Below are positions 1 through 64,000 of a DNA stretch of 64,000 bases, one piece after another (the first letter of the stretch is position 1; every line of letters begins with the position of its first letter). The notes beneath the pieces are model-generated. The model did no database searches and had not been told where the DNA came from. It saw only the letters and a list, made by a program, of their open reading frames with translations. The stretch covers positions 1-64,000 of the forward strand of contig NZ_VJOO01000004.1 in assembly GCF_007556755.1 (NCBI RefSeq), read 5' to 3'. The position numbers and the translations under genes are program-made. This DNA comes from Tepidimonas fonticaldi (lineage in GTDB: Bacteria > Pseudomonadota > Gammaproteobacteria > Burkholderiales > Burkholderiaceae_C).

Positions 1-199
1 TGACGACCTTGCGGCCAGCGTCGCGACCGGTGGCGATGCGGTAGGTCATCGAACTCATCCGCAGCCCATCCATGCCGTCGTCGCTACCCGCGCTGTCGGA
101 CAGGAACACGGATTCGTCTTCGCCTTCCAGCCAGCCGCGGCGCGTCAGGTGCCGGCACACGCGATGCGCGATGGTGTTGGCCAGTTTCGTCAGTTGCGC
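1..199 (-). pseudogene. IS91-type (Y2) transposase, 3' fragment running off the left edge
   Basis: The minus strand reads open from about 199 to base 2. The peptide includes VCRHLTRRGWLEGED, LSDSAGSDDGMDGLRMSS and TYRIATGRDAGRKVV, a signature I know from the C-terminal half of large zinc-binding IS91/Y2-type transposases. The reading stops matching near base 200, where an EAL-domain coding segment begins on the opposite strand, so only a piece of the gene is present here. The rest may continue beyond the left edge. The 5' (upstream) part has been lost or displaced at the junction. Confidence 0.7.
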
Positions 200-204
200 C
201 GATG

Positions 205-458
205 TGGGCGCAGTCGACGCGATCAAGCTCGACCGCGCCTTCGTCGCCGGCCTGCCCGAGGACCGCCACGACCTCGCCATCGTGCACGCCGTCGCCGCGC
301 TCGCGCGCACGCTCGGCATCGAGGTGGTCGCCGAGGGCGTCGAGCACGAGCGCCAGTGCGCCTGCCTGCGCGAGTGCGGCATCGACGGCGCGCAGGGCTA
401 CCTGTTCGCGCCGGCGCTGGAGGCCGAGACGCTGCGCGCGCGGCTGGCCGCGGGTTGA
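205..458 (+). pseudogene. EAL-domain (c-di-GMP phosphodiesterase) C-terminal fragment
   Basis: The last 80 or so codons of this frame are a clear EAL-domain tail. They include AVDAIKLDRAFV (the conserved Lys-Ile/Leu-Asp strand), VAEGVEHERQ (the conserved Glu of the catalytic site) and the GAQGYLFAPAL end motif. Nothing upstream codes for the EAL, NVS or DDFG motifs, and the frame runs into transposase sequence of the opposite strand at about 200. This is a 5'-truncated remnant with no credible start codon. The signal that it is real coding sequence is strong, and function is very unlikely. Confidence 0.75.
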
Positions 459-475
459 GCCGGACGGGCGGGCAC

Positions 476-535
476 CGTCCGCAAGGCCCGCAAGGGACAT
501 CGACGAACAACGGCTCCTTGCGTCGCTTGCGGACG
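476..535. repeat. Long inverted repeat between convergent reading frames
   Basis: A perfect 10-base inverted repeat, CGTCCGCAAG (476-485) and CTTGCGGACG (526-535), encloses a second partial stem of CAAGG/CCTTG type. It lies between the end of the EAL fragment and the stop of the ankyrin gene. It could be a bidirectional terminator or a REP-like dispersed element. There is no U-tract, so an ordinary intrinsic terminator is less likely. Confidence 0.5.
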
Positions 536-548
536 AACCGGCGACTTG

Positions 549-1274
549 CTACGGCGCCACTGCCTCGCGTTCGATGCCGTGCGCCTGCAGCCAGGCGACG
601 ACCTGCGCGCGTTCGGCGCGCGCCTGCGCGGTGAGGCGGTCGTCGGGGGTCTTGAACAGGTACGTCTGGAACGTCGCGCCCTGCCGGTTGCGCGCGCGCG
701 GGTCGGCGCCGGCTTCGAGCAGGGCCAGCACCTGAGCGGCGTCGTTGAGCTTGGCCGCCTGGTGCAGCGGGGTGTTGCCCATGCGGTCGGCGCGGTTGGG
801 GTCGGCGCCGGCTTCGAGCAGGCGCGCGAACTGCGCCCGGGTGCGCGCGCCGGTGGCCTCGGCGAGCGCGCTGGCGCCGGTTTCGGCGTGCGGCGCGTCG
901 AGGTCGGCGCGGTGCGCGATCAGCGCGTCGAGATAGGCGGTGTCGTCGGCGAGCGCCGCACCGTGCACCGCGGTGCTGCCGCCCAGGCCCGGACGCGCCG
1001 GATGGGCGCCGGCCTCGAGCAGCGCCGTGAAGCCGCGCGGGCTTTGCGCGAGCATCGCGAACTGCAGCAGGGTCACGCCGCGCGCGCCGCGCGCGTTCGG
1101 ATCCGCGCCCTGCCGCACCAGCGCGCGCACGCGCGCGGCGTCGCCCTCGGCGACCGCGGCCGCGAGTTCGGCCGCCTTCGGATCGGAAAAGGTCTCGCTC
1201 GCGTCCACGCGGTCTCCGGCTCGGCAGGCGGTCGCGCCGATCATCGCAAGCAGCAGGATCAGGACGGCGCGCAT
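549..1274 (-). CDS. Ankyrin-repeat lipoprotein
   Basis: This encodes 241 residues. The N-terminus is a signal peptide ending in a lipobox-like IGATAC (Cys about 17), so the protein is probably an outer-envelope lipoprotein. Residues from about 35 to 230 hold four or five ankyrin repeats, recognised by recurring LLEAGADPN, GNTPLHQAAKLND and ALLEAGADPRARN. Ankyrin repeats mediate protein contacts, and no enzymatic domain is visible. It is the only apparently intact gene in the mosaic left end and is flanked by broken genes on both sides. That suggests it arrived with transferred DNA. The partner and role are unknown. Confidence 0.8.
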   Translation of the reverse strand: MRAVLILLLAMIGATACRAGDRVDASETFSDPKAAELAAAVAEGDAARVRALVRQGADPNARGARGVTLLQFAMLAQSPRGFTALLEAGAHPARPGLGGSTAVHGAALADDTAYLDALIAHRADLDAPHAETGASALAEATGARTRAQFARLLEAGADPNRADRMGNTPLHQAAKLNDAAQVLALLEAGADPRARNRQGATFQTYLFKTPDDRLTAQARAERAQVVAWLQAHGIEREAVAP

Positions 1275-1334
1275 GCCGGAATTGTGCGCGGTGCGGGGGG
1301 ATGTGCCAAGCGCGACAGCGGGCCCTCACCCCGA

Positions 1335-1360
1335 CCCCTCTCCCGCAAGCGGGAGAGGGG
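1335..1360. repeat. Dispersed palindromic repeat (CCCTCACCCC/CCTCTCCCGC type)
   Basis: A perfect 12-base inverted repeat, CCCCTCTCCCGC and GCGGGAGAGGGG, is separated by only two bases and preceded by CCCTCACCCCGA. This exact style of palindrome is familiar as a many-copy intergenic repeat in xanthomonads and some other proteobacteria. Here it sits upstream of the ankyrin gene start, between it and a broken gene end. Confidence 0.65.
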
Positions 1361-1396
1361 CTGCGATGGAAACGGCAAGCGCAAGCCAGGGCCGCA

Positions 1397-1513
1397 TCAG
1401 CGGTTCCAGGGCTGCTGCGTCTCCAGCGCCTCGATCACCGGCCCGATCATGTGCAGCTCGGTCGGCCGCGCCGCCTTGGCGGCGACGTATTCGGCGGTGC
1501 GGCGCCCCCGCAT
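1397..1513 (-). pseudogene. C-terminal fragment of an unidentified protein
   Basis: The minus strand has about 38 codons ending in TGA at 1397-1399, with the peptide RTAEYVAAKAARPTELH and an end of ALETQQPWNR. Composition and third-base GC bias look like genuine coding sequence. The frame loses its character where IS5-type sequence starts on the other strand (about 1520). I do not recognise the family. It is best read as the tail of a gene cut by the insertion element. Confidence 0.4.
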
Positions 1514-1528
1514 CCGCTGCGGGCCCAG

Positions 1529-1690
1529 CCATGGGCGTACAACACCGAGATCTACAAGCGCCGCAACGAAATCGAGCGCCTGTTGCGCCGTCTGAAAGGG
1601 TTCCGCCGCATCTTCAGCCGCTTCGACAAGCTCGACGTCATGTTCGCGGCCTTCATCCACTTCGCACTGATCGTCGAATCGTTGCGATAG
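1529..1690 (+). pseudogene. IS5-family transposase, 3' fragment
   Basis: The frame encodes PWAYNTEIYKRRNEIERL, then RRLKGFRRIFSRFDKLD and a hydrophobic end at FALIVESLR, then TAG. This is the classic C-terminus of IS5-family (IS427-group-like) DDE transposases, including the Y-x2-R-x3-E-x6-K signature (YKRRNEIERLLRRLK). The catalytic DD residues are absent because the 5' part is missing. Confidence 0.85.
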
Positions 1691-1706
1691 TGTTAACAGG
1701 CCCTAG
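1686..1706. mobile_element. Probable right terminal end of the IS5-type element
   Basis: Immediately after the transposase stop comes GATAGTGTTAACAGGCCCTA. Read on the other strand it begins TAGGGCCTGTTAACAC, which looks like the terminal inverted repeat of an IS427-group element. The matching left end is not present in the window, consistent with a truncated copy. Confidence 0.5.
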
Positions 1707-1715
1707 GCGGGGCGT

Positions 1716-2210
1716 TCAGGCGTCGGGTCCCAGGTAGATTTTGCGCAGCAGCCGGATCAGGGTGGCGCGTTCCCCGGCGTCCAGGTGGGTGACGTCGGAG
1801 GTTTCCAGCGCGCCCACCTGCGCCTGCGCCTGCGCCTGCACTTCGGCCCCCTGCGGCGTCACATACAGCCCCTGCGCCCGGCGATCCGTGGGGTGACCGC
1901 GTTTTTCCACCCAGCCCCGCCGTTCCAGCGCCCGCACCAGCCCCACCAGATTGGGCGGCAGGATGTCCAGTGCCGCGCAAACCTGCCGCGAGGTGATGCC
2001 CGGGTTATGCGCGATGACGGTCAGCACCGAAAAATCCACCACCCGCAAGCCAAACGGGGCCAGCCGCTGCAGCACATGGCCGATGATGGCCAGCGCCGCA
2101 CGGCGCGCGTTGTAGCCGATCAGCGACTCCAGAAAACGCGTGTCCAGGCGCGGGGCGGGGGCGTCGGCGGCGTTTTCGCCGCAGCGCGGGGAGGGTTGCG
2201 GGGTATCCAC
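1716..2210 (-). CDS. MarR-family transcriptional regulator
   Basis: This encodes 164 residues from a GTG start at 2210. The winged-helix core spans about residues 45-125. It includes VVDFSVLTVIAHNPGITSRQ, the recognition-helix region LPPNLVGLVRALERRGWVE and the wing KRGHPTDRRAQGLYVTPQG. MarR proteins repress neighbouring genes and release DNA on binding aromatic ligands or their CoA esters. Regulators of this family commonly control ferulate and hydroxycinnamate catabolic operons, so the adjacent acyl-CoA operon is the natural target. The 30-residue N-terminus is low complexity, and the start could lie further in. Confidence 0.85.
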   Translation of the reverse strand: MDTPQPSPRCGENAADAPAPRLDTRFLESLIGYNARRAALAIIGHVLQRLAPFGLRVVDFSVLTVIAHNPGITSRQVCAALDILPPNLVGLVRALERRGWVEKRGHPTDRRAQGLYVTPQGAEVQAQAQAQVGALETSDVTHLDAGERATLIRLLRKIYLGPDA

Positions 2211-2333
2211 GGCCGGGATGTTAGCGCGACTGCGCGCGCGGCCCGGACTGGGGTACCCCCGCCGGGGTGGTCCGCCGCGCGGGGCGGGCAATGGCACCTG
2301 CCAACCGCGGGGGGGCGGCCCGAGGCGGCTACC

Positions 2334-3107
2334 ATGCCGGCCACCATGACCGATGTGATCTCGACCCCTGCCGCCGCCAGCACGGCCCGTGCCGACGTGC
2401 TGGTGCTGCAGCACACCCTGGAAGACCCGCCCGGCTACCTGGCGACATGGCTGGACGCCGTCGGGGCGCGCTGGGACGTGTTCTGCGCCGAGGCCGGGCA
2501 GACCTATCCGGATTCGGTGGCCGGCTACCGGGCGCTGGCGGTGCTGGGCGGGGAGTGGAGCGCCAACGACGAGCGCGCCAGCCTGCGCCACGCCGAGGCG
2601 CTGATCCGCGAGGCCGACGCGGCGGGCGTCCCGGTGCTGGGGCATTGCCTCGGCGCGCAGCTGATGGCGCGCGCGCTGGGCGGCCGGGTCGAGCGCCTGG
2701 CGCGGCCGGAGATCGGCTGGCTGCCGATCCGGCACGACGGCAGCGCCGCGGCGCGCGAATGGCTGGGCGAGGAGCCCGCCCCGGTGGTCTATCAGTGGCA
2801 CTACGACGGCGTGGTGGCGCTGCCGCCGGGGGCGGCCGTGCTGGCGGCCTCGGACGCCTGCGCGGTGCAGGCGTTCGCGCTCGGGCCGCATCTGGGCATG
2901 CAGTTCCACATCGAGATCACGCCGCTCAAGATCGAGAGCTGGCTGGCTAACCCGGGCGAGGTGTATCCGGACGCGGTCGGCGCGCACCCGCAGACGGTGC
3001 AGGCGCCGGCGGCGATGCGCGCCGCCACTGCCGCCCACCAGGCCGCGAGTTACCGCCTGGCCGACCGCATCTACGGCGCGTGGCGGCGGCGCTGGCGCAC
3101 GGCCTAG
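2334..3107 (+). CDS. Class-I glutamine amidotransferase-like protein
   Basis: This encodes 257 residues, with an alternative ATG four codons in at 2346. The nucleophile elbow VLGHCLGAQL places the catalytic Cys at about 105, and MQFHIEI supplies the His/Glu of the triad (about 192 and 194). This is the usual order in free-standing GATase1 proteins related to the amidase half of GMP synthase. Such proteins hydrolyse glutamine or gamma-glutamyl compounds in the cytoplasm, and the substrate cannot be told from sequence. It lies divergent to the MarR gene, and its last four bases overlap the 3' end of the convergent acyl-CoA dehydrogenase gene. Confidence 0.85.
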   Translation: MPATMTDVISTPAAASTARADVLVLQHTLEDPPGYLATWLDAVGARWDVFCAEAGQTYPDSVAGYRALAVLGGEWSANDERASLRHAEALIREADAAGVPVLGHCLGAQLMARALGGRVERLARPEIGWLPIRHDGSAAAREWLGEEPAPVVYQWHYDGVVALPPGAAVLAASDACAVQAFALGPHLGMQFHIEITPLKIESWLANPGEVYPDAVGAHPQTVQAPAAMRAATAAHQAASYRLADRIYGAWRRRWRTA

Positions 3108-4648
3108 ACGAGCGCGCGCTCGACCATCTCGCAGCGCCAGGCCTGCTCGGGCCAAACCCAGCGGTCGAAGGCCGCGCCAACCTCGCCGTCCCACGTCGCG
3201 TCGTGCCGGCCCAGCCGCGCACGCGCCCAGCCCATCAGCGTCAGCGCCACCGCGCGCAGGAAGTCCCCCGCCACGGGGAACAGCGCCAGCCGCCGGGCCT
3301 CGTCGGCCGCCGCCAGCCGGGTGAGCAGCGCGTGCAACCGCTGCGCGCCGGCGTGCCACGCGGCGTCGGCCGGCGCGTCGGCCTGCAGCTCGCGCACATA
3401 GCCGTGGCCGCCGAACACCTGCAGGCAGTCGCTGGCGCCGTGGAAGGCCTGTTCGGTCCACGCGGCCTTCAGCACCGGGGTGATCAGAGCGCACCATCGC
3501 TGCGCGGCTTGGCGGTGCGCGCCGTCCGGGTGGTGGTGGGCGACGTCGAGTGCCAGCGCCGTGCGGTAGGCCAGCAGCCGGCCGGTGTCGATCCAGGCGC
3601 GCTGCGTGTCCAGCAGCCGCCGCACCGCCGGGTGGTCGATGATCGGGTCGGCCGCCTGCGCCGGGTCGCGCCGCTGCGGCGCGCGCATCTGGCGCCGCTC
3701 GTGCGCGTAGGCGTGCGCCTTCTGCCACGCGGCGTCCAGCAGGCCGATGCCCTGCAGCGCCACGTGCAGCCGCGCCGCATTCATCATCACGAACATCGCC
3801 GCCAGCCCCTGGTGCGGCGCGCCGACCAGCCAGCCCTCGGCGCCGTCGAAGCGCAGCACGCAGGTGGGGCTGGCGTGCAGGCCCATCTTGGCCTCGATCC
3901 GTTCGCAGACGATGGCGTTGCGCCGGCCATCCGGCAGCCACTTCGGGGCGAGCAGCAGGCTCAGGCCCTTCGGGCCGGGCGGGGCGTCCGGCAGCCGCGC
4001 CAGCACCAGGTGCACGATGTTGTCGGTCAGGTCGTGCTCGCCGCCGGAGATGAAGATCTTCGTGCCCTCGATGCGGTAGCCGTCGTCGCCCGCCGGCGTG
4101 GCGCGCGTGCGCACCAGGCCCAGGTCGCTGCCGGCGTGCGGCTCGGTCAGTGCCATCGTGGCCAGCCACTCCCCGCTGACCAGCTTGGGCAGGTACTGCG
4201 CCTGCAGCGCGGGGCTGGCGTGGTGGCGCAGGCACTCCACCGCGCCGTGCAGCAGGCCGGGTGCCATGGTCCAGCCGTGGTTGGCGGCGCTCAGCCACTC
4301 GTACAGCACGAACTCCAGCGCCACCGGCAGGCCTTGGCCGCCCAGCGCCGGCGGGGCCGACAGCGCCGGCCAGCCGGCGCGCCAGAACGCCTGGTAGGCG
4401 TCGCGAAAGCCGGGCGGCATCGTCACCGCGCCGTCGTGCCAGCGCGCGCCGGTCTCGTCGCCGACGCGGTTCAGCGGCGCCACCACCTCGTGCACGAAGG
4501 TGGCGGCCTCCTCCAGCACCTGGCGGGTGAGGTCGGCGTCGGCGTGCTCGGCCAGCGCCGGCAGCTCGCGCCAAGTGGCCGGCGCATCCAGCACGTCCAG
4601 CAGCCAGCGCGCGGACAGCGCCGCGTCGGGGCGATAGGGCTGCGTCAT
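3104..4648 (-). CDS. Acyl-CoA dehydrogenase family protein with atypical active-site loop
   Basis: This encodes 514 residues. The N-terminal helical domain is followed by the FAD/acyl-CoA-binding beta domain with MALTEPHAGSDLGLVRT, EGTKIFISGGEHDLT and GLHASPTCVLRFDGAEGWLVG. The C-terminal domain contains ASDCLQVFGGHGYVRE. The segment that normally follows, DAR-I-x-x-I-YEGT with the catalytic Glu, is replaced by a shortened DAAWHAGAQRLHALL. The usual base is therefore not seen. In the operon the protein would introduce the double bond into saturated arylpropanoyl-CoA. It is the last gene of the minus-strand run that starts at 9991, four bases after the thioesterase stop. Confidence 0.85.
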   Translation of the reverse strand: MTQPYRPDAALSARWLLDVLDAPATWRELPALAEHADADLTRQVLEEAATFVHEVVAPLNRVGDETGARWHDGAVTMPPGFRDAYQAFWRAGWPALSAPPALGGQGLPVALEFVLYEWLSAANHGWTMAPGLLHGAVECLRHHASPALQAQYLPKLVSGEWLATMALTEPHAGSDLGLVRTRATPAGDDGYRIEGTKIFISGGEHDLTDNIVHLVLARLPDAPPGPKGLSLLLAPKWLPDGRRNAIVCERIEAKMGLHASPTCVLRFDGAEGWLVGAPHQGLAAMFVMMNAARLHVALQGIGLLDAAWQKAHAYAHERRQMRAPQRRDPAQAADPIIDHPAVRRLLDTQRAWIDTGRLLAYRTALALDVAHHHPDGAHRQAAQRWCALITPVLKAAWTEQAFHGASDCLQVFGGHGYVRELQADAPADAAWHAGAQRLHALLTRLAAADEARRLALFPVAGDFLRAVALTLMGWARARLGRHDATWDGEVGAAFDRWVWPEQAWRCEMVERALV

Positions 4649-4652
4649 TCCT

Positions 4653-5075
4653 TCAGCCTCCGCACAGGGCGCGGATGTCCGCGGGGATCGGGATCGCCTT
4701 GATGCGGTCCGGGTCGTCGGGGTGGCGGATGCAGAAGGCGCGCGTCTCGCGCCCCTCGCACAGCACGTCGTCGCCGCGGCGCACCACGTGGTGCTGGATG
4801 AAGACTTTTTCCCGCCATTCTTCCACCCGCGTATACACCTGCAGGCGCTCGCCGTAGGTGGCGGGCTTGAGGAAGCGGGTGTGGATCTCCAGCAGCGGCG
4901 TGCCGATGATGCCGCGCGTCTTGACCAGCTCGCGCCAGGGCGGCACGCCGCACTGCACGAAGAAGTGCAGCGACGCCGCGTCCATCCACTTGCTGAAGTT
5001 GGGGAAGAAGACGATGCCGGCCGGGTCGCAGTCGCCGAACATCACCTCCACCTCGTAGACCGTGGTCTTGCTCAT
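4653..5075 (-). CDS. Acyl-CoA thioesterase of the 4-hydroxybenzoyl-CoA thioesterase family
   Basis: This encodes 140 residues as a single hot-dog domain. The active-site stretch MFGDCDPAGIVFFPNF carries the Asp and the D-x-x-x-x-G pattern of the Pseudomonas-type 4HBT family. I start it at the ATG at 5075 because GGAGG lies eight bases upstream; an upstream in-frame start at 5093 lacks this. In the operon it would release the aromatic acid (for example vanillate or 4-hydroxybenzoate) from the CoA ester formed by the thiolase next door. Substrate specificity is inferred from context only. Confidence 0.85.
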   Translation of the reverse strand: MSKTTVYEVEVMFGDCDPAGIVFFPNFSKWMDAASLHFFVQCGVPPWRELVKTRGIIGTPLLEIHTRFLKPATYGERLQVYTRVEEWREKVFIQHHVVRRGDDVLCEGRETRAFCIRHPDDPDRIKAIPIPADIRALCGG

Positions 5076-5096
5076 CCGCAGGGCCTCCGGCAAGGG

Positions 5097-5882
5097 TCAA
5101 CGCGGGGCCAGGCGCAGCGCGCCGTCCAGCCGGATCACCTCGCCATTGAGGTGGCCGTTGGTGACGATGTGGCAGGCCAGATCGGCAAACTCCTGGGGGC
5201 GGCCCAGCCGCGACGGGAACGGGATGCTGGCCGCCAGCGACTGCTGCACGGCCTCGGGCAAGGTGCGCATCAGCGGCGTGTCGAACAGCCCGGGCGCGAT
5301 GGTGCAGACCCGAATGCCATGCTGCGCCAGATCGCGCGCCATGGGCAGCGTCATGCCCACCACGCCGCCCTTGGACGCGCTGTAGGCCTGCTGGCCGACC
5401 TGGCCGTCGAAGGCCGCCACGGAGGCGGTGAATACCATCACGCCGCGCTCGCCATCCTCCAGCGGGGGCAGGGCGGCGCAGGCGGCGGCGAACAGGCGCG
5501 CGGCGTTGTAGGTGCCGATCAGGTTGACGCGCACGACGCGCTCGAAGTCCTCCAGCGGGGCGGGCTGGCCGTCTTTGCCGACGATGCGCCGCGCGGTGCC
5601 GATACCGGCCACGTGCATCAGGATGCGCGCCGGGCCGAGCGCGGCGGCGGCCTGGGCAAAGGCGTCGCGCAGGCCGTCGGCGCTGGCGACATCGGCAGCC
5701 AGCGCCAGTGCCGTGCCGGCGCCGTGGGCGGCGTTCAAGTCGGCGGCGACGCGCGCGGCGGCTTCGCCCGACAGGTCGATGACGGCCACGCGTGCGCCAC
5801 GGGCAGCCAGCTCGCGCGCCGTGGCCTCGCCAAGGCCGGAGCCGGCGCCGGTGACCAGGGCGGTTTGTCCATTCAGTTGCAT
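5097..5882 (-). CDS. Short-chain dehydrogenase, 3-hydroxyacyl-CoA dehydrogenase type
   Basis: This encodes 261 residues of the classical SDR fold. The nucleotide site is TGAGSGLGEATAR (about 11-23), the Asp after beta-2 in VAVIDLSGE favours NAD, and the catalytic Ser and YSASK Tyr/Lys are present (TASVAAF and [10 protein letters not shown]). The closest look is to type-II 3-hydroxyacyl-CoA dehydrogenases (HSD10-like), which oxidise 3-hydroxyacyl-CoA to 3-ketoacyl-CoA. A paralogue at 30494-31252 shares most of the C-terminal half. Placed between thiolase and thioesterase, it fits the third step of side-chain beta-oxidation. Confidence 0.88.
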   Translation of the reverse strand: MQLNGQTALVTGAGSGLGEATARELAARGARVAVIDLSGEAAARVAADLNAAHGAGTALALAADVASADGLRDAFAQAAAALGPARILMHVAGIGTARRIVGKDGQPAPLEDFERVVRVNLIGTYNAARLFAAACAALPPLEDGERGVMVFTASVAAFDGQVGQQAYSASKGGVVGMTLPMARDLAQHGIRVCTIAPGLFDTPLMRTLPEAVQQSLAASIPFPSRLGRPQEFADLACHIVTNGHLNGEVIRLDGALRLAPR

Positions 5883-5938
5883 CGGTGTCTCCTGGGGGCC
5901 GCGGGGAGGGCGGCCCAGCGTTGGGGGTGGGTGTTCGA

Positions 5939-7222
5939 TCAGGCGGCGGTCGGGGCATCGGGGTTTTCCAGCAGCAGCGCGATGCCCTGGCCGCCGCCGA
6001 TGCAGGCCGAGGCTACGCCGTAGCGCCCGCCGCAGGCGCGCAGCGCGCGCGCGCAGGTCAGCGTCAGCCGCACGCCGGTGGCCGCCAGCGGATGCCCCAG
6101 CGCGATGGCGCCGCCGTGCACGTTCAGGTGCGCCTCGTCCAGCCCCAGCTCGCGCGCCACGGCCAGCACCTGCGCGCCCTGCGCCTCGTTGATCTCGAAG
6201 CGGTCGATGGCGTCCAGCGTCAGCCCGGCGCGCTGCAGCAGCAGGCGGATCGCGGGTGCCGGGCCGATGCCCATGATCTCCGGCGGCACGCCGACCACCG
6301 CGGCGGCCGCCACGCGCGCCAGCGGCGCACGTCCGGTGCGCGTTTGCCAGTCGCGGGTGAACGCGCCACCCGCCACCACGGCGGCCGCCGCCGCATCCAC
6401 CAGCGCCGAGCTGTTGCCGGCCGTCTGCACCCCGCCCGGGTGCACCGGGCGCAGGCGCGCCAGCGCCTCCAGCGGCGAGGGGCGCGGGTGGGTGTCGGTG
6501 TCCACGCGCTCCACTTTCGGCGGCAGGCGCAGCGCCCGCGGCGCGTAGCCCTCGCGCTCGAAGGTGGTGGGGGTGACGGGCTCGATCTCGCCGGCCAAAA
6601 AGCCACTTGCCTGCGCCGCCAATGCCCGCTCGAACGAGCGCGCCGCATAGGCGTCCACCTCGGCGCGGGTGATGCCATAGCGGCGCGCCAGGTTCTCGGC
6701 CGTGCCGATCATGTCGACGCCGGCGGCCGGGTCCTTCAGCGCCTCCCACATGAAATCCTCGAACTTGACTGGGGCGCCGAGCTTGAAGCCGGTGCGGTGC
6801 TCGAAGGCGGCGATGGGGTTGCGCGTCATGCTCTCGGTCCCCGCCAGCAGCGCCACGTCGACGCCGTCGCGCAGGTGCAGCCCGGCCTGGCGGAACAGCT
6901 CGAAGCCGGTGCCGCAGATGCGCTGTACCATCAGCGCCGGCACGTCGATCGGCACGCCGGCGTACAGGCCGATGTGGCGCGGCAGCATGTACTGAAAGCT
7001 ATCGCCGGGGGCCATGTTGCCGGCCAGCACGGCGCCGACCGCCTCGGGCGCCACGGCGGCGCGCTGCAGCGCCGCGCGCGCGGCGTGGATGCCCAGGTCG
7101 GTGGGCGACAGGCTGCCGAAGGCGCCGCAGTAGTCCACCATCGGCGTGCGCGCGCCGTCCAAAATCCAGCAGTCGTCGAACAGGTTGAACAGGCCGCGCG
7201 GCTGGCGCAGGGGGTCGCTCAT
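5939..7222 (-). CDS. Thiolase (acetyl-CoA acyltransferase)
   Basis: This encodes 427 residues. The nucleophilic Cys is at about 103 in QRICGTGFE. The C-terminal half has INEAQGAQVLAV, the His of IALGHPLAATG and the second Cys in SACIGGGQG, so the catalytic set is complete. The enzyme cleaves 3-ketoacyl-CoA with CoA, releasing acetyl-CoA and a two-carbon-shorter acyl-CoA. Here that would convert aryl-3-oxopropanoyl-CoA to an aroyl-CoA. It is the third gene of the operon, downstream of the feruloyl-CoA synthase-like ligase. Confidence 0.9.
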   Translation of the reverse strand: MSDPLRQPRGLFNLFDDCWILDGARTPMVDYCGAFGSLSPTDLGIHAARAALQRAAVAPEAVGAVLAGNMAPGDSFQYMLPRHIGLYAGVPIDVPALMVQRICGTGFELFRQAGLHLRDGVDVALLAGTESMTRNPIAAFEHRTGFKLGAPVKFEDFMWEALKDPAAGVDMIGTAENLARRYGITRAEVDAYAARSFERALAAQASGFLAGEIEPVTPTTFEREGYAPRALRLPPKVERVDTDTHPRPSPLEALARLRPVHPGGVQTAGNSSALVDAAAAAVVAGGAFTRDWQTRTGRAPLARVAAAAVVGVPPEIMGIGPAPAIRLLLQRAGLTLDAIDRFEINEAQGAQVLAVARELGLDEAHLNVHGGAIALGHPLAATGVRLTLTCARALRACGGRYGVASACIGGGQGIALLLENPDAPTAA

Positions 7223-7257
7223 GGCAAGGTCCTCGTGGAGGGGGTGTCGGTCGGGGG

Positions 7258-9159
7258 CTAGACGGTGGGCTTGACGATGTGGCGCAGCGCATCGGCGTAC
7301 AGCTGCTCCACCGTCTCGGCGCGGTGGGTGAGCACCGCCCGTTGGTTGATCGAGCCTTTGTCGGTAATCTCGCCGCGGTCGATGGTGGGCGGATCGGCCA
7401 GCAGTACCAGCCGGGCGATGCGGTTGGCGCTGCCGGTGGCCTGCCGCGCCAGCTCGTCGACCACGCGCTGGAAGTGCGCCAGCACCGCCGGGTGTTCGAC
7501 TACGTCGTGCAGCGAGGCATCGGGCGGCAGCGGGCAGAGCTCGCGCACCCGGGGGGTGGGGAACACCAGCGCGCCCACCTCGTTGCGGTTCAGGCCCGTG
7601 ATCACCGCGTCCTGCACGTAGGGGGCGCCCGCTGCGATCAGGCGTGCGCGCAGCGGGCCGACGCTGACGAAGGTGCCGGTGGCGAGCTTGAAGTCCTCCG
7701 CGATGCGGCCGTCGAAGCGCAGCCCGCGGTGCACGTCGGTTTCGTCGATCCAGCGCACCGCGTCGCCGGAGCGGAAGAACCCTTCCTCGTCGAAGGCGGC
7801 CGCGGTCTCGTCGGGGTTGCGCCAGTAGCCGGGCGTGACGTTGGGGCCGCGGTAGCGCACCTCGGTCTTGCCCTCGATGTCCACCAGCTTCACTTCCAGG
7901 CCCGGGGTGGGGATGCCCAGGTCGCCCGCGCGCACATCCGGGCTGGTGACGAAGAGCGCAAACGGCCCCGACTCCGTCATGCCCAGGCCGGAGGTCATGA
8001 CGATGCGCTCGCCGGTCTCGCGCACCTCGCTCTCGTACAGGCTGTCCCAGATGGGTTGGGCCAGCGCCGCGCCGGCATAGAAGAACATGCGCACGCGCGA
8101 CAGCAGGGTGCGGCGCAAGGCGTCGTCGGTCTTCATCGCGTGGGCGATCGCCTCGAACCCGGTCGGCACGTTGAAATACACGGTCGGTGCGATCTCGCGC
8201 AGGTTGCGCAGCGTCTCGCCGATCAGCGCCGGGGTGGGTTTGCCGTCGTCGATGTAGAGCGTGCCGCCGTGGTAGAGCACCATGCCGAAGTTGTGGTTGC
8301 CGCCAAACGTGTGGTTCCACGGCAGCCAGTCCACCAGCACCAGGTCGCCTTCGGCCAGCACGGGCATGGACTGCGTCATTTGCTGCTGGTTGGCGCACCA
8401 CATGCGCTGGGTGTTGATGACGGCCTTGGGCGCTTTGGTCGAGCCGCTGGTGAACAAAAACTTGACGATGGTGTCCGGCCCCGTGGCGGCCATGGCGGCG
8501 TCCACGGCGTCGGTCGCAGGGGTGGACGCCAGCGCCGAGAACGACGTGGTGGGCCGATCGGGCAGCGCGCCTTCGGCCAGCACCGTCTCCACCTCGGTGG
8601 GCACCACGGCCTGGATGGCGCGGGCGTAGCGGGCATCTTGGGCGAACACCAGGCCCGGGGTGACCGTGCGCCAGACGTGGCGCAGCTTGTCGAAGTCGCT
8701 GCTGAGCAGCGCATAGGCCGGGGACGCCGGCACCCAGGGCACGCCCGCCACCAGACAGCCCAGCGCCAGCAGCGCGTGCTCCAGGCTGTTTTCGCTCAGA
8801 ATCAGCACGGGCCGCTCGGCGGACAGTCCCCGCGACAGCAGGCCCTGGGCAATCGCGCGCGCGGTCTGCCAGGCCTCGGCAAACGTGACGTGCTGCCAGT
8901 CGCCCAGCCCCGTCGTGCCGTCGGCGCGCACCTCGCGCCGGCGGCGGGCGAACAGCGTGCGTTGCGGCCGGGTGTGCGCCCAGTGCTGCAGGCGATCCGT
9001 CAGGCGGTCGGGGTAGGGTTGCAGCGCCTGCTCGGCACGCAGGTAATGGGTGCCGCGCTCGCCGTCGCGCACCTGCACGCGCGTCACGCCAAAGCGCAGC
9101 GGGCGAAACGGCGCCTGTGCGGCATCGGGCGGCCCCGGTGGAATGTCCATCGCGTTCAT
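7258..9159 (-). CDS. fcs: Feruloyl-CoA synthase-like acyl-CoA ligase
   Basis: This encodes 633 residues from the ATG at 9159. It is an AMP-forming ligase (ANL superfamily). The phosphate loop is KFLFTSGSTKAPKAV, followed by the INTQRMWCANQQQ stretch typical of bacterial feruloyl-CoA synthases. Later come TSGLGMTESGPFA, the ATP-binding YRGPNVTPGYWRNPDET and FDGRIAEDFKLATGTFV. It activates a hydroxycinnamic acid such as ferulate with ATP and CoA. Neighbouring crotonase, SDR, thiolase and thioesterase genes point to CoA-dependent side-chain oxidation. The exact hydroxycinnamate is not determined by sequence. Confidence 0.85.
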   Translation of the reverse strand: MNAMDIPPGPPDAAQAPFRPLRFGVTRVQVRDGERGTHYLRAEQALQPYPDRLTDRLQHWAHTRPQRTLFARRRREVRADGTTGLGDWQHVTFAEAWQTARAIAQGLLSRGLSAERPVLILSENSLEHALLALGCLVAGVPWVPASPAYALLSSDFDKLRHVWRTVTPGLVFAQDARYARAIQAVVPTEVETVLAEGALPDRPTTSFSALASTPATDAVDAAMAATGPDTIVKFLFTSGSTKAPKAVINTQRMWCANQQQMTQSMPVLAEGDLVLVDWLPWNHTFGGNHNFGMVLYHGGTLYIDDGKPTPALIGETLRNLREIAPTVYFNVPTGFEAIAHAMKTDDALRRTLLSRVRMFFYAGAALAQPIWDSLYESEVRETGERIVMTSGLGMTESGPFALFVTSPDVRAGDLGIPTPGLEVKLVDIEGKTEVRYRGPNVTPGYWRNPDETAAAFDEEGFFRSGDAVRWIDETDVHRGLRFDGRIAEDFKLATGTFVSVGPLRARLIAAGAPYVQDAVITGLNRNEVGALVFPTPRVRELCPLPPDASLHDVVEHPAVLAHFQRVVDELARQATGSANRIARLVLLADPPTIDRGEITDKGSINQRAVLTHRAETVEQLYADALRHIVKPTV

Positions 9160-9202
9160 GTCTCCTCGTCCTCTCTGGTCGTGCGTGTCGTGGGCGGCCG
9201 GC

Positions 9203-9991
9203 TCAGGCGTCTTTGCGCACTTTGGCGGCCTTGCCTTCCAGGAAGGCGCGCAGCCGGGCCTTGGCCTCCGGTGCCGCCTGGGCAATGGCGGAGATCAGCG
9301 CCTCGGTGAACAGGCCGTGGTCGCTGGCCTGCTCGGCAATGCGGGGCAGGGCGTGCATCAGCGCAAAGTTGGTCAGCGGGGCGTTCTCGGCGATGCGGCG
9401 GGCCAGCTCCAGCGCCTTGGGCAGCGCCTGGCCGGCCGGCACGCGGTACTGCGCCAGCCCGATGCGCTCGCCGGCCTCGGCGTCGTAGACCCGGCCGGTC
9501 AGCATCATCTCCATCATGCGCGGCACGCCGATCAGCTTGGGGATGCGCACCGAACCGCTGCCGCCCACGAAGATGCCGCGAGAGCCTTCGGGCAGGGCAA
9601 AGTACGCGCTGTCGTCCGCCACGCGTACATGGCAGGCGCTGGCCAGCTCCAGCCCGCCCCCGACCACGGCGCCATGCAGGGCCGCCACCACGGGCACGCG
9701 GCCCTTCTCGATGGCTTCCAGCGCCGTGTGCCACAGGCGGGAGTGCATCACGCCTTCCCCAGCATCGCGCTCGCGCAGTTCCGACAGATCCAGCCCGGCG
9801 CAGAAGTGCTCGCCCTCGCCGCAGATGACCGCGGCGCGCGCGGCCTCCGGCAGGGTTTCGAAGGTTTGGCGCAGCGCCAGGATCAGCCCATCCGACAGGG
9901 CATTGCGCTTGGCCGGGCGCCGCAACCGAACGATGGCGACGGCGCCGTCCAGGGTAACGTCGACGGCTTGGAGATCGGGGGTGGCATTCAT
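9203..9991 (-). CDS. Enoyl-CoA hydratase (crotonase), first gene of the phenylpropenoate operon
   Basis: This encodes 262 residues. The oxyanion-hole segments are HFCAGLDLSEL (about 62-72) and HGAVVGGGLELASA (about 106-119). Glu115 and Glu135 (in LPEGSRGI) match the two catalytic glutamates of hydratases. It lacks the specific features I associate with the hydroxycinnamoyl-CoA hydratase-lyase that yields an aldehyde, so plain hydration is favoured. It begins the minus-strand operon that runs to 3104. No ribosome-binding site precedes the ATG, and an AT-rich dyad ends two bases before it. Confidence 0.87.
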   Translation of the reverse strand: MNATPDLQAVDVTLDGAVAIVRLRRPAKRNALSDGLILALRQTFETLPEAARAAVICGEGEHFCAGLDLSELRERDAGEGVMHSRLWHTALEAIEKGRVPVVAALHGAVVGGGLELASACHVRVADDSAYFALPEGSRGIFVGGSGSVRIPKLIGVPRMMEMMLTGRVYDAEAGERIGLAQYRVPAGQALPKALELARRIAENAPLTNFALMHALPRIAEQASDHGLFTEALISAIAQAAPEAKARLRAFLEGKAAKVRKDA

Positions 9992-9993
9992 GA

Positions 9994-10018
9994 ATACAGT
10001 TACAAAAAATAACGATAT
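9994..10018. promoter_or_regulatory. AT-rich dyad, candidate MarR operator
   Basis: ATACAGTTA (9994-10002) and TAACGATAT (10010-10018) form an imperfect inverted repeat (seven of nine positions) around a seven-base A-rich centre. It lies just upstream of the crotonase start and within the 141-base divergent gap. The element stands out against GC-rich surroundings. MarR proteins bind dyads of this size, so the local MarR regulator is the natural candidate. Confidence 0.4.
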
Positions 10019-10132
10019 GGCGAATGTAGCGGTTTCACGCCCCGTTTCGGATCCGGGAAAACCCGCAGACGCCATCTCCCCGATCCCAGGGCCACCCGAA
10101 GAGCCCGAGCGGGAGCGGCATACTCCCGTGCC

Positions 10133-10912
10133 ATGCACGACGACGCTTCCAGCCCCTTCTATGCGGTCCATGACGGTGTGGCCACGATCACCCTCAACCG
10201 TCCGCGCCACCGCAATCGCCTGCACGACGAAGACTTGCGCGCGCTGGTGCGCCATGTCGAGTCGGCCAACCGCGACGCCTCGGTGCGGGTGCTCGTGCTC
10301 GGCGCGCGTGTGCTGCCGGATGCGCCGGTGTTCAGTGCCGGTTTCCACCTGGGCGGATTCGGGGCGGATGCCGGGGCGGCCGTCGATGCCTTTGCCCATG
10401 CAGCCGACGCGCTGGCCCGGGCGCGCCCGGTCACGGTCGCGGCCTTGGCCGGCAGTGTCTATGGCGGGGCCACCGACCTGGCCTTGGCGTGCGACTTTCG
10501 CATCGGTGTCCAGGGGATGGAGCTGCGCATGCCCGCAGCCGCGCTGGGCCTGCACTACTACCCCAGCGGCATGCGCCGCTGCGTGGCCACGCTGGGGTTG
10601 TCGGCGGCGCGCCGGCTGTTCCTGTTCGCGGAACCGCTGGGCGCGGCCGAACTGCTGGCGCTGGGCTATCTGGATGAGTTGGTCGAGCCCGCCGACTTGG
10701 ACGCCGCCGTGCGCCGCCGGTGCGCGCAGGTGCTGGCCCTGGCACCGCTGGCCGTCCAGGGCATGAAACAGACACTGCACGACATCGCCCTGGGGGAGCG
10801 CCGCCCGGACGATTGGCGCGCGCGCGAGGTGGCGACCCACGCCAGCCGCGACTTCGCCGAAGGCCGAGCGGCGTTTGCCGAGCGCCGCCCCGCCCGCTTC
10901 GAGGGCCGTTGA
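10133..10912 (+). CDS. Crotonase-fold protein lacking both catalytic glutamates
   Basis: This encodes 259 residues. The N-terminus VATITLNRPRHRN and the loops FSAGFHLGGFG and GSVYGGATDLALACDF identify the enoyl-CoA hydratase/isomerase superfamily. At the positions of the two hydratase glutamates it has Asp (GGATDLA) and Ala (RMPAAALGL), so ordinary hydration is unlikely. Isomerase, thioesterase or lyase chemistry within the same fold is possible. It is transcribed divergently from the operon crotonase and converges on the IclR gene. Confidence 0.82.
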   Translation: MHDDASSPFYAVHDGVATITLNRPRHRNRLHDEDLRALVRHVESANRDASVRVLVLGARVLPDAPVFSAGFHLGGFGADAGAAVDAFAHAADALARARPVTVAALAGSVYGGATDLALACDFRIGVQGMELRMPAAALGLHYYPSGMRRCVATLGLSAARRLFLFAEPLGAAELLALGYLDELVEPADLDAAVRRRCAQVLALAPLAVQGMKQTLHDIALGERRPDDWRAREVATHASRDFAEGRAAFAERRPARFEGR

Positions 10913-10925
10913 TCCCGCGCGACGG

Positions 10926-11804
10926 TCACAGACCGCCAATGGCCCCCAGCCGTTGCGACAGCCGTTCGGCGGCGGTGCGCAGGGCGTGGGCTTGGGTGCT
11001 GCCGGGGCTCAGGTCGAGCAGGGCACTGGGGCCGATGGCGGCAATCGCCAGGGCCAGGCGGCCAAAGCCGTCGAACACCGGCACCGCCATCGCGCTGATG
11101 CCGGGCAGCAGCTCGTCGCGCACGCGGCTCAGGCGCTCGCGTCGGATGGCGTCCAGCTCGGCCACGAAGGCCGGATCCTGCAGGGCGTGCGTTTCGCCCT
11201 CGCGCGCCAGGGCCTCGGTCACCGCCGCGGGGGGCGCAAAGGCGGCAAAGATTTTGCCCGTGCCCGTGTGGCGCAGCGACGCCGGAGTGCCGTGGCGCAT
11301 GGCCACGTGCACAGCCGTGGGGCCGTGCTCCACATGCACGATGATGGGGCCCACCGGCCCCCACACCGCGGCCGACACCGTGCAACCCACCGCTTGCGCC
11401 AGCGCAGGCAGCTCGGCCACCGCCAGCCGCACCGGGTCCACCTGCTGCAGCCCGATCAGCCCCAGCTGCAACGCCAACGGCCCCAGGCCGTAGTGACCAC
11501 TGACCGGGTCTTGCTCGATCAGGCCGATCTTGCCAAAGCTCACCAGATAGGGGTGCGCCTTGGCCGCGGCCATGCCCGCGGCGCGCGCCAAGTCCTTCAG
11601 CGGCAGGGCCGAGCCGCTGCGCACCAGCGCCTTGAGCAACTGCCCCCCCACCTCCACGCTCTGAATGCCGCGTGATCCGCGCGACTCGGCCTCGTCGCCC
11701 AGACCGCCGTCCGTCGCCAGGGAGGGTTGCCGTGCTGGATTCATGTCCATCATTGTCGGGCCGCCGCTCGGGTCGTGCGGGCGCACCGGCGTCAGGGTTT
11801 TCAC
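10926..11804 (-). CDS. IclR-family transcriptional regulator
   Basis: This encodes 292 residues, with other in-frame Met starts within the first 25 codons. A winged helix at about 45-105 (RGIQSVEVGGQLLKALVRSG, then LKDLARAAGMAAAKAHPYL) precedes an IclR effector domain. The effector domain includes RHTGTGKIFAAFAPP and ISAMAVPVFDGFG. IclR proteins regulate catabolic genes, often those for aromatic acids. The gene is divergent from the operon starting at 11917, which is its probable target, and it shares a 112-base intergenic region with it. Confidence 0.88.
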   Translation of the reverse strand: MKTLTPVRPHDPSGGPTMMDMNPARQPSLATDGGLGDEAESRGSRGIQSVEVGGQLLKALVRSGSALPLKDLARAAGMAAAKAHPYLVSFGKIGLIEQDPVSGHYGLGPLALQLGLIGLQQVDPVRLAVAELPALAQAVGCTVSAAVWGPVGPIIVHVEHGPTAVHVAMRHGTPASLRHTGTGKIFAAFAPPAAVTEALAREGETHALQDPAFVAELDAIRRERLSRVRDELLPGISAMAVPVFDGFGRLALAIAAIGPSALLDLSPGSTQAHALRTAAERLSQRLGAIGGL

Positions 11805-11827
11805 TTAGTCGAATTCGTTAGACATGG

Positions 11828-11861
11828 TACAACGACCTCGCGTATCATCCGCGTTGTTGTA
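11828..11861. promoter_or_regulatory. Candidate operator between iclR-type gene and aromatic operon
   Basis: TACAAC (11828-11833) and GTTGTA (11856-11861) form a short inverted repeat in the divergent intergenic region. The region is notably richer in A and T than the flanking genes. IclR-type operators are often short palindromes near the divergent promoter. The match is short and could be chance. Confidence 0.3.
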
Positions 11862-11916
11862 TGACAAATGCGTTAGGTATGGATAAATTTCCGGCCTGCG
11901 CCCACGGAGTCCCCCG

Positions 11917-12873
11917 ATGAGCACCAAAGCCTTTGCCAGCCAGGCCGACCTGCAGGACAAGCAGGTCAGCTTCACGAAGCTGTCCGACCACGCCTACGCC
12001 TACACCGCCGAGGGCGACCCCAACACCGGCGTCATCATCGGCGACGACGCCGTGATGGTGATCGACACCCAGGCCACCCCGGCGATGGCGCAGGACGTGA
12101 TCCGCCGCATCCGCGAGGTCACCGACAAGCCGATCAAGTACGTGGTGCTGTCGCACTATCACGCGGTGCGCGTCCTGGGCGCCTCGGCCTACCAGCCGGA
12201 GCACATCATCGCCAGCCAGGACACCTACGACCTCATCGTCGAGCGCGGCGAGCAGGACAAGGCCAGCGAGATCGGCCGCTTCCCGCGTCTCTTCCGTGCG
12301 GTCGAGTCGGTGCCGCCCGGCCTGACCTGGCCGACCATCACCTTCACCGGCAAGATGACGATCTGGCTGGGCAAGCTGGAAGTGCAATTGCTGCAACTGG
12401 GCCGCGGCCACACCAAGGGCGACACGGTGGCCTGGCTGCCCCAGCAGAAGATCCTGTTCTCCGGCGACCTGGTCGAGTTCGACGCCACGCCCTATGCCGG
12501 GGATGCCTACTTCAAGGACTGGCCGCAGACGCTGGACAACATCGCCGCGCTCCGGCCCGAGAAGCTCGTGCCCGGCCGCGGTGCAGCGCTGCAAACGCCC
12601 GAGGAAGTGCAGGCGGGCCTGGCCGGCACCAAGGCGTTCATCTCCGACGTGTACGCCTGCGTCCAGGAAGGGGTGAAGGCCGGCAAGGACCTCAAGACGG
12701 TCTACAAGGACACCTACGCGCGGCTGCAGCCGAAGTACGGCCACTGGGTCATCTTCGACCACTGCATGCCGTTCGACGTGACGCGCTGCTACGACGAGGC
12801 CACGCAATACCCCGACCCGCGGGTGTGGACCGCCGAGCGCGACCGCCAGATGTGGGAAACCCTGGAAGGCTGA
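11917..12873 (+). CDS. MBL-fold protein with altered metal-binding motif
   Basis: This encodes 318 residues with the metallo-beta-lactamase fold. It has GVIIGDDAVMVIDTQA near the N-terminus, VVLSHYHAVRVLGAS where the first metal motif belongs, GRGHTKGDTVAWLP and ILFSGDLVEFDATP. The usual H-x-H-x-D-H reads H-Y-H-A-V-R, so an Asp and a His ligand are replaced, while the later His and Asp are kept. I recall this variant in related proteins, so it may be a family trait. It is the first gene of the operon; a lactonase, thioesterase or quinone-related role is conceivable but unproven. Confidence 0.8.
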   Translation: MSTKAFASQADLQDKQVSFTKLSDHAYAYTAEGDPNTGVIIGDDAVMVIDTQATPAMAQDVIRRIREVTDKPIKYVVLSHYHAVRVLGASAYQPEHIIASQDTYDLIVERGEQDKASEIGRFPRLFRAVESVPPGLTWPTITFTGKMTIWLGKLEVQLLQLGRGHTKGDTVAWLPQQKILFSGDLVEFDATPYAGDAYFKDWPQTLDNIAALRPEKLVPGRGAALQTPEEVQAGLAGTKAFISDVYACVQEGVKAGKDLKTVYKDTYARLQPKYGHWVIFDHCMPFDVTRCYDEATQYPDPRVWTAERDRQMWETLEG

Positions 12874-12901
12874 TCCCGCACCACCTCAGAGGAGACAGAT
12901 C

Positions 12902-13444
12902 ATGAAGATCGAACGCATCCATCACGTCGCCTACCGCTGCAAGGACGCCAAGGAAACGGTCGAGTGGTACGTGAAGCACCTGAACATGAACTTCGTCCTG
13001 GCGATCGCCGAGGACCAGGTGCCGTCCACCAAGGCGCCCGATCCCTACATGCACGTGTTCCTGGACGCCGGCCAGGGCAACGTGCTTGCCTTCTTCGAGC
13101 TGCCCAACTCGCCGGCCATGGGCCGTGACGAGAACACGCCCGAATGGGTCCAGCACATCGCGTTCAAGGTGGACAGCGTGGAGACGCTCGAGGCCACGAA
13201 GGCGCGCCTGGAGGCGGCCGGCATCCCCGTCGTTGGCGTGACGGACCACACCATCTTCAAGAGCATCTACTTCTTCGACCCGAACGGCCACCGCGTGGAA
13301 CTGGCGGCCGATGTCGGCACGCCCGACATGTACGAGAAGCTCGATGCGGTCAAGTGGGACATGCTCAACGAGTGGGCCCAGACCAAGCGCGCGCCGAAGC
13401 ACGCCGCCTGGATGCACGAGAAGGAATTCCACGCGCTCGACTGA
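12902..13444 (+). CDS. VOC-superfamily protein (glyoxalase/extradiol dioxygenase fold)
   Basis: This encodes 180 residues, one pair of VOC modules. Metal-ligand candidates are His8 in RIHHVAYRC, His in WVQHIAFKV and Glu in GHRVELAADVG, the His-His-Glu pattern of type-I extradiol dioxygenases and some glyoxalases. AGGAGACAGATC precedes the ATG. Its position just before a flavin hydroxylase and fumarylacetoacetase makes ring cleavage or a later isomerisation plausible. Single-module family members are diverse, so the reaction is left open. Confidence 0.8.
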   Translation: MKIERIHHVAYRCKDAKETVEWYVKHLNMNFVLAIAEDQVPSTKAPDPYMHVFLDAGQGNVLAFFELPNSPAMGRDENTPEWVQHIAFKVDSVETLEATKARLEAAGIPVVGVTDHTIFKSIYFFDPNGHRVELAADVGTPDMYEKLDAVKWDMLNEWAQTKRAPKHAAWMHEKEFHALD

Positions 13445-13527
13445 GCCGCCCGATTTCCGCGTGACAGTGACCCGTCGGCCGCTTCGCCAGCGGCTTGGGC
13501 TGGTTTCGCCCTGACGAACCCTTGACC

Positions 13528-15147
13528 ATGTTGCACACCTACACCTATCCCAAGTACGAGTATCGGCAGAGCGACGAACAGCGCAGCGGCGAGCGTGTGC
13601 GCCACCCCGTGATGGTGATCGGCGCCGGCCCCGTCGGCATGACCCAGGCCTTGGACTGCGCGGCCCGTGGCATTCCCACCGTGGTGCTGGACGACAACAA
13701 CACCGTGAGCATCGGCTCGCGAGCCGTCTGCTACGCCAAGCGCCCGCTGGAGATCTGGGATCGCCTGGGCCTGGGTGACGATCTGGTGGCCCAGGGGGTG
13801 CAATGGAAGGTGGGGAAGGTGTTCTTCCGCGACGAGCTGGTCTACCAGTTCGACCTGCTGCCCGAAGACCACCACAAGATGCCGGCGATGATCAACCTCC
13901 AGCAGTACTACCTGGAGGAGCGGCTGGTGCGCGCGTGCGACGAGTCACCGCTGGTGGACCTGCGCTGGAAGCACAAGGTGCTGGCGATCGAGACGCACGA
14001 CGACCACGTGGTGCTGACGATCGAGACGCCCGACGGCATCTTCAAGACCGAGGCGTCGTGGCTGATCGCCTGCGACGGCGCCAGCAGCGACACGCGCCGC
14101 ATGATCGGCGCGGACTTCACCGGCCAGTTCTTCCAGGACCGCTTCCTCATCGCTGACGTGGTGATGAAGGCCGACTTCCCGACCGAGCGCTGGTTCTGGT
14201 TCGACCCGCCCTTCCACCGCAACCAGAGCGTGCTGCTGCACAAGCAGTGCGACAACGTCTGGCGCATCGACTTCCAGCTCGGCTGGGATGCCGACCCCAA
14301 CGAGGAGAAGAAGCCCGAGAAGGTCATCCCCCGCATCCAGGCGATGCTGGGGCCGGACGTGCCGTTCGAGCTGGAGTGGGTGTCGGTGTACCAGTTCGCG
14401 TGCCGGCGCATCGACCGCTTCCGCCACGGCCGCGTGATCTTCGCCGGCGATGCGGCGCACCAGGTCTCGCCCTTCGGCGCGCGCGGGGCCAACAGCGGCG
14501 TGCAGGACTGCGACAACCTGAGCTGGAAGCTCAAGGCGGTGCTGGACGGCGACGCGCCCGAGGCCCTGCTGGATACCTACCACGACGAGCGCGCGTTCGC
14601 CGCCGACGACAACCTGCTCAACTCCACGCGCTCGACGGACTTCATCACGCCCAAGAGCCGCACCTCGCTGCGCCTGCGCAATGCGGTGCTGGAGCTGGCG
14701 CGCACCGAGCCGTTCGCGCGCCCGCTGGTCAACAGCGGGCGGCTGTCGACGCCGACGCCCTATGTGCACTCGCCGCTCAACACCCCCGATGCCGAGACCG
14801 CCGAGCCGTTCGCTGGCCGCATGACCCCTGGCACCAACTGCGCCGATGCCCCGGTCGAGGTGAACGGCCAGCCGGGCTGGCTGCTCAACCAACTGGGCCG
14901 CGGCTTCGTGCTGCTGAGTTTTGGCCCGGCCGAGCCGGTGCGCCTCGGCGGCGTCGAGGCCCAGGTTCTGCAGGTCGGGCGCGACCTGATCGACCGCGCC
15001 GGCGTGCTCACCCAACGCTACGATGGTCAGCCGGGCACGGTGTACCTGATCCGCCCCGATCAGTACGTCGCGGCCCGCTGGCGCCGCTTCGACCGCGCCG
15101 CGGCCGAGGCCGCGCTGGCGCGGGCGCTGGGCCATGCCCTCGCTTGA
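13528..15147 (+). CDS. FAD-dependent aromatic hydroxylase, MhaA-like (3-hydroxyphenylacetate 6-hydroxylase type)
   Basis: This encodes 539 residues from the ATG at 13528. The FAD ADP-binding motif VIGAGPVGMTQALDCA is at about 30-45, the middle DG motif is WLIACDGASSDTRR, and the ribose-binding motif is GRVIFAGDAAHQVSPFGARG. These define class-A flavin monooxygenases. The C-terminal thioredoxin-like domain is as in MhpA-type enzymes. Length, the small DUF2783 gene next to it and the fumarylacetoacetase downstream match the two-part MhaAB hydroxylase described in Pseudomonas putida U, which makes homogentisate from 3-hydroxyphenylacetate. Another hydroxyaromatic acid is possible. Confidence 0.8.
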   Translation: MLHTYTYPKYEYRQSDEQRSGERVRHPVMVIGAGPVGMTQALDCAARGIPTVVLDDNNTVSIGSRAVCYAKRPLEIWDRLGLGDDLVAQGVQWKVGKVFFRDELVYQFDLLPEDHHKMPAMINLQQYYLEERLVRACDESPLVDLRWKHKVLAIETHDDHVVLTIETPDGIFKTEASWLIACDGASSDTRRMIGADFTGQFFQDRFLIADVVMKADFPTERWFWFDPPFHRNQSVLLHKQCDNVWRIDFQLGWDADPNEEKKPEKVIPRIQAMLGPDVPFELEWVSVYQFACRRIDRFRHGRVIFAGDAAHQVSPFGARGANSGVQDCDNLSWKLKAVLDGDAPEALLDTYHDERAFAADDNLLNSTRSTDFITPKSRTSLRLRNAVLELARTEPFARPLVNSGRLSTPTPYVHSPLNTPDAETAEPFAGRMTPGTNCADAPVEVNGQPGWLLNQLGRGFVLLSFGPAEPVRLGGVEAQVLQVGRDLIDRAGVLTQRYDGQPGTVYLIRPDQYVAARWRRFDRAAAEAALARALGHALA

Positions 15148-15187
15148 TGCCATTTTCCGCGACGCCCCCGTGCCCCGGAGACCTGTC

Positions 15188-15394
15188 ATGCCTTTGAACC
15201 GTCAACCCCACATCGCCGAGCCCGACGCCTTTTACGAGGAACTGATCCACGCCCAGCGCGACCTCCAGGACGAGCAGGCGGAGATGTTCTTGGCCAAGCT
15301 CGTGCTGATCCTGGCCAACCACGTCGGCGACCGCGCCGTGCTGTCCGAGGCGATCGCGCTGGCCCGCGCCAACACCCTCGCGACGGCCGGCTGA
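15188..15394 (+). CDS. DUF2783 small protein, possible coupling partner of the flavin hydroxylase
   Basis: This encodes 68 residues, starting at the ATG at 15188 where GGAG lies nine bases upstream. It is acidic and mostly helical (DAFYEELIHAQRDLQDEQ, then AEMFLAKLVLILANHVGD), with no signal peptide. I recognise it as a DUF2783 protein. These are repeatedly found beside flavin hydroxylases, and the P. putida MhaB coupling protein is of similar size. It would act by binding the hydroxylase and improving coupling of NADH oxidation to substrate hydroxylation; this is inferred from context. Confidence 0.75.
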   Translation: MPLNRQPHIAEPDAFYEELIHAQRDLQDEQAEMFLAKLVLILANHVGDRAVLSEAIALARANTLATAG

Positions 15395-15451
15395 ACGCCA
15401 CCCCGGCCGGATACCTTCGAGCGCGATACCCCGCCCACACCCTTGCCGCCC

Positions 15452-16768
15452 ATGTCCTTGCTCAACGAAACCCACGACCCCGCCCTGCGCAGCTGGGTGG
15501 ACGGTGCCAACCGCCCGGGTCACGACTTTCCCATCCAGAACCTGCCGTTTGCCAGCTTTCGCCGACGCGATCGCGGCGAATCCTGGCGCGGCGGGGTGGC
15601 GATCGGCGACGCCATCGTCGATCTGGCGGCGCTGCACCGGGCCCACCCGTTCGAGGGTCTGGCCGCCGAGGCGCTGGCTGCGGCGGCACAGCCGCAGCTC
15701 AATGCGCTGATGGCCTTGGGGCCGGCCCACTGGAGCGCGCTGCGGCTGGCCCTGTCGCGGGCGCTGCGCGAGGGCAGCCCCCAGCGCACCGTCATCGAGC
15801 CCTGTCTGGTGCCGCAGGCCGAGGCCGAGTACGGCCTGCCGGCGCGCATCGGCGACTACACCGATTTCTACACCTCGGTTCACCACGCCACCAACATCGG
15901 CCGCCAGTTCCGGCCCGACAACCCGCTGCTGCCCAACTACAAATGGGTGCCCATCGGCTACCACGGCCGCAGCTCCAGCATCGGGGTGTCGCCGCAGGCC
16001 TTTTACCGGCCGCGCGGGCAGGTCAAGGCGCCGGACGCCGATGCCCCCACCCTCGCGCCCAGCCGGCGGCTGGACATCGAATTGGAACTGGGCGTCTTCG
16101 TCGGGCCCGGCAACGCGCTGGGTGACGCGATCCCCGTGGCCGAGGCCGAGGCGCATGTGTTCGGCATCGTGCTGCTCAACGACTGGTCGGCGCGCGACAT
16201 CCAGGCCTGGGAATACCAGCCGCTCGGGCCGTTCCTGGCCAAGAACTTTGCCACCACGATCTCGCCCTGGGTCGTGACGCTGGAGGCGCTGGCCCCGTAC
16301 CGCGTCCCCTTCGAGCGGCCGGCCACCGACCCCCAGCCGTTGCCGTATCTGGACGATCCGGCCAACCGCGCGCAGGGGGCGTTCGACATCCGCCTGTCGA
16401 TCGGCTGGCAGACGCCGCGCATGCGCGAGCAGGGGATGGCCGACCACGTGGTGGCGCAGACCAGCTACCGCCACGCCTATTGGACCGTGGCGCAGATGGT
16501 GGCCCACCACACGGTCAATGGCTGCAATCTGCAGCCGGGGGATTTGCTGGGCACCGGCACGCTCTCCGGCCCGACGCTGGAGCAGGCGGCGGCTTTCATT
16601 GAGCTCACGCTCGGTGGCAAACAGCCCCTGAGCCTGCCCGGTGGCGAGCAGCGCACCTTTCTGGAGGACGGCGACACGGTCGTGCTGCGCGGCTGGTGCG
16701 AGGCGCCGGGGGCGGCGCGCATCGGCTTTGGCGAGTGCCGCGGTACCGTGCTGCCCGCCCGCGGCTGA
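15452..16768 (+). CDS. fahA: Fumarylacetoacetase
   Basis: This encodes 438 residues, the full length of the eukaryotic-type enzyme. An N-terminal SH3-like domain is followed by the catalytic domain. That domain has GDYTDFYTSVHHATNIG (metal Asp and catalytic His), ELELGVFVG (E-x-E metal ligands), LLNDWSARDIQAWEYQPLG and TVNGCNLQPGDLLGTGTLSG. It hydrolyses fumarylacetoacetate to fumarate and acetoacetate, the last step of the homogentisate pathway. That anchors the operon to homogentisate or a close analogue. Maleylacetoacetate isomerase and homogentisate dioxygenase are not seen in this window. Confidence 0.92.
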   Translation: MSLLNETHDPALRSWVDGANRPGHDFPIQNLPFASFRRRDRGESWRGGVAIGDAIVDLAALHRAHPFEGLAAEALAAAAQPQLNALMALGPAHWSALRLALSRALREGSPQRTVIEPCLVPQAEAEYGLPARIGDYTDFYTSVHHATNIGRQFRPDNPLLPNYKWVPIGYHGRSSSIGVSPQAFYRPRGQVKAPDADAPTLAPSRRLDIELELGVFVGPGNALGDAIPVAEAEAHVFGIVLLNDWSARDIQAWEYQPLGPFLAKNFATTISPWVVTLEALAPYRVPFERPATDPQPLPYLDDPANRAQGAFDIRLSIGWQTPRMREQGMADHVVAQTSYRHAYWTVAQMVAHHTVNGCNLQPGDLLGTGTLSGPTLEQAAAFIELTLGGKQPLSLPGGEQRTFLEDGDTVVLRGWCEAPGAARIGFGECRGTVLPARG

Positions 16769-17062
16769 TGATGGGCCCCCACCCCGAGGACCGGCCGCCG
16801 GGCCATGGCGTGCCGTTGAACCGGGTATTGCGTTTTGCTATAGCAGTTTGTTTGCCATGGCAGTTTTGCAGGCTAACGGCACGCACTACAGTTCATGCGC
16901 ACGACCGTCGGGCCGACGGTTCCGGGCGCCTAGGGCAAACCCCTGGGTTTGAAATCGGCACGCCGATTGATTCATTGTAATAATCGTCAGTGTGCTGTTT
17001 ATTTTCGGCATATCCACCCTCGCGCGGCCACCCGCGCCATCGCAATCCGCAGGAGACATGAC
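16769..17062. promoter_or_regulatory. Regulatory region upstream of the TRAP transporter with several symmetric repeats
   Basis: No gene is seen here. The stretch holds two tandem 17-18-base elements of form GTTT(T)GC-NNNN-GCAGTTT (16832-16849 and 16850-16866). A long inverted repeat encloses them (GCGTGCCGTT 16808-16817 with AACGGCACGC 16875-16884). There is also a 17-base perfect palindrome at 16904-16920 (ACCGTCGG/CCGACGGT) and a 16-base perfect palindrome at 16953-16968 (AATCGGC/GCCGATT). The AT content rises toward 16970-17010, where the transporter promoter should lie. These are likely operators; one may be the fahA terminator. Confidence 0.5.
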
Positions 17063-18106
17063 ATGAAAACCCCCTGGTCGCTTCGTGCACTGACCGTCGC
17101 CCTCGGTGGCGCGGTGTTGGCCGGTGCCGCGTGGGCACAGCAGGTGACGCTGCGCGTGCACCACTTTCTGCCCGCGCAGGCCAACGTGCCGCGCCTGGCC
17201 ATCGAGCCGTGGGCCAAAAAGATCGAGGCCGAGTCCGGCGGCCGCATCAAAGTGCAGATCTTCCCGGCCATGCAGATGGGCGGCACGCCGGCGCAGTTGT
17301 TCGACCAGGCGCGCGACGGCGTGGCCGATGTGACCTGGACGGTGCTGGGCTACACCCCCGGCCGTTTCCCGAAGATGGAGGTGTTCGAGCTGCCCTTCAT
17401 CACCCCGAACAGCGACCGCGCCGGCGAAATCACCTCGCGAGCGGCCTGGGAGTTCGCGCAACGCTTTGCGGCCGACGAGTTCAAGGACGTCAAGCTGATT
17501 GCGGTGCACACCCACGGCCCGGGCCTATTCCACACCAAGCAGCCCGTCACGGGGCTGGAGAGCGTGCGCGGCATGAAAATCCGCGGTGGCACGCGCATCG
17601 TCAACAACATGCTCACCAAGCTGGGCGCCACGCCCGTGGGCATGCCCGTGCCGCAGGTCACCGAGGCGCTGTCCAAGGGCGTGATCGACGGCACCACCAT
17701 TCCCTGGGAGGTGGGCCCGTCCCTGCGCGTGCACGAGATGGTGAAGAACCACACCACCTTCGCCGGCGACAAGGCGCTCTACAACATGGCCTTTGCGTTT
17801 TCGATGAACAAGGCCAAGTACGAGTCGCTGCCGCCCGATCTCAAGAAGGTCATCGACGACAACGCCGGGGCGGAGACGTCGGCCTTCTTTGGCAAGGCCA
17901 TGGACCAGGGTGACAAGAGCGGCCGGGAAATCGCCACCAAGGCCGGCAACAAGATCACCCAGCTCGAGCTGGCCGAGACCCAGCGCTGGCTGCGCATCGC
18001 AGGCAGCGTGGAGGACGACTGGGTCAAAGAGGTTCGAGCCAAGGGCATCGACGGCGCCCAGCTGGCGAGCGAGGCGCGGGCCCTGCTGGCCAAGTACGCC
18101 AAGTAA
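17063..18106 (+). CDS. dctP: TRAP transporter substrate-binding protein (DctP family)
   Basis: This encodes 347 residues with a cleavable signal peptide ending AGAAWAQQ (cut near 26). The DctP fold is seen in VTLRVHHFLPAQANVPR, GGRIKVQIFPAMQMGG and the ligand-anchoring Arg region VRGMKIRGGTRIVNNML. AGGAGA precedes the start. The protein binds its ligand in the periplasm and delivers it to the two membrane subunits encoded next. Downstream of an aromatic catabolic operon, the ligand is probably an aromatic or other organic acid; the sequence alone does not say. Confidence 0.9.
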   Translation: MKTPWSLRALTVALGGAVLAGAAWAQQVTLRVHHFLPAQANVPRLAIEPWAKKIEAESGGRIKVQIFPAMQMGGTPAQLFDQARDGVADVTWTVLGYTPGRFPKMEVFELPFITPNSDRAGEITSRAAWEFAQRFAADEFKDVKLIAVHTHGPGLFHTKQPVTGLESVRGMKIRGGTRIVNNMLTKLGATPVGMPVPQVTEALSKGVIDGTTIPWEVGPSLRVHEMVKNHTTFAGDKALYNMAFAFSMNKAKYESLPPDLKKVIDDNAGAETSAFFGKAMDQGDKSGREIATKAGNKITQLELAETQRWLRIAGSVEDDWVKEVRAKGIDGAQLASEARALLAKYAK

Positions 18107-18205
18107 ACTGTCGTGCAGTGGGCGCATGCATGGCGATTCGCCATGCGCGTTTGGCTGCCGGTGGCGCCCCGGTCCCGGGGGCGCTCCACAAACGAGTACA
18201 TCATT

Positions 18206-18727
18206 ATGACGACTTGGGTATTTCGACTCGCTCAAGGGTCGGCCATCGTGGGCGGCGTGGTGCTGTGCGCCATCACGCTCATGAGCGTGACCAGCATCAC
18301 CGGCCGGGCGCTCTCCGGCGTGGGGCTCGGACCGGTGCCGGGCGATTTCGAGCTGGTGGAGGTCGGCACCGGCGTGGCGGTGTTTTTGTTCCTGCCGTGG
18401 ACCTATCTGCGCGGCGGGCACGCGACCGTGGACCTGCTCTACAACCACCTGTCGGCCTTTTTGCAAAAGACGGTCTCGATGGTGTGCGATGTTTTGATGC
18501 TGGTCTTGTGGCTGGCACTGACCTGGAAGCTGTGGGACGGCATGCTCGAAAAGCGCGAGTACCTGGAGACCACCTTCATCCTGCAAATGCCGGTGTGGTG
18601 GGCCTATGCCGCGTGTTTCGTGGGCGCGGTCATCGGCTGCCTGGCCTACGTCACCAAGACGTTGATCAATCTCGGACTGGCGCGCTATCCCGAGGGTTGG
18701 CCGGTCGAATCCGCGGGGGTGCATTGA
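18206..18727 (+). CDS. dctQ: TRAP transporter small permease (DctQ)
   Basis: This encodes 173 residues from the ATG at 18206; an upstream in-frame extension lacks membrane character. Four hydrophobic helices are visible: GGVVLCAITLMSV, GTGVAVFLFLPWTYL, VLMLVLWLALTWKL and AYAACFVGAVIGCLAY. DctQ forms the Na+-coupled transporter with DctM and docks the binding protein. The stop is one base before the dctM start. Confidence 0.87.
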   Translation: MTTWVFRLAQGSAIVGGVVLCAITLMSVTSITGRALSGVGLGPVPGDFELVEVGTGVAVFLFLPWTYLRGGHATVDLLYNHLSAFLQKTVSMVCDVLMLVLWLALTWKLWDGMLEKREYLETTFILQMPVWWAYAACFVGAVIGCLAYVTKTLINLGLARYPEGWPVESAGVH

Positions 18728-18728
18728 G

Positions 18729-20051
18729 ATGACGGGAATCGAACTGGCCGCGTGGTCGTTTCCGGTCCTGCTGGCGCTGATCTTCATTCGCGTGCCCATC
18801 GGGCTGGCCATGGCCGTGTGCGGTCTGGTCGGGGCGTACCTGGTGTACGGCACCCCGGTGCCGCTGCTCAATCAGCTCAAGCAGGTGACGTTCACCACCT
18901 TTTCCAACTACAACCTGTCGGTGATCCCGCTCTTCCTGCTGATGGGGCAGTTTGCGGCGCTCGGGGGGCTGTCGCGGTCGCTGTTCAAGGCGGCGGAGGC
19001 CTGGATCGGCCACTACGAGGGCGGCGTCGCCATGGCCGCCGTCGGGGCATGCGCGGGCTTTGGGGCCATTTGCGGCTCCTCGCTGGCCACGGCGGCCACG
19101 ATGGGGCAGGTGGCCTTGCCCGAGCTGCGGCGGGCCGGCTATTCCGGCGCCCTGTCCACGGCTTGTCTGGCCGCGGGCGGCACGCTCGGCATCCTCATTC
19201 CGCCGTCAGTGGTGCTGGTCATTTACGCCATCCTGACCGAGCAGAACATCGCCAAGCTGTTTCTCGCGGCGTTCGTGCCGGGCATTCTGGCCGCCGTCGG
19301 CTACATCATCGTGATTTCGATTTATGTGCGCCTCAAGCCCGACAGCGCCGGGCGCATGGCGCCCGTGCCCATGGCCGAGCGCTGGAAAGCCCTGGGCAGC
19401 ACCTGGCCGGTGATCGTCATCTTCCTGTCCGTCGTGGGCGGGATTTACACCGGCCTCTTCACCCCGACCGAAGGGGCCGCGGTCGGCGCCTTCGGCACCG
19501 GGTTGGCGGCGTGGCTGGCGGGCGGGCTCAATGCCAAGACGCTGCGCGAGGCCATCTACGGCACCGCCATCGCCACGGGCATGATTTTCATGATCGTGCT
19601 GGGCGCGGGGCTGTACAACACCTTCTTGGCGCTGTCGCAACTGCCGCAGGAACTGGCCCAATGGGTCATCGGCCAGGGCCTGAGCCCGTGGCTGGTGCTC
19701 ACCCTGATTCTGGTGATTTACCTGCTGCTGGGCTGCGTCATGGATTCGCTGTCCATGATTTTGCTCACCATCCCGATCTTCTTCCCGATGATCATGGGGT
19801 TGGACTTCGGCATGACGCCGGAGGAAACCGCCATCTGGTTCGGCATCCTGGTCCTGATCGTGGTGGAAGTCGGTCTGATCACCCCGCCGGTGGGGATGAA
19901 CCTGTTCGTCATCAACAACATGGCGCGCAGCGTGCCGATCGTGCAGACCTACCGCGGGGTCACGCCGTTCGTCATCAGCGATCTGGTGCGCACGGCCATC
20001 CTGGCAGCCTTCCCCAGCATCACCCTGTTTGCGCTGTGGATGACGTCGTGA
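18729..20051 (+). CDS. dctM: TRAP transporter large permease (DctM)
   Basis: This encodes 440 residues with 11-12 hydrophobic segments. Family motifs include the start IRVPIGLAMAVCGLVGAY, the GSSLATAATMGQVALPELRR region, GGTLGILIPPSVVLVIYA and LITPPVGMNLFVINN. This subunit carries out Na+-driven transport of the ligand. Its stop codon overlaps the GTG of the following chimeric reading frame. Confidence 0.92.
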   Translation: MTGIELAAWSFPVLLALIFIRVPIGLAMAVCGLVGAYLVYGTPVPLLNQLKQVTFTTFSNYNLSVIPLFLLMGQFAALGGLSRSLFKAAEAWIGHYEGGVAMAAVGACAGFGAICGSSLATAATMGQVALPELRRAGYSGALSTACLAAGGTLGILIPPSVVLVIYAILTEQNIAKLFLAAFVPGILAAVGYIIVISIYVRLKPDSAGRMAPVPMAERWKALGSTWPVIVIFLSVVGGIYTGLFTPTEGAAVGAFGTGLAAWLAGGLNAKTLREAIYGTAIATGMIFMIVLGAGLYNTFLALSQLPQELAQWVIGQGLSPWLVLTLILVIYLLLGCVMDSLSMILLTIPIFFPMIMGLDFGMTPEETAIWFGILVLIVVEVGLITPPVGMNLFVINNMARSVPIVQTYRGVTPFVISDLVRTAILAAFPSITLFALWMTS

Positions 20052-20383
20052 GCGATGCCGCCAAGACCGTGCCGGCGGTCACGCGCGTCGGCCTGGTCGG
20101 GCTGGGGGAGGTGGGGACGATCCTGGGCCGGGCCCTGGCCCCCCAGGGCCTGCGTTGGCTGGGCGGCTGGGACGTCAAGCTCGCCCACGCCGACACCCGC
20201 GACGCAGTGCTCGCGCGCGCCCAGGCGGCCGGCATCGATCAGGTAGGCGCGGCGGTGGGGCAGATCGACCAGGGGACGCAGCAAAATGCCGCCCTGGTCG
20301 AAGAAATCGCCGCGGCGGCCTCGAGCCTGCGCCAACAGGCCAATGAGCTGGTGGCCGCCGTGTCGCGCTTTCGCGTGTCCTGA
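20048..20383 (+). pseudogene. Chimeric remnant: dehydrogenase N-terminus fused to chemoreceptor C-terminus
   Basis: This is an open frame of 111 residues from a GTG overlapping the dctM stop. Residues 12-62 are a Rossmann NAD-binding start (RVGLVGLGEVGTILGRAL, then WDVKLAHADT), as in 6-phosphogluconate-dehydrogenase-like oxidoreductases. From about residue 65 the sequence abruptly becomes the conserved tail of a methyl-accepting chemotaxis protein (GQIDQGTQQNAALVEEIAAA, then a VAAVSRFRVS end). Neither half is functional alone. An in-frame deletion or recombination has joined two unrelated genes; the join is near 20235-20245. Confidence 0.8.
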
Positions 20384-20385
20384 GC

Positions 20386-22692
<2,307 letters not shown>

Positions 22693-23050
22693 GGCAAACG
22701 CTTTCTGCCCGGTTCGGGGCCGGGCCTGACGGGGACGGACGAGCGGAACACGACCGGCGGGCACGACGCCGTCGCGCGTGTACGGCCCTGGGGGGCGACA
22801 CGCTCGCCCAGGTACGCAGACTACGACATCGACGCACGGCCACGCCCACATGGGGATGGCCGGCCGGCTTCGCAAGCGGGGTGGGCGAACATTTGGTGTG
22901 CAGTCCTTGCGGGGCGGGCGCCTGGTGCGCCCTGGCCAACGGGGTGTCGTCCCGTGTGCGCGGCTGGCGGTCGGCGGGATGGGCCCGCGCCACCAGTCCG
23001 ACTTATGGCCCTGTCCGGAGGTGCTGCTGTCGCACTTGCGAAACTTTATA
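22693..23050 (-). other. Long gene-free leader between dnaG and rpoD
   Basis: These 358 bases hold no reading frame I can support. Transcribed from the promoter at 23050-23077, they would form a leader of about 350 nucleotides for rpoD. They are GC-rich and likely strongly folded. I see no recognised riboswitch or small RNA. Confidence 0.6.
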
Positions 23051-23077
23051 TTATATCGAATCGTCTCCCTGTTGCAA
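23050..23077 (-). promoter_or_regulatory. Sigma-70 promoter for rpoD
   Basis: On the minus strand TTGCAA (23077-23072) is followed after 16 bases by a perfect TATAAT (23055-23050). The -10 box overlaps the dnaG stop codon (23053-23051). Transcription would start near 23043. Confidence 0.75.
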
Positions 23078-25021
23078 CAGGGCGCGTTCCGCCACCACCT
23101 CGCGGTAGCGGGCTTGCGCATCGGGGTCGGAGCCGGCGCGGGCGAGCAGCGCCGTTTCCAGCTGTTTGAGCGCCTCGATCCGCATACGCCGCAACAGCTC
23201 GCGCAGCTCGCGCCGCATCTCGGCGGCGTCGGTCGGGGCATCGTCTGCCGCGCCGTCGTCCATCCGAGCGAGCCCGAGGCCGCTGTCGTGCAGCGCCACC
23301 GCCAGCGCCTCGAACGGCTGGCCGCGCAGCCCCTCGCGCAGTGCCGCCCACGGCTGCGGGCCGTGCTCCAGCCACTGCGCCTCCAGCCAGGCGAACAGCG
23401 GCCCGTGCGGCGGCGGCTCCTGCGCCAGCAGGGCATGGTCGTCGGCGGTCAGCCAGTCCCAGGCCTCCGGCGTGGTCAGCACGATGCGCGCGATGCGGTC
23501 GCCGCGGCCGAGCAGCCCGCGCGCGGCGCGGCGCGCCTGCAGCGCCGCCGCATCCGGCCGCGCTGGCCAGCGCGTGCGCGGCGCCGCCGCGGGGGGCGGG
23601 GCCTGCGGCGTCGGGGCCGTGGCGTGCGGGGAGGATCGCACCGTGCGCCCCGGCGGCGCGGCGGCGGGGCGGCTGGCGTGGGCCGGGCCGCGCGCCGGGG
23701 GGGCGGCGTCCTGCCAGAGCTGCTGCAGGTCGCGCACCTCCAGCGCGGCCAGGTCGGCCAGCTCGTGCAGCAGCTGGCGCTTGAGCGCCCCCTCGGGCAG
23801 CGCCTGCCACAGCGGGCGCGCCTGCGCGGTGGCGCGCGCGCGGCCCTCGGCGGTGGCGAGGTCGCAGCCGTCGGCGGCCACCTCCAGCACGAAGCGGCTC
23901 AGCGGCGTGGCCTGCGCCAGCGCCGCGGCGAACGCCTCGGCGCCGTGGGTGCGGATGTAGCTGTCCGGGTCGTGCTCCGGCGGCAGGAACAAGAAGCGAA
24001 AGCGCCGCGTGTCGCCGGCCCACGGCAGTGCGGCGGCGAGCGCCCGCTGCGCCGCGCGCCGCCCGGCCGCATCGCCGTCGAAGGCGAACACCACGTCGTC
24101 GGTGAAGCGCAGGAGCTTGCGCACGTGCTCCGGCGTGCAGGCGGTGCCCAGCGTCGCCACCGCGTGGCCGAAGCCCAGCTGCGCCAGCGCCACCACGTCC
24201 ATGTAGCCTTCCACCACCAGCGCGCAGCCGGCTTGGCGGATGGCGCTGCGCGCCTCGTACAGGCCGTAGAGCTCCTCGCCCTTGTGGAACAGCGGCGTCT
24301 CCGGCGAGTTCAGGTATTTGGGCTCGCCGCCGTCCAGCACCCGGCCGCCAAAGCCGATCACCTCGCCCTTGACGTTGCGGATCGGGAACATGATGCGGTC
24401 GCGGAAGCGGTCGTGGCGGCGCGCCTCGTCGCCGTCCCCCTCGATGACCAGTCCGCATTCCACCAGCCGCGCGTCCTGGTAGTCGGCGAACACGGTGGAC
24501 AGAAAGCGCCGCTGCGCCGGCGCGTAGCCCAGACCGTAGGTCTTGGCGATCCCGCCGGTCAGGCCGCGGCCCTTCAGGTAGTCGATCGCCCTTGGGCTGG
24601 CCTTCAGCTGCGCGCGGTAGGCGCGTGCGGCCTGCGCCATCAGCTCGGTCAGCGTCTGCTGCGCGCGGCGCTGCGCCGCCTCGCGCGCGCGCTGCTCGGG
24701 CGAGCGTTCCTCCTCCGGCACCGTCAGGCCCACTTGGGCGGCCAGGTCGTGCACCGCCTCGCGGAAGCCCGCGCCGGTGTGCGCCATCAGAAAGTCGATC
24801 GCGTTGCCGTGCGCGCCGCAACCGAAGCAGTGGTAGAACTGCTTGGCCGGGCTGACCGTGAACGAGGGTGACTTCTCGCCGTGGAAGGGGCACAGGCCCA
24901 GGTAGTTGGCGCCGCTCTTGCGCAGCGCCACGTGGCGGCCGACCACCTCGACGAGGTCGGCGCGCGCCAGTAGGTCCTGCAAAAAAGCGGAAGGGATGCT
25001 CACGCGCGCATTGTCGGGCAT
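23051..25021 (-). CDS. dnaG: DNA primase DnaG
   Basis: This encodes 656 residues from the ATG at 25021. A GTG at 25003 ([12 protein letters not shown]) matches the usual family start better and is equally possible. The N-terminal zinc finger is [14 protein letters not shown] with [11 protein letters not shown] (Cys-His-Cys-Cys). The catalytic core has [11 protein letters not shown] and [13 protein letters not shown] (TOPRIM Glu and DxD-type residues). A Pro/Ala-rich linker then leads to the DnaB-binding helical domain. The enzyme makes RNA primers at the replication fork. It is followed by rpoD in the same direction. Confidence 0.95.
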
Positions 25022-25076
25022 CGGGCGCCCGGTCACCGCCGGGCGCGTGACGATGATATGCAGGCGGGGTGGCGCG

Positions 25077-27854
25077 TCAGGCCGTCGGCTCGCGCGGCTG
25101 CCCGCGCGCCTGCTTCTCGAACTGCTCCACCGGCATCGGCCGGCCGTAGCGGTAGCCCTGCAGCAGGTGGCAGCCGTGGCTGAGCAGGTAGGTTTCCTGC
25201 TGCTCGGTCTCCACGCCCTCGGCCAGCACCTGCATGCGCAGCTTGCGGCCCAGCGAGATGATGGTCGTGATGATCGCCTCGTCCTGCCGGCTGTGCTGGC
25301 CCAGGCGGGCGACGAAGCGCTGGTCGATCTTGATGGTGTCGAACGGCAGCTCGGCCAGGTACGCCAGCGAGGAGTAGCCGGTGCCAAAGTCGTCCAGCGC
25401 GAGCGACACCCCCTGCGCGTCGAGCGCGCGCAGCGTCGCGCGGGCGCTTTCCAGGTCTTCCAGGAACACCGATTCGGTGATTTCCAGCTCCAGCAGCCGG
25501 GCGGGGATGCCGTGCTGCGCCAGCGCCTGCTGCACCCGCTGGCCAAACGCCGGGTCGCGGAACTGCTTGGCGCTGACGTTGACCGACAAGTGGAGGCCGG
25601 CGAGCACGGGGTCGTCTTGCCAGCGCCGCAGCAGCGCGGCGGCCTGTTGCAGCACCCAGTCGCCCAGCGGCAGGATCAGGCCGGTTTCCTCCGCCAGCGG
25701 GATGAACTCGCCGGGCGGCACCAGCGTGCCGTCGGCGCGCAGCCAGCGCACCAACGCTTCGGCGCCGACGATGCGGCCGGCCGCATTCACCTGCGGCTGC
25801 AGATAGACGCGCAGCTCGCCGGCCTCGATGGCGCGGGCCAGGTCGTGCTGAAGCTGGTGGCGCTGGCGGATCGCAGCCTCCATCTCGGGGTCGAAGAAGG
25901 CCACGCCGTTGCGGCCGGCCTGCTTGACGCTGTACATGGCCAGGTCGGCGGCCTTGAGCAGTTCGGTGGCGTGGTCGTCGTCGTCTTGGTCGCCGTACAA
26001 GGCGATGCCGATGCTCAGCGTCAGCGTGATGGCTTGGTCCTGGTGCGGGATGGGTTGGCGCAGGGCCGCGCCGAGCTTGTCGGCCACCGTCTGGGCGGCC
26101 AGCGCCGCGTCGTCGCGGCGCTCGAAGGTGGCGGGCAGCAACACCAGGAATTCGTCACCCCCCAGCCGGCCGGGGGTGTCTTGCTCCCGGAGCGTGGTGC
26201 GGATGCGCTCGCCGATGGTGCGCAGCACGGCGTCGCCGGCATCGTGGCCGAAGGTGTCGTTGATGCTCTTGAAAAAATCCAGGTCCAGAAACAGCACCGC
26301 GCCCCAGCGCGCGTTGCGCCGCGCCTGGCGGATGGACTGCTGCAGCCGATCCAGCAACAGGCGGCGGTTGGCGAGTCCCGTCAGCGGGTCGAAGAAGGCC
26401 AGGTTTTCGATCTGCGCCTCGGCCTGCTTGCGCCAGCTGATGTCGTGGAAGATGGCCACGTAGTGGCGCACCTTGCCCACCGCATCCGTGACCGCGCTGA
26501 TCGTCAGCCACTCGGGGAAGACGTCGCCGCTCTTGCGGCGGTTCCAGACCTCGCCTTCCCAATGGCCGCGTTCGCTGAGGGCCTCCCACATCGCCCGGTA
26601 GAAGGCCGCATCGTGGCGGCCCGAGCGCAGCAGCTCGCCCGGTGTGCGGCCGTGGGCGTCCTCGGCGGTGTATCCGGTGATGGCCTGGAAGGCGCGGTTG
26701 ACGCGCACGATGCGTCCCTTGGCGTCCGTGATCAGCACGCCTTGCGTGCTGTCGAAGGTCTTGGCGGTCAGCGCCAGTTCGTGGAGCAGCGCGGATTTGT
26801 CACGCAGCGCCTGGCGCAGGCGGCGGCGCTGGTGCTCCAGCAGGGCCAGCAGGGCCAGCAGCACCAGCACGGCCCCGCCGACGGCGGCCAAGGGAGCGGC
26901 GTTGAGTTGTACCGTCTCGCGCCAGGTCAGTTGTGGCACGCCGAAGGGGCGCACGCGCAGCTCGCGCAGGATGTCTTCCACGGCGACATAGCCCTGGGGC
27001 AACACGAAGCCTGCCAGTCCGCCGGTTCGCAGGGCGGGATCGTCGCGGACGTCCAGCAGCGCCAGCAGCAGCGCCCGGCGCGTCTGGCTGTCCACATGGG
27101 GCAGGGCGGCCACCGGCCATTCGGGCACCAGCGGAGTGCTGACGGCGACCGGATACCCCGGCAAATCCTGGCGTTGCAGCACGCGCAGGCGATCCGGGGG
27201 GACGCGGCCCGTGGCCAGCATCGCCTCCAGCACCCCATCGCGCACGAAACCCGCGTCCACCCGGCCATCCAGCACGGCCTGAACCACATTGTCGTGGGGC
27301 ATGCCCACGCGCACCCAAGTGACCTCGTCGTCGCGCACGCCGCGGCGGAGCAGCTCGTAGCGCTGCAGGTGCCAGCCGCCGATCGACTCCTCGTGCGGGA
27401 CGCCCACCCGCTTGCCGCGCAGGTCTTGCCAGTGTTGCAGCGGGCTGTCGGTCCGCACCAGCACCGTACCGCCAAAGGCCTCGGTCTCGATGCCGAGGCG
27501 ACGGCGCGCCACGGCCGCCAACACGGTGCTGAGCCCATCGCTGTAGCGCAGCGCCACATAGTGGCCGGGGTCGGTGATGACCGCGTCCAACTCGCGGGCG
27601 CGCACAGCATTGTCCAGCGCCGTGTAGTGCAGCAGGCGCACATGCAGCCGCACGCTGGGCAGCCGGTGCTGCATGGCATCGATGACGGGGGCCCAGTCGC
27701 GCTCCTCCACGTCCATCGGGCGATAGGCCAGGATCCCCACTCGCAGTTCGGTGTGGTCGGCGCGCGCAATCCCAGGGCTGGACAGGAGCGCCACCACCGC
27801 CATCGCCGCCAGGATGGCGGCGTGCAACACGGCAGCATACAGACGCCGCACCAT
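25077..27854 (-). CDS. PhnD-like sensor / PAS / GGDEF / EAL membrane protein
   Basis: This encodes 925 residues. The signal segment is followed by a periplasmic phosphonate-binding-like domain at about 28-270 (RVGILAYRPMDVEERDW, then LRGKRVGVPHEESIGGW). One membrane helix (AAVGGAVLVLLALLALLEH) precedes a PAS domain (about 345-460). The GGDEF domain has an intact GGDEF and an upstream RxxD inhibitory site (REQD). The EAL domain has EALVRW, NVSAKQF, ELEITES, DDFGTGYSS, IKID and EGVE all present. Both c-di-GMP synthesis and degradation are chemically possible. GGAGG lies ten bases before the ATG, and the start overlaps the preceding stop. Confidence 0.9.
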   Translation of the reverse strand: MVRRLYAAVLHAAILAAMAVVALLSSPGIARADHTELRVGILAYRPMDVEERDWAPVIDAMQHRLPSVRLHVRLLHYTALDNAVRARELDAVITDPGHYVALRYSDGLSTVLAAVARRRLGIETEAFGGTVLVRTDSPLQHWQDLRGKRVGVPHEESIGGWHLQRYELLRRGVRDDEVTWVRVGMPHDNVVQAVLDGRVDAGFVRDGVLEAMLATGRVPPDRLRVLQRQDLPGYPVAVSTPLVPEWPVAALPHVDSQTRRALLLALLDVRDDPALRTGGLAGFVLPQGYVAVEDILRELRVRPFGVPQLTWRETVQLNAAPLAAVGGAVLVLLALLALLEHQRRRLRQALRDKSALLHELALTAKTFDSTQGVLITDAKGRIVRVNRAFQAITGYTAEDAHGRTPGELLRSGRHDAAFYRAMWEALSERGHWEGEVWNRRKSGDVFPEWLTISAVTDAVGKVRHYVAIFHDISWRKQAEAQIENLAFFDPLTGLANRRLLLDRLQQSIRQARRNARWGAVLFLDLDFFKSINDTFGHDAGDAVLRTIGERIRTTLREQDTPGRLGGDEFLVLLPATFERRDDAALAAQTVADKLGAALRQPIPHQDQAITLTLSIGIALYGDQDDDDHATELLKAADLAMYSVKQAGRNGVAFFDPEMEAAIRQRHQLQHDLARAIEAGELRVYLQPQVNAAGRIVGAEALVRWLRADGTLVPPGEFIPLAEETGLILPLGDWVLQQAAALLRRWQDDPVLAGLHLSVNVSAKQFRDPAFGQRVQQALAQHGIPARLLELEITESVFLEDLESARATLRALDAQGVSLALDDFGTGYSSLAYLAELPFDTIKIDQRFVARLGQHSRQDEAIITTIISLGRKLRMQVLAEGVETEQQETYLLSHGCHLLQGYRYGRPMPVEQFEKQARGQPREPTA

Positions 27855-28843
27855 CACCGCGGTTCCTCCGCGGGCAGGGCACTGCCGACGACCAGATCCT
27901 CGGGCAAGCGCAGCGGCCGCAGTATGTTGACGCGGCCCATGAACGACGCCAGGCCTTCGGCGGCGCGCTGCAGCGGGGCGGGTTGGCCGATTAGCCATTC
28001 GCGGTTGTCCGCCCAGTTGGTCAGCCGCAGGCCGCTGAAGGTGCGCATCGCCGCCGCGTGGGGCACGTCCAGCCAGGGTGCCAGCCGGTAGGCGGCGTCC
28101 ACGGGCAGCGTCATCAGGTGCCGCTGGGCCGCAAAAATCTGGCGCACCAGCGTCCGCAGGGCCGCGCGCCGGCTGGGCCAGGCATCCGCGCGGATGGCCA
28201 GGACATCGGCGATCGGCCGTTCCGGGGGCAGTTGGCTGCTGTCGAACAGCCGTTTCGCGCCCAGCGACTCCAGCCGCGAGGCCGTGGGCTCGAAGGTGAC
28301 CAGCAGATCCACCCGCCCGTCCTTCCAGGCCGACAGGTGTTCGTCGGCCGTGAGATGCACCCCCGTCACGTCCTCGGCACGCAAGCCGACGTATTCCAGC
28401 CAACTGGCCGTCATCAGCTCGCCGACGGTGCCCGTCTCGTGCCCCAGCCGGGCGCCGACCCAGCGCGTGCGGTCAGTAAAGCCCGGCTTGGCCAACACCA
28501 CATCGGCCCCATGCGACAGGTTGAACAGTGCCACCACATGCAGCGGCAAGCCGTCGGCCACGGCCAGTAGCGTCTCGTCTAGCGTGAGCGCGGCGGCCTG
28601 GGCCCGGCCCTCGGCCAGCGCCACACGCGAGGCGCTGGCGGAACCCGTGGGCAGGCCGCGCAGGCGCCCGTCGTCCCACCAGCCCAGGCTGTCCGCCAGC
28701 TTGAGCGGTGCGTAGCCCGGCCAGGGGTGGTAGGCGACGGTCAGCGGCGACTCGTCGCCGCAGCCCAGTAGCCAAGGCGCCAGCATCGCACCGCCGCCCA
28801 GCACGGTGGTGCGTTGCAGCCAAGCACGACGCTGGTGATTCAT
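27854..28843 (-). CDS. Periplasmic-binding lipoprotein of the NitT/TauT (SsuA/NMT1) type
   Basis: This encodes 329 residues. The N-terminus RRAWLQRTTVLGGGAM leads to a lipobox LLGC (Cys about 28). The body resembles NMT1/SsuA binding proteins: PLTVAYHPWPGYAPLKLAD, LTLDETLLAVADGLPLHVV and VTFEPTASRLESLG. No ABC permease or ATPase gene is nearby. It is sandwiched between two c-di-GMP genes with four-base and one-base overlaps, which suggests it senses a ligand for them rather than importing one. The ligand is unknown. Confidence 0.82.
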   Translation of the reverse strand: MNHQRRAWLQRTTVLGGGAMLAPWLLGCGDESPLTVAYHPWPGYAPLKLADSLGWWDDGRLRGLPTGSASASRVALAEGRAQAAALTLDETLLAVADGLPLHVVALFNLSHGADVVLAKPGFTDRTRWVGARLGHETGTVGELMTASWLEYVGLRAEDVTGVHLTADEHLSAWKDGRVDLLVTFEPTASRLESLGAKRLFDSSQLPPERPIADVLAIRADAWPSRRAALRTLVRQIFAAQRHLMTLPVDAAYRLAPWLDVPHAAAMRTFSGLRLTNWADNREWLIGQPAPLQRAAEGLASFMGRVNILRPLRLPEDLVVGSALPAEEPR

Positions 28844-30405
28844 CCGGTCATCACCCGGTTTTTGCCCGCGCGCTTGGCGCGGTACATCGCGGCGTCCGCG
28901 CGCGCGATGGCGGCCTCCACCGACTCGTCGTGCCGCAGTTCGGTGATGCCGGCGCTGAAGGTGATCAGCACCTTTTGCTCGCCCTGCAGGAACAGGTGGG
29001 CGCTCAGGTCGCGCTGCAACCGCTGTACGACGCCGGCGGCCTCCTCCGGCGTGGTGTCGGGCAGCACGATGATGAATTCCTCGCCGCCGTAGCGGCCGAT
29101 GGTGTCCTGCGGGCGCAGGCTGCGGCGCGCGACGTCGGCCAGGTGCTTGAGCGCCGCGTCTCCGGCCAGGTGGCCCAGCGTGTCGTTGAGGCGCTTGAAA
29201 TCGTCCACGTCCAGCAGCGCGATGCACACGCGCGTGCCGGTGCGCTCGGCGCGGCGCGTCTCGCGGTCGATGGCGCTGGCCAGTCCCTTGCGGTTGAGCA
29301 CGCCGGTCAGCAGGTCGTGCGTGACCAGCTCGGCCATCTGATCCAGCTCGGCGCGCAGGCGCTGTACCTCGGCCTCGGCGCGGTCGGCGCGGTCGCGCAG
29401 CTCGGTCAGCTCCTCGGCCACGCGCTGGGTGTCCACCGCAAAGGCGCGTGCGGTCTGGATGGCATCCTGCACCACGGGGGCCATGTCGGCCAGGCTGTCG
29501 GCGCGCTCCAGCGCCTGCGCGCAGGCTTCGAACTTGGCCTGGTACTGGCCGGTGCTGGTGGCCGTCTGTGCCAGCCGCTCCAGGAAGGTGGCCAGCGTTT
29601 CGCGCATCAGGGCCTGCGCGCGCACGGTTTGCTCGCGCGCCTCGGCCTGCTTGACGATGACGTCTTTCAGCCGCGATTGCAGGTCCTCCAGCCGGCGCTG
29701 CGACAGCGGCGGCTGGGCGGCCTGCACCAGCGCCTGCATCTGCTGGCGCAGCCACGGGTTGTCGGGGCTGATGGCGTCGATGTGCTCGAACACCTGCCGC
29801 AGCAGCCCCAGCAGCCCCTGCCGCACGCCCAGCTGCTCCTCCACGCCGAACGAGAGCCGGTAGGCGTAGTCCGCCAGCATGCGGCGCAGCGTCGGGGCGT
29901 GCTGTTGCTCCAGCCGCAGGTAGCGCACCAGCTCCTCACCCATCTCGCGCAGGCGGGCGTCGTCGGCGGCCACCAGCGGCAGGCCCACGTCGATCAGGCG
30001 CGCGGTCTGTTCGGCCAGGTCGGGCGGCAGCAGGGCCCCCTCGCTACCGGGGGCGGAGGCGGGGGGGGCACTGGGTGCGCTGGGCACGGCGGGCTCTGGG
30101 GCTGCGGCCGGTGCGGCGCTCGCCAGCGGATTCTGCGTCAGCAGCTTTTCCAGGTCGTCCCAGCTGTGGCGCGAGACGGCTTTGTTGAACAGGGCCTTGA
30201 AGCGCACCTGGGCCGGGGTGCGCTCGGGCAGGGCTTGCGCGATCTGGCGCAACTGCGCCAGCGGAAAGGGCTGCAGCGGCCGGGTGCCGGCCACCTCGTG
30301 GTAGGCCGCCTGGAAGTTGTCGGGGGTGGGTGGCAGGCGCCGCGCCGTCAGCAGCTTGACGGCTTCGCGCGCGATTTCCTGGGGGGTGGAGGCGGGGCTG
30401 CCCAT
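28840..30405 (-). CDS. Diguanylate cyclase (GGDEF) with long coiled N-terminal region
   Basis: This encodes 521 residues, soluble, with no membrane helix. Residues 1-90 are conserved-looking, followed by a Pro/Ala-rich linker and a long helical, coiled-coil-like stretch (about 130-350). The C-terminal GGDEF domain has THDLLTGVLNRKGL and GRYGGEEFIIVLP (active GGEEF at about 440). An RxxD product-inhibition site (RPQD) lies just upstream. It should make c-di-GMP from two GTP and be feedback-inhibited. It is the first gene of a three-gene operon; its end overlaps the next start as ATGA. Confidence 0.9.
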   Translation of the reverse strand: MGSPASTPQEIAREAVKLLTARRLPPTPDNFQAAYHEVAGTRPLQPFPLAQLRQIAQALPERTPAQVRFKALFNKAVSRHSWDDLEKLLTQNPLASAAPAAAPEPAVPSAPSAPPASAPGSEGALLPPDLAEQTARLIDVGLPLVAADDARLREMGEELVRYLRLEQQHAPTLRRMLADYAYRLSFGVEEQLGVRQGLLGLLRQVFEHIDAISPDNPWLRQQMQALVQAAQPPLSQRRLEDLQSRLKDVIVKQAEAREQTVRAQALMRETLATFLERLAQTATSTGQYQAKFEACAQALERADSLADMAPVVQDAIQTARAFAVDTQRVAEELTELRDRADRAEAEVQRLRAELDQMAELVTHDLLTGVLNRKGLASAIDRETRRAERTGTRVCIALLDVDDFKRLNDTLGHLAGDAALKHLADVARRSLRPQDTIGRYGGEEFIIVLPDTTPEEAAGVVQRLQRDLSAHLFLQGEQKVLITFSAGITELRHDESVEAAIARADAAMYRAKRAGKNRVMTG

Positions 30406-30493
30406 GGCGCCGAAGTATAGGGCGGGACCGCCTTGCGAACTGGTGCGGCGACTTGACGCCGATCAGCCGCCGCGCGGTTGGCCGCCCGTCGCG

Positions 30494-31252
30494 TCAGCGC
30501 GGCTGCATGCGGATCGCGCCGTCCAGGCGGATCACCTCGCCGTTGAGCATGTCGTTTTCGATGATGTGCTTGACGAGCTTGGCGTAATCCTCCGGGCGGC
30601 CCAGGCGCGACGGGAAGGGCACCATGGCGGCCAGTGCATCCTGCACCTCCTGCGGCATGCCAAACAGCATGGGGGTGCCAAAGATGCCTGGGGCGATGGT
30701 CATGTTGCGGATGCCGAGCCGGGCCAGGTCGCGCGCGATCGGCAGCGTCATGCCGACCACGCCGCCCTTGGAGGCGCTGTAGGCCGCCTGGCCGATCTGG
30801 CCCTCGAAGGCGGCGACCGAGGCGGTGGAGACGATCACGCCGCGCTCGCCGGTCGGCTCGGGGTCGTTGGCGCTCATGGCCTGTGCGGCCAGGCGGATCA
30901 TGTTGAAGGTGCCGACCAGGTTGACCTGGATGACCTTGTTGAACAGCGCGAGGCTGTGCGGGCCGTTCTTGCCCACGGTTTTTTCGGCCGGGGCGATGCC
31001 GGCGCAGTTGATCAGCCCGGCCAGCTTGCCCAGCGCCACCGCGCGGTCGATCGCGGCCTGGGCGTCGGCTTCCTGGCTCACGTCGCAGCGGACGTAGACG
31101 CCGCCGATGTCCTGGGCCACGGCCTCGCCGCGTTCGGCCTGCATGTCGGCGATGACCACGCGGCCGCCGTTCGCGGCCAGCATGCGCGCCGTGCCTTCGC
31201 CCAGGCCCGAGGCGCCGCCCGTGACCACATACACCTTGCCCGCGATTTCCAT
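30494..31252 (-). CDS. Short-chain dehydrogenase, 3-hydroxyacyl-CoA dehydrogenase type II-like
   Basis: This encodes 252 residues. The cofactor site is [14 protein letters not shown], the Asp of VVIADMQ favours NAD, and catalytic residues sit in [10 protein letters not shown] and AAYSASKGG. The C-terminal half ([31 protein letters not shown]) is very close to the SDR at 5097-5882. Proteins of this group oxidise short or branched 3-hydroxyacyl-CoA, including 2-methyl-3-hydroxybutyryl-CoA of isoleucine breakdown. A LiuR-like palindrome upstream supports a branched-chain or fatty-acid role. AGGAGATC provides the ribosome-binding site. Confidence 0.88.
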
Positions 31253-31270
31253 GGCCGATCTCCTGTTGAA

Positions 31271-31292
31271 TTGACGTTGACGTAAACGTCAA
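31271..31292. promoter_or_regulatory. LiuR-like palindromic operator
   Basis: On the minus strand TTGACGTTTACGTCAA is a perfect 16-base palindrome apart from its two central bases, and is followed directly by another CGTCAA. It lies 25-40 bases upstream of the SDR start. Its form resembles the MerR-family LiuR operators of branched-chain amino acid catabolism in proteobacteria. Confidence 0.55.
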
Positions 31293-31301
31293 TCATAGGC
31301 C

Positions 31302-31330
31302 AAAAAAAGCGCCCGCCGGTGGGGCGGGCG
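31302..31330 (-). terminator. Intrinsic terminator of the iron-binding protein gene
   Basis: On the minus strand a GC-rich hairpin (GCCCGCC and GGCGGGC arms) is followed by seven T. It lies about 70 bases after the stop of the ferric-iron binding protein gene and just before the LiuR-like site. Confidence 0.8.
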
Positions 31331-31396
31331 GCAAGCACCATCGGGTGCACACGACCAGGAGAGGGTGGGGCGCCGCCCAGGCGGCGGCGCCGGGGG

Positions 31397-32479
31397 TCAC
31401 TTGTAGCCGGCGCGGTCCAGCATTTGCTGCACTTTGGTCAGGTTCTTGGCGACGACGGTCAGCGGGATGTTCTCGGCCTTGAAGCGCTCGCCCCCGATGG
31501 CCCGCAGCGCAGGGTTGTCCAGCCGCACGCCGCGCGCCGCAGGGAACTCGTTGTTGCCATTGGCAAAATATTCCTGCGCCAGTGGGCTGGCGAGGAACTC
31601 CATGAACGCGATCGCGGCATCCACGTTCTTGGCGTGACGCGCCACGGCCGCCCCCGCGATGTTGACATGGGTGCCCGTCGTGGCCTGGTTGGGGAACACC
31701 ACCCGCACCCGCTCCATCACCTTGCGGTCTTCCGGCTTGTCGGACTTGACCAGCCGGGCGATGTAGTAGGTGTTGGACAGCGCCACCCCGCACTCGCCGC
31801 TGGCCACGGCGCGGATCTGGTCGGTGTCGCCCCCCTTGGGTGCGCGCGCCATGTTGGCCACCAGGCCGTTGAGCCAGGCCTGCCCCTTCTCGTCACCCAG
31901 CCGCTCGATCACGGTGGCAAACAGCGACAGGTTGTAGGGGTGCGAGCCGCTGCGCGTGCACAGCAGGCCCTTGAGCTTGGGATCCGCGAGCTGCTCGTAG
32001 GTGGCCACGTCCTCGGCCTTGACGCGCAGCGGGTCGTACACGATGACGCGCGCGCGGGTGGAAAAGCCCGTCCACGTCACGCCGTCGGGGGTTGGCGCGG
32101 CGCGCAGCTCGGGCGGAATGGCCGCGTCCAGCTTGGCCGATTTGATCGGGCGAAACAGCCCCTGCGCATCGGCGGCGGCCATGCGCGCCGCGTCCACCAG
32201 CAGCACCACGTCGGCCGGCGAGGCGGGGCCCTCGGCCCGCAAACGCGCGACAATGCCCGCGTCGTCGCTGTCCACGCGGTTGATCTTGATGCCCGTGGCC
32301 TTGGTAAAGGCTTCGTACATGAACTCGTCGCCGGGGTAGTGGCGCGCCGAATACAGGTTGAGCACCTTGTCCTGGGCGGACGCGGCGGTGGGCACCAGCA
32401 TCCACGGTGCGGTCAGCGACAGGAGCGTCAAAGCCCCTTGCATGACACGGCGGCGCAGCGACGACGGAAGATTCGACAT
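31397..32479 (-). CDS. Ferric-iron ABC transporter substrate-binding protein (FutA/FbpA type)
   Basis: This encodes 360 residues with a signal peptide (start SLRRRVMQGAL, cut after AASAQ, about 36). Family motifs are LNLYSARHYPGDEFMYEAF, the PADVVLLVDAARM segment and SNTYYIARL, whose paired Tyr residues are iron ligands. It binds Fe3+ in the periplasm. No permease or ATPase gene is adjacent, so the membrane part must be encoded elsewhere. A Fur box in the divergent promoter region indicates iron repression. Confidence 0.9.
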   Translation of the reverse strand: MSNLPSSLRRRVMQGALTLLSLTAPWMLVPTAASAQDKVLNLYSARHYPGDEFMYEAFTKATGIKINRVDSDDAGIVARLRAEGPASPADVVLLVDAARMAAADAQGLFRPIKSAKLDAAIPPELRAAPTPDGVTWTGFSTRARVIVYDPLRVKAEDVATYEQLADPKLKGLLCTRSGSHPYNLSLFATVIERLGDEKGQAWLNGLVANMARAPKGGDTDQIRAVASGECGVALSNTYYIARLVKSDKPEDRKVMERVRVVFPNQATTGTHVNIAGAAVARHAKNVDAAIAFMEFLASPLAQEYFANGNNEFPAARGVRLDNPALRAIGGERFKAENIPLTVVAKNLTKVQQMLDRAGYK

Positions 32480-32549
32480 GGGGAGAACTCCTTGTTCAGA
32501 CCGGAATCGGTGTGGCGGATAAGAGGTGCGGGAAAGGATGCGCTACGGG

Positions 32550-32583
32550 ATGTATATTATCACAAACGAGAATCATTATCGTT
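32550..32583. promoter_or_regulatory. Fur box shared by divergent genes
   Basis: ACAAACGAGAATCATTATC (32562-32580) matches the 19-base Fur consensus at 14 positions. The minus strand also has GATAAT repeats at either end of the stretch. It lies between the ferric-binding protein gene and the patatin-like gene, whose ATG is at 32584. The surroundings are strikingly AT-rich for this window. Confidence 0.8.
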
Positions 32584-33603
32584 ATGTTTGAACGATTGAA
32601 TCGGAAGACGAACCGACCATGGGCCCAAACGCCCGACCTTGCCCGTCGCCGATGGCTGGGCGGCGGGGCGGCGGCGGTGGCCGCGTGGGCCCTGGCGGGA
32701 TGTGCGGTGCCGCCCCGCGAGCCCGAGTCCCCGCCGGTTCCCGCGGTGCCCCCGGCTGCGCCGCCCGCCCCACCGCCGCCGCCGCCGACGCGGCCGCCGC
32801 GGGTGGGGCTGGCTCTGGGCGGTGGGGCGGCGCGCGGTTTTGCCCACATCGGCGTCATCCAGGTGCTGGAGCGCGAGGGCGTGCGTCCCGATCTGGTGGT
32901 CGGTACATCCGCCGGCAGTCTGGTGGCGGCCCTGTATGCCCACGGCCTGTCGGGGGCGGCGCTGGAGCGCGCGGCGCTGGAGATGGAGGAAGCGACGATT
33001 GCGGACTGGACCGTGCCGATCTTCAACCGGGGGCTGTTGCGCGGCGAGGCGCTGGCGCGCTATGTCAACCGCATGGTCCAGGGGCGGCTGATCGAGGCCA
33101 TGCCCTTGCCGCTGGGCATTCTGGCCACCGATCTGGCCACCGGTCAGCCGGTGCTGTTTCGCCGCGGGGACACGGGGACCGCCGTGCGGGCCTCCAGCGC
33201 GGTGCCGGGGGTGTTTTCGCCGGTGCCGATCGCGGGGCGGACCTATGTGGATGGCGGCCTGGTGGCGCCGGTGCCGGTCGAGCAGGCGCGCGAGATGGGG
33301 GCCGAGCTGGTGATTGCGGTGGACATCTCCAGCCCCGCCGAGCCGCTGGGCCAGACCGACCCGGTGCGGGTGCTGTTGCAAACGTTCACCATCATGGGCC
33401 AGACGATCAACCGTTATGTCCTCGGCAGTGCGGACGTCGTGATTCGCCCCCGGCTGGACGGCATCGGCAGCGCGGACTTCGCCTCGCGCGAGCGCAGCAT
33501 CGCAGCGGGGCGCGCCGCCATGCAGGCGGGGTTGCCGCGCCTGCGCGAGCAGCTGCTGGCCCTGCGCCGGCCGCTGCTCGCGGGCCCGCAGGCCGCGCGC
33601 TGA
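32584..33603 (+). CDS. Patatin-like phospholipase lipoprotein (RssA/NTE family)
   Basis: This encodes 339 residues from the ATG at 32584. An Arg-rich start RRRWLGGGAAAV leads to a lipobox LAGC (Cys about 40), then a Pro-rich linker. The patatin domain has the oxyanion loop GGGAARGFAHIGV, the nucleophile GTSAG and the dyad Asp in YVDGGLVAP, so the Ser-Asp dyad is complete. It would be a membrane-anchored lipid acyl hydrolase. There is little space for a ribosome-binding site after the Fur box. An in-frame GTG at 32512 upstream is an alternative but would put the Fur site inside the gene. Confidence 0.87.
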   Translation: MFERLNRKTNRPWAQTPDLARRRWLGGGAAAVAAWALAGCAVPPREPESPPVPAVPPAAPPAPPPPPPTRPPRVGLALGGGAARGFAHIGVIQVLEREGVRPDLVVGTSAGSLVAALYAHGLSGAALERAALEMEEATIADWTVPIFNRGLLRGEALARYVNRMVQGRLIEAMPLPLGILATDLATGQPVLFRRGDTGTAVRASSAVPGVFSPVPIAGRTYVDGGLVAPVPVEQAREMGAELVIAVDISSPAEPLGQTDPVRVLLQTFTIMGQTINRYVLGSADVVIRPRLDGIGSADFASRERSIAAGRAAMQAGLPRLREQLLALRRPLLAGPQAAR

Positions 33604-33617
33604 ACGGCCCCACGCCG

Positions 33618-33643
33618 AAAAAAAGCCCCGCCGAAGCGGGGCT
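33618..33643 (-). terminator. Intrinsic terminator of the phasin gene
   Basis: On the minus strand AGCCCCGC-TTCGG-type hairpin arms (GCCCCG and CGGGGC) are followed by seven T. It lies about 70 bases beyond the phasin stop codon and also just after the convergent patatin gene. Confidence 0.85.
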
Positions 33644-33711
33644 GGTAAGGGTCCCTGAATCTGATTTCGAAGAGACCCGAGGAGACAACTCGAAGCGAAA
33701 GGGTCCGCCCG

Positions 33712-34290
33712 TCAACCCGCGTTGCGGCGCGTCCGGGTGGCGGTTTTGGGGGCCTGGGCGGCGGCGGACGGCAGGTTTTGCTGCGCATGGGCCACCGCCT
33801 GGTGGAAATTGGCTTCGGCCAGCTCTGCGGCCTGCTTGACGGCCTGCTGGACGGTTTCCATGGCCGAGGTGGCGGCATTGACGGCGTTGCGCATGGCCTC
33901 CACCGCGGCTTCGGTGCCGGCCGGAGCGTTCTTGGCGACGTTGTCCATCACGGCCATGGCTTTGTGCTGAACGTCGGCCGCGTTTTGCTCGGCCGCCTGG
34001 GCAAAGGCGCTGCCCGTCGTGGCCGCAATGTCGTAGAGCTGGCGGCTGTAGTTGACGGCCTTTTCGGCCAGCGGCTGCAGCAGGGCGGCCTGACGTTGCA
34101 AAAGTTCTTGCGCGTCTTTGACCGACAGCAGGGCCTGGGTGTTGTCCGCAGAGTCGCGCAGCGCCGCCTTGGTGGCCTGCAGGTTGAGTTCGACCAGCTT
34201 TTCCACGCCTTCGAAGGCCTTGCGGGTGAGGCCGAACAGCATTTCGATGTTGGCCTTGTGGGCGGCGGCCAGTTGTTCAGGGGTTAGCAT
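33712..34290 (-). CDS. Phasin family protein
   Basis: This encodes 192 residues, almost all helical and rich in Ala and Gln. The phasin_2-type start is [20 protein letters not shown], then [17 protein letters not shown]; the C-terminus ends in a basic TRTRRNAG. Phasins coat polyhydroxyalkanoate granules and control their size, so the organism probably stores PHA. GGAGGAC precedes the start by three bases, and a strong promoter lies 50-80 bases upstream. No PHA synthase is in the window. Confidence 0.93.
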
Positions 34291-34343
34291 GTCGTCCTCC
34301 GCTGGTCGTGGTGGTGAAATTGCTGCGCTGCAGCATGGCTTTC

Positions 34344-34371
34344 ATTATACGGGCGCCGTTGAATTTTGCAA
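34344..34371 (-). promoter_or_regulatory. Sigma-70 promoter of the phasin gene
   Basis: On the minus strand TTGCAA (34371-34366), a 16-base spacer and a perfect TATAAT (34349-34344) are present. The layout is identical to the rpoD promoter. The remaining gap to 34492 shows no gene. Confidence 0.7.
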
Positions 34372-34492
34372 GCCATGTTGCGCCGCAGCATTTGTGCCGG
34401 ATATGCGGCGGGGCGCGGGGCATCGGGACGGCATCTGCGGGGCATAGGGCGCCGGCCGGCGGGCGTGGCGCCGCGCTGGCACACTGCGCGCC

Positions 34493-35467
34493 ATGCAGGT
34501 GTTTTACGCGACCCAATTCGTGCTGCCGCTGCCCCCGGGCCACCGCTTCCCCATGGCCAAGTACGCCCTGTTGCGCGACGCCCTGGCCGGCGAGCCGGAC
34601 ATTCGCCTGCAGCAGGCCGAGCCGGCCAGCGACGGCGAGCTGGCGCTGGCCCACACACCCGCCTACATCGACGCCATCACCCACGGGACGCTCGCCCCGG
34701 CGCTGCAGCGGGAGATCGGCTTTCCCTGGAGCCCGGCGATGGCCGAGCGGGCGCGCCGCTCGGTCGGCGCCACCATCCAGGCCAGCCGGGTGGCGCTGGC
34801 GGGCGAGGGCGTCGCCGCCAACATCGCCGGGGGCACCCACCACGCCTACGCCCACAAAGGGGGCGGGTTTTGCGTCTTCAACGACGCCGCGGTGGCGGCG
34901 CGCCTGATGCAGGCCGAATGGGCCCGGCGCGGGGCGTCGGCACGCGCCCGGCCCTTGCGGGTGGCGATCGTGGACCTGGACGTCCACCAGGGCAATGGGA
35001 CGGCCAGCATCTTTCGCGACGACCCGTCGGTGTTCACGCTGTCGCTGCACGGGGCGCGCAACTTCCCCTTCCGCAAGGAGCCCAGCGACTGCGACGTGGA
35101 GTTGCCCGACGGCTGTGGCGACGCCGATTACCTGCAGGCGCTGGAGTGGGCGCTGGGCGAGCTGGAGCGGCGCTTCGAGCCGGACTTCGTGATTTACCTG
35201 GCGGGCGCCGACCCCCACGAGGGCGACCGCCTGGGGCGGCTGCGCCTGAGCGACGATGGCATGGAGGCGCGCGATCGGCGCGTGTTCGACTGGGCGTGGC
35301 AGCGTCGCCTGCCCGTGGCCATGACCATGGCCGGCGGCTATGGCCGCGACATCGCCACCACGGTGCGCGTGCAGCGCACCACCTATGCGGTGGCGCTGTC
35401 GTACTGGCGACGCTGGCGCGCGGTGGCAGAATCGGCGGCAGAACCACCGAGGAGACCGCCGCCGTGA
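34493..35467 (+). CDS. Histone deacetylase-family amidohydrolase
   Basis: This encodes 324 residues. Family marks are the HRFPMAKYALLRDAL start, the catalytic His pair in GGTHHAYAHKGGGFCVFND, the zinc ligands in VDLDVHQGNGTASIF and the later Asp in LAGADPHEGDRLGRL. AMTMAGGYGRDI ends the core. Bacterial members remove acyl groups from small amines, polyamines or protein lysines. It is the first of four co-directional genes and overlaps the next start. Confidence 0.88.
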   Translation: MQVFYATQFVLPLPPGHRFPMAKYALLRDALAGEPDIRLQQAEPASDGELALAHTPAYIDAITHGTLAPALQREIGFPWSPAMAERARRSVGATIQASRVALAGEGVAANIAGGTHHAYAHKGGGFCVFNDAAVAARLMQAEWARRGASARARPLRVAIVDLDVHQGNGTASIFRDDPSVFTLSLHGARNFPFRKEPSDCDVELPDGCGDADYLQALEWALGELERRFEPDFVIYLAGADPHEGDRLGRLRLSDDGMEARDRRVFDWAWQRRLPVAMTMAGGYGRDIATTVRVQRTTYAVALSYWRRWRAVAESAAEPPRRPPP

Positions 35468-35919
35468 ATCCCGCCGCGCCCGCGCCCCAGCGCCCGCAGC
35501 CCTTGCCCAGGACGCACTTTCGCGCCTTTCGCCCCATCGGCACGCGCTGGATGGACAACGACATCTACGGGCATGTCAACAACGTCGTGTACTACAGCTG
35601 GTTCGACACCGCCGTCAACGCCCACCTGATCGAGCAGGGGGCGTTGGACATCCACGGTGGTGACGTCATCGGCCTGGTGGTCGAGACACAGTGCCACTAC
35701 TTCGCGCCGCTGGCCTTTCCGCAGCCGGTCGAGGCCGGCTTGCGCGTCGCCCACATCGGCCGCTCCAGCGTGCGCTACGAAGTGGGCATCTTCGCCGCGG
35801 GGGCGCAGACCTGCGCCGCGCGCGGCCACTTCGTCCACGTCTATGTCGATCGCGACAGCCGGCGGCCGGTCGCCGCGCTGCCCGCCGCCCTGCAACGCAC
35901 CCTGGAGGCCCTGACATGA
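35464..35919 (+). CDS. Acyl-CoA thioesterase (4HBT family)
   Basis: This encodes 151 residues from a GTG at 35464, preceded by GAGGAGA. It is a single hot-dog domain with TRWMDNDIYGHVNNVVYYSW (catalytic Asp and His-Asn-Asn typical of YbgC/FcbC-like enzymes). The GTG overlaps the stop of the deacetylase-like gene and its own stop overlaps the nitroreductase ATG, so the three are probably translated together. The acyl substrate is unknown. Confidence 0.87.
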   Translation: MNPAAPAPQRPQPLPRTHFRAFRPIGTRWMDNDIYGHVNNVVYYSWFDTAVNAHLIEQGALDIHGGDVIGLVVETQCHYFAPLAFPQPVEAGLRVAHIGRSSVRYEVGIFAAGAQTCAARGHFVHVYVDRDSRRPVAALPAALQRTLEALT

Positions 35920-36680
35920 ACGCACCCGAGCCCATCGCCGACGCCGAGGCGGACCTGGATCCGCTGCGCGCCTGGGCCCAGCCGCTGGATCCGGCGCAGG
36001 TCGAAGCGGCCATCGTCGGTCGCCGCTCGGTGCGCGCCTTTTTGCCGCGGCCGGTGCCCCGGCCACTGATCGAGCGGCTGCTGCGGGTGGCGGCGCGTGC
36101 CCCGTCGGGCACCAACACCCAGCCCTGGAAGGTATATGTCCTGCAGGGGCAGGCGCGCGACACGCTGGTGGACAAAGTGTGCGCCGCCCACGATGCCATC
36201 CGCGCCAACCCGGCGCTGGCGGCGGAGTACCAGGAGGCCTACGACTACTACCCCAGCCAGTGGGTGAGTCCCTACATCGACCGCCGGCGCGAGAACGGCT
36301 GGGGCCTGTACGGGCTGCTGGGCATCGGCAAGGGTGACAAGGACAAGATGCATGCCCAGCACCAGCGCAACTTCCGCTTCTTTGACGCGCCGGTGGGGTT
36401 GATGGTGACCATCGATACCGTGATGGGGCGCGGCTCGCTGCTGGATACGGGGATGTTTTTGCAAAACCTGATGGTGGCGGCGCGCGCCCACGGCCTGGAC
36501 ACCTGCCCCCAGGCGGCGTGGAACCACTATGCGCGCATCATCCTGCCGCACATCGGTGCGTCCGAGCAGGAGATGCTGGTGTGCGGCCTGTCGCTCGGCT
36601 ACGCCGACCCCGAGGCGACGGTCAACCGCTTCGTCACCCCGCGCGAACCGATCGAGCGCTTCGTGACGTGGCTGGAATGA
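35916..36680 (+). CDS. Nitroreductase family flavoprotein
   Basis: This encodes 254 residues. FMN-binding marks are GRRSVRAFLPRPVPR and RAPSGTNTQPWKVYV near the start, and FLQNLMVAARAHGLDTCPQ in the dimer core. LVCGLSLGYADPEATVN follows near the end. It would reduce nitro, quinone or enone compounds with NAD(P)H. The ATG overlaps the upstream stop as ATGA. Confidence 0.88.
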   Translation: MNAPEPIADAEADLDPLRAWAQPLDPAQVEAAIVGRRSVRAFLPRPVPRPLIERLLRVAARAPSGTNTQPWKVYVLQGQARDTLVDKVCAAHDAIRANPALAAEYQEAYDYYPSQWVSPYIDRRRENGWGLYGLLGIGKGDKDKMHAQHQRNFRFFDAPVGLMVTIDTVMGRGSLLDTGMFLQNLMVAARAHGLDTCPQAAWNHYARIILPHIGASEQEMLVCGLSLGYADPEATVNRFVTPREPIERFVTWLE

Positions 36681-36704
36681 CCCGTTTACCGCTGGGAGTG
36701 GCCC

Positions 36705-37706
36705 ATGCATGATTCCGCCGTCCGTCGGCCGTCGGTCCTGGTGGCGCGCGCCGTGTTCCCCGAGGCGGTGCAGCGTCTGCGCGCGCACTTCGACGTCGAA
36801 GCCAACGAGGCCGACGAAGACTGGTCCGCCGAGGAGCTGATCCGCCGCCTGCAAGGCAAGGCCGGGGCTTTGCTGACCGGCACGCAGCGCATCGACGACG
36901 CGCTGCTGCGCGCCTGCCCCACGCTGCGCATCGCAGCCAACATGACGGTGGGCTACAACAACTTCGACGTCGCCGCGATGGACGCCCACGGCGTGGTCGG
37001 CACCAACACCCCCGACGTGCTGACCGAGACCACGGCCGACTTTGGTTTTGCGTTGCTGCTGGCAGCCGCGCGCCGGGTGACCGAGAGCGAGCACTACCTG
37101 CGCGCCGGCCGCTGGACGCGCTGGTCCTACGACCTGTTCGCCGGGGCCGAGGTGCACGGCACCACGCTGGGCATCCTGGGCATGGGCCGCATCGGCCAAG
37201 CGATTGCCCGGCGCGGCGCGCATGGCTTTGGCATGCGGGTGCTCTACCACAACCGCAGCCGGCTCGATGCGGCCATCGAGGCCGACTGCCGTGCGACCTG
37301 GGTGGACAAGGACACCCTGCTGCGCGAGTCGGACCACGTGGTGCTGGTGCTGCCCTACACGCCGCAAAACCACCACATCATCGGCGCGGCGGAACTGGCG
37401 CGCATGAAGCCCACCGCCGTGCTGGTCAACCTGGCGCGCGGCGGTATCGTGGACGATGCCGCGCTGGCCCAAGCCCTGCGCGACCGGCGCATCGCCGCCG
37501 CGGGGTTGGACGTGTTCGAGGGCGAGCCGGCCGTCCACCCCGGGCTGCTGGAAGTGCCCAATGTGGTGCTCACGCCCCACATCGCCAGCGCCACCGTGCG
37601 CACGCGCCGGGCCATGGTCGATCTGGCGGTGGACAACCTGATCGCCTACTTGACCGAAGGCCGCGCCTTGACGCCGGTGAACCATCCCCGGGAGCCGCGC
37701 CCGTGA
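36705..37706 (+). CDS. D-2-hydroxyacid dehydrogenase (glyoxylate/hydroxypyruvate reductase type)
   Basis: This encodes 333 residues. The NAD(P) site is LGILGMGRIGQAIARRG (about 150-166). Catalytic Arg, Glu and His occur in NLARGGIVDD, DVFEGEPAVHPG and VLTPHIASAT. The Asn/Arg after beta-2 (YHNRSRLD) favours NADP. Closest in look to GhrB-type reductases. It follows the nitroreductase by 24 bases and ends the operon. Confidence 0.9.
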   Translation: MHDSAVRRPSVLVARAVFPEAVQRLRAHFDVEANEADEDWSAEELIRRLQGKAGALLTGTQRIDDALLRACPTLRIAANMTVGYNNFDVAAMDAHGVVGTNTPDVLTETTADFGFALLLAAARRVTESEHYLRAGRWTRWSYDLFAGAEVHGTTLGILGMGRIGQAIARRGAHGFGMRVLYHNRSRLDAAIEADCRATWVDKDTLLRESDHVVLVLPYTPQNHHIIGAAELARMKPTAVLVNLARGGIVDDAALAQALRDRRIAAAGLDVFEGEPAVHPGLLEVPNVVLTPHIASATVRTRRAMVDLAVDNLIAYLTEGRALTPVNHPREPRP

Positions 37707-37876
37707 ATCGGGCTGCGGCGCGGGCGCAGGGCAGGGTGGGGGTGGCCGTGCGGGCACGCGGGCCGGCCCTGCGCGCGGGAACTCTCCCGCCGGTGCGGAA
37801 TCCGTCGTTCGAGCACGGCACCGCGCAGGATCCTTGAGGAGGCGGGGCCTGGCGGATCGACAGCTACCCACCGACC

Positions 37877-40204
37877 ATGGCCCACGCCCACCACACCCCG
37901 CGCGCACCGGACGCCGGCCTCGGCCTCGCCGCGCGGGCGGCGTTCACCCTGCTGCCGGTGGCGGCGCTGGCCTGGGTGCTGGGGCTGTTGAGCCACTACG
38001 ACTTGCCGATCCAGGCCCGCTGGGCCTGGGTGCCGAGCGCGGGGATCGAGCTCGCCTTCTACATCGACGGGTTGTCGGCGCTGATGCTGCTGATGATCAC
38101 GGGCGTGGGCACGGCCGTGTTCGTGTATGCCGGGGGCTATCTGGCCGGGCATCCCCAGCAAGGACGGCTGTATGGGCTGCTGTCCCTCTTCATGGCGGCG
38201 ATGATCGGCTGTGTGACGGCAGACAACCTGATCACGCTGTTCGTCTTTTGGGAGCTGACCAGCCTGGTGTCGTTTCTGCTGGTCGGCTTCCACCACGAGG
38301 ACGCGGCCAGCCGCAAGTCGGCGCAGCAGGCCCTGCTGGTGACGGGAACCGGCGGTCTGGCGCTGCTCGCGGGCTTCATCCTGCTCGGCCAGGCGATGGG
38401 CACCACGAGCATCAGCACCATCGTCGCGCAACTGCCGCAGATGCCCGCATCCCCGACCCTGACCGCGGCGCTGGTGTTGATGCTGGTCGGCGCCTTCACC
38501 AAGAGCGCGCAGTTTCCCTTCCATTTCTGGCTGCCCAACGCCATGTCGGCCCCGACGCCGGTGTCGGCCTACCTGCATTCGGCCACGATGGTCAAGCTGG
38601 GGGTGTATCTGCTGGCCCGCTTCGACCCGGGGTTTGGCGAATGGGCGTTGTGGGAGTGGGCGCTGAAGGCGGCCGGGTCGCTCACCGCGGCGTGGGGCAT
38701 GGTGCTGGCGCTGCGGGAGCGCGACCTCAAGCGCATTCTGGCGTGGTCCACCGTGGCGACGCTGGGAACGCTGGTGACGCTGGTGGGGCTGCGCGGCGAG
38801 GGGGCCACGGTCGCCGTGGGGGCGCTGCTGCTGGCGCACGCGCTGTACAAAGCGCCCCTGTTTTTCGTCGCGGGCAACATCGACCACGGCACGGGCACGC
38901 GGGTCATCGACCGGCTGGGCAATCTGCGCCATGCCATGCCGTGGACGGCCGCCGCTGCGCTGCTGGCCGGGGCATCCATGGCGGGCATGCCCATGTCGTT
39001 TGGCTACATCGCCAAGGACGTGATCCTGGCCGCCAAAGGCGGGGATGAGGTGTTCGCGTTCGCGCGGGCGGCCAACACCGTGTTTGGCGCCATCGCCGTG
39101 GCGGTGGCGGCGGTGGCCGCGATCCGGGTGTTTTGGCGCCACCCCGGCAGCAACGAGACCCCCGAGGCTCACGAAGGGGGCTGGGCGCTGGTGCTGCCGC
39201 CGCTGGCCTTGGCCGGGCTGGGGATCGTCCTGGGGGTGTTCCCCTATGTGGTGCAGGATTTGATCGCCGAGGCCTCGGTCGCCATGACGCCAGGGACGGA
39301 AGCGGTCGTGGTCGCGCTGGCGCTGGAGATCGGGCCCTCGCTGCTATCCTTGGCCGTGACCCTGGCGGTCGGCTTGACGGTGTTCTTTTTCTGGGATCCG
39401 CTGCACCGCCTGTTCGAGCGCGTGGCGGTGCGCGTCGGGCCCATCGGCATGGCGTCACAGTACGAGCGCGGCCTGCGGGCGATCCCCACCGTGGCGGCGG
39501 CCGCGACCCGCTGGCTGCAGCACGGGCGCCTGCCGGGCTACGGGGTGGCGATGCTCGCGGTGTTGACGACCGCCTTGGGCACCGTGCTGTTGGTGGGAGG
39601 GGCGGCCTGGGTGTGGCCGGACTGGACGCCGCCGGGCTGGGGCTTCGGCGGCGCATGCGCGTTGATCGCCTTGGGGGCGGTGCTGGCCCTGTTCCAGCAC
39701 GACCGGCTGGTGCTGCTGCTGGCGGCGGGTCTGGTGGGCTTTGGCAGCGGCGTCGTGTTTTTGTTTGCCGGGGCGCCCGATGTGGCGTTCACGCAGTTCG
39801 TCGTGGAGTCCGTGTTCGTGATCGTCGTGGCGTCGGTGCTGATGAAGCTGCGCCGCCGCGGCTTGGGCCACGGGCTGGATGCGCCGCAGCCGACCGCGCT
39901 GCGCGCCGCGGTGGCGGTGGGCTTTGGGGCAGTGGTGGCGCTGTGGTTGCTGGTCAGCGTGGCCGTTCCGTTCGATGCCAGCCTGTCGCAGTTTTTTGCG
40001 CAGCGCAGCGTGCCGGATGCGCAGGGGCGCAATGTCGTCAACGTGATTCTGGTGGACTTCCGCGCGCTGGACACCCTGGGCGAAATCACGGTCGTGATGC
40101 TGTCGCTGCTGGCCGCGTGGCCGCTGTTGCGCGCCATCGGCGGTCAGCCAGGGGCGATGCGCCAGCAGATGCCCCAGGGAACCCGCGGAGGGGCGGCACC
40201 ATGA
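37877..40204 (+). CDS. mrpA: Mrp antiporter subunit A (first operon)
   Basis: This encodes 775 residues, the size of stand-alone MrpA. It is a NuoL-like membrane protein with about 20 helices: VFWELTSLVSFLLVGFHHED, the proton-channel signature FTKSAQFPFHFWLPNAMSAP and YLHSATMVKLGVYLLAR. The C-terminus carries MbhD/MbhE-like segments (FAGAPDVAFTQFVVESV, NVVNVILVDFRALDTLGEI). With subunits B-G it exchanges external protons for internal Na+ or K+. The stop overlaps the mrpB start. Confidence 0.93.
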   Translation: MAHAHHTPRAPDAGLGLAARAAFTLLPVAALAWVLGLLSHYDLPIQARWAWVPSAGIELAFYIDGLSALMLLMITGVGTAVFVYAGGYLAGHPQQGRLYGLLSLFMAAMIGCVTADNLITLFVFWELTSLVSFLLVGFHHEDAASRKSAQQALLVTGTGGLALLAGFILLGQAMGTTSISTIVAQLPQMPASPTLTAALVLMLVGAFTKSAQFPFHFWLPNAMSAPTPVSAYLHSATMVKLGVYLLARFDPGFGEWALWEWALKAAGSLTAAWGMVLALRERDLKRILAWSTVATLGTLVTLVGLRGEGATVAVGALLLAHALYKAPLFFVAGNIDHGTGTRVIDRLGNLRHAMPWTAAAALLAGASMAGMPMSFGYIAKDVILAAKGGDEVFAFARAANTVFGAIAVAVAAVAAIRVFWRHPGSNETPEAHEGGWALVLPPLALAGLGIVLGVFPYVVQDLIAEASVAMTPGTEAVVVALALEIGPSLLSLAVTLAVGLTVFFFWDPLHRLFERVAVRVGPIGMASQYERGLRAIPTVAAAATRWLQHGRLPGYGVAMLAVLTTALGTVLLVGGAAWVWPDWTPPGWGFGGACALIALGAVLALFQHDRLVLLLAAGLVGFGSGVVFLFAGAPDVAFTQFVVESVFVIVVASVLMKLRRRGLGHGLDAPQPTALRAAVAVGFGAVVALWLLVSVAVPFDASLSQFFAQRSVPDAQGRNVVNVILVDFRALDTLGEITVVMLSLLAAWPLLRAIGGQPGAMRQQMPQGTRGGAAP

Positions 40205-40656
40205 AAACCCGCTCGGTCATCCTCGAGGTCGTCTCCGGCCCCCTGTATGTCGTGATCGTGCTGGCGTCGCTGTGGGTGCTGCTGCGCGGGCACAACGAGC
40301 CGGGTGGCGGCTTCATTGGCGGGCTGGTGGCGGCGTCGGCGTCGGTGCTGTGGGCGGTGGCGTGCGGCAGCGGGGCGGCCCGCCGCCGTCTGCCCTTGGG
40401 TTCGCCGCTGCGGCTGGCGGCGGCGGGCGTGGCTGTGGCGGGGCTGTCGGGCGTGCCCGCCTGGTGGCAGGGGCAGGCTTATCTGACGCATTGGTGGGGG
40501 GCGCTGTCCGTGGGGGATGCGGCGCTGCCGCTGTCCACCGTGCTGCTGTTCGACCTGGGGGTCTATCTGTGCGTGTGGGGGGCGCTGGCCGGCTATGCGC
40601 TGGCGCTGCTCGCGCTGGGCGAGGCGACCCAGGCCACGGAGGGGGGCGAGCCATGA
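40201..40656 (+). CDS. mrpB: Mrp antiporter subunit B (first operon)
   Basis: This encodes 151 residues with four membrane helices. The MnhB signature is LRGHNEPGGGFIGGLVAASA, followed by a C-terminal LLFDLGVYLCVWGALAGYAL. It is a separate gene here, unlike in the second operon where the same domain is fused to subunit A. ATGA overlaps link it to its neighbours. Confidence 0.92.
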   Translation: MKTRSVILEVVSGPLYVVIVLASLWVLLRGHNEPGGGFIGGLVAASASVLWAVACGSGAARRRLPLGSPLRLAAAGVAVAGLSGVPAWWQGQAYLTHWWGALSVGDAALPLSTVLLFDLGVYLCVWGALAGYALALLALGEATQATEGGEP

Positions 40657-41090
40657 TCTGGGTGTTGGCCATGACGGTGGGGGTGACGGTGGCGGCCGGG
40701 GTGTACCTGGCGCTGTCCCGCGACGTCTTTCGCGCGGTGATGGGGCTGGCGATCGTCGGCAGCGCGATCAATCTGGCGCTGTTTGCCGCGGGGCGGCTGG
40801 GGCCGTCCGCTCCGGCGGTCGTCGTGCCGGGGGAGACCGTGCTGCGCGACGCGGCCAATCCGCTGCCGCAGGCGCTGGTGCTGACGGCCATCGTGATCGG
40901 CTTTGCGCTGGTGTGCTTTTCGCTCGCGCTGGTGCTGCGCCTGATCCAGCGCGTGGGCACCGACGATGCCCTGGCGCTGCGGCTGGCCGAGCCCGTGCCG
41001 ACCGATGCGGTCAAGCCGCCCGTTGCGGAGGCCGCGCACGAGCCAGTGTGGCCGCCCCGGGCCGACCCTGCGCCGGAGGGCCGCGGATGA
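40653..41090 (+). CDS. mrpC: Mrp antiporter subunit C (first operon)
   Basis: This encodes 145 residues and is NuoK-like with three helices: MTVGVTVAAGVYLALSRD, VMGLAIVGSAINLALFAAG and the family stretch ANPLPQALVLTAIVIGFAL. A 35-residue hydrophilic tail follows. Overlaps both neighbours by four bases. Confidence 0.92.
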   Translation: MIWVLAMTVGVTVAAGVYLALSRDVFRAVMGLAIVGSAINLALFAAGRLGPSAPAVVVPGETVLRDAANPLPQALVLTAIVIGFALVCFSLALVLRLIQRVGTDDALALRLAEPVPTDAVKPPVAEAAHEPVWPPRADPAPEGRG

Positions 41091-42541
41091 GCGCGCTGGC
41101 CGTCTCCCCGGTGTTGGTGCCGTTGGCCACGGTGGCCGCGACCACCCTGACCATGGGGCAGCCGCGCCTGCAACGGTGGCTGGGCCACGCGGGGGCGTGG
41201 GCGCTGCTGGGCTGCGCGCTGGCGCTGGTCGCGCAGGCGGCGGCCGACCGCCCGGCGCAGGCCGTCTTCGGCGGCTGGGGGGTGCCGTTCGGCATCGAAT
41301 TTCTGGTGGACCGCCTGAGCGCGGCCCTGGTGCTGGTCACTGCGGTCATGGGGGTGGCGTCGCTGGCGTTTTTGGCCAGCGATGCGGACACGCGGCCGAC
41401 CCACCCGCTGACGCTGCCGCTGCTGCACGGGGTGCTGGTCGGCGTCGGCGGGGCGTTTGCCACCGCCGATCTGTTCAACCTGTATGTGTGGTTCGAAGTG
41501 ATGCTGATCTGCGCCGTGGGGCTGTTTGCCATCGGCGGGCGCGCGGACCAGTTGGATGCGACCTTCAAGTATTTCGTTTTGAACCTGCTGGGCACGCTGT
41601 TGCTGCTGATGGCCGTCGGCATGGTCTATGCGGTCAGCGGCCACCTCAACTACGGGGCCATCGCGCACGCCTGGCCCCAGGTGGCGCCGTGGGCATCGAC
41701 GCTGGCCGTCACGGGGCTGTTGCTGGCGTTTCTGATCAAGGCGGGGGCTTTCCCCCTGTTCGCGTGGCTGCCGGCGTCGTACCACACGCTGCCGGCGCCC
41801 GTGTTGGCGCTGTTTGCGGGGCTGCTCACCAAGGTGGGGGTGTACGCGGTGCTGCGCGCCATGCGCGATGTGTTCGTCACCACGCCCGACGTGCTGTTCG
41901 AGGCCCTGGGCTGGGTGGCCGCGGCGACCATGCTGTTCGGGGTGCTGGGCGCGGCCTACCACTGGGACATGCGCCGCATCCTGGCGTTTCACATCGTCAG
42001 CCAGATCGGCTACATCCTGCTCGGGGTGGCCCTGGCCAGCCCCGCCGGGGATGCGGCGACGCTGTTCTACACCCTGCACCACATCGTGGTGAAGGCCAAT
42101 TTGTTCCTGATCGTGGCGATGGTCTGGCGCCTGACCGGCAGCTACGACCTGCGCCGGATCGGCGGGCTGTACCGCACCCGTCCCCTGCTGGGGGTGTGGT
42201 TTCTGGTGCCGGCGCTGTCGCTGGTGGGCATTCCGCCGCTGTCCGGCTTCTGGGCCAAGCTGTGGGTGCTGCAGGAGGCCTTGCACCAGGGGCGCATCGT
42301 CTGGACCGGGGTGGCGCTGCTGGTGAGCGTCCTGACCCTGTATTCGATGATGAAGATCTGGATGGAAGCGTTCTGGAAGGCGCATCCCCGCCCGGACTGG
42401 ACCCCGCCCGCCGACGCCCGGCTGGCGCCCGCGTGGGCCGTGACCGGGGGGCTGGCGTTGATCACGCTCGCCATCGGGCTGCAGCCCGAGCACTTGCTGG
42501 CCTACAGCCTGGCGGCGGCCGACACGTTGGGGGGACGCTGA
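41087..42541 (+). CDS. mrpD: Mrp antiporter subunit D (first operon)
   Basis: This encodes 484 residues and is NuoN/NuoL-like with about 14 helices. Marks are GAFATADLFNLYVWFEVMLI, the channel Lys region AFLIKAGAFPLFAWLPASY and LLTKVGVYAVLRAMRDVF. HHIVVKANLFLIVAMVW follows, with the trans-membrane Lys/His typical of the family. It forms a proton-translocating unit with subunit A. Confidence 0.93.
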   Translation: MSALAVSPVLVPLATVAATTLTMGQPRLQRWLGHAGAWALLGCALALVAQAAADRPAQAVFGGWGVPFGIEFLVDRLSAALVLVTAVMGVASLAFLASDADTRPTHPLTLPLLHGVLVGVGGAFATADLFNLYVWFEVMLICAVGLFAIGGRADQLDATFKYFVLNLLGTLLLLMAVGMVYAVSGHLNYGAIAHAWPQVAPWASTLAVTGLLLAFLIKAGAFPLFAWLPASYHTLPAPVLALFAGLLTKVGVYAVLRAMRDVFVTTPDVLFEALGWVAAATMLFGVLGAAYHWDMRRILAFHIVSQIGYILLGVALASPAGDAATLFYTLHHIVVKANLFLIVAMVWRLTGSYDLRRIGGLYRTRPLLGVWFLVPALSLVGIPPLSGFWAKLWVLQEALHQGRIVWTGVALLVSVLTLYSMMKIWMEAFWKAHPRPDWTPPADARLAPAWAVTGGLALITLAIGLQPEHLLAYSLAAADTLGGR

Positions 42542-42542
42542 C

Positions 42543-42923
42543 ATGGGGCGCTGGGTGCAACGCACATGGGCGGCCGCGGTGCTGGTCGTGCGGTTTTTGA
42601 AAGCGGTGGTGGTCTCCGGTGTGCAGACGGTGGCGGTGATCGCCCGCGCCAGTCTGGGCGACCGCCGGCCGCCGCCTGCGGCGTTTTTGCGGGTGCGTTT
42701 TGCGCCGATGAGCGCGCAGGGCGCAGCCCTGCTGGGGTGCATGGTGACGCTCACCCCCGGCACGACCACCATCGACATTGATCTGGAGCGCTGCGAGCTG
42801 CTGCTGCATGTGCTGGATGCGTCCGACACCGAGGCGTTGGTGCAGGGTATCCGCCGGGACTTCGAGCCCGGGCTCGTGGCGCTGTTCGGCCGGGCGATGG
42901 CTGCCCCAGGGAGGGTGGCATGA
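42543..42923 (+). CDS. mrpE: Mrp antiporter subunit E (first operon), short form
   Basis: This encodes 126 residues, shorter than the usual 155-170 and than its counterpart at 48532. The N-terminal helices are reduced to one (AAAVLVVRFLKAVVVSGV). The conserved core remains: VRFAPMSAQGAALLGCMVTLTPGTTTID. The stop overlaps the mrpF start. Confidence 0.87.
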   Translation: MGRWVQRTWAAAVLVVRFLKAVVVSGVQTVAVIARASLGDRRPPPAAFLRVRFAPMSAQGAALLGCMVTLTPGTTTIDIDLERCELLLHVLDASDTEALVQGIRRDFEPGLVALFGRAMAAPGRVA

Positions 42924-43189
42924 GCCCGGTGCTGTGGTGGCTGATCGTCGGCGCGTGGCTGGCGATTGCGCTGGCCACGTGGCGCATGGTGCGCGGGCCG
43001 CGCCACGCGGACCGGATCGTGGCGCTGGACATTTTTCTGGCGGCGGCGGTGGCGCTGTGCGTGGCGGCGGCGCTGGCCACGGCGCGCACGGTGTTTCTGG
43101 ACGTGGCGATTGGGCTGGCGCTCGTCGGCTTCGTGGCCACGGTGGGTTGGGCCCGGGTCGTGGATCAGGGCGGGGAGGAGCGGCGATGA
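42920..43189 (+). CDS. mrpF: Mrp antiporter subunit F (first operon)
   Basis: This encodes 89 residues with three helices. The family signature is RMVRGPRHADRIVALDIF, then LDVAIGLALVGFVATVGWAR. Four-base overlaps on both sides. Confidence 0.9.
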   Translation: MSPVLWWLIVGAWLAIALATWRMVRGPRHADRIVALDIFLAAAVALCVAAALATARTVFLDVAIGLALVGFVATVGWARVVDQGGEERR

Positions 43190-43545
43190 GCGGGCTTGGG
43201 GCGTGGCTGCTGGGGGGCGGGGCGGTCCTGCTGGTGATCGCCGCCTGGGGCGTCGTCGCCTTGCCCGATGCCTTGTCGCGCCAGCATGCCGCGACCAAGG
43301 CGGGCACGCTGGCGGTGGCGCTGGTGTGCGCGGGCGCAGCGTTTGCGGTGGCCGAGCCGTCGTGGACCTGGCGCCTGCTGCTGATCATCGGCTTTTTGCT
43401 GGCGACGCTGCCCGTCGCCTCCAACCTGCTGGCCCGTGCCGCGGTGCGCGAAGCCGGGCAGGAGGCCGACGCCGCGCGAGCCCCGGTGGTCGGCGGCGAT
43501 GCGGGGCCCGCGGCACCCGGGTCGCTTCCCCCCGGCCGCGGCTGA
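43186..43545 (+). CDS. mrpG: Mrp antiporter subunit G (first operon)
   Basis: This encodes 119 residues with three helices. The MnhG pattern is GVVALPDALSRQHAATKAGTL, followed by LLIIGFLLATLPVASNLLAR. The LPD-x4-R-x-HA-x-TKA stretch matches the RFPDFYMRLHAPTKA motif of the second operon. It ends the first operon, 114 bases before the next subunit A. Confidence 0.88.
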   Translation: MSGLGAWLLGGGAVLLVIAAWGVVALPDALSRQHAATKAGTLAVALVCAGAAFAVAEPSWTWRLLLIIGFLLATLPVASNLLARAAVREAGQEADAARAPVVGGDAGPAAPGSLPPGRG

Positions 43546-43659
43546 TCGCCGCGCCGAAAACGCCCCGGCGCGCTTCCCTACAATCGGTGGTTTTCGACCC
43601 GTCCCGCCCTGCGGCGGATCGGGCGCCGTGCGCGCCTGTCCCATGCCAGACCGATTGCC

Positions 43660-46491
43660 GTGCTGCTGTTGATCGTCTTACTGCCCTTGCTCGCGGGCAC
43701 CACTTTGACAGGGTGGCTGGGCGGCCGTTCGCGCCGCTGGACGGCGGTGACCGCCGCGGCCGTGACTGCCTGCAGTCTGGCCTTGCTGGTCCTGCACGCG
43801 CCGGCCGTTTGGAGCGGTGCGGGGGTGTACGAGTTCCACCCCTGGGTGAATGACATTGGGCTGAACGTCGGCTTGCGGCTCGATGGCCTGTCGTTCCTGT
43901 TTGCGGGCCTGATCACGGTCATCGGGCTGTTGATCATTCTGTACGCGAGCTACTACCTGTCGCCCGAGGATTCGGCGGCCAAGTTCTACGCGGTGATGAT
44001 GCTCTTCATGGCCGCGATGCTGGGCGTGGTGCTGTCGGACAACCTGCTGCTGCTGGTCGTCTTTTGGGAGCTGACCAGCGTGTCGTCCTTCCTGCTGGTG
44101 GGGTACTGGAGCCACCGGCCCGAGGCACGCAGCGGCGCGCGCCAGGCCCTGGCCGTGACCGGCGGCGGCGGGCTGGCCATGCTGGCGGGTTTGGTGATGC
44201 TGGGCTGGATCGCCGGCACCTTCGAGCTGAGCGAAATGACCGGCCGCGCGGCCGAGATCCAGGCCGACCCGCTGTTCGTACCGGCGCTGCTGCTGATCCT
44301 GCTCGGGGCGTTCACCAAGAGCGCGCAGTTTCCGTTCCATTTCTGGCTGCCCGATGCCATGGCCGCGCCGACGCCGGTGTCGGCCTACCTGCACTCGGCC
44401 ACGATGGTCAAGGCCGGCGTGTTCCTGCTCATGCGCATGTATCCGGTGCTCGGCGGCTCGGGCTGGTTCGAGGGCATCGTCACCGCGGCGGGGTTGGCGA
44501 CCTTGGTGTTTGCCGCCTTCATCGCCATCTTCAAGCACGATCTGAAGGGGCTGCTGGCCTACTCCACGGTCAGCCACCTGGGGCTGGTGACCTGTCTGGT
44601 CGGCTTGGGCTCGCCGCTGGCCGCCGTGGCCGCGGTGTTCCACGTCCTCAACCACGCCACGTTCAAGGCGTCGCTGTTCATGGTGGCCGGCATCGTGGAC
44701 CACGAGACGCATTCGCGCGACATGCGGCAGTTGGGCGGGCTGTGGGCGTTCATGCCCTGGACGGCGACGCTGTCCCTGGTCGCGGCGGCCTCCATGGCCG
44801 GGGTGCCGCTGACCAACGGCTTTTTGTCCAAAGAGATGTTCTTTGCCGAAGCCGTGGCGGGCGCCGGCGCGGCAGGGGTATGGCTGCCGGCGGCGGTGAC
44901 GATCGCGGGCATCTGCAGCGTGGCGTATTCGCTGCGCTTCGTGCACGACACGTTTTTCAACGGTCCGCTGGGCGAGGTGCCCAACCGCCATCCCCACGAG
45001 CCGCCGCTGGGCATGAAGCTGCCGGTCATCCTGCTGGTGGTGGCCTGTCTGGCGGTCGGGGTGTTGCCGGCCGCCACCTTCGGGCCCCTGGTGCATGTGG
45101 CGGCGACGGCCATGGTCGGGCGCGAATTGCCGGACTATCACCTCGCGATCTGGCACGGCGTCAATCTGCCGCTGCTCATGAGCGTCGTGGCGTTGGTGGG
45201 CGGTGGGCTGTTCTACGCCCGGCTGGCCCGGGGCCGGCGCCTGCATCGCATCCAATCCGAAGCCTGGTTTGGGGCTCTGACGGGGCGGCAGATCTTCGAG
45301 TCCGCGGTCGATGCGACATTTGCCCTGGCCGGGCGGGTGTCCGTGGCGCTGGAAAACGGTTCGTTGCAGCGCTATGTGGCGTGGATGTTGGGCGCCGCCA
45401 TCGTGGTGGCCGCGGCCCCGCTGATGGGGGAGCACATCGGCACCGGCGGGCGCGAGCTGTTGCCGGCCAACCCGCTGGCCGTCGTGGTCTGGCTGCTGCT
45501 GGCGGCCACCTGCGTGGCACTGGTGATGACGCACCACCACCGCTTTCAGGCCGTGGTGCTGGTGGGCGTGGTGGGGCTGGTGACCTCGCTGGTGTTCGTG
45601 GGATTGTCGGCGCCCGATCTGGCGCTGACGCAGTTGTCGGTGGAGCTGGTCTCGACGGTGCTGCTGCTGATGGGGCTGGCGCTGCTGCCCCAGCACTCCC
45701 CGCGCGAATCGTCGAGCAATCGCCGGCTGCGCGACGCCGCGCTGGCGCTGGCGGGGGGCGCGGGGATCGCCTGGATCGCGTGGGTGATGCTGACGCGCGA
45801 TCACGCCTCGATTGCGTGGTATTTCCTCGAGCAGTCGCTGCCCATGGGGGGAGGCGCCAACGTCGTGAACGTGATCCTGGTCGATTTCCGCGGTTACGAC
45901 ACCTTTGGCGAGATCACGGTGCTGGCCATCGCGGCGATCGGGGTGCTGGCGCTCATGGAAGGGATGCGCACCCACCGCCCGATCGTCGATGCGCAGGGGC
46001 GGCGCTGGACGTTCGCGCAGCATCCGCTGCTGCTGCGGGTGGCGGCGTCGGTCGTGCTGCCGGTGGCGATGGTCGTGGCGGTCTACATCTTCATGCGCGG
46101 CCACAACATGCCGGGTGGGGGCTTCATCGCCGGGCTGGTGACTGCCGTGGCGCTGGTGCTGCAATCCATGGCGATGGGCCAGGACCGCGCCGAGGCGCTG
46201 CTGCGCACCGGGGGCGGGCGGCGGTTTGTGCGCTGGATCGGCTCGGGGCTGACCATCGCGGGGCTGACCGGTGCCGGGGCGTTTGTGTTTGGGCGGCCGT
46301 TCCTCACCAGTGCGCATGGCCATCCGCAGGTGCCCCTGCTCGGTGAGCTGCCGCTGGCCAGCGCCGCCCTGTTCGACCTGGGGGTGTATGCGACGGTGGT
46401 GGGCGCCACGCTGTTGACCATATCGGTTCTGGGGGCGGCCAGCGTGGAGGCGCCTCCGTCCACCCCGCCCCGCGGAGGACGTCACCCATGA
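43660..46491 (+). CDS. mrpA: Mrp/Pha antiporter fused subunit A-B (second operon)
   Basis: This encodes 943 residues from a GTG at 43660. Residues 1-770 are MrpA (VFWELTSVSSFLLVGYWSHR, FTKSAQFPFHFWLPDAMAAP, LNHATFKASLFMVAGIVDHE). Residues 800-940 are an MrpB domain (MRGHNMPGGGFIAGLVTAVA). The A-B fusion is the Pha-type (group 2) arrangement known from Sinorhizobium and Pseudomonas, which transports K+ or Na+ against protons. Its stop overlaps the next start. Confidence 0.93.
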   Translation: MLLLIVLLPLLAGTTLTGWLGGRSRRWTAVTAAAVTACSLALLVLHAPAVWSGAGVYEFHPWVNDIGLNVGLRLDGLSFLFAGLITVIGLLIILYASYYLSPEDSAAKFYAVMMLFMAAMLGVVLSDNLLLLVVFWELTSVSSFLLVGYWSHRPEARSGARQALAVTGGGGLAMLAGLVMLGWIAGTFELSEMTGRAAEIQADPLFVPALLLILLGAFTKSAQFPFHFWLPDAMAAPTPVSAYLHSATMVKAGVFLLMRMYPVLGGSGWFEGIVTAAGLATLVFAAFIAIFKHDLKGLLAYSTVSHLGLVTCLVGLGSPLAAVAAVFHVLNHATFKASLFMVAGIVDHETHSRDMRQLGGLWAFMPWTATLSLVAAASMAGVPLTNGFLSKEMFFAEAVAGAGAAGVWLPAAVTIAGICSVAYSLRFVHDTFFNGPLGEVPNRHPHEPPLGMKLPVILLVVACLAVGVLPAATFGPLVHVAATAMVGRELPDYHLAIWHGVNLPLLMSVVALVGGGLFYARLARGRRLHRIQSEAWFGALTGRQIFESAVDATFALAGRVSVALENGSLQRYVAWMLGAAIVVAAAPLMGEHIGTGGRELLPANPLAVVVWLLLAATCVALVMTHHHRFQAVVLVGVVGLVTSLVFVGLSAPDLALTQLSVELVSTVLLLMGLALLPQHSPRESSSNRRLRDAALALAGGAGIAWIAWVMLTRDHASIAWYFLEQSLPMGGGANVVNVILVDFRGYDTFGEITVLAIAAIGVLALMEGMRTHRPIVDAQGRRWTFAQHPLLLRVAASVVLPVAMVVAVYIFMRGHNMPGGGFIAGLVTAVALVLQSMAMGQDRAEALLRTGGGRRFVRWIGSGLTIAGLTGAGAFVFGRPFLTSAHGHPQVPLLGELPLASAALFDLGVYATVVGATLLTISVLGAASVEAPPSTPPRGGRHP

Positions 46492-46865
46492 GCATGGAGT
46501 TTCTCGTGGCCACGGGCATCGGTCTGGTGACCGCCTGCGGCATCTACCTGCTGCTGCGCGGGCGGACCTTTCCGGTGGTGCTGGGTCTGTCGCTGATCAG
46601 CTATGCGGTCAATGTGTTCATCTTCGTCATGGGGCGGCTGTGGACCGATGCGCATCCGATCCTCGTCGGCAACGAGCCCGTGGCGGATCCGCTGCCCCAG
46701 GCGCTGGTGCTGACGGCGATCGTGATCGGCTTTGCCACCACCGGCTTCATCGTAGAGCTGGCGCTGCGCAGCCACCACGAGGGGGGCAGCGACCATGTGG
46801 ACGGGGCCGAGCCGGGCGGCAGCCGCGGGGCGGCGCCGGGCGCGCGTGACGGAGGGGCGGCGTGA
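46488..46865 (+). CDS. mrpC: Mrp/Pha antiporter subunit C (second operon)
   Basis: This encodes 125 residues and is NuoK-like: GLVTACGIYLLLRGRTFPVV, LISYAVNVFIFVMGRLW and DPLPQALVLTAIVIGFATTG. A hydrophilic Gly/Ala-rich tail follows. Overlaps both neighbours. Confidence 0.92.
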   Translation: MSMEFLVATGIGLVTACGIYLLLRGRTFPVVLGLSLISYAVNVFIFVMGRLWTDAHPILVGNEPVADPLPQALVLTAIVIGFATTGFIVELALRSHHEGGSDHVDGAEPGGSRGAAPGARDGGAA

Positions 46866-48535
46866 TGGGGGCGGCATTGCTGGGTTTTTGGGGGCAGCAT
46901 GCCCCGGTGTTGTCGGTGCTGCTGCCGTCCTTCACCGGGATGGCCCTGCTGTTGTTGGGCGATCACGATGGAATGTCCGCGCAAGGGGGCGGGCACGACG
47001 GCGGGCGGGCCGCTTGGCGGCGGCGCCTCAGCCTGGCGTCGGCCCTGCTGGGGTTGGCCCTGGCCGTGGCCCTGGTCGGCCGGGCCAGTGGCGGCGAGCT
47101 GACCGTCTACGAGCTGGGCGAGTGGCCGGCGCCGTTTGGCATCGTGCTGGTGCTGGACCGCCTGTCGGCGCTGATGGTGCTGCTGACGTATCTGGTGGCA
47201 GTCCCGGTGCTGTGGTACGCCTGCGGAGGGTGGGACACGCGCGGTCGGCATTTCCACGCCATTTTCCATTTCCAGCTCATGGGGCTCAGCGGGGCGTTCC
47301 TCACGGGCGACCTGTTCAACCTGTTCGTCTTTTTCGAGGTGCTGCTGATCGCGTCCTACGTGCTGATGCTGCACGGCCTGGGGCGCGAGCGCTTGCGCAT
47401 GGGGGTGCACTATGTGGTGCTCAACCTGACGGCGTCGGCCTTGTTTTTGATCGGGTTGTCCATGTTCTACTCGGTCACCGGCACGCTCAACATGGCCGAC
47501 GCCGCCCTGCACGTGGCGCGGCTGGACGGCGCATCGCTGCGGCTGGCACAGTCCGCCGCGCTGATCCTGCTGGTGGTGTTTGGCCTGAAGGCGGCGCTCG
47601 TGCCGCTGTACTTCTGGCTGCCGGGGACCTACGCCGCGGCCAGTGCCCCCGTGGCGGCGCTGTTCGCCATCATGACCAAGGTGGGTGTCTACAGCATCGT
47701 GCGCGTCCATTGGGTGATTTTTGGGGTCGATGCCGGGGCCGCGTCGCTGACGGTACAGCCCTGGTTGCTGCCCGTGGCGCTGTTGACGAGTGTCCTTGGG
47801 GTGTTGGGCGCGTTGGCGGCCCACACCCTGGGGCGGCTGGTCGCGTACCTGACCGTGTCCTCGGTGGGCACGATCGTTGCGGGGGTGGCCCTGTTCACGC
47901 CGGAGACCTTGTCCGCGGCGATGTACTACCTGCTGCACAGCACCGTCGTGATCGCCGGGCTGTTTTTGTTCGTGGAACTGGCCGCGGCGCAGCGCGGGGC
48001 CATGCACGACCGGCTGCAGCCGGCCCCCGCGGTGCGCGAGCCCGTGCTGCTTGGCGTCATGATGCTGTTTGGCGCAGCGTCGGCGGCGGGGCTGCCGCCG
48101 CTGCCCGGTTTTTTGGGCAAGGTGATGCTGCTGCAAAGCACCGCGGGACTGCCCGCGCAGCCCTGGGTGTGGAGCGTGCTGATCGGGGTGGGCTTTCTGA
48201 CCCTGTTGGGGCTGGCCCGCGCCGGTGTCGTCATGTTCTGGCATGTGCAGCCCGCGGTGGCACCGCAGGCGTCGGGCACCAGCGCCCGCTTGCTGGCCGC
48301 TCCGTGGGCCTTCATGGCCGTGACCGTGGCCATGGCCGTCTGGGCCGCACCGATCAAGAACTATACGGACGCCCTGGCCCAGCAGTTGACCGACAAGGCC
48401 CGCTATGCCAGCGCCGTCCTGGCCCGCCAGGGCGGCGTGGGTGTGCCCACCACGCGGCCCTACGACGGCCGCCGCCCGGCCGCGCCGAGCAGCCCAACGG
48501 CACCGCCGACCGATGCACAGGAGAGCCGGCCATGA
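46862..48535 (+). CDS. mrpD: Mrp/Pha antiporter subunit D (second operon)
   Basis: This encodes 557 residues; the start may be the GTG at 46862 or the ATG at 46865. It is longer than the first-operon D (484) because of a longer first loop and a 40-residue C-terminal tail. Marks are LTGDLFNLFVFFEVLLIASY, FGLKAALVPLYFWLPGTYAA and FAIMTKVGVYSIVRVHWV. LGRLVAYLTVSSVGTIVAGV follows. Confidence 0.92.
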   Translation: MMGAALLGFWGQHAPVLSVLLPSFTGMALLLLGDHDGMSAQGGGHDGGRAAWRRRLSLASALLGLALAVALVGRASGGELTVYELGEWPAPFGIVLVLDRLSALMVLLTYLVAVPVLWYACGGWDTRGRHFHAIFHFQLMGLSGAFLTGDLFNLFVFFEVLLIASYVLMLHGLGRERLRMGVHYVVLNLTASALFLIGLSMFYSVTGTLNMADAALHVARLDGASLRLAQSAALILLVVFGLKAALVPLYFWLPGTYAAASAPVAALFAIMTKVGVYSIVRVHWVIFGVDAGAASLTVQPWLLPVALLTSVLGVLGALAAHTLGRLVAYLTVSSVGTIVAGVALFTPETLSAAMYYLLHSTVVIAGLFLFVELAAAQRGAMHDRLQPAPAVREPVLLGVMMLFGAASAAGLPPLPGFLGKVMLLQSTAGLPAQPWVWSVLIGVGFLTLLGLARAGVVMFWHVQPAVAPQASGTSARLLAAPWAFMAVTVAMAVWAAPIKNYTDALAQQLTDKARYASAVLARQGGVGVPTTRPYDGRRPAAPSSPTAPPTDAQESRP

Positions 48536-49110
48536 GCGCCATCCCCCGTGAGCCGACCCGCCCCGGCACGCCGCCCACCGGCTGGCGGGTGCTGTTTCCC
48601 CATCCGGTGCTGTCGCTGCAACTTGGCGTGACGTGGCTGATGCTGTCCCACAGCCTGGCGCTGGTGCATCTGCTGTCGGCGCTGGCGCTTGCCTGGGGCG
48701 TGCCGCGCCTGCTCGCTCCCTTTCTGGGCGATGCGAGCCGCCTGCACTGGCCGACGGTGGTGCGCCTGCTGCTCGTGGTGTTGTGGGACATCGTGGTGTC
48801 CAATATCACGGTGGCCCGGCTGACGCTCGGGTCGATGCAGCGGCCGCGTCCCGCGTGGTTGCGCGTGCCGTTGGCCACCGACCATCCGCGCGTCAATGCG
48901 CTGTTTGCCAGCATCATCACCACCACTCCGGGGACCGTGTCCATGACCATCGACGAAGAGCGGCGCGAAATCCTGGTCCACGCCCTCAATTGCGACGATC
49001 CGCAGGCGATGGTGGCCGACATGAAGGCCCGCTACGAGGCCCCGCTGATGCGGATTTTTCAGGTCGATCTCGACAGCCCGCACGGTGTGCGCACGGGAGG
49101 GCAGGCATGA
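48532..49110 (+). CDS. mrpE: Mrp/Pha antiporter subunit E (second operon)
   Basis: This encodes 192 residues, full length. Two N-terminal helix regions (LGVTWLMLSHSLALVHLLSA, VVRLLLVVLWDIVVSN) precede the conserved core with ALFASIITTTPGTVSMTIDE and ILVHALNCDDPQAMV. Confidence 0.92.
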   Translation: MSAIPREPTRPGTPPTGWRVLFPHPVLSLQLGVTWLMLSHSLALVHLLSALALAWGVPRLLAPFLGDASRLHWPTVVRLLLVVLWDIVVSNITVARLTLGSMQRPRPAWLRVPLATDHPRVNALFASIITTTPGTVSMTIDEERREILVHALNCDDPQAMVADMKARYEAPLMRIFQVDLDSPHGVRTGGQA

Positions 49111-49388
49111 GCAGTCCATTGCTGCTGTGGGCACTCAACATCGGCATCGTCGTCGTGGCGCTGTCGGTGCTGCTGTGCAGTTGGCGTCTGCTGCGCGGGC
49201 CCGAGCTGCCCGACCGCATCCTGGCGCTCGACACCCTCTACATGGGGATGGTCGCCTTGATCATCCTGCTCAACATCCGCTTCGACACCGAGCTGCTGTT
49301 CGAGGCGGCGCTGATCGTGGCCATGCTGGGGTTCGTCTCGACCGTGGCGCTGGCGCGCTATGTCACCCGCGGTGACGTGATCGAGTGA
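49107..49388 (+). CDS. mrpF: Mrp/Pha antiporter subunit F (second operon)
   Basis: This encodes 93 residues with three helices. The signature is RLLRGPELPDRILALDTLYM, followed by FEAALIVAMLGFVSTVALAR. It overlaps the end of subunit E by four bases. Confidence 0.92.
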   Translation: MSSPLLLWALNIGIVVVALSVLLCSWRLLRGPELPDRILALDTLYMGMVALIILLNIRFDTELLFEAALIVAMLGFVSTVALARYVTRGDVIE

Positions 49389-49401
49389 GAAGGGGCCGAA
49401 C

Positions 49402-49749
49402 GTGAGCGTCGTACTGGAAAACCTGGCCGCGGTGCTGATCCTGGTTGCGTCGTTTTTTCTGCTCGTCGGGGCGATCGGGTTGATCCGCTTTCCCGATTTC
49501 TACATGCGGCTGCATGCCCCCACCAAAGCCTCCACGCTGGGCGTGGGCGGGGTGTTGATCGCGTCCATGCTGGTGACGCTGGCGCATGGCCGGCCCGGCA
49601 TCGCGGAGCTGCTGATCACGCTGTTCGTGTTCGTGACGGCGCCGGTGTCCGCCAACCTGATGGCCCAGGCTGCGCTGCACATGCGCCTGGCATCCCAGGC
49701 GCCCGTCCCGCGCGACGCCGTGCCGGAGCGCCGCGCGGCAGACCGCTGA
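49402..49749 (+). CDS. mrpG: Mrp/Pha antiporter subunit G (second operon)
   Basis: This encodes 115 residues from a GTG at 49402. The MnhG signature is GLIRFPDFYMRLHAPTKAST, followed by LLITLFVFVTAPVSANLMAQ. It is the last gene of the operon and converges on the LOG-family gene 30 bases away. Confidence 0.92.
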   Translation: MSVVLENLAAVLILVASFFLLVGAIGLIRFPDFYMRLHAPTKASTLGVGGVLIASMLVTLAHGRPGIAELLITLFVFVTAPVSANLMAQAALHMRLASQAPVPRDAVPERRAADR

Positions 49750-49779
49750 CGCAGGGGCGTCCCGCGCGAGCCGTCCCGC

Positions 49780-50709
49780 TCAAGCGGCGGGAGTGCCGTC
49801 CACCGGGCAGGCCTCGGGCAGGCCATAGAAGTGGCGAATGCCCTCCCAGGCCGCCTCGGGCGTGTCCACATAGGTGAACAGATCCAGGTCCTCGGGCGAG
49901 ATGACGCCCTCGTCGACCATGGCGTCGAAGTTGATCAGGCGCTTCCAGTACGCGCTGCCGTACAGGAACACCGGTACCGGCTTGGCCTTGCGGGTCTGCA
50001 CCAGGGTCAGCACCTCGAACAGCTCATCCAGCGTGCCGAAGCCGCCGGGGAAGGCCACCAGCGCCTTCGCGCGCATCAAAAAGTGCATCTTGCGCAGCGC
50101 AAAGTAGTGGAACTTGAAGCACAGCTCCCGGCTGATGTAGGGGTTGGGGGCTTGTTCGTGCGGCAGCAGGATGTTGAGCCCGACGCTGGGCGCTCCGAGG
50201 TCGTGCGCGCCGCGGTTGGCCGCTTCCATGATGCCGGGCCCCCCGCCCGTGACGATGTAGAGCTGATCCGCCTTGGGGCAGGATTGGCTGTAGGCCGCCA
50301 CCAGTTGGGCAAAGCGCCGCGCCTCGTCGTAAAAGCGGGCGTTGCGCCGCAGCGCCTCGGCGCGGCGGATCGCTTCGGTATCACCACTGGCCTGCGCCCG
50401 GTGCCACGCAGCATCGGCCTCGGCCGGTTCGCGAAAGCGCGCGCTGCCAAACACGACGATGGTGTTTTCGATGCCGGCGTCGGCCTGAGCCAGATCGGGC
50501 TTGAGCAACTCGAGCTGGAAGCGGATGCCGCGTGTCTCGCGCCGCAGCAGGAACTCCGGGTCGGCGAATGCCAGCCGGTAGGCGTCGGGCGGCGGGCGGG
50601 TGCCGTCTTCGGACAGCAGGTGCATCTCGACGATGGCATCGGCCAGCCGGCGGGTTTGCAGGTCGTGGATGTGGTCCGGATGCGTGGGGGCGGTGGCGTC
50701 GTCGTGCAT
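49780..50709 (-). CDS. LOG-family (TIGR00730) nucleotide 5'-monophosphate nucleosidase-like protein
   Basis: This encodes 309 residues. An N-terminal extension of about 85 residues precedes a Rossmann-like domain. The domain has IVVFGSARFREPAEAD, VTGGGPGIMEAANRGAHDLG and the LOG signature AFPGGFGTLDELFEVLTLVQ. Proteins with PGGxGTxxE cleave ribose 5-phosphate from nucleoside monophosphates, including cytokinin precursors. In bacteria outside plants the likely role is nucleotide salvage. It follows efp across an intrinsic terminator. Confidence 0.88.
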   Translation of the reverse strand: MHDDATAPTHPDHIHDLQTRRLADAIVEMHLLSEDGTRPPPDAYRLAFADPEFLLRRETRGIRFQLELLKPDLAQADAGIENTIVVFGSARFREPAEADAAWHRAQASGDTEAIRRAEALRRNARFYDEARRFAQLVAAYSQSCPKADQLYIVTGGGPGIMEAANRGAHDLGAPSVGLNILLPHEQAPNPYISRELCFKFHYFALRKMHFLMRAKALVAFPGGFGTLDELFEVLTLVQTRKAKPVPVFLYGSAYWKRLINFDAMVDEGVISPEDLDLFTYVDTPEAAWEGIRHFYGLPEACPVDGTPAA

Positions 50710-50731
50710 GATCGCGGGTGCTCCAGGCGTG

Positions 50732-50753
50732 AAAAAGGCCCCGGGTGGGGCCT
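50732..50753 (-). terminator. Intrinsic terminator after efp
   Basis: On the minus strand the arms AGGCCCC and GGGGCCT are followed by a T-run. It separates efp from the LOG-family gene, whose start is at 50709. Confidence 0.75.
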
Positions 50754-50805
50754 GTTGGATTCCGCAGGCGTCGGCAAATTCCGGCGCCCGGTCGGCGTGG
50801 CGGTA

Positions 50806-51360
50806 TCAGACGCGCTTGCGGTATTCGCCGGTGCGCGTGTCGATTTCGATCTTGTCGCCCTGCTCGACGAAGATCGGCACCATGACCTCGAAGCCGGTGG
50901 CGATCTTGGCGGGCTTGAGCACCTTGCCGGAGGTGTCGCCCTTGACGGCCGGCTCGGTCCAGGTGACTTCGCGCACCAGCGACGTCGGCAGTTCCACCGA
51001 GATGGCCTTGCCCTCGTAGAACACCACCTCGGCGGCCATGCCGTCCTCCAGGTAGTTGAGCGCGTCGCCCATGTTCTCGGCCTCGACCTCGTACTGGTTG
51101 TACTCGGTGTCCATCCACACGTACATCGGGTCGGCGAAGTAGGAGTAGGTGCACTCCTTCTTGTCGAGGATGATGTTGTCGATCTTGTCGTCGGCCTTGA
51201 AGACGACCTCGGTCGCGCTGTTGTTGAGCAGCGCCTTGAGCTTCATGCGCACGGTGGCGGCGCCGCGGCCGCCGCGCTGGTATTCGGTCTTGAGGACGAT
51301 CATCGGGTCCTTGCCCTGCATGATCACGTTGCCGGCGCGGATTTCTTGGGCGAGTTTCAT
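50806..51360 (-). CDS. efp: Elongation factor P
   Basis: This encodes 184 residues: the KOW-like N-terminal domain followed by two OB domains ([19 protein letters not shown], then [12 protein letters not shown] at the end). The acceptor loop reads [11 protein letters not shown] with Arg at position 32 rather than the Lys of E. coli. Arg32 EF-P is rhamnosylated by EarP, and the earP gene lies immediately upstream. It relieves ribosome stalling at polyproline stretches, which are common in this window's GC-rich genes. Confidence 0.96.
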
Positions 51361-51397
51361 GGTACCTCTGGCGGGGGTGTGATTCGACTGATAAACC

Positions 51398-52588
51398 TCA
51401 CATTGTACCGCGGCGGCCGTACACGAAGGCCAGCAGCCGCGTCAACAGGTCGTCCTGCGTCCACAGGCGGTCGCGGGCGGCGCGGGCGGCGGCCTGCCAC
51501 CGGGCCAGGCGCTCGGTCGTCAGCGCGGGGGGATCGACCCCCGGGACGCCGTTCCACGCCCGCAGCCAGGCCTGCCAGTCCGCCGGGGCGTCCAGCCAGG
51601 CCAGAAAGGCCTCCAGCTTGTCGTGGTGGGCGCCATCGTCCTGCGGGTAGAGTTGCCACAGGAATGCGCGACCGGCCCACAGGGCACGCACCAGGGAGTC
51701 CTCCCCGCGCACCAGGTTGAGGTCGCACGCCCACAGGCGTTCGTCGAAGCCGGGCTGCGGTACGTTCTCGAGCACGCGCGCGGCGGCGCCAATCGGCAGG
51801 GGCGGTGCCAGGGCGGCCCAGGCCGCGGCGCTGCGGCCGGCCGCGACCAGCCATTGCGCGGTGGCCAAGGCGGGCTGGACGACCAGCCGGGGCAGGGCGC
51901 CCGGCTCGTAGCAAAACAGGCTGACCCAGGGGCCGTCATGGGGCCCGCTGGCCGCGCGCCAAGCCTGGGCGTCGAAGCGGGCCTGGCGTTGCGCCAGGTC
52001 CGCCTCGCGCAGCAGTCCGCCGGTGTCGGGCGTGAAGCCGGGGAAGAAAAACCACTTGGTGCGCCCCGCCAAGGGGCCACTGAGCACGGGCGAGGGCAGG
52101 CCGTGGCTGCGCGCGACCCACGGTTCGGCGCTGAGGTACTCCAGATTCAGCCAGACGGTGGGCCGTCCGTCGCGGCCCACGGGCGGCAGCAGCGCCGCCA
52201 CCCAGGCGTCGGGCACATGGCACCCAAAGGCCTCCACCAGCACGTCTGCCGGGGGCAGGGACGGGGGCGGGCAGTCAGCCCGGCCGCGCGGCCACGGGTG
52301 GATCTGCACACCGGGCACGTGCCCGGCGCGCGCGCCGGGGGCCATCCAGTCCAGCGCGGCGGCGTCGTCGATCCACAGCCGCACCCGCTGACCCGCCGTG
52401 GCGAGTTGCTGGCACAGGCGCCAGCAGACGCCCACATCGCCCCAGTTGTCGATGACATGGCAAAACACGTCCCAGGTCAGTGGGGGAGGGGCCGCGTTCA
52501 GCGAACGCGGGGCGGCGGGCGCGGTACAGTGCGCGCTGTCGCGGCCCCCGGTGGCCGGCGCGGTGGAGTGCAAGACGGGATCGGACAT
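51398..52588 (-). CDS. earP: EF-P arginine rhamnosyltransferase EarP
   Basis: This encodes 396 residues from the ATG at 52588; the family core begins only at [20 protein letters not shown] (about 41), so the true start may be later (a TTG at 52573 is possible). The GT-B glycosyltransferase core includes the N-terminal Asp-rich DNWGDVG motif, [13 protein letters not shown] and [34 protein letters not shown] is the dTDP-rhamnose-binding part. It transfers rhamnose to Arg32 of EF-P. It reads directly into efp, as in other Burkholderiales and Neisseria. Confidence 0.92.
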
Positions 52589-54593
52589 GTCAGCAGTGCA
52601 TTCGGACGAGTTGTTGCGCGCGGTGGCGGCCTTGCCGTCGCTGCCGGGCGTGTACCGGTATTTCGACGAGGCCGGCACGCTGCTCTACGTGGGCAAGGCG
52701 CGCGATCTGAAAAAGCGCGTCAGCAGCTACTTCCAGAAAACCCATGACGGCACGCGCATCGGCCACATGGTCGGCAAGATCGCGCGGCTGGAAACCACGG
52801 TGGTGCGCTCCGAGGCGGAGGCGCTGCTGCTGGAAAACAACCTGATCAAGACCCAGCAGCCGCGCTACAACATTCTGTTTCGCGACGACAAGAGCTACCC
52901 CTACCTGCGCCTGAGCGCGAGCACCTGGGTGCCCGATGCGCCCCAGGCAGGGCGCACCCCAGGCGCCGCCAACCCCGACCATTATCCGCGCATGTCGTAC
53001 TACCGCGGGGCGGTGGATCGGCGCCACCAATACTTTGGCCCCTATCCAAGCGCCTGGGCGGTGAAGGAGACGATCCAACTCCTGCAAAAGGTGTTTCGCC
53101 TGCGCACCTGCGAGGACACGGTGTTTGCGCACCGGACCCGGCCCTGCCTGCTCTACCAGATCAAGCGCTGCAGCGGCCCGTGCGTGGGCTTGGTGTCGCC
53201 CGCGGACTACGCGGCCGATGTGCGCGCGGCCAGCGCCTTTCTGAACGGCGAGAGCCAGGCCGTGCTGGCGGAGCTGGAGGCGCGCATGTTTGCCCACGCC
53301 GAGCGGCTGGCGTTCGAGCAGGCGGCCGAGGTGCGCAACCAGATCGCGGCCCTGTCGCGCGTGCTGCATCAGCAGAGCATGGAAAGTCTGGACGACCAGG
53401 ACGTGGACATTCTGGCCGTCCGGGTGCAGGGGGGGCGGGCGTGCGTCAATCTGGCGATGGTGCGCGGCGGCCGCCACCTGGGGGACCGGCCCGCTTTTCC
53501 GGCGCATGTGGAGGACGGCGCGGCGTTGGCCGATCCGGACCAGCCGGGCACGGTGGAGCAGCGCGTGCTGGAGGCCTTTTTGGCCCAGCACTACACGCAG
53601 GTGCCGCCACCGCCCGTGCTGGTGCTGGGGGCGCCGGTGGACGAGGCGCTGCTGGCAGCCCTGTCCGAGCAGACCGGGGTGCGGCTGCGGCCCGTATTCC
53701 ATCCGCGCGAGCAGCGCCGGCTGTGGCTGGAGATGGCGCAGAAAAACGCCGATTTGCAACTGGCGCGCCTGCTCGCGGAAGAAGGCTCGCAGCAGGCGCG
53801 CACCCGCGCCCTGGCCGAGGCGCTGGGCCTGCCCGCCGAGTCGCCCGAGACCCTGGCGCGCCTGCGCATCGAGTGCTTCGACATCTCGCACACCGCGGGC
53901 GAGGCGACCATGGCGTCGTGCGTGGTGTTCGAGGGCCACCAGATGCAGCCCTCGCAATACCGGCGCTACGCCATCGAGGGCATCAACCCGGGCGACGACT
54001 ATGCCGCCATGCGCCAGGTGCTGCAGCGCCGCTATGGCAAGCTGGCCGCCGCGCTGGCGGACGCCGGCGGGGACGCGGGCGTGGCTGCGGCGGAGTCGGA
54101 TGCGCAGGGAACGACCCGCCCCCGCAGCGAGGCCCAGGTCCGTCTGCCCGACGTCGTGCTCATCGACGGCGGTGTGGGCCAGGTCAACGCCGCGCGCGAG
54201 GTGTTTGGCGCCCTGGGTCTGGACCTGGGGCGCTTGGTCGGCGTGGAAAAGGGCGAGGGCCGCAAGGTCGGGCTGGAGGAGCTGGTGTTTGCCGACGGGC
54301 GGGAGAAGATCTACCTGGGTGCCGACTCCGCCGCGCTGATGCTGGTGGCGCAGATTCGCGACGAAGCGCACCGCTTTGCGATCACCGGCATGCGGGCGCG
54401 CCGCGCCAAGGCCCGCACGGGGGGCAGCCGGCTGGAGGACATCCCCGGCGTCGGGCCCAAGAAGCGTGCCCGCCTGCTGGCGCGGTTTGGCGGGGTGCGG
54501 GGGGTTGCGGCGGCCAGTGTGGAGGATTTGGCCGCGGTGGAGGGGATTTCCGCCGAACTGGCCGAGACCATCTACCGGGCCCTGCACGGATAA
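52587..54593 (+). CDS. uvrC: Excinuclease ABC subunit C
   Basis: This encodes 668 residues. The GIY-YIG nuclease at the N-terminus is [20 protein letters not shown]. It is followed by the UVR motif region ([19 protein letters not shown]). The RNase H-like 5' nuclease has [18 protein letters not shown] and [14 protein letters not shown], and a C-terminal helix-hairpin-helix pair has [19 protein letters not shown]. It makes both incisions in nucleotide excision repair. Its start codon overlaps the proposed earP start codon on the opposite strand by two bases. Confidence 0.95.
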
Positions 54594-54612
54594 GGACGCA
54601 TAATCGGACGCC

Positions 54613-55179
54613 ATGTTTTTCAACCTGCCGACGCTGCTGACCTGGGCCCGCATCGCCGCGATCCCGCTGATCGTCGCGGTGTTCCACTGGCCCGGGTTGA
54701 CGCTGCCGGCGCAAAACGCCCTGGCCACGGTGCTGTTCGTGGTGTTTGCGCTGACCGACTGGGCCGACGGCTATCTGGCGCGGCGGCTCAACCAAACGTC
54801 GGCCTTCGGTGCCTTTTTGGACCCGGTGGCGGACAAGTTTTTGGTCTGCGCCTGCGTGCTGGAGCTGGTCAGCCTGGACCGCGTCCATGTGTTCGTCGCG
54901 CTCATCATCATCGGGCGCGAGATCGCCATTTCCGCTCTGCGGGAATGGATGGCCACCATCGGCGCGGTGCGCAGCGTGGCCGTGCACATGGTGGGCAAGG
55001 CCAAGACGGCCACGCAGATGGTGGCCATTCCGTTTTTGCTGTACGACGGGGTGCTGATGGGCATCGACACGCGCTGGTGGGGCACGGTGCTGATCTGGGC
55101 CGCCGCGGTGCTGACGGTGTGGTCCATGGTGTACTACCTCAACAAGGCCGTTCCCGAGATTCGTGCCCGCGCCCGATGA
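54613..55179 (+). CDS. pgsA: CDP-diacylglycerol-glycerol-3-phosphate 3-phosphatidyltransferase
   Basis: This encodes 188 residues, an integral membrane enzyme. The CDP-alcohol motif D-G-x2-A-R-x8-G-x3-D-x3-D is complete (D52, G53, A56, R57, G66, D70, D74). It commits CDP-diacylglycerol to phosphatidylglycerol. It sits 20 bases after uvrC, the widespread uvrC-pgsA pairing, and its stop overlaps the transporter start. Confidence 0.95.
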   Translation: MFFNLPTLLTWARIAAIPLIVAVFHWPGLTLPAQNALATVLFVVFALTDWADGYLARRLNQTSAFGAFLDPVADKFLVCACVLELVSLDRVHVFVALIIIGREIAISALREWMATIGAVRSVAVHMVGKAKTATQMVAIPFLLYDGVLMGIDTRWWGTVLIWAAAVLTVWSMVYYLNKAVPEIRARAR

Positions 55180-56069
55180 CTGCCGCCGACGACTCCGCCT
55201 GGATCCGCGCCATGCCCGCGGTGTTCGTGCTGATCTGGAGCACGGGCTTCATCGTCGCGCGCTTCGGCATGCCGCACGCGCCGCCGATGACCTTCCTGGC
55301 GTGGCGCTACGCGCTGTCGATCGCCTGCTTCGGCGTGTGGATCGCGTGGGCCCGCGTGGCGTGGCCGCGCGCGCCGGCGCAATGGGGGCACCTGGCCGTC
55401 ACCGGCGTGCTGATGCACGCCGGCTACCTGGGCGGCGTGTGGGCGGCCGTCAAGGCCGGCATGGGGGCGGGGCTCTCAGCCCTGATCGTCGGGCTGCAGC
55501 CGGTGCTGACGGCGGTGTGGCTGTCCGCCACCGGCGGGCGCGTGACGGCGCGCCAGTGGCTGGGGCTGACGCTGGGCTTGGCGGGGCTGGTGCTGGTGGT
55601 TTGGCACAAGTTCGGCCACGGCGGCCCCGGCGACAGCGCCACGCCGGTGAACGTGGCGTTCGCGGTGGCGGCGCTGCTGTCCATCACCGCCGGCACGCTG
55701 TACCAGAAGCGCTTTCTGGCCCCCTGCGACGTGCGCACCGCCAATACCGTGCAGCTGGCCGCCGCTCTGCTGGTGACGCTGCCGCTGGCGTGGCTGGAGC
55801 GCGAGCCGATGGACTGGAACCTGGAGTCCGCCGGCGCCATGGCGTGGTCGGTGCTGGGCCTGACGCTGGGCGGCAGTTCGCTCTTGTACCTGCTGATCCA
55901 GCGCGGCGCGGCCGCATCGGTGGCGAGCCTCATGTACCTGGTGCCGCCGTGCACGGCGCTGATCGCCTGGGTGCTGTTCGGCGAGCCGATCACCGCCACG
56001 ACGCTGACCGGCACGGCCCTCACCGCCCTGGGCGTGGCGCTGGTGGTGCGCGGCGGTCCGCCGCGCTGA
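55176..56069 (+). CDS. EamA/DMT-family transporter
   Basis: This encodes 297 residues with about ten hydrophobic helices in two EamA repeats. The first includes LIWSTGFIVARFGMPHAPPM and GLSALIVGLQPVLTAVWLS; the second includes YLVPPCTALIAWVLFGEPIT. Members export amino acids and metabolites; the substrate cannot be assigned. The ATG overlaps the pgsA stop, so it is probably cotranscribed with uvrC-pgsA. Confidence 0.88.
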   Translation: MTAADDSAWIRAMPAVFVLIWSTGFIVARFGMPHAPPMTFLAWRYALSIACFGVWIAWARVAWPRAPAQWGHLAVTGVLMHAGYLGGVWAAVKAGMGAGLSALIVGLQPVLTAVWLSATGGRVTARQWLGLTLGLAGLVLVVWHKFGHGGPGDSATPVNVAFAVAALLSITAGTLYQKRFLAPCDVRTANTVQLAAALLVTLPLAWLEREPMDWNLESAGAMAWSVLGLTLGGSSLLYLLIQRGAAASVASLMYLVPPCTALIAWVLFGEPITATTLTGTALTALGVALVVRGGPPR

Positions 56070-56107
56070 ACCGTCGCGCCGAGACCATCGACCAAGGAGA
56101 CCGCTTG

Positions 56108-57238
56108 ATGACCGCCTCGCCCATCCCCGTCCCGGTGCACCGCATCGCCGTCATCCCCGGCGACGGCATCGGCACCGAGGTCATGCCCGAGGGCCTGCGT
56201 GTGCTGGAGGCCGCGGCCAGCCGCTTCGGCCTCGACCTGCGCTTCGAGACCTTCGACTTCGCCTGCTGGCCGTACTACGAGCGCCACGGCGCCATGCTGC
56301 CGCCCGACTGGCAGGACCTCCTCGGCGGGTTCGACGCGATCTACTTCGGCGCGGTCGGCTGGCCCGAGAAGATTCCCGACCACGTCTCGCTGTGGGGCTC
56401 GCTGCTGCAGTTTCGCCGCGCGTTCGACCAGTATGTCAACCTGCGCCCGGCGCGGCTGATGCCGGGGGTGCGCTCGCCGCTGGTGCGCGCCGACGGCACG
56501 CCGTACGCGCCCGGCGAGATCGACATGCTGATCGTGCGCGAGAACACCGAAGGCGAGTACTCCAGCATTGGCGGGCGCATGTTCGAGGGCACCGAGCGCG
56601 AGCTGGTGGTGCAGGAGACGGTGATGACGCGCCACGGCGTGGATCGCGTGCTGCGCTTCGCGTTCGAGCAGGCGCGCCGCCGCCGCGGCCGCCTGACCAG
56701 CGCCACCAAGTCCAACGGCATCGCCATTACGATGCCGTACTGGGACGAGCGCGTGCGCGCGATGGCGGCGGGCTACCCGGACGTGGCGGTGGACCAGTAC
56801 CACATCGACATCCTGACCGCGCACTTCGTGCAGCGGCCCAACCGCTTCGACGTCGTCGTGGCCAGCAACCTGTTCGGCGACATCCTGAGCGACCTGGCGC
56901 CGGCCTGCACCGGCACGATCGGCATCGCGCCGTCGGCCAACCTGAACCCGGAGCGGCGCTTTCCGTCGCTGTTCGAGCCGGTGCACGGCTCGGCGCCGGA
57001 CATCGCCGGCCGCGGCATCGCCAACCCGATCGGGCAGATCTGGTCCGGCGCGCTGATGCTGGACTTCCTCGGCCACCGCGACGCGCACGACGCCATCGTG
57101 CGCGCGATCGAGGCGGCGCTGGCGCCCGGCAGCGGCGCGCCGCGCACGCCGGACCTGGGTGGGCGCGCCGGCACCGCCGACCTCGGCCGCGCCATCGCCG
57201 AGGCACTGCGGGCCGAGGCGCTGTGCGCCGGGGCATGA
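56108..57238 (+). CDS. ttuC: Tartrate dehydrogenase-like (isocitrate/isopropylmalate dehydrogenase family)
   Basis: This encodes 376 residues. Family marks are IAVIPGDGIGTEVMPEGLRV, VRENTEGEYSSIGGRMFEGT, TKSNGIAITMPYWDERV, VVASNLFGDILSDLA and FEPVHGSAPDIAGRG. The substrate loop HVSLWGSLLQFRRAFDQYVN is of the tartrate dehydrogenase/decarboxylase type rather than LeuB. It oxidises tartrate or D-malate with NAD and a divalent metal. AAGGAGACC provides the ribosome-binding site. Confidence 0.88.
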   Translation: MTASPIPVPVHRIAVIPGDGIGTEVMPEGLRVLEAAASRFGLDLRFETFDFACWPYYERHGAMLPPDWQDLLGGFDAIYFGAVGWPEKIPDHVSLWGSLLQFRRAFDQYVNLRPARLMPGVRSPLVRADGTPYAPGEIDMLIVRENTEGEYSSIGGRMFEGTERELVVQETVMTRHGVDRVLRFAFEQARRRRGRLTSATKSNGIAITMPYWDERVRAMAAGYPDVAVDQYHIDILTAHFVQRPNRFDVVVASNLFGDILSDLAPACTGTIGIAPSANLNPERRFPSLFEPVHGSAPDIAGRGIANPIGQIWSGALMLDFLGHRDAHDAIVRAIEAALAPGSGAPRTPDLGGRAGTADLGRAIAEALRAEALCAGA

Positions 57239-57249
57239 AACGGCGTGGG

Positions 57250-57255
57250 TAGAAT
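57250..57255 (+). promoter_or_regulatory. -10 element of the hupB promoter
   Basis: TAGAAT lies about 60 bases before the hupB ATG in the gap after the dehydrogenase gene. A matching -35 box is not clear. Confidence 0.35.
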
Positions 57256-57315
57256 ACGCCCCTTTTTCGCGCCGGTGGGCCGTCGCGTCCGCCGGATTTG
57301 GAGAGAGTCTTGCAC

Positions 57316-57591
57316 ATGAACAAAGCACAACTGATCGATCACATCGCGGAGCGGGCGGAATTGACCAAGCAGGAGGCCGCGCGCGCGCTCGACGCCTTCC
57401 TGGCCACGGTCTCGGACACGCTGGCCCGCGGCGGCGACGTCACGCTGGTGGGGTTTGGCACCTTCCAGGTGGATGAACGCGCGGCCCGCAAGGGACGCAA
57501 CCCCAAGACGGGGGAAGTGGTCGATATCGCTGCGGCTAAAATGCCAAAATTCCGTCCGGGCAAGGCGCTCAAAGACGCCGTCAACGGATGA
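57316..57591 (+). CDS. hupB: DNA-binding protein HU (beta type)
   Basis: This encodes 91 residues. It is a canonical [22 protein letters not shown] at the start, [20 protein letters not shown] and the arm [20 protein letters not shown]. It bends and compacts DNA as a dimer. The ATG at 57316 gives the standard family start, with GGAGAG 14-18 bases upstream. A tRNA-Val gene follows 43 bases after the stop, then ppiD, an arrangement known from other proteobacteria. Confidence 0.95.
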
Positions 57592-57634
57592 CCGCTCCGG
57601 CTGCCGGATCCGTGGTCCTGGCAGTCACCGGATC

Positions 57635-57710
57635 GGGTGCTTAGCTCAGCTGGTAGAGCGGCGCCCTTACAAGGCGTAGGTCGGCGGTTCGATCCCGTCA
57701 GCACCCACCA
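57635..57710 (+). tRNA. tRNA-Val (anticodon TAC)
   Basis: The acceptor stem GGGTGCT pairs with AGCACCC, followed by discriminator A and encoded CCA. The D-arm is GCTCAGCTGGTAGAGC, the anticodon loop CTTACAA gives TAC, and the T-arm contains GGTTCGATCC. All four arms fold. Confidence 0.96.
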
Positions 57711-57733
57711 ACCCTTCCCGAAGCGCGCAGGTC

Positions 57734-59635
57734 ATGTTCGACGTCTTTCGCAACAACATGAAGGTGCTCATGGCCCTGCTCATGTTGTTGATCATCCCCT
57801 CGTTCGTCTTCTTCGGCATCGAGGGCTACACCCGGTTTCGCGATCAGTCCGAGCCCGTGGCCCGGGTGGGCGGCGAACGCATCACCCGCACCGAATGGGA
57901 CGCCGCCCACCGGCGCGAGGTCGAGCGCCTGGCAGCGTCGATGCCCGGGGTGGACCGCGCCCTGCTGGAGAGCGAGGACAGCCGGCGCGCGACCCTGGAG
58001 CGTCTGGTCACCGAACGGGTGCTGGCGCGCGCCGCGCAGGACATGCGGCTGGTGGCCACCGACCGCCGGCTGGCGGCGGAGCTGCTGCGCGACCCGACGA
58101 TCGCCGGCCTGCGCAAGCCAGATGGCACCCTGGATGTGCAACGCTACCAGGACCTGCTGCGCGCCCAGGGCATGACGGCCGAGCAGTTCGAGGCGGGCGT
58201 GCGCGCCGACCTCGCGCGCCGCGCGGTCACCCAGGCGGTGGCGGACAGCGCCTTCATGCCCAAGGCCTCGGCCGAGTGGGCCGCACAGGCGTTTTTCGAG
58301 CGGCGCGAAGTCGCGCCGGCGTTCTTCCGGCCGGCGGATCACGCGTCGGCCATCCAGGTGTCGGATGCCGACCTCAAGGCGTTCTACGACGAACATGCGG
58401 ATGAATTCCGCACGCCCGAGCAGGCGGACATCGAATACGTGGTCCTGGATCCCCAGGCCGTCGCCGCGCGCATTACCCCCAGCGAAGCCGAACTGCGCGA
58501 CTACTACCGGCAAAACGTGGCCGACACCTCGCGCGCCGAGCAGCGTCGCGCGTCCCACATCCTGCTGCTGCTCCCACCCGGCGCCTCTGCCGACGAAAAG
58601 GCCCGTGTCCGTGCCGAGGCCGAGCAGATTCTGGCCGAGGTGCGCCGCGATCCCAAGCGGTTTGCCGAGCTGGCCCGCACCCGCTCGCAAGACCCGGGTT
58701 CCGCTGCCAAGGGTGGCGACCTGGATTGGTTTGGCCGTGGCGCGATGGTCAAGCCCTTCGAAGATGCGGTCTTTGCGCTGCAGAAGGGGCAGATCTCCGA
58801 CATCGTGGAGAGCGAGTTCGGTCTGCACATCATCCAGCTCACCGACGTGCGCCAGCCCGAGGCCGAGCCGTTCGAGAAGGCCCGCCCCCGCATCGAGGCC
58901 GAGGTGCGCCGCCAGCTCGCGCAACGGCGGTTTGCCGAGGACGCGGAGCGCTTCAGCAATCTGGTGTACGAACAGTCCGACACCCTGGCACCCGCGGCCG
59001 AGGCCCTGGGCCTGACGGTGCACCGCGCGACGGTCGAACGTACCGGCCCGGTCGGGGCCGCGGCCGATGCGCTGCTGCGCGAGCCGGCGCTGCTGCGCGC
59101 CGTCTTCAACGAAGAGGCCCTGGGCCAGAAGCGCAACAGCGCGGCGATCGAATTGGGCGGCAACCGGTTGCTGTCCGTGCGCGTGTTGGCGCACCGGCCG
59201 TCCGAGCGGCGGCCGTTCGAGGCCGTGGCGTCCGAGGTGCGCCAGCGGCTGGTTCAGCAACGCGCCCGCGCGGCGGCGCTGGAGGCCGCCCGTGCCGCCC
59301 AGGCCCAATGGTCCGCCCAGACCCCGGCCGCATCGGCACTGCGCACGCCGGTGCTGGTGTCGCGCCAGGACGCCCAGGGCCTGCCGCCGGCGGCCGTGCG
59401 CGCGGCCATGAGCGCCCGGCTGGAAGGCGACGCCCCCGCGTGGGTGATGGTCGATCTGGGGGCCGACGGTGCGGCCGTGCTGCGCGTGCGGCGCGGCCCC
59501 CCGCGCGAGGCCCCCGATGCGGTGCGTCTGCTCAACGAACGACAAGAACTCGCCCGGCTGTGGGGCGAGGGCGAGGCCCAGGCCTACCTGGGGGCCTTGC
59601 GGCAGCGCTACAAGGCCGAGATCCTGGTCAAGTGA
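57734..59635 (+). CDS. ppiD: Peptidyl-prolyl isomerase PpiD
   Basis: This encodes 633 residues. An N-terminal inner-membrane anchor (MALLMLLIIPSFVFFGI) is followed by a SurA-N-like chaperone region. A parvulin domain has RASHILLLLPPGASADEK, SQDPGSAAKGGDLDWFGRGA and FGLHIIQLTDV. A C-terminal helical part closes the chaperone cradle. It helps fold outer-membrane proteins in the periplasm at the Sec exit. Its place after hupB matches E. coli order. Confidence 0.93.
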   Translation: MFDVFRNNMKVLMALLMLLIIPSFVFFGIEGYTRFRDQSEPVARVGGERITRTEWDAAHRREVERLAASMPGVDRALLESEDSRRATLERLVTERVLARAAQDMRLVATDRRLAAELLRDPTIAGLRKPDGTLDVQRYQDLLRAQGMTAEQFEAGVRADLARRAVTQAVADSAFMPKASAEWAAQAFFERREVAPAFFRPADHASAIQVSDADLKAFYDEHADEFRTPEQADIEYVVLDPQAVAARITPSEAELRDYYRQNVADTSRAEQRRASHILLLLPPGASADEKARVRAEAEQILAEVRRDPKRFAELARTRSQDPGSAAKGGDLDWFGRGAMVKPFEDAVFALQKGQISDIVESEFGLHIIQLTDVRQPEAEPFEKARPRIEAEVRRQLAQRRFAEDAERFSNLVYEQSDTLAPAAEALGLTVHRATVERTGPVGAAADALLREPALLRAVFNEEALGQKRNSAAIELGGNRLLSVRVLAHRPSERRPFEAVASEVRQRLVQQRARAAALEAARAAQAQWSAQTPAASALRTPVLVSRQDAQGLPPAAVRAAMSARLEGDAPAWVMVDLGADGAAVLRVRRGPPREAPDAVRLLNERQELARLWGEGEAQAYLGALRQRYKAEILVK

Positions 59636-59642
59636 GCGGCGC

Positions 59643-59658
59643 GAGGGGGAAACCCCTC
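59643..59658. terminator. Short GC hairpin after ppiD
   Basis: GAGGGG and CCCCTC arms enclose a four-base loop eight bases after the ppiD stop. No T-run follows, so termination would be weak. Confidence 0.3.
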
Positions 59659-59669
59659 CAAAACGGCGA

Positions 59670-59675
59670 TATAAT
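59670..59675 (+). promoter_or_regulatory. -10 element of the tRNA-His promoter
   Basis: A perfect TATAAT lies 13 bases before the mature 5' end of tRNA-His. A convincing -35 box is not visible. Confidence 0.5.
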
Positions 59676-59687
59676 GTCAGCTTCTGC

Positions 59688-59764
59688 GGTGGCTGTAGCT
59701 CAGTTGGTAGAGTCCCAGATTGTGATTCTGGTTGTCGTGGGTTCGAGTCCCATCAGCCACCCCA
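59688..59764 (+). tRNA. tRNA-His (anticodon GTG)
   Basis: The acceptor stem GTGGCTG pairs with CAGCCAC, and an extra G at -1 faces discriminator C, the hallmark of tRNA-His. The anticodon arm CCAGATTGTGATTCTGG gives GTG. The T-arm is GGGTTCGAGTCCC, and CCA is encoded. Confidence 0.96.
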
Positions 59765-59769
59765 CCCCC

Positions 59770-59787
59770 ATTTGACGATCGTCAAAT
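59770..59787. promoter_or_regulatory. Perfect 18-base palindrome upstream of the ABC exporter
   Basis: ATTTGACGATCGTCAAAT is fully self-complementary. It lies 68 bases before the ATPase start and just after tRNA-His. It has no T-run beyond its own end, so it looks more like an operator for a dimeric regulator than a terminator. Confidence 0.5.
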
Positions 59788-59854
59788 GCCCACGCGGTGA
59801 AACGACAGCCGTTCCGCGTGCGCACCGGGCAGCATGAGATGATGACCATCGACC

Positions 59855-60613
<759 letters not shown>

Positions 60614-60622
60614 TCGGGGGGG

Positions 60623-62995
60623 ATGGTGCGGGCCCTGGACATCAAGCTCTGGCGCGATCTGCGGCAGCTCTGGGCCCAGGTGTTGACGATTGCCGTCGTC
60701 GTGGCGATCGGGGTGGCGGGCTTCGTGGGCATGTTTGCCGTCTACGACTCGCTGTTGTCCTCGCGGGACGCCTTCTACCGCGACAACCGCTTTGCCGATG
60801 TGTTCGTCGCGGTCAAGCGCGCGCCGCTGGCGGTGCGCGACCGGCTGGCCGCCGTGCCCGGGGTGGCCGAGGTGAAGACCGAGGTGGTGTTCGATGCCCA
60901 GGTGGATCTGCCCGGGGTCGCGACGCCGGTGTCCGGGCGCTTCGTGGGGCTGGATCTGGCGCGTGCCCAGCAGGGGCGCCAGGGGCTCAATGCGCTGACG
61001 CTGCTGTCCGGCCGCTGGCCCGAGGCCGACGGTCCGCTGGAGGCAGTGGTGACCGACCGGTTTGCTGTGGCGCGCGGCTTGCGCCCCGGCGACGTGGCCC
61101 ATGCCATCCTGGCCGGCCGCCGTGAGGCGGTGCGCATCGTCGGCACGGTGGCGACGCCGGAGTATGTGTTTACGATGCGCGGCGACATGCCGGATGACGA
61201 GTCGTTCGGGGTCTGGTGGATCGACGACGAGCGCATGGCGCGGGCGTTCGACATGACGGGCGCGTTCAATCGCGCCGCGCTTCGGCTGCACCCCGGCGCG
61301 GCGCCGGCCCCGGTGATTGCGCAGGTCGATCATCTGCTGGCGCGGTTTGGTGCGCTCGGCGCCACGGGCCGCGACTTGCAGATGTCGCACAAGATCGTCA
61401 CCGACGAGCTGTCGCAGCTGCGTGTGATGGGGACGGTGCTGCCGGGCATCTTTCTGGCGGTGGCGATGTTCATTCTGAACGTCGTGCTGCACCGGCAGGT
61501 CACCACCCAGCGGGCGCAGATCGCGTCGCTCAAGGCCTTGGGGTACGCCAACGCCGCCATCGCCCGGCACTATGTGCGCTTTGCGCTGGTGATCGCGCTG
61601 CTGGGCGTGGCGCTGGGGCTGCTGGGCAGCCAGGCCATCGGCCGGCTGATGCTGTGGGCGTATGCCGAGGTGTTCCGCTTTGGCCACCTGGCGTATGCGA
61701 CGGCCCCGTGGTTGATCGTGACGGCCGCGCTGATCGCGGTGCTGTGCGCGACCCTGGGGGCGTGGACGGCGATCCGCACCGTGGTGCGGCTGCAGCCGGC
61801 TCAGGCCATGCAGCCCCCCGTGCCGGCGGGCTATCGCCCGACCCTGATCGAGCGCCTGGGCTATGGCCGCCATGTCACGGCGGCGGCGCGCATGGTGGTG
61901 CGCAACGTGGAGCGCCGGCCCCTGCGTGCCGGCCTGACGGTACTGGGCATTGCCGCGGCGGTGGCGCTGCAGATTTCCGGGGCGTTCTGGCTGGATGCGA
62001 TCGCGCACATCGTGGATGTGCAGTTTCGGCAGGTGCAGCAGGGGGACGTGTGGGTGGACTTCGATCGGCCCATGCCGGCGACCGTGGTGAACGATCTGCG
62101 CCGGCTGCCCGGTGTGATCGATGCCGAGGGCTATCGCAACGAGCCCGTGCGCCTGCAGGCGGGTGCGCGGCGCGTCGATACGGTGCTGTCCGCCCTGCCC
62201 GCGCATGGCCGGCTGCTGCGCGTGGTCGACGAGGCACGCGGGCCGCTGACCCTGCCCGCGCAGGGGGCGGTGGCCTCGGCCTTGCTGGCGCGCGAGCTGG
62301 GCTTGCGCCCGGGCGACCGGGTCACGGTGGCGTTTCGGCTGTGGAACCGGCGTGTCGTGGAGGTGGAAATCGTCGACATCGTGCACACCCAGTTCGGCAA
62401 AGCCTTGTACATGGAGCTGGCGGCGCTCAACCGGCTGGCACGTGACGGCGACGGCGTCACCCATGCCGCCCTGCACGCCGATCTGGCGCAGCGCGAGGCC
62501 CTGTGGCAGGCGGTCAAATCGGCCCCCTTCATCAGCGCGGTGGTGGACAAGGATGCCGTGGTGCGCGCCTTCAACGCCCGCACCGAGCGCAACATGGGTG
62601 TCTTCAGCGGCATCCTGACCGCGTTTGCCGTGGCGATGGCGGTGGGCATCATTTACAACGCCGCGCGCATCGCACTGTCGGAGCGGGCGTGGGAGCTGGC
62701 CAGCCTGCGCGTGCTGGGCATGACGCGGCGGGAGGTGTCGGTGCTGCTGCTGGCCGAACTGGCGGTGGAGCTGCTGCTCGCCCTGCCGGTGGGGGCGGCG
62801 CTCGGCTGGGCGCTGGCGCATCTGCTGATGCGGCTGATGTCGTCGGACGCCATCGATTTTCCGGTCGTGATCGCGCCGGCGACGTATGCCGGGGCGGCGC
62901 TGGTGGTGCTGGCCGCGGGTGTGGTCAGCGCCTGGCTGGTGCGCCGGCACATCGACCGGCTGGATCTGGTCGCGGTTTTGAAGGTGAGGGAATGA
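60623..62995 (+). CDS. FtsX-type ABC exporter permease, double-repeat form
   Basis: This encodes 790 residues with two FtsX/MacB_PCD repeats. Membrane helices occur near the start ([20 protein letters not shown]), the middle ([52 protein letters not shown]) and the end ([18 protein letters not shown]). Large periplasmic domains lie between them. Eight or more helices and two repeats place it with the DevC-like/long exporters, where one chain supplies both halves. Its stop overlaps the next start as ATGA. Confidence 0.9.
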
Positions 62996-64000
62996 ACGAG
63001 ACACCGACACGGTCGCCCTGGGGGCGACGCGCAGCCATCGCGGCTGGGGTGCTGGGGGTGGCTGTGCTGGGGGCGTGGGTGCTGCAGCCGCGCCCGCTGG
63101 TGGTCGATGTGGCCGCCGTGCACGAGGGCCGCTTCGAGCAGACGGTGCAGGAGGACGGCCGGCTGCGGCCCGTACAGCGCTACACCGTCGCGGCGCCCTT
63201 GCAGGGGCGCCTGGAGCGCCCGACGCTGGACGTGGGCGCGGACGTGCGCGCCGGGGACGTGCTGGCAGTGCTGCATCCGGCGGCGCCGGCGCTGATCGAT
63301 GCGCGCACGCGCGCCGTGCTGCAGCAGCGCGTGGGCGCGAGCGAGGCTGCGCTGGCTGCGGCCGACGCGCAGGGGCAGCGGGCGCGGCTGACCCACGATC
63401 AGGCGCGCGCCGACCTGCAGCGCACGCGCGATCTGGCGCAGCAGCGCTTCGTCGCGCCATCGGCTGCGGAACAGGCCGAGCGGAGCGAGCGCGCGGCCGC
63501 CCAGGCCTTGGCCGCCGCCGAGGCGGAGCGCCAGCGCGCGCGCTACGCCGTGGCCGAGGCGCGGGCCGCGCTGGCCCAGGCGGACGGCGGCGCGCCGGGG
63601 CGCCCTTGGCTGGTGCGCAGCCCCGTGGGCGGGCGCATCCTCAAGCGCCATGTGGACAGCGCGGTGCCGGTCAATGTCGGTCAGGCGTTGTTCGAGATCG
63701 CCGATCTGGCACAACTGGAGGCGGTGGTCGATGTGCTGTCCGCCGACGCTCTGCGCATTGCGGTGGGGGCGCCCGCCACGGTGTCGGTGGGGCCCGCCGT
63801 ACCCCCGTTGACCGCCCGGGTCGCCCGGATCGATCCGACGGCCTTCACCAAAGTGTCCGCGCTGGGCGTGGAAGAGCAGCGCGTGCCGGTCGTCCTGGCT
63901 TTGGAGGGCCCGCCCGCCGAGGCGATTCTGGGGGATGGCTACCGGGTCGAGGCACGCATCGTCGTCTCGGCGCAGGAGCGGGTCACGCTGGTCCCCACCG
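62992..64000 (+). CDS. HlyD-type membrane-fusion protein, cut by the right edge
   Basis: At least 336 residues are present and the frame is open to the end of the window. One N-terminal membrane helix (AAGVLGVAVLGAWVLQP) is followed by the lipoyl half-motif PLQGRLERPTLDVGADVRAG and a long Ala/Arg/Gln-rich coiled hairpin (about 100-195). The second lipoyl half (RSPVGGRILKRHVDSAVPVN) and beta-barrel domain follow. It bridges the permease to an outer-membrane channel. The cargo is unknown. Confidence 0.9.
   Translation, partial: MNETPTRSPWGRRAAIAAGVLGVAVLGAWVLQPRPLVVDVAAVHEGRFEQTVQEDGRLRPVQRYTVAAPLQGRLERPTLDVGADVRAGDVLAVLHPAAPALIDARTRAVLQQRVGASEAALAAADAQGQRARLTHDQARADLQRTRDLAQQRFVAPSAAEQAERSERAAAQALAAAEAERQRARYAVAEARAALAQADGGAPGRPWLVRSPVGGRILKRHVDSAVPVNVGQALFEIADLAQLEAVVDVLSADALRIAVGAPATVSVGPAVPPLTARVARIDPTAFTKVSALGVEEQRVPVVLALEGPPAEAILGDGYRVEARIVVSAQERVTLVPT

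Follow-up and report, generated by a model that had tools for sequence, protein, structure and literature searches.

A VOC-fold protein predicted to act as homogentisate 1,2-dioxygenase in place of HmgA in an operon of Tepidimonas fonticaldi

The operon studied here raises the question of which protein opens the aromatic ring in a predicted homogentisate route whose gene cluster lacks the ring-cleaving dioxygenase HmgA. It lies in a 64,000-nucleotide stretch of Tepidimonas fonticaldi DNA (contig NZ_VJOO01000004.1), hereafter the window. Profile searches of the window ORFs grouped genes for an MBL-fold protein, a VOC-fold protein, an MhaA-like hydroxylase, a DUF2783 protein and a fumarylacetoacetase (FAH), each at the place and on the strand where a preliminary description of the DNA had read it, with divergent IclR (112 bases between the ORFs) and TRAP transporter genes beside them (Table 1). 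The FAH, described there as genuine, indeed scores 526 bits against the equivalog model TIGR01266 (cut-off 375) and is the only one in the genome at E<=1e-60. The MhaA-like flavoprotein reaches 842 bits (cut-off 416) against NF006002, a model with the generic name 'FAD-dependent oxidoreductase'. An FAD flavoprotein and a small partner next to homogentisate-pathway genes is the arrangement of the 3-hydroxyphenylacetate 6-hydroxylase MhaAB, and the substrate is predicted accordingly. The 538 VOC relatives were cut to the best 80, and DUF2783 genes stand near the VOC gene in 57 of these loci; elsewhere they also adjoin the hydroxylase gene.

Table 1 Features of the operon and its flanks (window coordinates)
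Feature	Position	Strand	Basis
IclR-family regulator gene (regulatory role predicted)	10926..11804	-	PF01614 8.9e-13, PF09339 3.1e-9
MBL-fold protein, altered metal motif	11917..12873	+	PF00753
Predicted homogentisate 1,2-dioxygenase of the VOC fold (180 aa)	12902..13444	+	PF00903 6.8e-20
Codon of H8, predicted metal ligand	12923..12925	+	kept in 58/58 rows; ligand role predicted from VOC fold
Codon of H85, predicted metal ligand	13154..13156	+	57/58 rows; aligns with His of catechol 2,3-dioxygenase 5zsz
Extradiol-type signature, residues 114-133: H116 (predicted acid/base), Y123, E133 (predicted metal ligand)	13241..13300	+	PS00082 fit; aligns with 5zsz
MhaA-like FAD hydroxylase	13528..15147 (ATG; TTG at 13495 also open)	+	NF006002, PF01494
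DUF2783 small protein, putative MhaB-like hydroxylase partner	15134..15394	+	PF10932 2.5e-26
Fumarylacetoacetase (FAH), full length	15443..16768 (ATG at 15452)	+	TIGR01266
TRAP transporter: DctP 16949-18106, DctQ 18113-18727, DctM 18729-20051	16949..20051	+	PF03480, PF04290, PF06808

The preliminary description had noted neither a cupin-type HmgA nor a maleylacetoacetate isomerase (MaiA) in the operon and had proposed a genome search for both. HmgA gave 0 matches in the operon and in the genome (PF04209; TIGR01015 at E<=1e-60); the assembly comprises 88 contigs and its completeness is rated at 100%. For MaiA the picture needs correcting: the gene is indeed absent from the operon, yet it is present elsewhere (G000:C1:155172-155837; 258 bits, cut-off 171). 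The genome also carries one VOC gene of this type and HPPD, the product of which is homogentisate.

The VOC protein is the most likely candidate for the ring-opening step. It is 66-67% identical, across nearly its full length and with a shared fold, to PDB 9u42, which was released on 2025-07-23 under the depositor's title 'Homogentisate 1,2-Dioxygenase from Acinetobacter', with its chain named 'Glyoxalase', and was solved with Zn. The His-His-Glu metal set that the preliminary description had pointed out holds up as a set of predicted ligands: when the window protein is aligned with 57 relatives (58 rows), H8 and E133, together with H116 and Y123, are invariant and H85 is kept in 57. At these positions 9u42 has the same letters. 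The PROSITE pattern PS00082, a signature of type I extradiol dioxygenases, fits 57 of the 58 rows; the window protein is among these and gives the only fit when the window is translated in six frames (127,996 residues). Type I extradiol dioxygenases such as catechol 2,3-dioxygenase and L-DOPA dioxygenase share with the VOC protein the fold and the aligned His, His, Tyr and Glu. The window protein differs from them in having 180 aa with one glyoxalase domain and a predicted para-diol rather than ortho-diol substrate, for which LinE and PcpA are parallels. Orthologous sequence and fold, metal and catalytic residues and pathway-gene neighbours without hmgA thus all agree with a VOC-type homogentisate dioxygenase. 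Glyoxalases are nevertheless its best general models, with weak matches to FosA/FosB and catechol 2,3-dioxygenase, as would suit an accessory glyoxalase- or FosA-like detoxifier, for instance of benzoquinone acetate or aldehydes. We regard such a role as extremely improbable, given the title of 9u42 and given that the VOC protein is the only ring-opening candidate seen in clusters complete save for HmgA.

The neighbourhoods of its relatives place the VOC protein at the same step. These relatives occur in HPPD-FAH-VOC(-MaiA) clusters of genomes without HmgA, and HPPD adjoins VOC in several lineages. Several stretches without hmgA carry VOC and maiA side by side, with no other ring cleaver seen there, and two Acinetobacter plasmids show the gene order fahA-maiA-VOC. 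Four alphaproteobacterial plasmids hold the MBL-hydroxylase-DUF2783-FAH set with hmgA and without VOC; the plasmids read, picked mostly for their annotation, were 13 of 90 records with a VOC relative and 4 of 52 with the MBL. Because of the title of 9u42, the HPPD-FAH-VOC-MaiA clusters without HmgA, the exchange of hmgA and VOC in a recurring gene set and the extradiol residues, we consider it highly probable that the VOC protein is a homogentisate 1,2-dioxygenase replacing HmgA in this operon. Ring cleavage, one of the two activities first proposed for it, is therefore well supported at the level of sequence and gene context. HmgA, a cupin (TIGR01015, PF04209), would catalyse the same step but is unrelated in family and fold, and is far longer (about 440-450 aa against 180 aa).

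The second proposed activity, isomerisation of the cleavage product, fared poorly. The VOC protein would here rearrange maleylacetoacetate much as glyoxalase I-type enzymes rearrange glutathione adducts, the ring being opened by something else; the glyoxalase fold and the lack of maiA in the operon are in keeping with this, as are six MBL-VOC-MhaA-DUF2783-HmgA-FAH runs in which isomerisation is the one step missing its usual gene. However, the protein matches only glyoxalase/extradiol-type models and not the MaiA (GST zeta) family, and its extradiol His/Tyr pair is conserved. MaiA is present in the T. fonticaldi genome and in 50 of 50 genomes with a VOC relative, which weighs only weakly against isomerisation because MaiA may be common in these bacteria for other reasons. 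With the VOC-maiA stretches lacking hmgA also taken into account, we rejected this activity as very improbable.

The joint distribution of the two dioxygenase types is less uniform. The same 50 VOC genomes, drawn from the 80 loci with a preference for long contigs or isolates, were scored throughout: HmgA is absent from 40 and accompanies VOC in 10, and no FAH was shown in 11. The relatives set leans to close kin because only the best 80 of 538 were kept. An even sample of the host's order, counted for HmgA, FAH and VOC at a fixed E-value limit of 1e-60, contained VOC in 48 of 399 genomes and HmgA in 72; genome-wide exclusion was not seen in this sample (8 genomes with both, 8.7 expected, Fisher p 1.0). 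Exclusion appears only among its 75 FAH genomes, with kinship ignored; VOC is present and HmgA absent in 16 of these 75. FAH was not seen in 24 of the 48 VOC genomes and 25 of the 72 HmgA genomes. Partial FAH matches below the cut-off, in G016 of the 50-genome set and in G706, were counted as FAH. In many VOC genomes without FAH, VOC is preceded only by an MhaA-like gene and DUF2783. Among 20 fuller loci, 7 hold both VOC and HmgA, 6 of them within one gene run. Seven of the 80 loci were classed as MhaA-VOC-FAH at 34-36% identity to the hydroxylase, and the protein there may be another flavoprotein. The genomes and fuller loci with both enzymes, the chance-level overlap in the order sample and the VOC genomes without FAH were counted against the VOC protein as a substitute for HmgA.

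Several of these observations would also suit a ring-cleaving VOC dioxygenase that acts on a different para-hydroquinone, such as a substituted form of homogentisate, with the work of HmgA not its main task. The loci with both enzymes and the half of VOC genomes in the order sample without FAH agree with such a substrate, and the more distant VOC relatives (39-52% identity) often neighbour alpha/beta hydrolases. Its close identity to an enzyme deposited as a homogentisate dioxygenase, the adjacency of HPPD in several lineages and the full-length operon FAH above its equivalog cut-off argue against it, and we judge it unlikely.

With homogentisate as the preferred substrate, we propose the following route. 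The TRAP transporter, presumed to take up aromatic acids, would import a hydroxyphenylacetate, and the MhaA-like flavoprotein and the DUF2783 protein would convert it to homogentisate by hydroxylation. Ring opening would follow at the VOC protein: H8, H85 and E133 would bind Fe(II) or a similar metal, H116 and Y123 would act as the catalytic pair, and cleavage beside the carboxymethyl group would yield maleylacetoacetate. MaiA, encoded outside the operon, would isomerise this product, and FAH would then cleave fumarylacetoacetate to fumarate and acetoacetate. Tyrosine would also reach the VOC step through HPPD, which is encoded elsewhere in the genome, and the divergent IclR protein would regulate the operon. 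The available text of PMC3053370 describes a similar system, mhaAB-hmgABC of Pseudomonas putida U and Burkholderia xenovorans LB400, in which a two-component 3-hydroxyphenylacetate 6-hydroxylase feeds homogentisate, and in P. putida U an IclR-type regulator, HmgR, divergent from hmgABC; the window regulator resembles HmgR in type and orientation. In that system the ring is opened by HmgA and hmgC belongs to the cluster, whereas the window has VOC at this position and maiA elsewhere.

The MBL protein keeps H80-x-H82, H165 and D184, but V84 and R85 replace the usual x-D-H and R221 replaces the His of PGHG; HYHAVR and PGRG are kept in the rows compared (a set of 32 rows, in which one row repeats the window protein, and a set of 24). 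It thus departs from the HxHxDH motif and the last His of PGHG that we take to mark classical di-zinc metallo-beta-lactamases. Its best structure match in a fold search is 8d2z from Burkholderia cenocepacia, for which no function is named, and our guess is that it hydrolyses a lactone or an ester in connection with the hydroxylase module. A tree of MBL and VOC from 22 loci needed 4 label changes, only 2 of them forced by starred branches, and shuffling gave as low a count in 25-32 of 500 trials; repeated loss of HmgA is suggested by this tree at most. It is about an even chance that the following joint reading is correct. Two unrelated homogentisate cleavers of comparable standing would coexist in the host's order, and the small VOC type, also found in Gamma- and Alphaproteobacteria, would displace HmgA stepwise in one operon (first hmgA alone, next the two together, last VOC alone), with the window as the end state. 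On this reading, homogentisate dioxygenases would be hidden among many proteins labelled 'VOC family' or glyoxalase, and the associated MBL, whose metal site is altered, would carry out an additional, as yet undescribed step in the hydroxyphenylacetate branch.

The suggestion that a textbook pathway here takes a new form was only partly right, as a structure of a VOC-type homogentisate dioxygenase had already been released; the window protein is a further member of a deposited kind. The 9u42 protein comes from another lineage, and the window operon has the MBL, MhaA-like hydroxylase, DUF2783 and TRAP genes where the Acinetobacter plasmids have fahA-maiA-VOC. Our additions are the breadth of the VOC type and the loci holding both enzymes. 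No paper naming a VOC-fold homogentisate dioxygenase was found among the matches listed in the open-licence literature, and one behind 9u42 may exist; the available part of PMC9007349 uses 'homogentisate' 0 times, and that of PMC5319971 has one table row for A. baumannii ABZJ_03802, 'putative homogentisate 1,2-dioxygenase', with the fold not told. If the prediction holds, the sister loci with one, both or the other enzyme would represent a fold-level non-orthologous replacement, and annotation keyed to HmgA would deem the homogentisate route broken wherever a VOC gene substitutes. The VOC-type relatives are mostly annotated as 'VOC family' or glyoxalase. According to the available text of PMC8449657, A. 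radioresistens DSM 6976 grows on 2-hydroxyphenylacetate, a source of homogentisate in the model strain of that study.

Profile searches of the whole T. fonticaldi genome (G000; rated 100% complete, 88 contigs, 3.0 Mb) detected no HmgA, either with PF04209 or with TIGR01015 at 1e-60. The genome does encode maleylacetoacetate isomerase (MaiA; C1:155172-155837, scoring 258 bits where the cut-off is 171) and HPPD, the homogentisate-forming enzyme of the tyrosine route (C38:8827-9870, 386 bits against 277), and it contains one VOC match (E<=0.001) and one fumarylacetoacetase (FAH) match (E<=1e-60), both in the window, where the VOC gene adjoins this only FAH. Therefore, a predicted homogentisate producer possesses the other steps of the pathway without HmgA. 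The preliminary description had found neither hmgA nor maiA in the operon; maiA proved to lie outside it, and only the absence of hmgA extended to the genome.

We propose that a hydroxyphenylacetate would be taken up and converted to homogentisate by the MhaA-like hydroxylase and the DUF2783 protein, that the ring would be opened by the VOC protein, and that the product would be isomerised by MaiA and then split by FAH, with tyrosine presumably fed in via HPPD. According to a report on P. putida U, MhaAB makes homogentisate from a hydroxyphenylacetate, and an IclR regulator is divergent from hmgABC (PMC3053370), an arrangement that the divergent IclR gene in the window fits. The tight spacing, with 28 bases between the MBL and VOC genes and overlapping hydroxylase and DUF2783 reading frames, suggests that the run from MBL through FAH to the TRAP genes is one operon. 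Upstream, positions 3104-10939 hold acyl-CoA genes, whose link to the homogentisate pathway is not obvious.

Features of the window around the VOC gene
Feature	Position	Strand	Remark
Acyl-CoA dehydrogenase	3104-4648	-	
AMP-ligase	7258-9285	-	
Enoyl-CoA hydratase match	within 9203-10939	-	
Second enoyl-CoA hydratase match	10133-10912	+	
IclR regulator	10926-11804		divergent from plus-strand run
MBL	11917-12873	+	
VOC	12902-13444	+	
FAD hydroxylase	13495/13528-15147	+	NF006002 842 bits, cut-off 416
DUF2783	15134-15394	+	
Fumarylacetoacetase	15443/15452-16768	+	TIGR01266 526 bits, cut-off 375
TRAP genes	16949-20051	+	downstream of fumarylacetoacetase

Among 399 genomes of the host's order, VOC occurs in 48, HmgA in 72 and FAH in 75. 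Over all 399, VOC and HmgA are independent (both in 8, expected 8.7, p 1.0, kinship uncorrected); within the 75 FAH genomes they are negatively associated, 39 carrying HmgA alone, 16 VOC alone, 8 both enzymes and 12 neither (odds ratio 0.15, p 0.0007, kinship uncorrected). FAH is found in 16/40 HmgA-free genomes with VOC versus 12/287 without it (odds ratio 15, kinship uncorrected), and VOC lies <=5 kb from FAH in 13 of the 16 VOC-only FAH genomes. Genomes without FAH comprise 24 with VOC, 25 with HmgA, none with both and 275 with neither.

The best 80 of 538 relatives, in which Tepidimonas proteins are the nearest named ones (90-94% identity), were examined with flanks of <=10 kb each side, some contigs being short. 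VOC neighbours were hydroxylase-like proteins (66/80, seven of them only 34-36% identical), DUF2783 (57/80), FAH (35/80), MBL (24/80), HmgA (7/80) and HPPD (4/80), the last immediately preceding VOC in L072, L080, L081 and L086. Of the 20 named loci combining MBL, VOC, hydroxylase, DUF2783 and FAH, 7 have HmgA and 13 lack it; six of the seven show a single run MBL-VOC-MhaA-DUF2783-HmgA-FAH, and in L085 the VOC gene is part of another hydroxylase set, adjoining the one with HmgA. Four alphaproteobacterial plasmid stretches, each compared over ~15 kb only, carry MBL, hydroxylase (split in two pieces in Peteryoungia), DUF2783, FAH or short FAH, and hmgA without VOC, with maiA visible in three. 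Closely related sets thus occur with HmgA, with both enzymes and with VOC. The loci with both (L012, L042, L052, L062, L069, L073, L085) possibly represent an intermediate stage of enzyme replacement.

The MBL protein travels with the hydroxylase-DUF2783 module in HmgA as in VOC gene sets. It retains H80, H82, H165 and D184, but the Asp-His of the second metal site and the His of PGHG are missing (HYHAVR in place of HxHxDH, PGRG in place of PGHG), an altered motif also found in alphaproteobacterial relatives; the best structural match of the MBL protein is 8d2z.

In 50 VOC genomes, a subset of those behind the best 80 loci, MaiA exceeds its cut-off in all 50 and HmgA is absent from 40. Some observations fit the proposed replacement less well. 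The coexistence of HmgA with VOC in the other 10 of these genomes points to either redundancy or a somewhat different VOC substrate there. Among the 50, FAH is matched in 39 (one a fragment) and absent from 11, and many VOC genomes lack it, e.g. several Limnohabitans with hydroxylase-DUF2783-VOC. A short FAH-family enzyme may replace it, as in L011, L129 and L130; a search of the VOC loci of the 11 FAH-less genomes found no such gene within them. FAH is also missing in 25/72 HmgA genomes of the order sample, so its absence is not peculiar to VOC genomes.

In a class-wide sample of 370 genomes, VOC (1e-25) was found in 12, including the host. HmgA occurs in 1/11 tested, where VOC is only 41% identical. 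Genome searches found no HmgA in any of the eight genomes outside the order with VOC at 62-77% identity; six of these cluster HPPD, FAH or short FAH and VOC, four of the six with MaiA as well, and the remaining two have only hydroxylase and MBL, or none of the query genes, near VOC. A relative in G172 (L121/L132; 63% identity) has an in-frame TAG and no query-set pathway genes nearby, and is possibly a decayed copy.

VOC-type homogentisate dioxygenase is a kind already known by deposition (9u42), for which we found no publication in the open-licence literature searched. The window VOC is a probable further member, within a gene set for which no description was found. Plasmid annotations label the relatives 'VOC family protein'; among 120 homologues listed, those that bear a name are mostly called glyoxalase-like or VOC, with 'putative ring-cleaving dioxygenase MhqA' given to two.

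Of 90 plasmid records with a VOC relative, 13 were inspected and checked by tblastn, and no HmgA was seen in any of these stretches. Gene orders were hppD-VOC-fahA (Ideonella dechloratans), HPPD-VOC-FAH (Novosphingobium humi), MBL-hydroxylase-DUF2783-transport-VOC-fahA (Sphaerotilus), fahA-maiA-VOC (two Acinetobacter plasmids, one continuing with CoA-transferase and thiolase), VOC-MFS-short FAH-maiA (Enterobacter JBIWA005), VOC-fahA (Paraburkholderia, VOC 50% identity), VOC-maiA (Sphingomonas paeninsulae, 45%) and MBL-VOC-hydroxylase (Acidovorax T1). The Cupriavidus N-1, Diaphorobacter, Variovorax and Neorhizobium plasmids (VOC 39-52%) carry alpha/beta hydrolases without FAH. Such hydrolases adjoin the distant relatives (39-52% identity) in L109 (Variovorax PBL-E5, 5965-9518; also with a flavoprotein and DUF2783), L093, L108 and L110, which suggests a related ring-cleavage pathway ending in a different hydrolase. 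The Acidovorax sp. T1 genes (L088) lie on a conjugative IncP plasmid, p2-T1, near phosphonate (phn) and chromate genes; the module can therefore be plasmid-borne.
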